DNA of 34,118 nucleotides from Desulfomonile tiedjei (lineage in GTDB: Bacteria; Desulfobacterota; Desulfomonilia; Desulfomonilales; Desulfomonilaceae), in contig JACRDG010000123.1 of NCBI GenBank assembly GCA_016218715.1, positions 1 through 34,118 of the forward strand, given 5' to 3'. How positions within the stretch are numbered: the stretch's first letter is position 1; every line of letters begins with the position of its first letter. Below, piece after piece: positions 1 to 34,118 of the stretch. The notes beneath the pieces are model-generated. The model ran no database searches, had not been told where the DNA came from, and saw only the letters and a list, made by a program, of their open reading frames with translations. A program made the position numbers and the translations under genes.

Positions 1-2
1 GG

Positions 3-989
3 GAGATCAGCCTTCATATCTCGGACAACGACGATTTCACCGTATCAGAGTCGAGCGTCTATCGTATCCTGAAACGAAACGGTCTCATCAAGGCCCCTGG
101 GAAAAAGACCTTTCCTGCAGGGCCTGAGTATCGGGTGAAGAGCCAACGAGAGGCGTCGAGGCGAAAGACTCCTCCCAACAGCCTACGGCCCTGCGAGGAA
201 GAGAAAATCGTGGCTCTGAAGATCCGAGAGCCCCATTTGACCTACCGACAGATCAGCGGGTTGCTCCGGGCTGACGATGTGTGGGTGAGTCCATCGAGCT
301 GCTATCGTACGCTGAAAAGTGTGGGGCTCGTGTGGGAGTGGAGCCTGCGGGAAGCTCCGTGGAAGAAGCCTCGTTATGAACCGTTTCGCCCGAATCAGAT
401 CTGGGCGGAAGACTGGACCGGCCTGGTGATCGGAGGCTTGCGTCGCTACGTCATCACGATCCTGGATGTCTTCTCACGATACGTGGTTGCCTGGGGGATC
501 GTCAAGACGGTGACACAGCGGGAGGTGAAGAATATCGTGGCCCTTGCGTTCATGAGTCAGGGGATCGAGGATCAGGCCGTCAAACCGATTCTCCGCACCG
601 ATCCAGGCTCTCCCAACATGGCAGCCGACGTCCGACTCTTTCTCCAAGAGATCGGAGTGGGCTTCTCTCCGGGGAGGACAGCCAGACCCACGGACAACGC
701 ACGCCAGGAGAGATTCTACCGGACCCTCAAACAGGAAGAGATTTACTGCAACTTTGACTATCTCTCATTGGAGAGCGCCAGGAGCGCCATCGCTCGATAC
801 ATCGACTACTACAACGATGCCAGACCTCATCAGGCTCTGTTTGGATATACCCCGGCGTCGGTTCACACCACCGGGAACAAGACCAGGCTCGTGGAGGAGT
901 ACCGGCAAAGAGTCAAGCAGGCAAAAGAGGAGAGGCTTCAGAGAAAGGTCTCAAGAGGAAATCAACAACCAACACCTTTTTTCTCTTGA
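3..989 (+). CDS. IS3-type transposase (OrfB/integrase core), 5'-truncated by window edge
   Basis: DDE transposase that cuts and joins insertion-sequence ends. The frame is open from base 3, so the start lies outside the window and about 328 codons are visible. The first part reads as two helix-turn-helix-like segments (SSVYRILKRNG, then SSCYRTLKSVG). An rve integrase core follows. The catalytic acidic residues appear to be Asp at about 411 (WAEDWTG), Asp at about 600 (RTDPGSPN) and Glu at about 708 (ARQERFYRTLK), with the usual YIDYYNDARPHQAL ending. The order and spacing match the IS3/IS481 group. A GTG at 135 could be taken as a start, but the conserved sequence upstream of it shows that it is internal. 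The core looks intact, and whether the element is complete cannot be judged from this side alone. Confidence 0.9.
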   Translation, partial: EISLHISDNDDFTVSESSVYRILKRNGLIKAPGKKTFPAGPEYRVKSQREASRRKTPPNSLRPCEEEKIVALKIREPHLTYRQISGLLRADDVWVSPSSCYRTLKSVGLVWEWSLREAPWKKPRYEPFRPNQIWAEDWTGLVIGGLRRYVITILDVFSRYVVAWGIVKTVTQREVKNIVALAFMSQGIEDQAVKPILRTDPGSPNMAADVRLFLQEIGVGFSPGRTARPTDNARQERFYRTLKQEEIYCNFDYLSLESARSAIARYIDYYNDARPHQALFGYTPASVHTTGNKTRLVEEYRQRVKQAKEERLQRKVSRGNQQPTPFFS

Positions 990-1386
990 TCTGTCTGAAA
1001 CAGTACACCTATCTCCAGGTTACAAATTGAATTGCGAAATGGTATCAGCAGTGGACAAGCTTGCGAGCTGGTGCGGATCGTTCACTTCCAAGCTCACGCC
1101 ACCGTACGGCGCCGGAGAGATGGAAGACCTAATCCACCTGACAAGGTCCGAGAATGGCGATATTAGAGAAGGAAAACTTCTCGCAATGAAGCTGAGAATG
1201 CGTGCCGGTCCGGCAACCGAATGCCTTGAGCGACCCTATAACGAAGTTGTCGGACAATCCCATGAGGGTGGTTCTTGACCGTCTTACCGACCTGCCTGCC
1301 GAAACCAGCCATCACCCCATGCGTGTGCTTAGATGATTGTCAACTGGCTGCAGCATCTTCCGGCCAATTGGCTTTCACAGGTTGCC
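990..1386. other. gene-free stretch downstream of the transposase
   Basis: This 397-bp stretch lies between two converging genes. I see no reading frame with protein-like composition; the long plus-strand frame ending at 1278 starts inside the transposase gene and is its out-of-frame shadow. The right end of the insertion sequence should lie shortly after 989, but without the left end I cannot identify its terminal inverted repeat or a target duplication. Confidence 0.5.
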
Positions 1387-4227
1387 CTAGCCCGCGGTGA
1401 AAGTCCTCTCCGCGTTCAATGCGGAGTCCGAGCTGCGACGTGTCTGCACCCATTCATGAACAGTCGCTACTAGCTTGCGAAAACTTACAGGTTTCTGGAG
1501 TACATAGTCGACCCCGAGTTCTTCCAGAGAGTGTTCGGCCAGCACCTCACTTCCCCAACCGGTCAGTATCACAAACAGGGGTTTCGGCAAGTGTTTGGCC
1601 TTGCAAGTGTCCTTGACCGCTTGCGCGAATTGCCATCCCGTCATGGACGGCATGCTCAAATCCGAGATCACCACATCCATCTGTTCCGTTAGAAAGATGT
1701 CGAGCCCTTCTTGGCCGGAAAGGGCTTTGAAAACCGTGTGACCCTGGTGTTGGAACAACGCCTCTAACCCCGCAGCAACGAGGGCCTGATCGTCAACCAC
1801 GAGAATGCGGAGAGCCCGGGGCGGCCCAGCAATGACCAGAGGCGACGGCTTTTCAACGACACGCGCCGAGGGGAGGTATATTGTGAACTTCGTCCCTTTT
1901 CCTTCTTTGCTGTCAACGGAGATGCTCCCTCCATGTCTGGCCACGATGCCGTACGAACTGGCCAGCCCCATGCCCGTGCCGTGAAATCCCTTTGTGGTGA
2001 AGAAGGGTTGGAAGAGTCTGCCCAGATTCTTTTCCGAAATGCCTACCCCATTGTCCTCGACATGCAGAACTGTGGCATCCCTCCGGCGTAAAACAGCCAC
2101 TGCGATCTGCCCGCCGTGTGGCAGGGCTTCCGCTGAATTCTTTATCAGGTTGACGACCACTTCGAACATTTCATGTTCTTCACCCTGGACAAAACAGTCG
2201 TCGTCCAGTTGCCTGGTCAGGTGAATCGTCAGGCCTTCCCTCTCCGGGGCAGTCTTCCACCAGGTCTCGGTCATTTCGATGGCCTTTTGAACAGTGTTGG
2301 AAAGCGAGAAGACCTTACCCTCCGCCACGGTTACCTGCGAGCGGCCGCTGGCAAAGTTTTCCAAGCGCTTGACCGTTTCCGCTCCAAAGCGGCAACCGTC
2401 CATGATTTGACCGAGGTTGGACCGGAGAAGCTGCATGTCCTGGGAATCCGCGGCCTTGGATGCAATTTCGGCGTTGGAGAGAACAACTTGCAGGAGGTTA
2501 TTGAAGTTGTGCGCCACCCCAGCGGAAAGCTCCGCCACTGCTTTGAGTCTTTCCGACTGAATCAGCAGGTCCTCCGCCCTCTTCCGGTCGGTGATATCCC
2601 GTCCGATACCTCGATAGCCGCAGATGTGGCCGGCTGCGTCGAAGAACGGCAAACCGCTTGTTTCAAGCATGATTACGCGGCCGTCTTTATGAAGGTTCAG
2701 GTTCTCCAGGGCCTTGAACGGGCGTGCGGATGAGACGATGGTTTCGAGTTCCCCTCTTACGCGATCAGCCTCGTCCGGAGGCATCAGGTCAAAAAGGGGT
2801 CTGCCGACTATTTCTTCCGGGGTGTACCCCAGCAGCTCCATAAGGCGCGGACTTGCGTAGGTGAAACGGCAGTTTAGATCCATTTCCCAGATCCACTCGC
2901 TGGTAGTTTCCGTCAGGCCCCGGAACCGCTCTTCGCTCTCTCTCAGGGCTTCTTCGGCTTTCTTCCTCTGCTCGACTTCCTGCTGAAGCTGTTGGTTGGC
3001 TACCAGGAGTTCTCGGGTGCGTTCGTCGACTCGTAATTCCAGCCCTTCTCTGGCCTTGCGAAGGGCCTCTTCTGCCCGAGAACGCTCTTGAACTTCCACC
3101 AGGAGGGTTTCATTGAGCAATTTCAGTTCCGATGTACGTTCCTTGACTCGAGCCTCCAGGCCATCATGTGCATCACGAAGCTCTTGGTACATCCTGTTAC
3201 GCTCCGCACCAGTCCTCGACAGGTGGATCAACATGAGCACGAGTGCACCCATCAACGATACGAGGACCATGGTCCAGAGAACCGGCGAGTGCCCTCCGGC
3301 AAACTTCGATGCAGGCGTGACGTGAATGATATGGAACCCGGTGTCCAGGATGCCCCGCTGGGCAATGGTGAGGGGCTCTCGCGGGCCTGTCGTCAGATGG
3401 GCTTCGATGGACCCTCCCCCAACAGCCTGCAATGCCTGGGGCGGGATTCCGAAGATGTCTCGTATTGTTCTCCCTGTCAGCGAAGCCGGGCCCATAAATA
3501 GTGTTCCTTCAGAATCGGCAAGCCCGGTGAAGTCGTCTATCCTCTGGAGACTGAGAAGCTGTACTTCTCCGGCAAAGGTCTCCGTGGCCAGTTCCAGAAG
3601 GAGAAGTCCTTTGGCCTTGTCCCTGTGTCGAACGACACCGGCGACGAAAGCTCTGCAAAAGGAACCTTCGCACACCGTCCTCAACTCTACGCTCTTTCGT
3701 ATTGTTTTTCGAAGCGATGTGAAAAGAGTTTCGTTGATCCACTTACCTTTTGGGGAAAAATCGGTCCTCGCGAGCACTTTGCCAACATCCAGATCGAAAA
3801 ATGCGGCAGAGACGTACACGGGACGCCCCTGTTCTTCAATATCCAGGCGCTTGACCAGCAACTCCTGCTCGATCTGGCTTGACAGAACATCCAAGCCTTG
3901 CCCCGCGCCCAAGCCAAGAGTCCTGCCGTCGAAATAAGTTTGAAAAACGTTGAGACCACAAAACGTGTGCGCTTCCTTCATCCTTCGGCGGAAATAATCT
4001 TCAAGGATGACAGCCTTGTTCTTGGTCTCGAGGATAAATGTCCGCTTGTCGGACTCGGCCAATAGCTGGGATGTCGTATAGAGCCGGAAGAGTACCGCGG
4101 CAGCGGTCAGGGCCAAAAGGATCAAAATGCCCGCCAATACAGCTTCAGAGGTTTTCAGACCTTTTTTCACGATGGACGGGCCCCTCACCCTCACAGTATG
4201 AAGCAAGTGCTTGATTGCCCGGGCCAC
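1387..4227 (-). CDS. membrane hybrid sensor histidine kinase (sensor-PAS-HisKA-HATPase-REC)
   Basis: Sensor kinase of 946 residues. A transmembrane segment at about 29-50 and another at about 314-336 enclose a periplasmic sensor region. A charged coiled coil (345-435) leads to a PAS domain (about 430-550). The HisKA box AGVAHNFNNLL carries the phospho-acceptor His573. The HATPase has intact motifs: N box NLIKNSAEAL, G1 DNGVGI and G2 GTGMGLAS. A C-terminal receiver (about 805-930) has DD812-813, phospho-acceptor Asp856 and Lys912. The GTG start lacks a clear ribosome site; a GTG at 4170 preceded by GAGGGG is an alternative that keeps the first membrane segment. The receiver is terminal with no output domain, so phosphate probably passes to a protein elsewhere. 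The gene diverges from the DUF4347 gene at 4401 and may sense the same surface condition; that link is inferred from position only. Confidence 0.9.
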   Translation of the reverse strand: MARAIKHLLHTVRVRGPSIVKKGLKTSEAVLAGILILLALTAAAVLFRLYTTSQLLAESDKRTFILETKNKAVILEDYFRRRMKEAHTFCGLNVFQTYFDGRTLGLGAGQGLDVLSSQIEQELLVKRLDIEEQGRPVYVSAAFFDLDVGKVLARTDFSPKGKWINETLFTSLRKTIRKSVELRTVCEGSFCRAFVAGVVRHRDKAKGLLLLELATETFAGEVQLLSLQRIDDFTGLADSEGTLFMGPASLTGRTIRDIFGIPPQALQAVGGGSIEAHLTTGPREPLTIAQRGILDTGFHIIHVTPASKFAGGHSPVLWTMVLVSLMGALVLMLIHLSRTGAERNRMYQELRDAHDGLEARVKERTSELKLLNETLLVEVQERSRAEEALRKAREGLELRVDERTRELLVANQQLQQEVEQRKKAEEALRESEERFRGLTETTSEWIWEMDLNCRFTYASPRLMELLGYTPEEIVGRPLFDLMPPDEADRVRGELETIVSSARPFKALENLNLHKDGRVIMLETSGLPFFDAAGHICGYRGIGRDITDRKRAEDLLIQSERLKAVAELSAGVAHNFNNLLQVVLSNAEIASKAADSQDMQLLRSNLGQIMDGCRFGAETVKRLENFASGRSQVTVAEGKVFSLSNTVQKAIEMTETWWKTAPEREGLTIHLTRQLDDDCFVQGEEHEMFEVVVNLIKNSAEALPHGGQIAVAVLRRRDATVLHVEDNGVGISEKNLGRLFQPFFTTKGFHGTGMGLASSYGIVARHGGSISVDSKEGKGTKFTIYLPSARVVEKPSPLVIAGPPRALRILVVDDQALVAAGLEALFQHQGHTVFKALSGQEGLDIFLTEQMDVVISDLSMPSMTGWQFAQAVKDTCKAKHLPKPLFVILTGWGSEVLAEHSLEELGVDYVLQKPVSFRKLVATVHEWVQTRRSSDSALNAERTFTAG

Positions 4228-4351
4228 AACGGGCCGAATGTTCTCTGTGATTACGTCGCGTTATGGTTCCACCGGGCATCACGAGTTCGGGTTCAGAGAT
4301 GCTATCAGACATTGCCGTACCCGCTGGTTTGTTATTGACATCATAAGCTAA

Positions 4352-4369
4352 TAGCAATAGCCTGTAAAC
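4352..4369 (+). promoter_or_regulatory. 18-bp upstream element, copy 1 (shared with 7577-7594)
   Basis: TAGCAATAGCCTGTAAAC matches TAGCAGTAGCCTATCAAC at 7577-7594 in 15 of 18 positions. Both copies end 31-33 bases before the start codon of their gene (the DUF4347 protein and the first exporter gene). The equal placement suggests a common control signal for substrate and exporter. It could act as a promoter/operator or as a leader element. Confidence 0.4.
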
Positions 4370-4372
4370 AGG
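4361..4372. promoter_or_regulatory. short palindrome upstream of the DUF4347 gene
   Basis: CCTGTAAACAGG is a perfect inverted repeat (arms of 5, spacer of 2). It lies 28 bases before the ATG at 4401, in the divergent intergenic region, and overlaps the element shared with the 7.6-kb gene. It could be an operator. A TTGACA at 4335-4340 may be a -35 box, but no good -10 follows at normal spacing. No binding protein is known. Confidence 0.3.
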
Positions 4373-4400
4373 TTCTTATCCCCACCGCCGGAGACGCGCA

Positions 4401-7328
4401 ATGGCTCGACAACGAAATAGATTGCTGTGGCGCAACTGGTTACGCGTGGTGCACCCCGGAATTCTGTGCGAACAGATGGAGGATCGCATTGTGCTGGACG
4501 CGGCCGCCGCGCCCGCGCATGACACGCAGACCCAGAATTCCAACCCGGTCGGCTCAGAACTTGTCGCGGTTCCAGACGGATCGGTTTCGCAGCAGCTCGC
4601 GGGGCAGACCGGCGGCGCGTCTCACGTGACAGACCCGCTTTCGCAGATCTTTGCCAAGGATCTGAACGTCATTCTCGTGTCGAATGCACTGGACCAAATC
4701 AAAGGGATCACCGACGCGGCGAAGGACGGCACCACGATACTATCTTTCGACCCGATTCAAGACAATCTCGCGACGATCAACTCCATGCTCGATAACGTTG
4801 TCCAGGCGACAGGCGAAAAGATATCCACGCTCGCCATTTTCGCACATGCCGGTGAGGGTCTGTTCACCCTCGGGACCGACAATTTCACCTTCTCGAACCT
4901 GAATGCTTTCGCCTCCGGCTTGGCCTACCTCCAGGGCGACCTGGCAGCCAACGCGCAGATTCAGCTTTACGGTTGTTCCCTTGCCGGCAATGCTGACGGG
5001 CGGATCCTGGTCAATACCATCGCGACGTTCACGGGAGCCGATGTGTTTGTCAGCAAGGATCTCACCGGCGGCGCAGCACAGAACTGGACCCTGGAATACT
5101 CCTCCAATCCGAACGCGACCATGAGTCCGCTCGTGGACACCGTGAAACTGGCGGATGCCGGAATCACGCTGTCCGCCCCATATCCCGAAGTTCCCAACAA
5201 CTGGGCCAAGTCCATCCCGGGAGTGGCCATGTTCTTCGCGAGCGAAGACGTAGAGAACGGCACTGAACTCTGGCGCAGCGACGGCACCGCGGCCGGAACC
5301 TTCATGCTGAAGGACATCAGCGTGGGAAAGTCCGGGAGCAATCCCTCTGAAATGACGCTCTTCGACGGCAAACTCTATTTCAGGGCCGATGATGGAGCGA
5401 ACGGCACGGAGCTCTGGGTCACTGACGGCACCGCGCCGGGGACGCACATGGTGGCTGATATCAACCCCGGACGTGCGGACAGTGACCCGAGCGGGTTTAC
5501 GGTTGTCGACGGATTCCTGTATTTCAGTGCAACGGATGGTGTTAGCGTAGACAGTCACGGGACCGAGTTGTGGCGCACCGACGGAAGTGTCACTGAGAGA
5601 GTCACGGACATTAACCCTGACAATCAATCCAGCAACCCCACCTTCCTGACCGAGGTCAATGGGACGCTCTTCTTTGCCGCGACCGACGGCATTAACGGCA
5701 ACGAACTGTGGAACAGCGACGGTACGGCCACCGGGACCAGGATGGTCGTGAACATTAGACCCGGTAGTCTGGGCAGCGATCCCAGCTACCTGACCAACGT
5801 CAACGGGACCCTCTTCTTTGCTGCGACCGACGGAGATCACGGCGAAGAACTCTGGAAGAGTACGCTGGTAGACACCACATGGGTCGCCGAGATGGTGAAG
5901 GACATCAATCCCGAAGTTCGCTCCAGCAGCCCCGGTTTCCTGATCGATGTCAATGGGACGCTTTTCTTCGCTGCGAGCGACGGTAGCTACGGCAACGAGC
6001 TCTGGAAAAGTGACGGGACGGATACAGGCACCAAGATGGTGGCGGACGTGAATGAAGGGATTCAGTCCAGCAACCCCTCTTACCTCGTGAATGTGAATGA
6101 TGTGGTCTATTTCGCGGCCAATGACGGCATTCACAGCAACGAACTCTGGAAGAGTGACGGAACGGATGCCGGCACCAAACTTGTGTTGGATATCGACCCC
6201 GGTCACGTGGGGAGTGATCCGCAGTACCTGAACGCCTACGAGGGAGCGCTTCTCTTCTCGGCCGACGATGGGTCGCACGGGTACCAGCTCTGGCGGAGCG
6301 ACGGCAGCGAGCCCGGCACGAAACTTCTCAAGCAGATTAATCTCCGCGATTCCAGTTTCCCGCTCAATTTCGCGATATTGAATCCATTGTTCTTCCTGGC
6401 GAACGATGGATCGGGCTTCAAGCTGTGGAAGACCGACGGAACGGCCGAGGGTACCGTGAGAGTTGACACGGTTAAACCTGTGGACGCGGGTGGAGGAAAG
6501 GCTCCAGACGGGAACCAGGCCGCTTTGGCCGGTATCTTGAGTCAGTTGGGTGATTCGGGCCAGGCCGCAGCGTCGGCCGGTCAGGGTGGTTTCAAGCCGC
6601 CGTCGAGCGCTGAAGGCGGTCCCACGCTGTCAGGCACGGGAGCCTATGCTGGTGACACAAAGAGCTCTGCTCCTGGAGATGAAGCAGGATATTCCTTGAG
6701 TAACTTTGGCCGCGGCGGCACGTCAACTTCCGGCCATGCAGAGGACCAACCCGATGGGGCCTCCCAGCAGGGAGTCTCGGAGGGCCATGAAGTGGCTGAG
6801 TCCACGTCAGGCAGTCCGGTGCCGGTAATGGTAAAGGTAATGGCAATGGATAACGGCGACTTTTCCGTGAGGACCGACTCGCTGAACCTCGTCGTGAGTC
6901 ATGAACTCTGGATTCCTCCCATGGTGAAGTGGTACCTTGCTGCAGTCAGCGAGGGACGTTACCGGCCAGGGTCGCTTCCTCGCGGGTACGAGCGGATGAT
7001 CTGGGATTACCTCCAATATTGGAGCAGTCGTCAGGGGGAAGATCAGTCTGTCGTGAAGGACTTGGAGACGCGACTCGCATGGCAGTGGGCTGACTGGAGA
7101 AGGCAGGTCGTCAAGGACCGAGGAAACGCCGAAGGGCTTCCGTGGACCTATTTCCGAGGACTTTGCGATGCCATGACCGTCTTTTACGGTGAGTCTCACG
7201 GGGGCAAAGTCGATTACTCCAATGCTGTAAACGCATTGCACCACAATGTTCGTAACCTGACCATTATTCCCGTGCAGCTCCCTGACGAGGTAACCACGCG
7301 TTCGGACCAGGAAACGATGACCCGGTGA
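4401..7328 (+). CDS. DUF4347 surface/secreted protein with nine ELWxSDGT repeats, probable export substrate
   Basis: 975-residue protein; ATG preceded by GGAG seven bases upstream. It has no classical signal peptide. Instead there is a basic start followed by CEQMEDRIVLDAA (about 23-35), resembling the LEPR-XLL N-terminal motif of large exported surface proteins. Residues about 88-240 match DUF4347 (LAIFAHAGEG with His149, LYGCSLAG with Cys192, TGADVFVSKDLTGG). Nine repeats of about 45-48 residues follow (about 275-695), each built around FFAATDG and ELWKSDGTxxGT; repeat 5 has lost the SDGT core. A Gly/Ser/Ala-rich linker (about 700-805) leads to a C-terminal domain I do not recognise. The repeats resemble those of beta-propeller-like or extended extracellular proteins. 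The next four genes encode export components, so this is probably their substrate (inference). Confidence 0.8.
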   Translation: MARQRNRLLWRNWLRVVHPGILCEQMEDRIVLDAAAAPAHDTQTQNSNPVGSELVAVPDGSVSQQLAGQTGGASHVTDPLSQIFAKDLNVILVSNALDQIKGITDAAKDGTTILSFDPIQDNLATINSMLDNVVQATGEKISTLAIFAHAGEGLFTLGTDNFTFSNLNAFASGLAYLQGDLAANAQIQLYGCSLAGNADGRILVNTIATFTGADVFVSKDLTGGAAQNWTLEYSSNPNATMSPLVDTVKLADAGITLSAPYPEVPNNWAKSIPGVAMFFASEDVENGTELWRSDGTAAGTFMLKDISVGKSGSNPSEMTLFDGKLYFRADDGANGTELWVTDGTAPGTHMVADINPGRADSDPSGFTVVDGFLYFSATDGVSVDSHGTELWRTDGSVTERVTDINPDNQSSNPTFLTEVNGTLFFAATDGINGNELWNSDGTATGTRMVVNIRPGSLGSDPSYLTNVNGTLFFAATDGDHGEELWKSTLVDTTWVAEMVKDINPEVRSSSPGFLIDVNGTLFFAASDGSYGNELWKSDGTDTGTKMVADVNEGIQSSNPSYLVNVNDVVYFAANDGIHSNELWKSDGTDAGTKLVLDIDPGHVGSDPQYLNAYEGALLFSADDGSHGYQLWRSDGSEPGTKLLKQINLRDSSFPLNFAILNPLFFLANDGSGFKLWKTDGTAEGTVRVDTVKPVDAGGGKAPDGNQAALAGILSQLGDSGQAAASAGQGGFKPPSSAEGGPTLSGTGAYAGDTKSSAPGDEAGYSLSNFGRGGTSTSGHAEDQPDGASQQGVSEGHEVAESTSGSPVPVMVKVMAMDNGDFSVRTDSLNLVVSHELWIPPMVKWYLAAVSEGRYRPGSLPRGYERMIWDYLQYWSSRQGEDQSVVKDLETRLAWQWADWRRQVVKDRGNAEGLPWTYFRGLCDAMTVFYGESHGGKVDYSNAVNALHHNVRNLTIIPVQLPDEVTTRSDQETMTR

Positions 7329-7536
7329 TTATCACTGAGAGCCGCTTGGCCACGTTCCTGGCCGCACGAGGCAAGTCCCGATCACCTTCAGCCGCATTCG
7401 CTTCCGGCATTCTTGCGGCCCTTTACCTGTTCTGATTCCCCCCGGAAAGCAACGTTCCCTCAGGTTTAGCCCGAGTCAATTCATCTAGGGTCATTTGGTA
7501 GGGTCTGGCGACAGACGACCCCGCCTGAACGCTCAG

Positions 7537-7566
7537 TTGACAATTGGGCCAAAAATATGCTAATAA
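7537..7566 (+). promoter_or_regulatory. sigma-70-type promoter for the exporter genes
   Basis: A perfect TTGACA (7537-7542) is followed after 18 bases by TAATAA (7561-7566), with an extended -10 TG at 7558-7559. It lies 62 bases before the ATG at 7628. Start of transcription would be near 7573, just before the shared 18-bp element. Confidence 0.55.
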
Positions 7567-7576
7567 GATAAACGTT

Positions 7577-7594
7577 TAGCAGTAGCCTATCAAC
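7577..7594 (+). promoter_or_regulatory. 18-bp upstream element, copy 2
   Basis: TAGCAGTAGCCTATCAAC, 15 of 18 identical to 4352-4369 and similarly placed before a start codon. This copy lacks the CCTGT/ACAGG palindrome of the first. It falls just downstream of the predicted -10 box, so it would lie in the early transcript. Confidence 0.4.
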
Positions 7595-7627
7595 TTTTAT
7601 TTGACTGTGGGATTGGGGTACCCTGGA

Positions 7628-8527
7628 ATGTCCCATTCTATTGGGTTGGACTTTCTTGTGACGGGTTTGGTCCTGGCATTTGTGTTGACTCCCGCTGTAC
7701 CCCTGCTGGCAACCGACCTTCAGCTGTCACGAACCGAACCCTCTTTGGAGCAGACAGCATCGCCGGCGGCGGATAGGTCGGAAACCTCGCCTGACAGCGT
7801 CCAGCGTGCCAGCCCAAAAATCGAGGGTGCCGTAATCAGGGCCTATCGTCAGGCTACCGTGGCAGCCGAGGTTCAGGGCGTAGTCGAGAAACGGTACGGG
7901 AAAGAAGGAGACCTGGCCCGGGCCGGATCCGTGGTTTTCGAGATTTCACCCGATCTCTTCCAGACCATCGCTGATCGGTCTAGAGAGCGTTTGGAAGAGC
8001 GCAGAGCCATCCGGGAGCGGTACGAAGAAGAGTTGAAGCTGAAGGAACGGCTCTTATCGCACGACGCGGGGACATTGCAAGAGATTGTGAAAGCCAGGAG
8101 CGAGGTCAAGGTCGCGACCCATAGAGAAAAAGAGGCGAGCCTGGATCTTCAACTCGCCATAAGGGACATGAATAAGTGCAAGGTGAGAGCGCCGTTCACC
8201 GGCTGGCTGGTGAGTCTCCACCGTGATGCGTTCGAATCGGTCCAGCGATTCGAACAACTGTTTCTCATTTCGGACACGTCCAAGGTCTACGCGGTCGCCA
8301 ACGTCCCTCAAGCCTTGGCGCGGCAAGCCACCAAAGGTGCCAATGCCTCGTTTTACAGTTCTTCCGGCGCCGTGTTCCATGGCACGGTGGACAAGGTCGA
8401 GGCTGTCATCGATCCTGCTTCCCAGACGAGGAAGGTCTACATCCTGATCGATAACTCCAAGGCAAGTCTGCAAATGGGTATGCTGGGACAAATCACCTTT
8501 GCTCTGGCCGATCGTCAGGACCGGTGA
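7628..8527 (+). CDS. HlyD/RND-type periplasmic adaptor (membrane fusion protein)
   Basis: 299-residue periplasmic adaptor that would link an inner-membrane component to the outer-membrane channel. The ATG at 7628 is preferred over an upstream TTG at 7601 because GGGG lies nine bases before it and the product then begins with a signal peptide or membrane anchor (hydrophobic to about residue 28). The two halves of a biotinyl-lipoyl-like domain are visible (about 66-106, AEVQGVVEKRYGKEGD; about 184-216, VRAPFTGWL), separated by a charged helical hairpin (110-180). A short beta-barrel part follows. It is shorter than classical HlyD and lacks a long C-terminal part. Its stop overlaps the next start by four bases (GTGA), so translation of the two is coupled. 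Confidence 0.85.
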   Translation: MSHSIGLDFLVTGLVLAFVLTPAVPLLATDLQLSRTEPSLEQTASPAADRSETSPDSVQRASPKIEGAVIRAYRQATVAAEVQGVVEKRYGKEGDLARAGSVVFEISPDLFQTIADRSRERLEERRAIRERYEEELKLKERLLSHDAGTLQEIVKARSEVKVATHREKEASLDLQLAIRDMNKCKVRAPFTGWLVSLHRDAFESVQRFEQLFLISDTSKVYAVANVPQALARQATKGANASFYSSSGAVFHGTVDKVEAVIDPASQTRKVYILIDNSKASLQMGMLGQITFALADRQDR

Positions 8528-10110
8528 CCGAGGTGGCAACCGAAGTTTCATGCCAAACGGGACTGTCCGCGAGGAAGAAGTCCGGTGAGAACCATTCTGC
8601 CGAACGATCGTCCGACGACCGATCCCCTCGCGCCCAGTGGCTGATCGCCGTTTGTCTCGTGTTGCTTCTTACGGGATCTTGCCGAACCTCCCTCATGAAT
8701 CCGCTCGGTTCCGGTGGCCCTCTGTACAGCTCACGCATGAGCGCGGCCGTGGCATTGGCTGACAACAGGATCGTTCCGGTCGCCGCTTTCGCGGGAAAAC
8801 AGTACCTTACCCTTGGCGATTGCAGAGATCTGGCTCTGGCCAGAAACCTCGATCTACGGGCGGCGAAGGTCGATGAGTTGACCAGAGAGATGATTCGAGA
8901 CAGTAGTGGCAAGAAGATCCTTCCTCACCTAGTGTGGGCAAGTGAGTTGGGTCAGCGGGACAACTACGGGTACAGTTTCAGCGACGTTCTGGGCCAAGAA
9001 GGGTTGAGTCCCAACCCTGGAGCCCCCGGAGCCGGGTCAGGGGTCACCAACTATTCAGTCGGCCACGAGCGAGGCACCTGGCGCTATTCCATGGAGTTGA
9101 ACTGGAGCCCCACGGATGCGCTACTGGCCTACTACCTCACCAGGAGCGGGCATAACGACACGCTCAGGGCACACTTCCAGAAGGTGCGCGTGTCACAAAA
9201 GCTCGTCGGAACCGTGGACATATCCTTCTACCGGCTCCTAAGCCTGCAGAAACGCTGCCCCATGGCAAAACGGCTGACCAACATCAGGTCCCGGATTCTG
9301 CAAGAATCCGAACGTTTACATCAGGAGAAACTAGCGCCCGTGGAAGAATGCCACCGGGCGAGGCAGAAATACCTCAAAGCCTCGCGGGTACTCCTCAACA
9401 TAGAAGACGAGTTGGAAAGACAACGGAACATCATGTTTTCCGCGATGTCGCTGTCCCCGGACCGATTGGTGGACTGCGGCGTTAATGTCATCGGTACCCT
9501 GGTAAGGCCGGCTTACTGCGAGACCCTTGCGGTTATAGAAATGACTGCAGTCAGGAACCGACCCGAAGCCCAAGTAGCGGGCCTGAGCACGGCAAACTCG
9601 ATCAACGATCTCACCCGATCGCTGGTGAGGTGTTTTCCGAAACTGACCGGCTTCTGGCGGTACACCAGGGACAAGGACCACTACCTGCTGCAGAAAGATT
9701 GGAAAGACATAGGGTTCCGGGTCTACTTCGATCTCGCGGAGTGGCTGTCCAACTGGGATGAAAAGAAAGCGGCGAGATACAACGTTACCAAGACGGATCT
9801 TGACGGCGGTGCCGTAACGCTGGGCATAGCCGTTCAAGCCCGAATGGCCGCGTTGTCCTACTTCAGGTCACTCAAGGAACTGGAATACGCTGCTTCGGCA
9901 TTAAAAAGTGCGGAAAGAGTGCTCCGTTCGGCGAGAGTCAAGCAAGCGAGCAACGACCTGACCAGGCTCGCATTCCTGGAGGTTCAGGCCGATACGCTCG
10001 AGGAGGAGATCGACGGAGTACGAGCCCTCGGCGAAGCAAACGCTGCGCTCGCAGAACTTTACGCAACTATGGGAACAAACTATAATGAGCGTAGGTCCAC
10101 CTCGCAGTGA
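8524..10110 (+). CDS. TolC-like outer membrane efflux protein
   Basis: 528 residues from a GTG overlapping the upstream stop. After a 37-residue polar start comes a hydrophobic stretch ending in LLLTGSC, a non-canonical lipobox, so it may be a lipoprotein like many OprM-type factors. The core starts with LTLGDCRDLALARNLDLRAAK, the usual beginning of an OEP repeat, and continues with long alpha-helical segments and a second repeat (about 335-528, ending with LAELYATMGTNYNERR). It would form the trimeric outer-membrane channel for the adaptors around it. The N-terminal extension before the hydrophobic segment is unusual and the true start could be further in. Confidence 0.85.
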   Translation: MTEVATEVSCQTGLSARKKSGENHSAERSSDDRSPRAQWLIAVCLVLLLTGSCRTSLMNPLGSGGPLYSSRMSAAVALADNRIVPVAAFAGKQYLTLGDCRDLALARNLDLRAAKVDELTREMIRDSSGKKILPHLVWASELGQRDNYGYSFSDVLGQEGLSPNPGAPGAGSGVTNYSVGHERGTWRYSMELNWSPTDALLAYYLTRSGHNDTLRAHFQKVRVSQKLVGTVDISFYRLLSLQKRCPMAKRLTNIRSRILQESERLHQEKLAPVEECHRARQKYLKASRVLLNIEDELERQRNIMFSAMSLSPDRLVDCGVNVIGTLVRPAYCETLAVIEMTAVRNRPEAQVAGLSTANSINDLTRSLVRCFPKLTGFWRYTRDKDHYLLQKDWKDIGFRVYFDLAEWLSNWDEKKAARYNVTKTDLDGGAVTLGIAVQARMAALSYFRSLKELEYAASALKSAERVLRSARVKQASNDLTRLAFLEVQADTLEEEIDGVRALGEANAALAELYATMGTNYNERRSTSQ

Positions 10111-10143
10111 ACGATTCGATCTTCCCGTAGCACCGGCTTGTTC

Positions 10144-12255
10144 ATGTTTGCACACCCAAGATTCCGCCCTGATTTGGACGCGTTCGCTCAGAGGGACGGA
10201 AGCGGGCACACGATAATCCTTTTGAAGGACCCTGTGTCCGGAAAGTACTTCCGCGTCTCACAGTACGAACATCGTTTCCTGAAAGCCTTGGACGGCAAGG
10301 TCGCTGTCGAAGACGCTCAGGAGCTGTTGAAGGCCAAGGGATATTTCTATTCGGCCGAAGACTGCAGCCAGATAGTGGGGAAAGCTGCTCAGGCCGGCCT
10401 TCTGTTGGGGACCCAGTTCGGGACCTCGCGCTACCAGAAGGCAATGAAGAAGCGGATAACCGACTGGAAGCGAGGGCAGCGTCTGGCCAGCCTCTACTTC
10501 CTTTTCATCCCCCTGGTTAACCCAGACCGCTTCCTCCAGCGAACGGTTCACGTCTTCCGCCTGCTGTGCAACCGCTGGACCGCTCTGCTGGCCGTCCTGG
10601 CCCTGCCAGGAGCCGTTTATCTTCTCATTTCGGGATTGCCGAGGATTCACACGGAATTCCTGTTCTTTTTCAACCTCACTAACCTGCTGTACCTCTGGGT
10701 GACCATAGCCCTGACGAAGCTTGCTCACGAACTGGCCCACGCCTATACGGCAAAGGCAATGGGATTGCATGTGCCTCAGATGGGTATCGTCTTTCTAATA
10801 TTCTTTCCGTGTCTGTTCTGCAACACGACGGACGCGTGGCAACTGGCAGATCGCAGGCAGCGTATGGCCATTAGCGCCGCGGGCGTTGTTGCAGAGATGG
10901 TCTTGGCCATATTCGCTACGTACGTGTGGTATTTTTCCAAGCCCGGTATTCTCAACTCTGTAGCCCTGTACATGATGGGCGTCTCACTGGTGTCGACGAT
11001 CCTTGTGAACGGGAATCCTCTGCTCAAATTCGATGGTTATTTCCTCCTCGTGGATCTGCTACGGATACCCAACTTGTACCAGAAATCTTTCGCACATCTC
11101 AGGTACCTGTTCATGAACGGAGTTCTCGGTGTAGCCTCGACGCCCTCCCCCGCCCGAAACAGCGAAGAGCGGGCGATCTTCACCGTATACGGATTGTCGT
11201 CCTTTATCTATCGCATGCTTGTGTACATCGGAATAGCGGTTGGCGTGTACTATCGCTTCGACAAGACGCTTGGGATTTTGCTCGCAGCCCTGGCTATAGG
11301 GTTGTTCATGGTGCGGCCCGCTATGAAGGGCACAGTCAGCCTTTACCGGCAGCGATCCTACCTTCGGCCGGGGACTGGAGGAGTTCTGACTCTGCTTGCC
11401 TCGCTGTTCGCTGTGGCACTCCTCTTTTCGATACCCATTCCGGGAAACTCAGTGTATCCTTGCTTTCTCGATTCCGCCAAGAAACAGAAGCTTACGGTTC
11501 CTTTGCAGACGTGGGTCGATGACGTCCACATCCGCGAAGGAACAGAAGTGGCAACGGGCGAGCTCTTGTTTACCTTGGATACGTCGGTATTGAATCTGAG
11601 CCTTCTGAGAAAGGAAGCCGACCGCGAGACCATCAAAACAGACCTGGAGTTGATGCTCCTGGAAGACCAGCGCAGGGCCGAGATTGCTGGGAAGGAAATA
11701 GAGCTATACCAGGTGGAGGACGAGATCCGGCGAATAAGGCAGCAGCTGGCGGAATCTCAAGGCGGCATCACCGCCCCCTTCGATGGGGTGGTAACAAAAC
11801 TCGATTCCAGGATGAAACGAGGTTTTCAACCTGGTGAAGGTGTCGTTGTCGGCGAATTGGAGTCCACGGCACAACGCGAGGTGCACGGACTTATACCTGA
11901 ACGAGACCTCCACAAAGTAAGTGTGGGTCAGGAAGTTCGCGTGGTGTTCAATTGTTCCAGACAGGAGTTCACGGGGAAAGTGCTTGATATCAAGCCATTT
12001 TCCGAGAAAGATCTGAGAGAATCCCCGTTTTCCAGCCGCGTGGGCGGCGAACTGGCGACCGAAGTAAGAGGGCAGGACCAGAAGGATTCCCCCCTAGAAG
12101 CCCAGTTTGACTGTCTGATGCCATTCGGCAACAGCGAGACCGAAATACCGCTGGGTATGACTGGAAGAATGGCGGTACCCGTCCATGCTCAGAGCATTGG
12201 AGGACGGGTGCTGGACACGCTGTCTCGAACGTTCAACAGAGAGTCCTTTTGGTAG
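10144..12255 (+). CDS. PqqD-like / M50 metalloprotease / HlyD adaptor fusion
   Basis: 703-residue multi-pass inner-membrane protein (ATG at 10144; a TTG two codons earlier is possible). Residues about 1-90 resemble a PqqD-like peptide-binding domain (FRVSQYEHRFLKALDGK). A polytopic site-2-protease region follows. It has the zinc motif HELAH (His195, Glu196, His199) inside a membrane helix and the third-ligand motif NPLLKFDGY with Asp297, so the active site looks intact. From about 440 to the end comes a periplasmic biotinyl-lipoyl/HlyD part (VDDVHIREGTEVATGE; ITAPFDGVVTKL) with a short coiled hairpin. This combination is known in exporter clusters annotated as site-2 protease/HlyD, with no defined mechanism. 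It may recognise and process the substrate's N-terminus while forming part of the conduit (inference). Confidence 0.88.
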   Translation: MFAHPRFRPDLDAFAQRDGSGHTIILLKDPVSGKYFRVSQYEHRFLKALDGKVAVEDAQELLKAKGYFYSAEDCSQIVGKAAQAGLLLGTQFGTSRYQKAMKKRITDWKRGQRLASLYFLFIPLVNPDRFLQRTVHVFRLLCNRWTALLAVLALPGAVYLLISGLPRIHTEFLFFFNLTNLLYLWVTIALTKLAHELAHAYTAKAMGLHVPQMGIVFLIFFPCLFCNTTDAWQLADRRQRMAISAAGVVAEMVLAIFATYVWYFSKPGILNSVALYMMGVSLVSTILVNGNPLLKFDGYFLLVDLLRIPNLYQKSFAHLRYLFMNGVLGVASTPSPARNSEERAIFTVYGLSSFIYRMLVYIGIAVGVYYRFDKTLGILLAALAIGLFMVRPAMKGTVSLYRQRSYLRPGTGGVLTLLASLFAVALLFSIPIPGNSVYPCFLDSAKKQKLTVPLQTWVDDVHIREGTEVATGELLFTLDTSVLNLSLLRKEADRETIKTDLELMLLEDQRRAEIAGKEIELYQVEDEIRRIRQQLAESQGGITAPFDGVVTKLDSRMKRGFQPGEGVVVGELESTAQREVHGLIPERDLHKVSVGQEVRVVFNCSRQEFTGKVLDIKPFSEKDLRESPFSSRVGGELATEVRGQDQKDSPLEAQFDCLMPFGNSETEIPLGMTGRMAVPVHAQSIGGRVLDTLSRTFNRESFW

Positions 12256-12466
12256 TACCTATGTGCGTAAGCACCAGACACATTCCGTCCTCGCCAGTCC
12301 GCAGACCCCCTCACGCCAGGCATCGAAAGACGAACCTGGCCTCTGGGGACCTGCCGGCGGCCTCTCTCTCTGGTAACCGGGGTGCCGCGGATAGGCACAG
12401 GCTGCAATGCGTAACCGGGGCGGTTGATATGATCAGGGCGCAACCAGCCTTTGACAGGAGGTCCCG

Positions 12467-13897
12467 GTGACCGAACCTGTACTTCCACAGGAGAGGTTCC
12501 TCGCTCTGGCCGTAGAGCTATGCTCGCGGGCCGTGGCTGCGGAATCCGTAGACGAAGTTTATTTCATACTTACCAACGATCTCAGGATTCTTGTGGAATT
12601 TGACCGTTGCTTCCTGATCATGCATCTGGGCGGGGAGTCCCGTTTTGTTTCCGCCACCCATCAGCCGGTCCTGGACGGAAAATCGAGACTCCAGGACGTG
12701 CTGGAAGATCTGTCTCGACATTTGTTGCTCTCGGACCGGCCCCTGGTCCTCTCTATGACCCAAGAGACCGGTTCGTTCGCGGATCAGGGAGTTCCAGAGG
12801 AGGATGTTCCGGCTTTTCAGTCCTATGCGGAGCTGGCCGGCTGGAAATACCTTTGTTGTCTACCGCTGACCTACAACGGATCCGTGGTGGGGCACTTGCT
12901 CATGGAGTTCCTTGGCGACAACGCGCCCGAAAAAGATGGCCTCATGGCTCTCGTAAAAGCCAGCCCGGTCTTTGGTGCCGCGCTGGCGATAAGGTGGCTG
13001 TTTGAGAGCAGGCCTGTAGCCGCCAAACTTCTCCACGAAGGGCTCCAACAGGGCATCCGGAGGAGAAGACTTGTCAATCGGTATTTGCCTGTCCTAACCG
13101 TGGGCGCGATACTGGTGTTGGTTCTGATGTTCCTGGTCCCAATGAAGCTGTGGGTAGGAGGGGAAGCAATAGTTGCCCCCGAGGAAAGGCAATATGCCTT
13201 CTGCAAAATAGGGGGCCTGATCGACAGGGTGTACGTCAGACACGGCTCGCAGGTGGAGAAAGACCAAGAACTGGCCGTGCTCGATCATAGAGAGCTTGAT
13301 CTGAAAATCAGACGCGAAGACAGACAACTGGAGATGCTAGCCAAGGAAATGGCACTCCTGAGAAGTAGGGCCCTGGACGATCCATCGATGTTGGGAAAGA
13401 CCAGGCTTCTGGAGCTTAAGCGAGAAAGCGTCCAGGCCGATCTGGATTTTCTTCGCTTACAGAGGCAGTTTTTGGTCATTACGGCCCCAGTGGCCGGCGT
13501 CATTATATCCAAGGATGTGGAGACCTTTTCCGGGAAGAAACTCGAGGCGGGGGAACCCTTTTGCGAGATCGCCGAGCTCGGCCGATTGTGTGCGGAGATC
13601 CATGTCCCCGAAGACAGAATCATGGGGGTACGAAAGGGTCAGAAGGCGTACCTTTACCTGAACAGCGCCCCTCGTCAAGGCTATCTCCTGACGGTGCAGG
13701 AGATAGCTCCAAAGTCGGAGGTGGAACCTCGCCTCGGCAATGTGTACAAGGTAAGAGCCGCCTTTGTGGATACCCCGGAGCCGATAAAAGTGGGAATGAA
13801 AGGGATTGGGAGTATAGACCTGGGGACTGCAAACCTTTGGACTATTCTGAGCAATCGGCTGGCCGAGCGTTGGAATCAAGCGTGGCTGCGTTTTTAG
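12467..13897 (+). CDS. GAF-domain / transmembrane / HlyD adaptor fusion
   Basis: 476 residues; GTG start with a strong AGGAGG five bases upstream. Residues about 10-180 look like a GAF domain (FDRCFLIMHLGG, KYLCCLPLTYNGSVVGHLLMEF), which would be cytoplasmic. One transmembrane helix (about 207-226) leads to a periplasmic HlyD part: lipoyl half (VYVRHGSQVEKDQELAVLD), coiled coil (about 275-330), second lipoyl half (ITAPVAGVIISKDVETFSGK) and a beta barrel up to the end. The arrangement puts a small-molecule or redox sensor directly on an adaptor, so export could be gated by a cytoplasmic signal (inference). It is the last gene of the locus. Its stop is 16 bases from the stop of the converging nuclease gene, with no visible terminator between. 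Confidence 0.85.
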   Translation: MTEPVLPQERFLALAVELCSRAVAAESVDEVYFILTNDLRILVEFDRCFLIMHLGGESRFVSATHQPVLDGKSRLQDVLEDLSRHLLLSDRPLVLSMTQETGSFADQGVPEEDVPAFQSYAELAGWKYLCCLPLTYNGSVVGHLLMEFLGDNAPEKDGLMALVKASPVFGAALAIRWLFESRPVAAKLLHEGLQQGIRRRRLVNRYLPVLTVGAILVLVLMFLVPMKLWVGGEAIVAPEERQYAFCKIGGLIDRVYVRHGSQVEKDQELAVLDHRELDLKIRREDRQLEMLAKEMALLRSRALDDPSMLGKTRLLELKRESVQADLDFLRLQRQFLVITAPVAGVIISKDVETFSGKKLEAGEPFCEIAELGRLCAEIHVPEDRIMGVRKGQKAYLYLNSAPRQGYLLTVQEIAPKSEVEPRLGNVYKVRAAFVDTPEPIKVGMKGIGSIDLGTANLWTILSNRLAERWNQAWLRF

Positions 13898-13913
13898 TGG
13901 CCGTTCACGGACT

Positions 13914-14552
13914 CTATGCCAGGCTCAGACTTTGTCGGCGCGTATGCCGCGAGGCCCTCGCGTCGGTCACCTTCGGGATTAGTGGCACATGTTTGCTTAC
14001 TGCGTCATGCTGGACTGCTATTACTGCAAGAAGACCCTCATCGACCCGAATGGATCGCCATACGCGAAAATACGGCCTTATCTCGGCCAGGTGACCGACG
14101 CGATTCGCCAGGAACCGGTGCATCTCATAGGAAGGCACGATCAGAACTCCGCCGATCATCACCTTCTCGATCATCCCGAGCGCCATCTTGTTCATGATCC
14201 CGTGGCTGGATAGGCTGTTGCCTGTCGGCCACTCCAGGGCAAAAACACGGTCTGAGACCGGAAAACACGCGTCCATTTTCCATGACTTCTTCACTGTATC
14301 AACGCCGCATGGTCTCTCCAAAATCCAGCCGAAGGACTTCAACTGTCGCATAAAGGCGCTTTTTATCGGTGCAACCCCGTTACCCTCGCCCGGTTTCTTA
14401 CCGCACTGTGAATACAGAGTGAAAGAGCCGGAGCCGGGAGGCCAGTCGACAGTCTTGATCGCTTTGGTTATGTGATCGTAAATAATTTGCCATTCCTTCG
14501 TGCCGGAGAATCCCCCCGTATCAATTAGCGGCTCGACGCTCACGATTCTCAT
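13914..14552 (-). CDS. BamHI-like type II restriction endonuclease homologue, active-site variant
   Basis: 212 residues, about the length of BamHI (213). From memory of the BamHI sequence, these blocks align in order: GNGVAPIK (BamHI NGVVPIK), GWILERP (NWYREKP, keeping the Glu77 equivalent), KMDACF (Asp94 equivalent), ALEWPTGNSLSSHGIMNKM (MEFETGNISSAHRSMNKL), LANRVGHLAEIRPYF (LTDRVTNFEELEPYF) and VSKHVPLIPK (NSNVPLIPK). The Glu111 equivalent is kept, but the Glu113 equivalent is Pro (codon CCG). In BamHI, E113 is essential for cleavage and E113K binds DNA without cutting. The gene stands 18 bases downstream of the 117-codon gene and no methyltransferase is nearby, so it is an orphan. It may be inactive, altered in specificity, or a DNA-binding remnant. 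Confidence 0.8.
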   Translation of the reverse strand: MRIVSVEPLIDTGGFSGTKEWQIIYDHITKAIKTVDWPPGSGSFTLYSQCGKKPGEGNGVAPIKSAFMRQLKSFGWILERPCGVDTVKKSWKMDACFPVSDRVFALEWPTGNSLSSHGIMNKMALGMIEKVMIGGVLIVPSYEMHRFLANRVGHLAEIRPYFRVWRSIRVDEGLLAVIAVQHDAVSKHVPLIPKVTDARASRHTRRQSLSLA

Positions 14553-14570
14553 CCTAGGGCCCTCCCATGC

Positions 14571-14924
14571 TCAATCGCTTTCGGAGAAGAAATCGGGGAA
14601 GCACCTTTCCAGAAGAATGCTTACCCTACCGATATCACTCGCTCGGCTGCCAACTACTGCCATAGGTGGTTCCGATCGATCCCCGAGATCTGCGGAAGAA
14701 ATCGGTGATGCGCCCTTAGAGTTGTTTAGGGGTGCCACCAAACGTGCAATAAGCCCCCGTAGGCAGATTCCCGAGCCCCACGCACCCTCCGTGGCAGTTG
14801 CTCCGTTAGGGGAGCACCCACCGCCAGCGTTGCTCCCTTGCTGGCAGATTCCTCGTGCAAATTCGTTCCATGGAGCTGCCAGGTCGGCCAGCTGGGGCTT
14901 GGTGTATTTGAGTCGTTTTGTCAA
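14571..14924 (-). CDS. small Cys/Gly-rich protein with YxKPxLxxL start, possible RiPP-precursor-like
   Basis: 117 residues from a TTG start, with GGAAGG about eight bases upstream. The N-terminus LKYTKPQLADL resembles the leader motif (YxKPxLxxL) of several modified-peptide precursor families. It is followed by ICQQGSNAGGGCSPNGATA and a later GSGICLRG, a CxxGSxAxxxCxxG pattern seen in Cys/Gly-rich precursor peptides. The remaining 60 residues are not of that type and have no feature I recognise. No radical SAM enzyme or other maturase is in the window. It lies 18 bases upstream of the BamHI-like gene on the same strand and probably shares its transcript. A real gene seems likely from the leader-like start and the spacing, but the function is open. 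Confidence 0.45.
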   Translation of the reverse strand: MTKRLKYTKPQLADLAAPWNEFARGICQQGSNAGGGCSPNGATATEGAWGSGICLRGLIARLVAPLNNSKGASPISSADLGDRSEPPMAVVGSRASDIGRVSILLERCFPDFFSESD

Positions 14925-15143
14925 TTCCCGTGCCTTCCATCCGGCCTGATGCCCACCGGTACCCCGAGTTCACGATCTTTTCTCCGCACTCGCTCTATCG
15001 TCTGCACCGTAGCACCGGAAAGCCACAATTGTTCAGCACGTCACTCCGCTCGGTGCTGCAGAAGGACGATAGCGGAACGGGCTGGGTCTCGCGTGCGAGG
15101 TCGAGGAACTTCATGATCGCATTCCGGGCATGGAGGCAGTGGC

Positions 15144-15986
15144 TCACTCGGTCTTTGCAAACTTCTCCAGGGCGTCCAGTTGTGCCCGGAGCCTCCGTAG
15201 TTTCTCCATTTCCTCTTCCCAGTCCCTGCGCGCCTCTTCCCACTGAAGCATCTTCTCGCGGCCGATCGAGGGCTTTATGCCGTACTTGCCGTAGGCTGCT
15301 CGCATTTCCTCTTCACGAATGTCTTTTAGGAATTTCAAATGGGCTGTCTGCCGCTCCGCAGCTTCGATTTCGCCGCGCAAAGCATCAGCAGTCGCAGTCT
15401 GTGAGCGTGATGGGGGGTCAGGCTGGATGATAGGAGTCTGTTGTTCGACCGACGGCACTGCAGAACGGTTCCTCGATCGCAATTCAAGGTACGACGACAG
15501 AATAGAGGCAGCAGCGAAACTCAGTACAGCACCGAGAACTCCAACCACTATAACGACCCACAGTTTGGGGCCGAGAGCCGAAAACCTGTCGGGTGTTTCG
15601 AGGGTTCGGTCAGACACCGCGCGACCGGTGGCAGACCCGGCCGGATCTAAGGAAGCTCCTGCGTCTATCGGCTCAACGAGACAGAGCGCCCCGATATCAG
15701 TGAGAAGTTCGTGCAGATTTCGGGCACGGGACTCCCGCATGCCTTCGATTACAGTGGTCGGAACGTCATCCAACAGCGCCAGTGCAGCAGATTTGTCTAT
15801 AGCCAGCACAGCAGCAAGCTTCTCGGAAAAGGCCCGCCTATCTCTGCCTATGTAGCCGTACAGCTTGATTCTATACGTTGCCTCTGGCACTGCCAATGCA
15901 ACCTCTCGATATGAGCTTTCTTCCCAAGGATTCGCCGAAACCGAAGACGAGAAACCATCATTCGACCGCCGAGCGTTTCGGATCAT
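15144..15986 (-). CDS. single-pass membrane protein with ribosomal L7/L12-like N-terminal domain
   Basis: 280 residues; AGGAG six bases before the ATG. Residues about 37-107 (YRIKLYGYIGRDRRAF, SAALALLDDVPTTVIEGM, LLTDIGALCLVEPID) follow the pattern of the L7/L12 C-terminal/ClpS-like fold: beta strand, a helix ending in ALxLLDDxPxxVxEG, a second helix, then xxxGAxxxLxE. A Ser/Pro-rich linker, one transmembrane helix (about 139-165, LWVVIVVGVLGAVLSFAAASIL) and a long charged coiled coil (about 205-280) follow. This is a recognition by pattern and not a proven match. It lies downstream of the minor pilins on the same strand after a gap with a hairpin, so it may be the last gene of the pilus operon or a separate gene. 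Confidence 0.6.
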   Translation of the reverse strand: MIRNARRSNDGFSSSVSANPWEESSYREVALAVPEATYRIKLYGYIGRDRRAFSEKLAAVLAIDKSAALALLDDVPTTVIEGMRESRARNLHELLTDIGALCLVEPIDAGASLDPAGSATGRAVSDRTLETPDRFSALGPKLWVVIVVGVLGAVLSFAAASILSSYLELRSRNRSAVPSVEQQTPIIQPDPPSRSQTATADALRGEIEAAERQTAHLKFLKDIREEEMRAAYGKYGIKPSIGREKMLQWEEARRDWEEEMEKLRRLRAQLDALEKFAKTE

Positions 15987-16046
15987 GTTTCGCTCCTGCC
16001 TATACGCGGGTCCATTACCCGAAGACGCCCTGAAGCGGGGTCCCCT

Positions 16047-16062
16047 GGTCCCCTAAGGGACC
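16047..16062. other. perfect hairpin after the minor-pilin operon
   Basis: GGTCCC-CTAA-GGGACC is a perfect 6-bp stem with a 4-base loop, in the 165-bp gap after pilX. There is no T-run, so it is not a clear intrinsic terminator; it could shield the 3' end of the pilin transcript. Confidence 0.35.
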
Positions 16063-16151
16063 TCATCCACCATGGCCGTGCGGTTACCCACTTCCAGAGA
16101 TGTGCCATGGATCGACCACCAGACTCCGAGCATCTCGAGCCCAGCAGCCCA

Positions 16152-16604
16152 TCAGTTCCTTGCAATCTTGGTGGCTGCCATTTCCACGACTGATTGTGCG
16201 ACAGCACCGGCAGCAGATCTGGCTCCGAGCCCCTCGACAGTCCAGAACTCCACGTGAAAACCGCTTTCTGGGCCCAGTTCCCAACCCGGGAAATCCTGGG
16301 CGTTGACGCTGTACCCTCTAATAGTCACGCTGGAGCTCCACTGCCCCACGGTAAGTAGAGTATTGTTCCCGACGGGGTACTGAATAACCTCCGTGTCGTA
16401 ACTTGCCACTGTCATGAGCTGAATCTTGTTGTACCCATACGTGGCCCCTCCGTCGGCAAGATTGAACATCTTGTCATAGTTCTTTTGCGCGGAACTGAAT
16501 CTTGTGTTCATGATGCTCTGAACCATCAACCCTGCCCCCAGCAGACTCACGACCGCCAGGATCAGCAACACCAGGGCTACTGCCATACCTCGTTCCTTAT
16601 TCAT
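16152..16604 (-). CDS. pilX: PilX-type minor pilin
   Basis: 150 residues. The N-terminus MNKERG-MAVALVLLILAVVSLLGAG has the basic leader, the Gly6/Met7 prepilin-peptidase site and the hydrophobic N-helix. It lacks Glu at position +5, as is usual for the PilX/GspK class that caps pilus tips. The early region fits the PilX_N domain (FSSAQKNYDKMFNLADGGATYGYNK). AGGAG lies nine bases before the ATG. It is the last pilin gene of the operon, 37 bases after pilW, and would act with PilV, PilW, FimT and PilY1 in pilus priming in the inner membrane and periplasm. Confidence 0.8.
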   Translation of the reverse strand: MNKERGMAVALVLLILAVVSLLGAGLMVQSIMNTRFSSAQKNYDKMFNLADGGATYGYNKIQLMTVASYDTEVIQYPVGNNTLLTVGQWSSSVTIRGYSVNAQDFPGWELGPESGFHVEFWTVEGLGARSAAGAVAQSVVEMAATKIARN

Positions 16605-16641
16605 GGTTCAGTTCTCCTCTCTGCCTATCTTGCCCAGACGT

Positions 16642-17583
16642 TCAGTAGCTTCGGATGATCCGGGGGCTGGCCGCGAAGGTGCGTGTCAGCACCGGCCCCC
16701 AGTAGGCTGTACGGCCACGTGTTCGGTACGATATCGTCACCTCCACCTGCCGGAGGTTCGTCGGGCTGGTGTTGGTAGTTTGCCATGTACCGTCTGCGAA
16801 CTGGCACCTGACCTGAAAATTGGTGACGTCCAAATAGGGGTCTCCACCAAGAATAGGCACATCGTATGGGCTGTTATCGTCTCCCCGGTTGCGCCACAGC
16901 GAACCGAGCATTTCTCCTCCTCCCACGTCGACCTGCCTCCACTTGTACGAAACCGCGGGAGACACCAACGTGCCGGTGGCGACCGCTCCAACCAGGGGGA
17001 ATCTCCAATTCTGGGTTCCCTCGAGAGGGCCCGGGACAGCGGAAGTACCTTTGACATTGACGTCCATGACCGCTCCCGATGCCGTGATAATCGCTCCAAT
17101 CGCAGAATTCATACTGGCGACCGGAGTTCCGGAATTCGAGATTTGAGGAAAAGCCTCCAGCATGAACTCTCCAGAGGTGGCTAGCGCAAGCCATCCCTGG
17201 TAGCCTGGGTCCGTGCGCGTTTCAGCGAAAACGCTATTGCGTTGTATCGCCGACTTGATCACGGGGTTTGCTATCACATCGGGGTTGTTCAACGTCAGAT
17301 GGCCACTGTAGTTGAGGTACAACTCATCGGGTGCGCCGGCGGTTTCCTTCACGAAGACAGCCAACTCAGGATGGGTCGAGACTCCGTTTCCCGCCATGGC
17401 TATGTCCCTCGCAATAATGGTCTGAGTAAAGAACACGGTGTCCTCGGCTGCTTTGTGCTTGAAAGTGACGAACCCCGACCGGCTCTGAAAGATGAAGAAC
17501 GATAACGCCCCGACTATGGCAAAAGCGAGAATAGCCAAGCTCACCATACATTCAATCAGCGTGAAGCCTTGTAATCTTTTCAT
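16642..17583 (-). CDS. pilW: PilW-type minor pilin
   Basis: 313 residues from the ATG at 17583, chosen over an ATG four codons earlier because GAGG lies six bases upstream of it. Class III prepilin signal MKRLQG-FTLIECMVSLAILAF with Gly6/Phe7 and Glu11 (position +5). A PilW-like early region follows (AEDTVFFTQTIIARDIAMAGNG). The C-terminal half is beta-rich with few cysteines. It is a minor pilin that joins the initiation complex of the type IV pilus. It starts 31 bases after the pilV stop in the same operon. Confidence 0.85.
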   Translation of the reverse strand: MKRLQGFTLIECMVSLAILAFAIVGALSFFIFQSRSGFVTFKHKAAEDTVFFTQTIIARDIAMAGNGVSTHPELAVFVKETAGAPDELYLNYSGHLTLNNPDVIANPVIKSAIQRNSVFAETRTDPGYQGWLALATSGEFMLEAFPQISNSGTPVASMNSAIGAIITASGAVMDVNVKGTSAVPGPLEGTQNWRFPLVGAVATGTLVSPAVSYKWRQVDVGGGEMLGSLWRNRGDDNSPYDVPILGGDPYLDVTNFQVRCQFADGTWQTTNTSPTNLRQVEVTISYRTRGRTAYWGPVLTRTFAASPRIIRSY

Positions 17584-17614
17584 CGGCCGCCTCATCCAGA
17601 CAATGCCCGCTTCC

Positions 17615-18082
17615 TCATTGATAAATGGTGGACATTCTAAGGTGGCGCAGGCACTTCGTGGGATCGGCGTACGTGCATTGCGGGCCGTCCCAGGCCACCA
17701 CCACTTCGAGTATCTTTACCCCCGAAGGGTCATCCGTTGACGTCCACGTGAGGAAGAACCTTCCGGTGGGTTTTGTTTCGTCGATGCAGGGTTCCATAGT
17801 ATAAGCCGCCTTCCCTATTTTCGTTCCTCCAGGACCGGGAACAAGTTGTAGCGGCCTCTGGCATGCGTCGCTGGCCAAGCCTGACCCAACGTTCCCTGCC
17901 CGGAATCTCTCAATGACCTTGGTACCGGCGGTTTCGGCACGCCTCAGGGTTGCGTTGTATCTGTCCGAGTTGTAGGAAGCGAAGAGCATGGAGCCGACGG
18001 CGGCCATGCCGATGGCTAGTATTGCCAAGGCTATCATCAGCTCCACTAGATTAAAGCCGGCCTGCCCGCCACGTTTTCTCAT
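17615..18082 (-). CDS. pilV: PilV-type minor pilin
   Basis: 155 residues. Prepilin signal MRKRGGQAG-FNLVELMIALAILAIGMAAVGSM with Gly9/Phe10 and Glu14 (position +5), then a short globular part with four cysteines (DACQRPLQL, MEPCID, PQCTYADPTKCL). Length and N-helix fit PilV. The spacing to its neighbours (33 and 31 bases) places it inside the minor-pilin operon. Confidence 0.85.
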   Translation of the reverse strand: MRKRGGQAGFNLVELMIALAILAIGMAAVGSMLFASYNSDRYNATLRRAETAGTKVIERFRAGNVGSGLASDACQRPLQLVPGPGGTKIGKAAYTMEPCIDETKPTGRFFLTWTSTDDPSGVKILEVVVAWDGPQCTYADPTKCLRHLRMSTIYQ

Positions 18083-18115
18083 GGCTCTTTCCTCTCTTCC
18101 ACACCGCTGACTGCT

Positions 18116-18946
18116 CTAATAGCCCGGCCTGATCTTTCCGGACGGGCCGATCCTTATGTACTTCTGCGAATCTTGTTTTGTCGGCCTCCGATCCACCACC
18201 AATAAGTAACCGTTGGGATTGGAAGCAGCTCCCCTGGAATTGAACGCCACCGTCGCGGTCGTGGTGTTGGGCCACTGGGTCGGCGACGGTGCGCCGGGCT
18301 CAATTGCCTGTGCAGCAGCCTGCGCAGTGGTAAAAGCTGCAGATCCCGGGACCAGGTTGGTCGCATCCCAGACAGTTAAGGCTCTCCCTTCGTAGTAGAA
18401 GAAGGCCTGATTTTCCGCTTCCTTTCCATACTGTGAAATGAGAGCCGAGTCGGCCAAAGGCGGACTGGGTTTCTTCTTGATCGTGAGCATCGAGGACTTG
18501 TTTAAACTCCGCGCAACGCCCGTGGTATCGTTAACTACGAGCTTGGTGTAATAGGGACATTTAAACGTATTGGCATCGAGGACGGTCATGTAGAAGACGC
18601 CGCCATTCATCCCGGAGTGTTTATCCAGACGGCTGAACGTGACCGTGTCGCCGGTCGCAAAGCCGTGGTTGGCCGTGGTGAATTGCACGTGTTCGTACAT
18701 GCCGATCCCGACATTGTAATCAACCGCCTGGCCGCTGGTGATAGTAACGGCATTCTGGTTGTTCAGGGCTCTCATTCTGGCGGCATTGAGGGCAGTGATC
18801 AGGGTTCTTTCCAGTTTGGACTGCTCGGTGTCTATGAGCAATCCTCTGCGGTAGATCCCCAGCATCGTCGCGGCCACCACGGCCATTACAAACATGGCCA
18901 CCAGGAGTTCTACCAGTGTGAAGGCGTTTTGTCTGGATCGCTTCAT
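18116..18946 (-). CDS. fimT: FimT/GspH-type minor pilin with an FCCH-like insert
   Basis: 276 residues from the ATG at 18946, which has GGAGG eight bases upstream and avoids overlap with pilY1. The prepilin signal is MKRSRQNA-FTLVELLVAMFVMAVVAATMLG, with Glu13 at position +5 but Ala instead of Gly before the cleavage site; prepilin peptidases are known to tolerate Ala there. It is longer than usual FimT/GspH proteins (about 160-180 residues) because of an insert at about 84-130 (VQFTTANHGFATGDTVTFS...). A similar stretch occurs in the PilY1 of this operon. The rest fits a GspH-type beta fold. It would act in the pilus initiation complex. Confidence 0.8.
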   Translation of the reverse strand: MKRSRQNAFTLVELLVAMFVMAVVAATMLGIYRRGLLIDTEQSKLERTLITALNAARMRALNNQNAVTITSGQAVDYNVGIGMYEHVQFTTANHGFATGDTVTFSRLDKHSGMNGGVFYMTVLDANTFKCPYYTKLVVNDTTGVARSLNKSSMLTIKKKPSPPLADSALISQYGKEAENQAFFYYEGRALTVWDATNLVPGSAAFTTAQAAAQAIEPGAPSPTQWPNTTTATVAFNSRGAASNPNGYLLVVDRRPTKQDSQKYIRIGPSGKIRPGY

Positions 18947-18998
18947 GACCCGGGCCTCCGTTCCGAGAGGGCCACCCGTTCGCGGGGCCGAACTCTTT

Positions 18999-21900
18999 TT
19001 ACCTTTCCAGCCATGCCTTGCCCTTAACAAAGTTTCCTATATCCACCGGTATTTTCAGGAGCGAAGCATCGCTCATCTGTGTGATGACGTTGCTCCCTGA
19101 AGAATCCAGGACCGGTTGGCTCGGCAGACCGCTGCCCAGGCTCACCTGCACACCGTAGGGAGTGGGCTCGGTGCCTCCCGATGGCGTGTACGTGAAGGTG
19201 GCGGTTGGGGTATTGTTCGGCAGCAGTTTGGCGAAATCGATGGAATTGGGATTAGTACACATGTAATCAAAGATGTACAGGTACCCGTTGCTGTTGGTGG
19301 AGCATAGATCCGAAGGCGGCGCATACGTGGTAATGAACAGCAGCCCACCCGCAATGAGCGCTTTGTTCACCACCCGTTCTCCCGACGGTGGGGCCAAAGG
19401 ATCCGACATCTGCAAGGGATTCTTCAGGTCGAAGATACAGGACCAACAGGGCGGACTGGCGCTCTGGCAGGGGTCGGCCGAGTTGTCCGAATTCCGCCAC
19501 CTACAGAATTGATTATTGAAGGTTTCACAGTTGGAGATCCTGTTCACCGCGATATTGAAGCTGGATCCAGGTACGCTTTCGTACATGTAGGTTTTCGTTT
19601 TGCTGCCCAGGTCACCCTTCACATCGACCGTTTCCTGGAGGTTGTAGATGGACATCCTCACGGGATCGGTGGTATCCGGCTGACTGTTGGGCGTCTCAAA
19701 AGAGCCGGAGTCCGTGTTGTCGTATTTTCCCGTACCGAAGATCACGTGCACCTGGTCTCTGTACACCTGATCTATACTGGCAACCGGTTGGCTCGTAATC
19801 GGCTGTCGCTTCCCAAAGAAATGGCTCCATTCGTCCGCGCAGTCGTTACTGGTCCCGGCAGTGGGGCAACGCTCTTCCCGCAATTGTCCCGGCATGGTCT
19901 TCCTGAGGTTCACGAGCAGTCCGTTCGTCGACTGACCGTGACTCTGATCGAAAAAGAACTTGATCCCATAAAAATAACCTGTGAGATCGCCCATATACAG
20001 GTGATCCGCGAACCCGTCGTCGCCTATCTTCTCACCGGCCGCATCCCAGAGATCCAGGAGGAGCGGGTCGCTCATGGCATAGGGAAGGGGCCCGCCGGGG
20101 GACCCGAATTTTGAATCGGGCCCTCCGTAAATAGTCGGCCAGTCAGTTACTGCCTCGGTTTGGGCTAGGAGGTACGGCCAGACGTACCGGAACAGGTTCT
20201 GTCCAGTCTCCATGTCTATGGCCAGGAGATTGGGTTTTTGCAGAGGCCTGAGGTCATACGTTGGCCCAGTGGAGACTGGCTGCCAGGAAGACTCGAAGAC
20301 TCTGAACCCGCCTCCGATGAACGCGACGTGCCGCGGGTTCGGCTCGCTGAAATAGCTGAGAGGGAGGTTACCGGTGCTGAGGGGGTTGTCCGTGTACAGT
20401 CTGGATCCGGAGGGGAGTGCCACTCGTCCCGCCTGAGGCCTGGACCAGCTCAATGGCAGGACCTTGAGGGAATCGTACATCGCCTTATAGTTGTCCGAAT
20501 TGCCGTCCCAGAGATACCTGTAGTACTTACCGGAACTGTAGGTTATGTGGTTCTTGATGGCCGAGTACTCCCAGAGCAGTCTCGGCTCGTCCGGATTGGT
20601 GACGTCGATCGCGAAGTAGAGGTCTCCGCCGCCACGCTGTCCGCCGAGCAATACGGTTCTCCAGCATTTGCCACCGGAACCATAGCTGACCGTCTGAGCG
20701 GCATTAATACCGGGCAACTGGCAGTCGGCCTTGATACGTACATGCCATACACTTTCCGACAGATCCACCATGGCCCGGTGTGAGCAGCTCGTCCCGCCGT
20801 AGGTCCTACTCGCGAGGGCTTTCAGTTCCGACAGCAGGTTGCTCGGGATATACGACCAGAGTTCTTCGCCAACGTATTTAGCATAAGGATGAAGAGGATC
20901 TTTTTTGAAGTGCCAGGCCTGAGTCCCCCAATCCCACACCCCGAGGACAACGGCATGGACCATTCCGTCGTTGCCCCCCACGTACACCATCTGCTTTACG
21001 CAGTCTTCAATGCCTGTAGGCACCGGGCTGATCCGGTTTGTGCTGGGGTCGGAGCCCATTACGGCATCTCGTCGAGCGATAAGTTTGTTGCGGTAATCAT
21101 AGTATTCCGACGTTGCGCAGTCCGTGCATTCCCTTGGGGACACCGCGCCCAGGCTCGGAATCCCTTGAACCACCGGCGTCGAGTACACGATGTCCCCCAT
21201 CCGCCAGATGGTGCCGTCCACATCTGCACGAGACCGGTAGTGTGTGTCCTCTTTGCCCTTTAGATGGTCTATGAATGCCTGAACGTCCGGCTGATCGACC
21301 ACCCCGGTCGTGCCATAGAAGTCGTTGTCGGTGGTGGTGAGCTTGAGCCGATCCCTCCAATCCGACCATGTGCTTCCCGAAGTTGCTCCGATCTCGAAAT
21401 CTAGTGACTCGGCAGCGGTCGGATACACGGAACCGATCCGCCCGTCGTTGTCAGCATCCCAGCCCGTGAAAATCCTGCGGTTCAAGCCTGTCGCTGCGGA
21501 AGGATCGTTCAGAAAGCTGGCAGCGTCCCAGCAATAGGCCGATCTGGCAGACGGGCAAGGCGCGCCCGTCGCTCCCACAACCGGCGGTCCGGGCATCTCA
21601 TAGCAGAGCAGCCCCTTGTTGCAGGAATACTCAAAGTCGTACGTGTTGTTATTGGTCGTGTCGGGCCAGAATGCCTCGAGATGGCCGAACCAGAGGTTCC
21701 TGTCGACATCCGGGTCCTTGGCCCGGAACGCGCCGCGGACGATGATGTCCTCTGCCTTGATTTCCTGCGAGACCGTGGCCACAGCACTGGCCGACGCGTT
21801 GACCGTGACGATGTCGTGCAGCACCTTTGTGAGAGAATCGGCCAGCAAGCTCCCCTGGCTCGCCTCATAGTAGTTGTCCGGCAATCCCTTAAATTGCTCT

Positions 21901-24437
21901 ATGCCCAGATTGAAGCGGTCATAGTAAGGCGAAGTGCTCCACGATTTGCAGCCGTCGTCATAGGTCCCGTCGGGGTTGCAGTTTGCGTTCCCAGTCTTCG
22001 AGCACGAACACTGTCCCGCAATGGACGATGTGTTCCGCGGCCAGCACTCCTCCTTGCTGTCGTTGGGGGTGCTATTCCACGTGTACGGTTTGTCCGCGCT
22101 CACCTGGGTAGTGAACCCCCCAAAGGCCGCGATCGTCTTCATCGCGTTCGCGCCCTGGCAATCCGTGCCATAGGTGTAGATGGTGTAAATCTTCGCGTCC
22201 TGCACGGCACTGTCCTCACCCCTGAGGTCTACGTTGTGCAACTGAGATACTTCAGTGGAGGGATCGGGACTGCGCTCGGTCCCTGACGCGACCATGATGA
22301 GGAAGCTCTTCCGACATCCCACAAACTTGCAGCCTGTGTCTTTGTAAGGGTCGAGCACCGTTCCCGAGGGGCATGGATTGCTGGTAAAGAGCGAATTGTC
22401 CGCTCCTAGTGAGGTGGTCTGCATCTTGAAATAAGCTTGAGACTGTCTGATAGCGTAGCCCATGGGCTGGGTGCCGTAACAGAAGTTGTACTTCCACCCG
22501 TCAATGAACGTGGCATCGGTATACGGGAATGTGGCTCCCGTCCATGTCGTGGTGCCGTCAGCCTTCTTGCTTATCCCCTGCATGCCCCGGAGGAGCAGTT
22601 GGAGATCGCGATTCTCGCACCCCACGACCAACTTTCCCTTAAATTCTTTCTTGTCTCCGGTCACCCATGAATTGAAGAACATGAAACCCCAGCGAACCAT
22701 GCTGAAGGTGTCCTGAACGATTCCTCGCGGGCAGGTGGCCAAGGCGCCGGTCACCTGGCCGCACTGGGTCGAACCGTACCGGACACTTGGCCACGTGGCT
22801 TTGGGAATCGCGATCCTGACGTCGGCAAAGGGGATCGCTCCGATTGCAGTGGCCACCACTCCATTGCGGTTTCTCGCCGTGCCGCCCCCGGGAGCCGACG
22901 TATCAGGCTCCAGATCTACGGTGGAGTAGAGCGTATAGGGATATGACGTCCCAGCAGGGGGTACCCAGACCGTTCCATCCTTGGTCGTAACCCTGACGTA
23001 GTACGTAGTTCCGGCGCTAACGTTCAGAGAGAGGGACACTGATCCGGTAACACTCTGAGCCGGCGGTACGGCTTGTGTGGTCCAGGCTGCATCGGAGTAG
23101 ACAACGATACGAGCACCGTTCTCAACGGGCCAAGTAGGGCCGTAGTTCAACGTCATCTTCACCGTCGCGTTAAAGGGGGCCGTGAACTTCCAGCCCTCGC
23201 ACGCCTCACCCATGGAAATGAGCGACCCGCTGTCGAGCGCTCCCGTGTACTGCCCGAACACCGTGAGAAAAGAGGTTTTGCCGAGAACAGACCCAGTACT
23301 GTAATTATCAGGATAATACGCCCCTGTCGCACCACCATCCAGTGTCGCGGGCCGAACGTAAAAGCCGGCCTTGAGATCCGTGAGATCGGGGCGGCCGGCT
23401 ACAGGCGTCCCCGCGAAATCCGCAAAGTAGCGTGAACCCAGTCCCTTGATATAGTAGTTGTCGCCCGATTGCGGAGACTCCTCCCTCCCGCCGATGAGGA
23501 CTTTCATGGTCACGTCGTTGCGAGACATGGTCATGAAGTTGAGTATGTTCCCGCTGATGGCCGTGGTGAATTTCATACCGGTGTTCACTCGCTTGGCCAC
23601 GGTCCCGTAGGCGGAGTCGGGGAAGGGGGGCGTTCCCTTGGGAGCGTCGGAGGTCTTGTTCCACACACAGGGAGACGTACCGACAGGATCCGAAGGAATT
23701 GAAGCAGGAGACTGCACGATCGGGTGGCCTGTCGCGGTCTTCTTCGTTGTGACCATGGTGCGCACCGTGAACGTGTCCCCGGACACGGCCGTCACTTCGT
23801 ACGCATTGCCGTTGAGGGATGTGTGACTCGGCATATTGGAGAACACGACCAAATCGCCAATGGCGAAACCATGTGCGCTCGCGGTCGTGAAGTTGATATA
23901 ATAATTCGTTATTATCCTTCCGTCTGCGGTAGTCCCAGTATTGGTCCCGCCGTCACTGCTGTTCGTTATCTTAAAAGAGGTAACTGGCGGAGTGGTCGCG
24001 AGCTTGAAGTAATGCCCGGTGGTATCGTACATGTAGTACTGGTCGGTCTTGAAGATCCCGTAATACGTTTCTCTAGGGTTGTAGAACGTGTGACTGTGCG
24101 GCCGATTCGCGGTGGTTTCGTAATTGGCCGCAACGTTCACGGCATCTCTCGCGTCCAACACGTATGAGTCGTATGTTGCGTTGGTGTCGGGCACATAGTA
24201 GTGGTCAGAGTTCCCGATCCATGTGTCGTTAATGGTAGCGTCCGTCTTGAGGAAGGCAGGGAGAGCCTGGTAGCCGGAAAAGTCGACCGTGAGCAGGAGA
24301 TTCGGTCTTCCGGCCCCGAGAGAGACGACCGGAGGGGTGCTGCACGGCTTATAGGTCAGCGCTTCCCCCGCGCAAAGAAAGACCGCGAGCCACGCGGCTA
24401 GAATAACTGTCACGCCGTGCATTCTTCTGGTGCTCAT
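18999..24437 (-). CDS. pilY1: PilY1-type pilus tip adhesin
   Basis: 1812 residues from the ATG at 24437, which overlaps the stop of the upstream gene (TGATG) and gives a signal peptide (VTVILAAWLAVFLCAGEA). The N-terminal part has a von Willebrand A-like beginning (PNLLLTVDFSG, Asp52-Ser54), but the third MIDAS position is Tyr56 rather than Ser. An FCCH-like segment lies at about 181-230 (INFTTASAHGFAIGDLVVFS). A calcium-loop-like DADNDGRI is at about 994. The PilY1 C-terminal beta-propeller (about 1150-1700) is recognisable by GGNDGMVHAVVLG, GGQRGGGDLYFAIDVTNPDEP and a variant loop GDDGFADHLYMGDLTGYFYG near 1465-1485. Many cysteines suggest disulfides. PilY1 sits at the pilus tip and helps adhesion, mechanosensing and pilus assembly with the minor pilins encoded next to it. 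Confidence 0.92.
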   Translation of the reverse strand: MSTRRMHGVTVILAAWLAVFLCAGEALTYKPCSTPPVVSLGAGRPNLLLTVDFSGYQALPAFLKTDATINDTWIGNSDHYYVPDTNATYDSYVLDARDAVNVAANYETTANRPHSHTFYNPRETYYGIFKTDQYYMYDTTGHYFKLATTPPVTSFKITNSSDGGTNTGTTADGRIITNYYINFTTASAHGFAIGDLVVFSNMPSHTSLNGNAYEVTAVSGDTFTVRTMVTTKKTATGHPIVQSPASIPSDPVGTSPCVWNKTSDAPKGTPPFPDSAYGTVAKRVNTGMKFTTAISGNILNFMTMSRNDVTMKVLIGGREESPQSGDNYYIKGLGSRYFADFAGTPVAGRPDLTDLKAGFYVRPATLDGGATGAYYPDNYSTGSVLGKTSFLTVFGQYTGALDSGSLISMGEACEGWKFTAPFNATVKMTLNYGPTWPVENGARIVVYSDAAWTTQAVPPAQSVTGSVSLSLNVSAGTTYYVRVTTKDGTVWVPPAGTSYPYTLYSTVDLEPDTSAPGGGTARNRNGVVATAIGAIPFADVRIAIPKATWPSVRYGSTQCGQVTGALATCPRGIVQDTFSMVRWGFMFFNSWVTGDKKEFKGKLVVGCENRDLQLLLRGMQGISKKADGTTTWTGATFPYTDATFIDGWKYNFCYGTQPMGYAIRQSQAYFKMQTTSLGADNSLFTSNPCPSGTVLDPYKDTGCKFVGCRKSFLIMVASGTERSPDPSTEVSQLHNVDLRGEDSAVQDAKIYTIYTYGTDCQGANAMKTIAAFGGFTTQVSADKPYTWNSTPNDSKEECWPRNTSSIAGQCSCSKTGNANCNPDGTYDDGCKSWSTSPYYDRFNLGIEQFKGLPDNYYEASQGSLLADSLTKVLHDIVTVNASASAVATVSQEIKAEDIIVRGAFRAKDPDVDRNLWFGHLEAFWPDTTNNNTYDFEYSCNKGLLCYEMPGPPVVGATGAPCPSARSAYCWDAASFLNDPSAATGLNRRIFTGWDADNDGRIGSVYPTAAESLDFEIGATSGSTWSDWRDRLKLTTTDNDFYGTTGVVDQPDVQAFIDHLKGKEDTHYRSRADVDGTIWRMGDIVYSTPVVQGIPSLGAVSPRECTDCATSEYYDYRNKLIARRDAVMGSDPSTNRISPVPTGIEDCVKQMVYVGGNDGMVHAVVLGVWDWGTQAWHFKKDPLHPYAKYVGEELWSYIPSNLLSELKALASRTYGGTSCSHRAMVDLSESVWHVRIKADCQLPGINAAQTVSYGSGGKCWRTVLLGGQRGGGDLYFAIDVTNPDEPRLLWEYSAIKNHITYSSGKYYRYLWDGNSDNYKAMYDSLKVLPLSWSRPQAGRVALPSGSRLYTDNPLSTGNLPLSYFSEPNPRHVAFIGGGFRVFESSWQPVSTGPTYDLRPLQKPNLLAIDMETGQNLFRYVWPYLLAQTEAVTDWPTIYGGPDSKFGSPGGPLPYAMSDPLLLDLWDAAGEKIGDDGFADHLYMGDLTGYFYGIKFFFDQSHGQSTNGLLVNLRKTMPGQLREERCPTAGTSNDCADEWSHFFGKRQPITSQPVASIDQVYRDQVHVIFGTGKYDNTDSGSFETPNSQPDTTDPVRMSIYNLQETVDVKGDLGSKTKTYMYESVPGSSFNIAVNRISNCETFNNQFCRWRNSDNSADPCQSASPPCWSCIFDLKNPLQMSDPLAPPSGERVVNKALIAGGLLFITTYAPPSDLCSTNSNGYLYIFDYMCTNPNSIDFAKLLPNNTPTATFTYTPSGGTEPTPYGVQVSLGSGLPSQPVLDSSGSNVITQMSDASLLKIPVDIGNFVKGKAWLER

Positions 24438-24868
24438 CACTCCACTCCTTCCTGCTGACCGAGAACGATCACAAACAATTTTTGTCCCTTGCGGCAAACG
24501 TACACCTCGGTCCCATTCCTCACGACACTCCGGGGTAATTCGCGACCCTTAACATCCATCACGGCTAGGTCGTTGTTTTCGACGGAGATTCTCAACGCGC
24601 CGCGAGGTACCCAGATCTGAAAATCAGGAGGTGCGAACGTGGCCACCTGCACGGGACCGCACACCGCATAGCCCGAGGACAGATACCGCATTTCTATCGG
24701 TGCGTCGGCGAGCACTGGGGGCTGAAATCCGATGGTGGGTATTCCCGGTGCGACCTTATCAGCCGCATCGCAAACCGTTGCGCCAACGAACGCTCCGACC
24801 AGGAAGGAAGAAATCAACATGCCCACCAGTGCGTGGCATAATGAATTGCCTTCTTCCATCCGTATCAT
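24437..24868 (-). CDS. small exported protein translationally coupled to pilY1
   Basis: 143 residues; GGAGGAG just before the ATG. An N-terminal hydrophobic segment (about 10-33, ALVGMLISSFLVGAFVGATV) followed by CDAADK looks like a signal peptide or anchor. The rest is beta-rich (FQIWVPRGALRISVENNDLAVMDVKG, TEVYVCRKGQKLFVIVLG) with three cysteines beyond the segment or near it. I recognise no family. The stop shares one base with the pilY1 start, so the two are made together. It is the first gene after the sigma-54 promoter. It may be a periplasmic partner or chaperone of PilY1 (inference from position). Confidence 0.65.
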   Translation of the reverse strand: MIRMEEGNSLCHALVGMLISSFLVGAFVGATVCDAADKVAPGIPTIGFQPPVLADAPIEMRYLSSGYAVCGPVQVATFAPPDFQIWVPRGALRISVENNDLAVMDVKGRELPRSVVRNGTEVYVCRKGQKLFVIVLGQQEGVE

Positions 24869-25003
24869 GGTGCTCCTCCATGGATGAGGACATTCTCACT
24901 CGCTCCAGGGCCACAGTGTGGGAGCGCCGCTCTCTGCCCCGAGAACCCATGGCTCGACCGCGGCTTCGCGGTCTCATTCGGCACGATCCTGTATATAGAG
25001 ATT

Positions 25004-25019
25004 AGCAAATATCGTGCCA
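25004..25019 (-). promoter_or_regulatory. sigma-54 (-24/-12) promoter of the pilus operon
   Basis: On the minus strand it reads TGGCACGATATTTGCT, a full match to TGGCACG-N4-TTGCW, with the -24 GG at 25018-25017 and the -12 GC at 25006-25005. Transcription would start near 24993, about 125 bases before the ATG at 24868. The adjacent gene encodes a sigma-54 activator. A match this complete is rare by chance and the orientation is right. Confidence 0.8.
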
Positions 25020-25126
25020 TTCCATCGACAAGGTCACAGTGTAACAATTATGAGGTTATTCAGGGAGGTTATCGACTGCGAACCGATCCGATGGGCGATC
25101 CGGCATCTCGCTTCAAGGCCCGATAG

Positions 25127-25140
25127 TGTGCGGAAGTAGC
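25127..25140. promoter_or_regulatory. putative enhancer site, copy 1
   Basis: TGTGCGGAAGTAGC, identical to 25193-25206. In this copy it extends to a small dyad, GTGC-GGAAGTA-GCAC. It lies about 110 bases upstream of the -24 box, a normal distance for a sigma-54 activator site. Confidence 0.5.
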
Positions 25141-25192
25141 ACGGGAAATTTGAACACGGGGATTTTGTCGGTCTTTACTGAGGATTTTTTGA

Positions 25193-25206
25193 TGTGCGGA
25201 AGTAGC
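25193..25206. promoter_or_regulatory. putative enhancer site, copy 2
   Basis: Second exact copy of TGTGCGGAAGTAGC, 66 bp from the first (about six helical turns) and about 175 bases upstream of the -24 box. It is followed by CCAC, so the dyad is weaker than in copy 1. Two spaced sites are typical for NtrC-type activators that bind as dimers and oligomerise. Confidence 0.5.
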
Positions 25207-25227
25207 CCACAACGAGGGAGAGGTGCT

Positions 25228-27444
25228 TCATTTGCACGCCAACAGGTCGAGCACCTTCATCTGACGCCTGAGAGTGTACCGGGAAATATTGAGTATACGA
25301 GCAGCCTTATCCTTGTTGCCCCCGCTCCGACGGAGCGCCTCCACCACAAAGTTGCGCCTGATCTCCTTGATGGTTTCCGGCAATGGCTCTTTCGGAGGAA
25401 AGCTCACAGTCCAAAATCGATCGCCTTCTGCGGGATCTCCCAGAAGCAGCACGTCAGGGTTGAGTTCCCCGTCCTTGGAGAGAATCAACCCGCGTTCCAG
25501 AACGTTCCTCAGCTCTCTTACGTTCCCAGGCCACGAGTAGGAACACAACCGTCCTATGGTCTCAGTGTCGATCTCAGGTAAAGACGCGAGCCTCAGCTCA
25601 CCAGCGATCTGCGAGACGAGCCTCTCCACCAGGATAGGAATGTCATCCGGTCTTTGTCGCAGGGATGGTACACGCAGGGTAAACACGCTAAGCCGGAAGA
25701 AGAGGTCCTTGCGGAAACGCCTTTCCGCAACCTCTCGCGCCAAATCGCGGTTTGTCGCGGCCATCAGGCGAGCGTCCGCCTTAATGAGTTCCCGGCCCCC
25801 CACCCGGCAAAAGGATCGGGTGTCCAGGAATGTGAGCAGCTTTACCTGAAGCGCCAGAGGGAGGTCGCCGACTTCGTTGAGCAGGAGCGTGCCGCCTTCT
25901 GCCAGCTCAAGGAAACCTCGGACACGTCCCCGTGCACCGGTGAATGCGCCCGCTTCGTGCCCGAAGAGTTCCGATTCCGCGAGTTCGGGCGCTACGGCTG
26001 CGCAGTTCAGGACAAAAAAGGGCCCATTGGAACGCCTCGATCGGTCGTGTATCCATCGGGCGATGTAATCTTTCCCACTGCCGCTTTCCCCCAGGAGCAG
26101 CACGAGGCTGTCCGTGCGTGCTACGGAGAGCGCGTCGCTCAGTGTCTTGCTCATTGCCGGGGAACGCCAATCCTCGTCAACCATCTTCAAGCGCTGCCGG
26201 GCCCTCTTACGCTCGGTGATGTTGCGAGAAATTCCGCACAGGCCGACAGTATTCCCAGCACTATTCCTGAGAGGTACTCGCACGTCGTGAAAGGTCAGGG
26301 TCTCGCCGTGGACGAGCCGGCTGTACTCTTCCTCGACTGACTCTCCAGTTAGGACGCGGGAATCAACTTTTTCCAGGTGCTCTGCGGCCTCCTGCCCAAA
26401 TATCTCCTCGTCAGTGAGCCCGACAAGCTCGGTAACCGGGCGCCCGAGAAGGTGCGCCATATCAGAGTTCACCAGGGTGTAGCGCAGTGATCGATCCTTG
26501 ACAAAAATACTGTCGCGGGCCGACTCGAAGATTGCCTGGAAGAGTTGGTGGCTCGCGTGAGCGTCGTCCTGTGCACGTTTTCGTTCAGCTATCTCCTCAA
26601 GGAGTAATCGGTTGGATTGCGCCAGTTCCTCCGTTCGTTGCTCGACACGAACTTCCAGTTGGTCGTGGGCAGCCTTGAGCAGGTCTTCCGCTCGTTTCCT
26701 TTCAGTGATATCCACTGCAACCGTCCTCGTCCCCACCACGACCCCATTGCTTCTGGTTATGGGGCCTGCATACGCGATCACGGGAAACGTGGTACCATCT
26801 TGCCGTTGAGCGGTGAATTCCAGACCCGCGAGCTTCTCACCGGACAGGACCTGCCCAATGCAATCGGCGACGCGTGGACGATCCTCGGGAACCACCACGT
26901 CGGTGAGACGGAATCCAGCAGCAGGCTGTTCAAGCGCGCAGCGGAAGGTTCGAAGGCCGTTCCGGTTGACGTAGGTGATATACCCCTCCGCGTCGGTCTC
27001 GAAGATGTTTTCAGGCAAGAGTTCCACCAGTTCGCGGTATCGGGTCTCGCTCTCCTGAAGGCGTCTTTCCATGCGGCTCCGGTACAGTGCCACCTCGATG
27101 GCAGTCCTCAGGCCTTCCTTCCTGTAGGGCTTGAGAATGTAGCTTAGCGGCTCTGACGCCTTGGCTCGCTCGAGAAACTGTTCCTCAGCGTGGGCTGTCA
27201 GATAGAGGACGGGCACGTTGAAACGGGAACGTATACGGTTTGCAGCGTCAATCCCGTCCGTTTCTCCCGACAGGACGATGTCCATGAGCACGAGGTCCGG
27301 ACTCACCTGTCCGACCACTTCGACAGCTTCATCCGCTGACGATGCGGTCGCAGGGACCTCGTAACCGAGTTGCGTAAGGACTTCCTGCAAGTGTGCCGCG
27401 ATAATGCTTTCGTCTTCGACAACGACGATTCTGGCCCTGTTCAT
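25228..27444 (-). CDS. sigma-54-dependent response regulator (REC-PAS-PAS-AAA+-Fis)
   Basis: 738 residues. The receiver (1-120) has Glu10/Asp11 and phospho-acceptor Asp55 (LVLMDIVLSG), with the Lys in ILKPYR. Two PAS domains follow (about 135-255 and 305-420), linked by a coiled coil. The AAA+ sigma-54 activation domain (about 430-660) has Walker A GESGSGKD, GAFTGA for sigma-54 contact, and the Walker B-like TLLLNEVGDL, where the usual Asp is Asn. I recall that variant from a deltaproteobacterial subfamily. The arginine-finger region FRKDLFFRL is present. A Fis-type helix-turn-helix closes the protein (NKDKAARILNISRYTLRRQMK). The start overlaps the kinase stop by four bases (ATGA). It probably activates the sigma-54 promoter of the pilus operon next door (inference). 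Confidence 0.92.
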   Translation of the reverse strand: MNRARIVVVEDESIIAAHLQEVLTQLGYEVPATASSADEAVEVVGQVSPDLVLMDIVLSGETDGIDAANRIRSRFNVPVLYLTAHAEEQFLERAKASEPLSYILKPYRKEGLRTAIEVALYRSRMERRLQESETRYRELVELLPENIFETDAEGYITYVNRNGLRTFRCALEQPAAGFRLTDVVVPEDRPRVADCIGQVLSGEKLAGLEFTAQRQDGTTFPVIAYAGPITRSNGVVVGTRTVAVDITERKRAEDLLKAAHDQLEVRVEQRTEELAQSNRLLLEEIAERKRAQDDAHASHQLFQAIFESARDSIFVKDRSLRYTLVNSDMAHLLGRPVTELVGLTDEEIFGQEAAEHLEKVDSRVLTGESVEEEYSRLVHGETLTFHDVRVPLRNSAGNTVGLCGISRNITERKRARQRLKMVDEDWRSPAMSKTLSDALSVARTDSLVLLLGESGSGKDYIARWIHDRSRRSNGPFFVLNCAAVAPELAESELFGHEAGAFTGARGRVRGFLELAEGGTLLLNEVGDLPLALQVKLLTFLDTRSFCRVGGRELIKADARLMAATNRDLAREVAERRFRKDLFFRLSVFTLRVPSLRQRPDDIPILVERLVSQIAGELRLASLPEIDTETIGRLCSYSWPGNVRELRNVLERGLILSKDGELNPDVLLLGDPAEGDRFWTVSFPPKEPLPETIKEIRRNFVVEALRRSGGNKDKAARILNISRYTLRRQMKVLDLLACK

Positions 27445-28673
27445 AGTCCTTCCTGCCTCTTTCCCGCCGTGATGTCTCGAAATCTGATCCTTGCATACAT
27501 TCCCGACTCACCGTCCATTTCCATCTCACCCCGGAGCTGCTTGGTAAGCGCTTCGACCAACCGCAGGCCGAATGAGCGACCACCCGCGCGTGTCATCGCA
27601 GGCTGCTTGCCCGAACTCCGGCTCATCACCAGCAATTCGAAACAATCGTCTCCAAGGGAACGCAGCGACATGTCGACCGCTCCTGCTGTTCCTTCGGGGA
27701 AGGCCTCATTCAGGAGGCTGGAAACCAATTCGTGTATCATCAAGCCAAACGGAACTGCCGTCTCGATGGCGAAAGAAACCCTCTCAATCGAGAGCCTCTT
27801 TTCAATCGGAGCCGCCTTGGGGCCGTAAGAATGAAAGAGGCCCTCGACGAGCTCCTCGACATAGTCATGCACGTCGATCCGGGCAAGGCTCTCCGAACGG
27901 TACAGCATTTCATGAACGATGGCGATGGACCATATTCGGTCCTGCATCTCCTTGAGGATTTCCAAAAAGCTTTCGTCCTCCACATATGCCGATTGGAGAT
28001 CGAGTAAGCTCGTGATGACTTGGAGATTGTTCTTCACACGATGGTGAATTCTCTTCAGCAGGATCTCCTTCTCGTTCACGGATTCCTGCAGCTTCTTTTC
28101 GGCCTTGCTGCGTTCCGTGACATCGTGCAGAACGCCGATTCCACCGGAGACGGACCCGTCACACTCGAAGAGGGGCGCAAAATCGACCGCCAGCGTGCGA
28201 ACATCCGTTTGGTGCGGGGCAGCACAAGGCCATTCTCGCCGGTCTTTCTTTCCGGATAATACGGCCTGAATGGCCTGCGCAACGTGAGGGACCTGAATGG
28301 TATCAGCCAGCCTCTTACCAACGACTTGGTCCTCTCGGAGACAAAGCAGTCGCAACAGGTGTTCGTTCACCGCTGTCGCAGTGCCGGCCGCGTCAAAATG
28401 AACGATGGCGACCGGAGAGCCTTCGAAGATGGCACGGTACGTTGTTTCCGATACGAGCAACTTAGGGTACTCCGTGTTCCGAGTCTTGTGGCCGGAGGCG
28501 AAGGTCCAGCCCACCGAGGACAACCCCGCGGCCAGGAGATTGCGAGGAACGAGGCTCTCTACTATCGTCAGGTGGAAGGCCTCCTGATCGAAGTCTTCGC
28601 CGTGCAAGCCAGGTGACCCGTGGTACGAAGCCGACGGTGACAAGAGAATCAACACCGTTACGGAAAGAAGCAC
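27441..28673 (-). CDS. PAS/HisKA_2-type histidine kinase with degraded ATP-binding site
   Basis: 410 residues from a GTG without a clear ribosome site; the start is uncertain. A short hydrophobic N-terminus (residues 1-15) may be an anchor. A PAS domain (about 75-190) ends in VLHDVTERSKAE. The HisKA_2 dimerisation box LLKRIHHRVKNNLQVITSLL is intact with His211. In the ATPase part the N box reads HELVSSLLNEAF (usual NELVSNALKHAF), so the Mg-binding Asn is Ser319. The G1 motif DNGVGLP is replaced by SRSSGKQP (351-358). The later GLRLVEALTKQLRGEM is kept. It could be a pseudokinase that accepts phosphate or acts by binding, or a kinase with unusual nucleotide binding. It forms a two-gene operon with the sigma-54 regulator. 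Confidence 0.85.
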   Translation of the reverse strand: MLLSVTVLILLSPSASYHGSPGLHGEDFDQEAFHLTIVESLVPRNLLAAGLSSVGWTFASGHKTRNTEYPKLLVSETTYRAIFEGSPVAIVHFDAAGTATAVNEHLLRLLCLREDQVVGKRLADTIQVPHVAQAIQAVLSGKKDRREWPCAAPHQTDVRTLAVDFAPLFECDGSVSGGIGVLHDVTERSKAEKKLQESVNEKEILLKRIHHRVKNNLQVITSLLDLQSAYVEDESFLEILKEMQDRIWSIAIVHEMLYRSESLARIDVHDYVEELVEGLFHSYGPKAAPIEKRLSIERVSFAIETAVPFGLMIHELVSSLLNEAFPEGTAGAVDMSLRSLGDDCFELLVMSRSSGKQPAMTRAGGRSFGLRLVEALTKQLRGEMEMDGESGMYARIRFRDITAGKRQEGL

Positions 28674-29040
28674 GGGTCGAGCATTCGATTTTCATGACGA
28701 CCACAGAGCCGCCGCCGCACGGCTTTGGATTCCGGAGCTGCCCTGCAGGGGGCAAGATCATCCCCGTGCCCGGACGCGCTCCAATTAGGAACACCGCTGG
28801 TGAAACAATCCCTAAATCTAATCATAGCCTGTGAGAGGCGATTCGTCCACCTCCGTTGAAGCAGCAACTCCATCTCGTGGCCGCCTACCCAAAGACAGCT
28901 CGGCAGTATCGAGCCGACGGAAAAGGCGAAGCAATACTGAGCAGCAGTCCTGCTCCGAGATGCTGCAAGTCTCCCGCGTTCACCTGGAAATCGATCTCTC
29001 CGATCTTTCAGATCAGCCTGCCTCCGCTAGACCCGATCCA
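28674..29040. other. gene-free stretch upstream of the two-component operon
   Basis: 367 bp. It should hold the promoter for the kinase/regulator pair, but I see no convincing sigma-70 or sigma-54 boxes. Short frames here have no protein-like composition. It also covers the region just beyond the early stop of the deoxyribosyltransferase-like gene. Confidence 0.4.
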
Positions 29041-29457
29041 TTACAGGACCTGCAGATTGAAATGCTTTCCGTCGAATACTCCGCAGTCCCTGAAATCGGT
29101 TCGTAGGCCGTAGCACTTCTTGCCCAGGGCGGCTGCGAATCCAATTTCACTGACGGTACCTGAGTCCAACTCTGCCCCGTCGAGGACGCCCAGGACGATG
29201 TCACAGGAGCGGATCATCTCCTCGTTCGCCTTTCCGATTTGCGCGGCAATCGTCTTGAACGCGGTAACACGGTCAGGCCAATCCTGAATAGCGCTCGCTT
29301 CCGCGATATCGGGACCGAACGGCCCTTCCCAAGGGTCCAAGACCTTGCACCGCATATCATGCAGTCGCTGTTTGATTCGGTCCCTGTAGGACTTCCATTC
29401 CCGGGAGAAGCCGAGAGGAGATGCCAAATAGACCGTGAACGTACTCATTCCCGACAC
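29041..29457 (-). CDS. nucleoside 2-deoxyribosyltransferase-like protein, short
   Basis: 138 residues from a GTG (an ATG at 29448 is equally possible). It has the family's first strand, VYLASPLGFS. It also has the conserved stretch around the catalytic Glu: MIRSCDIVLGVLDGAELDSGTVSE, then IGFAAALGKKCYGLRTDFR; Glu104 is the likely nucleophile. Such proteins cleave or transfer the base of (deoxy)nucleosides, and many serve in salvage. The product stops at FNLQVL, where relatives I recall continue through an NLxxE(Y/F) segment that helps shape the active site. It may therefore be C-terminally truncated. No neighbouring gene points to a pathway. Confidence 0.65.
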   Translation of the reverse strand: MSGMSTFTVYLASPLGFSREWKSYRDRIKQRLHDMRCKVLDPWEGPFGPDIAEASAIQDWPDRVTAFKTIAAQIGKANEEMIRSCDIVLGVLDGAELDSGTVSEIGFAAALGKKCYGLRTDFRDCGVFDGKHFNLQVL

Positions 29458-29549
29458 ACAGAGGCCAATCTTGTTTGCAGGACCCTTCCAGCGAGTGGCT
29501 CTGCAGAATTCGATGACGGCAGCCCTGAACCCCGTGACTCAGAACCTTT

Positions 29550-29855
29550 TCACTCACCGTCCCGAGATATGATATCTTCCTTTGGAACTGGGAAGACGAA
29601 AATCTTCTGACTTGTATCCACGACAACGGCCTTCCCGTCCGTAGTCAGCAGCTCTTCCAGGGTCAACGTCTCACCCTCTATGTAGTCCTGAACGTCCGAC
29701 AGAGCCATCAGATACGTGTCCAGCACGACCTTGGAGACCTCTTCGGGTGTGTAGGTCTTGATCTCCGGGTTGGTGAGGATGGTCATGGGAACAGGCTGGC
29801 TAAAGACGGAGCGTAAAACCCTTCTCAGCCTCGCAAGCACAACGTCCTTCTTCAT
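29550..29855 (-). CDS. hypothetical protein, coupled to a decayed gene
   Basis: 101 residues from the ATG at 29855 (MKKDVVLARLRR), chosen because AGGAG lies in the upstream sequence about five bases before it. The frame also extends nine codons further up. No family recognised. It starts with a basic helix, followed by NPEIKTYTPEEVSKVVLDTY and a beta-like region (GKAVVVDTSQKIFVFPV). The start lies nine bases after the stop of the frameshifted gene, so the two formed one operon. Confidence 0.5.
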   Translation of the reverse strand: MKKDVVLARLRRVLRSVFSQPVPMTILTNPEIKTYTPEEVSKVVLDTYLMALSDVQDYIEGETLTLEELLTTDGKAVVVDTSQKIFVFPVPKEDIISRDGE

Positions 29856-29863
29856 CGCATCTC

Positions 29864-30216
29864 CTATTCTGGGTCTTGCCATTCTACTCGGAAGGTCTCA
29901 CGGGCAGTGTATCCGCACACCGTTATGATGCGCTTGTCCTCGGAGAAGAATTTCCGCTTGTAGTCGAGCATTCTCTGGAGGATCACGTCCCAATCCTCCC
30001 TGATGATTTCCTTCTTGATTGTGGCCGCGAGAGAGGGAATTGGGTCAGTTGCTGCCGATACCGATCTTCCAGGTAGTCCGGCGATTGGGTGTCCCTATTC
30101 CACGCAACGTGGGCTAGATATACCAGCGCGTGCATCACGTCCGAATGGAAATACTTCCCATGCCGGAGGCCCTGCGTTGCGATCTCTATGAGGATTTCCG
30201 AAAGCTTGCGGGTCAT
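29864..30216 (-). pseudogene. frameshifted small gene (about 117 codons)
   Basis: Frame 1 runs from the ATG at 30216 (MTRKLSEILIEIATQGLRHG..., DVMHALVYLAHVAWNRDT) to about 30030, then continues as an unlikely basic tail to a stop at 29983. A shifted frame takes over at the same place with protein-like sequence (AATIKKEIIREDWDVIL, RMLDYKRKFFSEDKRIITV, ARETFRVEW) and ends with TAG at 29864-29866. A one-base change near CCCTCTCTCG (about 30030) would restore a single gene. No slippery heptamer is visible, so decay or a sequence error is more likely than programmed frameshifting. A short GTG frame (30213-30338) overlaps the ATG by four bases. Function unknown. Confidence 0.6.
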
Positions 30217-30638
30217 CCTTGCTCTCCCTGTGTCTCCTCAAGGATCGGAACCGTGTTGTCCTGCTCCGTTGCCGGTGATTGGGAGCAGGTCCTCTCCGAT
30301 CCCAGGAGCCGCTCCCCCTTCCGAACCCCGGCAGTCACCGGCTACCTTCGGGACATCGACTTAAGGGGAGGCCGTGGCTTATCTTGTCGCAATGCGCCAG
30401 CCGGTCCTCATGTGCCGAAGCGCCCAAGTTAGCAGACGACTGAGCGGCTCTCAAGCTATTTGAGGCTGGTCAGGAGATCGGGGACTTCTTCGGCGTGCTG
30501 ACCGTCGCCGGTGACAGGGCAGTGGACAAAGCACCTCCATGATTGATCCCCCGATGGTCAAGGCCCAACAACCGTATTGCTGACCTTGTCACACCGAGAT
30601 ACAGTCCGCTCCGAATCCACTCAGCAAGGAAATAGAGC
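30217..30638. other. gene-poor stretch
   Basis: 422 bp between a minus-strand decayed gene and a plus-strand decayed gene. The only candidate is a 41-codon minus-strand frame (30213-30338, GTG start) whose stop overlaps the next ATG; its composition is not convincing. I see no clear promoter. Confidence 0.4.
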
Positions 30639-31052
30639 ATGGCAAAACGTCGCAAGGTCTGGATGTACTGACCGCCCAAACCTAAGAAGCCACGGGTCCC
30701 CGATGGGTTGAAGGCCGAAGTGTCCGCCAAGTCCCAGAAACTGATCGACGAACATCTCAAACCCACACACCTAAAGCCGCCACCCAAGAATCCTGACTTC
30801 AACTACGCTACCGAACTCTTCACCCGTTGGTATCAGAGCTATTTCTACTTCTGCGCCGTTTACGCGTGTCCTCATCGAGATGCCATCTCCCCAACGTTCG
30901 AGAGTCGTTTCGCCCGCATGGGGTACGAGGGAGATGGTAAATTCAACCTGGCGTACATGCGTCACACCGGTTAATGGAATGTGATCGACTACGGCCTCTC
31001 CGTGGACGAATGCCTGACCGCCATCCGAGACGAGCCTCATTTCTTGCCCTAG
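30639..31052 (+). pseudogene. small gene with two in-frame nonsense codons
   Basis: From the ATG at 30639 (AAGGA eight bases upstream) one frame stays protein-like for 137 codons. It is broken by TGA at 30669-30671 after MAKRRKVWMY and by TAA at 30972-30974 after MRHTG, and ends at TAG 31050-31052. The middle part (FNYATELFTRWYQSYFYFCAVY, AISPTFESRFARMGY) and the tail after the second stop (LSVDECLTAIRDEPHF) belong together; from memory, relatives read through both points, with Gln at the second (CAA to TAA). No frameshift is needed. The product of an intact copy is uncharacterised. A shorter protein could start at a TTG at 30708, but it would lack both ends. Confidence 0.65.
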
Positions 31053-31124
31053 AGAACGGATGCTGGGCACGATCAGGTTGAGGCAGTCTCACTATCGGTG
31101 CGAAAAGAAGATAGGACAACAAAG

Positions 31125-31676
31125 ATGGCTACACGGAAGCAGCATAGCCCGGTTTGGTCAGACGTGAAGCGTAAGATTGTCAGCCTGGACCAGAAGCAAC
31201 TCGTCCAGTTGGTTGGAGACCTTTATCGGCTATCCAAGGAAAATCGAGAGTTTCTCCATACTCGATTCGAGGCTGGGGACGACCCACTTGCCCCGTACAA
31301 GAAAACCATACGGGAGTCCATGTATCCAGACGTTTACAAAAACAAGCCCATTCAGATTTCAAAAGCCAAAGACGCTATCAGGCGTTATTCTAAGGCGGTG
31401 GGGGACCCGCTCGGTGAGGCCGAGTTGATGACACTCTTCGTGGAATGTGGGAACAGCTTTACCGTAGAATTTGGTGACATAGATGAGGGATTCTACAGCG
31501 CTCTGAATTTCATGTACAAGCGGACCATTGAGAAAATGTTGAGCCTTCCAGTTGAGCAGCGCTCTGACTTCAGGAATCGTCTGGAAGAAATCATGACCTC
31601 CTCCAGCAACATTGGGTGGGGCTACCACGACGAACTCCTCCACGACTTCTACGAGGCATTCCCGGAGGAAGAATAG
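31125..31676 (+). CDS. DUF6155-like protein
   Basis: 183 residues from the ATG at 31125 (AGGA upstream); a GTG at 31098 in the same frame has a poorly placed ribosome site. Largely helical. It begins with a segment LDQKQLVQLVGDLYRLSKENREFLHTRF and includes ISKAKDAIRRYSK, the conserved-looking VECGNSFTVEFGDIDEGFYSAL and the ending NIGWGYHDELLHDFYEAF. The pattern fits my memory of DUF6155, a family without assigned function. It is one of the few intact genes in this decaying stretch. Confidence 0.7.
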   Translation: MATRKQHSPVWSDVKRKIVSLDQKQLVQLVGDLYRLSKENREFLHTRFEAGDDPLAPYKKTIRESMYPDVYKNKPIQISKAKDAIRRYSKAVGDPLGEAELMTLFVECGNSFTVEFGDIDEGFYSALNFMYKRTIEKMLSLPVEQRSDFRNRLEEIMTSSSNIGWGYHDELLHDFYEAFPEEE

Positions 31677-32409
31677 CACGGACATGATCTTCTGAAGCGA
31701 GCTACAAAGCCAGTATTGTTGGCTATATAGGCCACCATTAGGCTATAGCGCCCCAAATGTTCGAAAAACGACCATGTCTTAGCTTAGCCCGACAAGGAAC
31801 GTCTCTCAGAATCGTTCTCAGGTGCCTTTTCGAACGAATCTCGTGGACGAGCCGGTCGAGTTTGCGGAGCAGAACCGGGCCATGTGTCCAGGCCGGGTAC
31901 CGCTGTGGCTCAGATCATCTCCTGTTTGCGGTTCCTGAGGCTACCTTTTCGTTCCACTGAGTCTGATGCGAATCCATGAGGTCTACCTCCTCAATCCAGG
32001 CTGTACTAATGCGAAATTATTCAGCGATCTCCCGAATGCCGGTCTTTTTGGACCAAGAACTAGCTGTCCGATGGATTTCGACCACCGGTTCGGATCCGCC
32101 GCGCTTCTGAAAATGGTCCGACCACCCTGATTTCCACATTTATGCCGGATCATCGGCTCTTTTCGGAGAATTTCACCGTACCACGCCCTTTTCTCCCCAG
32201 TCAACGGCAATATCGAGCGTGGGCCTTCACTCAAAAAGGATGGCAACCCCTCTCTCAAGACAAAATTTGACCTGTTTCGCTCCGGTCGCAATCCGCACGA
32301 TGAGACCAAGGCTCGGTTGCGTGTGCGAGGTTTGAATATCACTTGTGCTCAGGCCAAGACCATCACGGCGGGCGCTACCGATTTGGTTGTGGTCGTTGCC
32401 CCGTTTCCT
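31677..32409. other. long gene-free stretch with repeat copy 1 and possible insertion-sequence debris
   Basis: 733 bp. It contains the first copy of a 24-bp exact repeat (31750-31773). On the minus strand it has two spaced GGTGGTCG(G/A)A words (complements of 32117-32126 and 32077-32086) in a setting like the non-coding ends of IS21-type elements. I cannot confirm an element. The longest frame here (minus, 31983-32342) has no protein-like features. Confidence 0.35.
31750..31773. repeat. 24-bp repeat, copy 1
   Basis: 24 bases identical to 33517-33540 (begins GCCCCAAATGTTCG, ends AAAACGACC). Similarity fades over the next 70 bases (for example AGAATCG(T/C)TCTCAGGT is shared). Both copies lie in non-coding DNA in the same orientation, about 1.77 kb apart. 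Confidence 0.7.
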
Positions 32410-32901
32410 TTATTGTTTTGCCGCACTCAGAGCGTCCTGGAGTTTGGCTTCATCGTCGTGCGAGAGAGAAGTCTTGAGAACCTTTCCTCCCGTTCCCTTG
32501 AGTTCTTCGAGCACTTTGTCCGGCGTTGCGCGCCTGACCAGGATGAACAGTGCCGAATTCCCCGGCTGCATGGTCCCAGCCAACTCCTTCATGAAGTTGT
32601 CGTTGATGCCCACGTCGGTCAGGGCTCCGGATACTGCCCCGGCCGAGGCTCCCACGGCCAAACCCAGAAGCGGATTAAGAAAAATGAGTCCAATAAGGGC
32701 TCCCCAAAAGCCTCCACCAGCCGCTCCCGCAGCAGTAAGATTCAACGCTTGATGCAGCTTGACTTTTCCCTTGTCATCCTTTACCGCTACTACTGCGTCT
32801 TCAAGGTCGATGAGGTATTCCTTCTGCATTTTCCACAGCATGAGACGGACCTCTTCCGCCTTGAATTGATCCTCGTAGCCTATGACCACTAAATTGCTCA
32901 T
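32410..32901 (-). CDS. DUF1269 family membrane protein
   Basis: 163 residues from the ATG at 32901 (MSNLVVIGYEDQFKAEE), with AGGAGG nine bases upstream. The N-terminal ferredoxin-like part (VIGYEDQFKAEEVRLML, DLEDAVVAVKDDKGKVKL) is followed by a Gly/Ala-rich membrane hairpin (about 63-100, AAGGGFWGALIGLIFLNPLLGLAV). A C-terminal cytoplasmic part (NSALFILVRRATPDKVLEELKGTGGKVLKTSLS) follows. This is the full layout of DUF1269, a family often tied to stress or envelope conditions but without proven function. No neighbour on the same strand. Confidence 0.82.
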   Translation of the reverse strand: MSNLVVIGYEDQFKAEEVRLMLWKMQKEYLIDLEDAVVAVKDDKGKVKLHQALNLTAAGAAGGGFWGALIGLIFLNPLLGLAVGASAGAVSGALTDVGINDNFMKELAGTMQPGNSALFILVRRATPDKVLEELKGTGGKVLKTSLSHDDEAKLQDALSAAKQ

Positions 32902-33687
32902 TGATCCTTTCCTCCTTTTCCAATCCAAAGTTATCCAGCGGAGTCAATCTCTCGCTGCCTTCCCAGGTCGTGCATCAATCTTGGACTAGTCTGCGTTACG
33001 CCAAGACCAGCGTAGCAGTGCGTTAGGCTGCTACCAGTGGGACAGAAAGAGAAATCCGTTACTGAGGACGGGTTATCCCTGTGTCTATAGGATACTGCTT
33101 CGAGGCCGGCACACGCAACAGTAATCTGCGGGCCTGTGCGTGGCCGAAGTAAACGGTCAGCTACGAACGAAAAACGGAGCCGAATCTAATCAGCTCCGCA
33201 TAATGAGTTAAGAAACTCATCGTGGCTACGACAGGGGTTCCCGTCGTATGTTTTCTTCCATCACTATGTTTTGAAGCCGCTGGTTTCTTCTGCCATAAAG
33301 CTCCTTTCGTTGGTCGGAAAAAACACCATCGAACCACGTCGAATAACAACTGGATCTATTTTTGCCGACGCAACTTTTGGAGTCAATGAATTTCTTGATA
33401 GGGGGTGCCTTTCTCCAGACCATCAATCCCCGAATGGCCCATCCGAAATCCCCGAACCTCCGGAAACGTCGTAACCTATTGAAATCATGCTGCCAGATCC
33501 AGTCTTTCCCTCGCATGCCCCAAATGTTCGAAAAACGACCTACCCTCAGCATACCCATGACGAGAAGATCGCGGAGAATCGCTCTCAGGTCCCTTATAAT
33601 CGATTTCTCACCGGTACCGGCCGATTTCCTTTAGCCGTGAATCCTCACCCCTCAGTGTGGTAGACTTCCACTCTACCGGAGGAATCC
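32902..33687. other. long gene-free stretch with repeat copy 2
   Basis: 786 bp. It holds the promoter region of the DUF1269 gene, the second repeat copy (33517-33540) and no convincing gene. Competing frames on both strands at 33226-33634 have no motif or good ribosome site. One short minus-strand frame ending near 33250 reads like protein (IDPVVIRRGSMVFFPTN) but lacks a start I can defend. Confidence 0.35.
33517..33540. repeat. 24-bp repeat, copy 2
   Basis: Exact match to 31750-31773, followed by about 70 bases of weaker similarity. Translated in one frame, both copies give FEKRP(C/T)LS, then a diverged Arg-rich stretch, so they may be remnants of a once-coding repeated sequence. Confidence 0.7.
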
Positions 33688-34011
33688 ATGGACGAGGACC
33701 AGGAAAAGGACAAGCGTGCCGAACTGCTGAAACTCTGGCATGAATATGGCCGGGCCTTCAACGTGTTCGTGCCCGCAGAGCAACCCGACCCTCATGACTG
33801 GGATCGTCCTTTGGAGGCGCAGGATGAAAAGGGAACCCTCGATCCTCCGGCCCTGAAGCACTGGCGTTATTTCGAGAGGACGAGAGACTTCCTGCGGCAG
33901 CGATACCGCGAGCACAGAATTCTTGCCGGTCCCGCCCTCATCTTTGACTGCCTCGTCCCGAAGTTCCAGAAGCCCCTGGATGTATGTCGTCAGACGAAAT
34001 GGGAATTTTGA
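33688..34011 (+). CDS. hypothetical protein, possibly transposon-associated
   Basis: 107 residues; GGAGGA four bases before the ATG. Charged, without membrane segments (LLKLWHEYGRAFNVFVPAE, HWRYFERTRDFLRQRYREHR). I do not recognise a family. The strong ribosome site and coherent composition support a real gene. Nothing around it points to a function. Confidence 0.5.
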   Translation: MDEDQEKDKRAELLKLWHEYGRAFNVFVPAEQPDPHDWDRPLEAQDEKGTLDPPALKHWRYFERTRDFLRQRYREHRILAGPALIFDCLVPKFQKPLDVCRQTKWEF

Positions 34012-34037
34012 GGCGATAAATTAGAGGAGAGTTTCGG

Positions 34038-34054
34038 CCCCAGGAGGCCTGGGG
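34038..34054. other. stem-loop at the right edge
   Basis: CCCCAGG-AGG-CCTGGGG forms a perfect 7-bp stem 27 bases after the stop of the 107-codon gene. It is followed by ATAATTTGG rather than a T-run, so a terminator role is possible but weak. Confidence 0.35.
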
Positions 34055-34118
34055 ATAATTTGGTTGATTTGCTTGCGCCGCATGAGCGTTTCGCGTTTGA
34101 GCGTTCTGAGGCGTTCCA

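Follow-up and report, generated by a model that had tools for sequence, protein, structure and literature searches.

The question raised by this locus is how a row of genes built like a type I secretion system could export a protein when no ABC exporter gene is encoded among them. The window, that is, the whole 34,118-nucleotide stretch of Desulfomonile tiedjei DNA that was analyzed (contig JACRDG010000123.1), carries four consecutive genes on its plus strand, and the order given for them in a sequence-only reading was confirmed, with all open reading frames (ORFs) intact. The first encodes a HlyD-type periplasmic adaptor with one N-terminal hydrophobic segment (frame 7601..8527, Pfam HlyD), for which the same probable ATG at 7628 was chosen as before. 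It is followed by a TolC-like outer membrane channel (OEP; 8524..10110; PF02321, 6.2e-15), a 705-aa fusion of a PqqD/RRE-like domain, an M50 site-2-type protease and a HlyD part (10138..12255; Pfam Peptidase_M50, 5e-9), and a 476-aa GAF/TM/HlyD fusion recognized by Pfam (12467..13897). HlyD_D23/HlyD_3 matches were obtained in three of the four genes, and both the HlyD families and OEP scored above their Pfam cut-offs, so that the adaptor and outer membrane factor of type I secretion are present; a dedicated ABC exporter was not found in the locus. This separates it from classical HlyB-HlyD-TolC secretion, as does the N-terminal position of the signal that is conserved here. Across 19 Desulfomonilaceae loci in 8 genomes, counting the window, the M50 and GAF/HlyD genes were adjacent in every case, with OEP in 14 and a separate HlyD in 13, and this constant pairing indicates that the arrangement is not due to chance.

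Large adhesin-like proteins that lack a Sec-type signal and bear an N-terminal leader resembling LLEQLEERIVLDAA are the likely cargo. The likely cargo gene of the window (4401..7328, plus strand) encodes such a leader, DUF4347 (PF14252, 1.8e-26) and nine ELWxxDGT repeats (TIGR04534, 9 stretches, 4.5e-155), and its product contains no 19-residue segment with a mean hydropathy of at least 1.4. A histidine kinase gene, identified by using Pfam, adjoins the cargo gene. The leader spans the first ~38 residues (4401..4515) and contains GILCEQMEDRIVLDAAAA, a motif common to 33 distinct leader proteins. It lies near residue 21-22 when the start codon is taken as the last Met at least 17 residues upstream of the motif, a rule that biases toward positions of at least 18, and at residues 11-60 across the 33 leaders when the first start is used instead. 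Positions left free in the search pattern were also conserved (E/Q at -2 in 32/33, Q at -1 in 24/33). Leader hydropathy was low, with a median of 1.05 versus 2.78 for HlyD and 2.60 for OEP, although leaders reach 1.61 and one OEP frame goes down to 0.99, so that the ranges overlap.

By sequence, the leader appears akin to the LEPR-XLL domain of NCBI (NF012209), which likewise places an LExR.LL-type motif at the N-terminus of giant proteins, several of which adjoin related modules. The Desulfomonilaceae leaders differ in being LEERIVLDAA-like and mostly below the curated cut-off of 17 bits: the window cargo scored 14.6, and among six Desulfomonilaceae leaders one passed (L044, 17.8), four scored 10-15 and one gave no match. 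By neighbour clustering, the cargo cluster recurs in 5/19 Desulfomonilaceae loci.

In three taxon samples the leader was found together with the module. The leader pattern was present in 9/11 module-bearing versus 0/7 module-free Desulfomonilaceae genomes, a contrast that is partly built in because the pattern had been derived from leaders next to modules in this family, and six of the seven module-free genomes belong to one genus. Module-bearing Desulfomonilaceae genomes yielded 34 matches versus 2 for the reversed pattern, which gave 8 matches over all 60 genomes; genome G000 contributed 12 pattern matches, one of which, at the end of a contig, was not assigned to a protein. Outside the family, single matches occurred in 6/42 genomes, and those in L132, L143 and L144 were rejected as leaders since the motif lies deep inside other proteins. 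LEPR-XLL exceeded its cut-off in 17/24 module-bearing versus 8/161 module-free Gammaproteobacteria (p 6e-13) and in 7/10 versus 6/180 Alphaproteobacteria (p 1e-7), by Fisher tests that ignore shared ancestry and with class names inferred from the centre genomes (Halomonas and Sphingorhabdus, respectively); 7/24 and 3/10 of the module-bearing genomes thus had no LEPR-XLL over cut-off, and it was found in 1/14 control genomes. Gammaproteobacterial genomes were considered module-positive when the M50 part matched at >150 bits (24 of 185 genomes), which omits G134 (118 bits) and G113 (88 bits), both touching the M50 part, as well as HlyD-only matches, and all 10 matches in the alphaproteobacterial sample were taken as module-positive.

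The M50 fusion is the best candidate for handling the cargo N-terminus, including putative leader binding, as supported by the conservation of the cargo leader and by a predicted leader-binding fold. Its candidate leader-recognition domain (RRE/PqqD-like, residues ~1-96, 10138..10425) was modelled with a pLDDT of 88.8, and the best four Foldseek matches were RREs with leader peptide (prob 1.00, E 0.008-0.02). VIA alignments to RREs gave Z scores of 9.9 for TigE, 9.6 for lasso B1 and 9.5 for TbiB1 (82-85 residues, rmsd 2.9-3.2), with which the 9.2 for the winged helix of the PKMT2 methyltransferase ties. A winged-helix fold common to this domain and to leader-binding RREs (lasso B1, TbiB1, TigE, MccB) is therefore predicted from the model; unlike in those proteins, the domain here forms one chain with an intramembrane protease and an adaptor, and the candidate substrates are large adhesin-like proteins. 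The PqqD profile of Pfam matched 24/42 family members at E<=0.1 (best 1.6e-6) and not the window protein; the earlier PqqD-like call is thus made by Pfam for part of the family, not for the window protein itself, and agrees with the predicted fold.

The protease part carries the intact HELAH that had been reported, at residues 197-201 counted from the TTG start; the earlier numbering (His195/Glu196) used the ATG two codons downstream, from which the motif falls at 195-199. H197, E198, H201 and D299 were invariant in 80/80 aligned M50 homologues (L051, with 24% identity and no HlyD part, was left out of the alignment). HExxH and the distal Asp lie within the membrane core, as in M50/site-2 proteases, and their invariance suggests that proteolysis is under selection. 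Seven transmembrane segments were counted by hydropathy once the S2P beta-hairpin was excluded, a parity that predicts a cytoplasmic RRE and a periplasmic HlyD part. The best NCBIfam match was the intramembrane metalloprotease of daptide biosynthesis (NF041824, residues 34-392, 168.5 bits, below the cut-off of 300), from which the fusion differs in its extra HlyD part and in accompanying a gene for a large cargo, not one for a small precursor.

Loci with M50/HlyD, GAF/HlyD and HlyD genes, and sometimes OEP, beside a secondary SecA_DEAD ATPase are described in the main text of Kamneva, Poudel and Ward 2015 (PMC4452313), where the M50 protein was proposed as a pore and GAF as a regulator. They resemble the present locus and likewise have no ABC transporter; they differ in the secondary SecA_DEAD, which was found in none of the 11 module-bearing Desulfomonilaceae genomes. 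That text calls the broader role of these SecA-linked type-I-like loci "completely unknown", contains 'LEPR' and 'DUF4347' zero times, and names no cargo or leader (PMC4452313). It also states that Methylobacterium extorquens AM1 carries the form with SecA2. In the open-access literature searched, the gene set appeared only there, and neither of two passing mentions of LEPR-XLL links it, where it is mentioned, to the module. Part of the interpretation, namely the gene set in relatives and the M50 protein as pump substitute, is thus already published in the main text of PMC4452313. What the sequence-only reading had claimed is upheld for an export-type locus without a local ATPase, while its idea that the M50 protein replaces an ABC pump and GAF regulates had been put forward in 2015 for relatives. 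New here are the three M50 clades with their SecA2 distribution, the cargo leader, and the predicted RRE fold of the M50 N-terminus.

The M50 proteins formed three deep clades, one of which usually keeps a second SecA; Desulfomonilaceae (one clade, SH-aLRT 100) and the Alpha/Gammaproteobacterial clade do not. A second SecA_DEAD was detected in 43/45 genomes reached via named non-Desulfomonilaceae loci, in 0/11 module-bearing Desulfomonilaceae genomes (seven at least 94% complete, the other four 81-86%), and, at a threshold of 50 bits, not in 16/17 genomes of the second SecA2-less group. Of the 80 named loci, 50 entered these surveys, together with 32 selected genomes. Weak matches (18-28 bits), which mostly fall in frames of ~700 aa and also turn up in G118 and G162, both with two full SecA proteins, were taken for other helicases; one of them, in G221, reached 27.2 bits, above the Pfam cut-off, and was likewise not counted as a second SecA. 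G209 is ambiguous, with two overlapping SecA fragments, and a SecA p-value that treats it as a single-SecA genome is given no weight. Two genomes were assigned to neither SecA class: in the tree the M50 of G286 groups with a second copy from a planctomycete, and in G169 a weak second SecA (96 bits) adjoins the M50 gene. L093, whose long branch arises at the base of the second group, was classed as SecA2-type by default. A SecA2 hidden near the loci was rejected, since a profile built from 20 SecA2-type proteins was silent in 19 Desulfomonilaceae and 15 second-group loci; the same profile scored 651-898 bits in five SecA2-clade loci (L228-L231 independent of it, L131 not) and gave no match in L227 and L124, although both are SecA2-clade loci. 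The sole extra SecA_DEAD pair in Desulfomonilaceae was found in G017, a genome without the M50 module. A dedicated ABC/RND pump gene in most genomes of the operon family had been named beforehand as evidence against a pump-free machine, and the surveys bear this out by half: the 43/45 outside genomes with a second SecA_DEAD indicate that the wider family is not generally motor-less, and Desulfomonilaceae and the second clade appear to be.

We therefore favour, with a probability of roughly 0.55, the reading that this locus represents a widespread type-I-like module for exporting proteins with LExR-type leaders, here in a form without SecA2. It is best read as a leader-recognizing, protease-coupled exporter of giant surface proteins, in which binding, cleavage, collar, translocation and energy source would proceed as follows. 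A giant adhesin bearing a LLEQLEERIVLDAA-like leader would be synthesized in the cytoplasm, and the leader would be bound by the RRE-like N-terminus of the M50 fusion. The intramembrane protease may then cut at or just after the leader motif, which would commit the freed cargo N-terminus to the channel; site-2 proteases usually act on transmembrane segments, and the lack of one in the leader counts against the cleavage step. The HlyD parts of the M50 and GAF fusions, with the free HlyD, would form a periplasmic collar docking the TolC-like channel, through which the cargo would reach the cell surface. Energy may come from housekeeping SecA/SecYEG, from the membrane potential or from folding outside the cell. 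The reading ties together the SecA-linked type-I-like loci of 2015, the LEPR-XLL motif, so far an orphan on giant proteins, and M50 fusions to which no job has been assigned. If it is true, an export route and an address tag can be predicted for many giant surface proteins, and the question arises of what powers the export of very large proteins in the SecA2-less clades.

The alternative that survives best, though we consider it rather unlikely, is that the cargo crosses the inner membrane via SecYEG and housekeeping SecA, while the M50/GAF/HlyD set does no more than remove the leader and pass the cargo on to the TolC-like channel. One canonical SecA_DEAD protein (889-aa frame) is encoded in G000, and the pathway tolerates a Sec-type motor, as shown by those relatives in which a second SecA is kept; however, the cargo leaders have no Sec-type hydrophobic core, and no hydrophobic segment was detected in the window cargo. 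A bolder form of the favoured export module, which we regard as doubtful, is an exporter free of any dedicated nucleotide-driven motor, in which the protease grips and cuts the leader, three HlyD parts shape the channel and membrane potential or outside folding pulls; LEPR-XLL would then be an address tag in several phyla, and SecA2 optional, kept in one clade and absent from two.

The sequence-only reading, in which the M50 fusion is itself the inner-membrane conduit and no ATPase takes part, draws on the same distribution of SecA and on neighbour clustering (ORFs <3,000 aa), by which a conserved extra motor gene beside the 19 Desulfomonilaceae loci was rejected. Clusters present in at least 3/19 loci were the module, cargo (5), kinase-type genes (5), a short protein (3), genes like L035 1161-2435 (3) and repeat proteins (3). 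This conduit seems unlikely: site-2 proteases are not known as protein conduits, and the sister clade usually keeps a second SecA_DEAD, which adjoins the same M50 gene in several loci.

Conventional type I secretion, its ABC, RND or MFS pump being encoded elsewhere in the genome, would suit adaptor and channel genes of kinds that serve such pumps but is improbable given how rarely an ABC signature accompanies the module. This signature, searched as a crude regular expression that may overlook truncated genes (L048 ends within an ABC-like frame), was found in 3/80 named loci and not in the fetched stretch of 17/19 Desulfomonilaceae loci, the exceptions being L036 and L046, 5-8 kb off. In the window, ABC, RND, MFS and SecA families were absent from the 16 Pfam-scanned ORFs, up to 28.7 kb, and neither the ABC signature nor the SecA2 profile matched ORFs of at least 80 aa, in agreement with the earlier statement that no Walker-type transporter gene lies in or next to the set.

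The GAF identity of the fourth gene had also been proposed earlier; it is weakened by a score of 19.9 bits for the window protein, below the Pfam gathering cut-off of 22.4, and supported by matches at E<=0.01 in 21/32 family members, among them the window protein. Ligand sensing is the usual role of GAF domains and signal release that of site-2 proteases, which, with the kinase gene beside the cargo gene, would fit surface attachment or sensing, in which the leader would serve as an anchor and GAF/M50 as a signalling relay, but this is very improbable, since three HlyD parts and a TolC-like channel favour transport and kinase-type genes were clustered in 5/19 loci only.

All four export genes read from the sequence alone proved to be real and in the order claimed (HlyD, TolC-like outer membrane channel (OEP), M50 fusion, GAF/TM/HlyD fusion), with HlyD and OEP overlapping by 4 bases, OEP and M50 spaced by 27 bases and a gap of 211 bases before the GAF fusion. 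Upstream of this set on the same strand lies the putative cargo gene (4401-7328, +), whose 975-residue product carries DUF4347 and nine ELWxxDGT repeats. The claim that no transporter ATPase accompanies the genes also held, as a Pfam scan of 16 ORFs in the window returned none. By hydropathy, the GAF fusion has a single strong hydrophobic segment (residues 206-224) and may have a role in sensing or assembly.

The module (M50 fusion, GAF fusion, HlyD and OEP) was found to recur in the Desulfomonilaceae. The genome carrying the window (G000; 5.55 Mb, 99.99% complete, 3.71% contamination) contains five M50 modules, and the M50 gene adjoined the GAF/HlyD gene in 19/19 loci from eight genomes of the family. 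OEP was present in 14 and a separate HlyD in 13 of these loci, some of which are cut by contig ends. A small protein with a YYSNCAM... motif was seen near three of the 19 modules (L034 435-971, L037 8486-8827, and L048 9060-9440).

SecA_DEAD matches were counted per genome. G000 has one (an 889-residue frame), and among the 11 module-bearing Desulfomonilaceae genomes (seven with completeness ≥ 94%), ten have a single match and the eleventh, which is incomplete, has none. Beyond the family, 50 module-bearing genomes were counted via 50 of 80 named loci; the five Desulfomonilaceae among them have one SecA each, and at least two SecA over cut-off were found in 43/45 of the remainder, the exceptions being one Granulosicoccaceae genome and one fragmentary genome titled Chthoniobacter. 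A SecA match lay inside the fetched stretch for 24/80 named loci and for none of the five from Desulfomonilaceae. In class-wide samples, a second SecA above 50 bits was found in 12/14 genomes of the group typified by this protein (SecA2), and was absent from 16/17 genomes of a second, Alpha- and Gammaproteobacterial group (13 placed by tree, the others assigned by match extent), with the remaining genome ambiguous. The second group also includes G055, a single-contig, 99% complete genome from the same phylum as the Desulfomonilaceae, with one SecA. In a quick M50 tree (midpoint rooted for drawing only), the Desulfomonilaceae formed one clade (SH-aLRT 100), the SecA2-type rows a second (support 99, with two divergent copies) that takes in the Granulosicoccaceae row without a second SecA, and 14 second-group rows a third (support 90) with L093, a long-branched planctomycete row, at its base. 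Given these counts and clades, lack of SecA2 tracks lineage, and assembly gaps alone do not explain it. Separately, the Rubrivivax sp. genome of locus L110 (G096) has seven SecA_DEAD matches over cut-off.

Many of the genes beside Desulfomonilaceae modules are large ORFs with first residues resembling MGLFDFWNKPRVCRPTMLLQQLEERIVLDAAI. A degenerate DNA pattern derived from these leaders gave 34 matches in module-bearing genomes of the family (12 in G000) versus two for the reversed pattern, and was present in 9/11 module-bearing versus 0/7 module-free genomes, six of the latter being of one genus. The leader lay near the N-terminus of 33 distinct proteins, some of them close paralogues and hence not 33 independent events; after start choice, the motif fell at residue 20-22 in 27 of them, and positions left free in the search were also conserved (E/Q, then Q, ahead of LE). 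Median hydropathy over the first 60 residues was 1.05 for leader proteins versus 2.78 for HlyD and 2.60 for OEP, with the leader range overlapping the lowest OEP frame. Since leader genes in G000 also occur away from modules, e.g. three consecutive on contig C65, modules may act in trans. The three tandem proteins are at 8710-14859 (-) of locus L177, and no M50 was among the matches listed for that contig.

All four Desulfomonilaceae cargo proteins scanned contain DUF4347, and three of them have cadherin, FG-GAP, or Ig-like repeats after it. In five of eight cargo proteins checked (window cargo, residues ~146-192; L035, L036, L039, and L040), the DUF4347 region carries hydrophobic-(S/A)-H-(G/A) and, ~43 residues on, (L/F)Y(G/A)C. 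Clan CD (caspase-like) proteases have a comparable motif pair, and by analogy DUF4347 might be a self-processing peptidase.

A candidate leader recogniser is present in the M50 fusion, where the model of residues 1 to ~96 (pLDDT 88.8) shows three strands and three helices. The best four Foldseek PDB matches, at probability 1.00 and E 0.008-0.02, were RiPP recognition elements (RREs) whose structures were determined with lasso leader peptides. VIA-align gave TigE (Z 9.9; 84 residues, rmsd 2.9), 6jx3_B (9.6), and TbiB1 (9.5), in effect tied with a methyltransferase winged helix (9.2); lower matches include MccB, heterocyclases, and sactipeptide enzymes. PqqD was matched in 24/42 M50 family members, and protease residues H197, E198, H201, and D299 were invariant in 80/80 aligned. 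For the full-length model (pLDDT 87.9), the matches include adaptors, MacA and ZneB among them. Hydropathy gave eight segments, one of which is a hairpin in the model (215-228); by parity, the seven left would make the RRE cytoplasmic and the HlyD part periplasmic.

Cargo N-termini beside related modules were scored with LEPR-XLL (NF012209, cut-off 17 bits), giving 35.1 (L123), 27.6 (L227), 25.5 (L131), 21.9 (L124), and 17.8 bits (L044). The window cargo scored 14.6 bits, below cut-off, as did L035, L045, and one L177 protein (10-14 bits) and four of five second-group N-termini (12-16 bits, the fifth unmatched); L176 and L094 cargo N-termini gave no match. Among 185 genomes taken as Gammaproteobacteria, matches over cut-off occurred in 17/24 module-bearing versus 8/161 others (13/24 versus 2/161 at ≥ 20 bits), and among 190 taken as Alphaproteobacteria in 7/10 versus 6/180 (Fisher test 6e-13 and 1e-7, respectively, uncorrected for ancestry); control genomes gave 1/14. 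From listed coordinates, the leader and M50 genes were no more than about 15 kb apart in 11/24 doubly positive genomes. The leader reads LEPR.LLSAD in the SecA2 clade, LEERIVLDA(A/S) in Desulfomonilaceae, and LEPRMMFDAA or LExR(I/V)VLDAAA in 5/15 second-group loci, the last by a looser expression that may also match by chance. As an observation on these sequences only, such clade-specific forms would fit a cognate recogniser.

Overall, these results are most simply read as leader capture, M50 cutting, and conduit passage. Judged from fold and conservation, the RRE would capture the leader in the cytoplasm and the M50 core would then cut; the adaptor and channel parts suggest that cargo would leave by a conduit made up of adaptors of three types plus the TolC-like channel. 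As energy source, the most cautious assumption would be housekeeping SecA working with SecYEG; a bolder one would be membrane potential or folding outside the cell.

The sequence-only reading had the M50 fusion replace the pump. Its observation is confirmed and this interpretation partly supported, although the central idea is not new, since Kamneva, Poudel and Ward (2015; PMC4452313) had already put forward the M50 protein as a possible pore, with SecA_DEAD as ATPase. That paper called the broader biological role of type-I-like loci with SecA_DEAD completely unknown, and the parts of it consulted contain no SecA-free version, cargo, or signal. As far as found in the open-access literature searched, the SecA2-less lineages, the cargo leader, and its link to LEPR-XLL are new.

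Several other features were noted in the window. A BamHI-family restriction endonuclease (13914-14552, -; PF02923, 2.5e-43) lies on the opposite strand immediately downstream of the GAF fusion, and no methyltransferase was seen in the 16 scanned ORFs that include it. At 16152-24497 (-), a minor pilin cluster of PilX_N and three N_methyl proteins adjoins a protein of 1832 residues, for which a weak match to the PilY1 propeller fell slightly below cut-off. An IS3/IS481-type transposase (135-989, +) is located close to the contig start.
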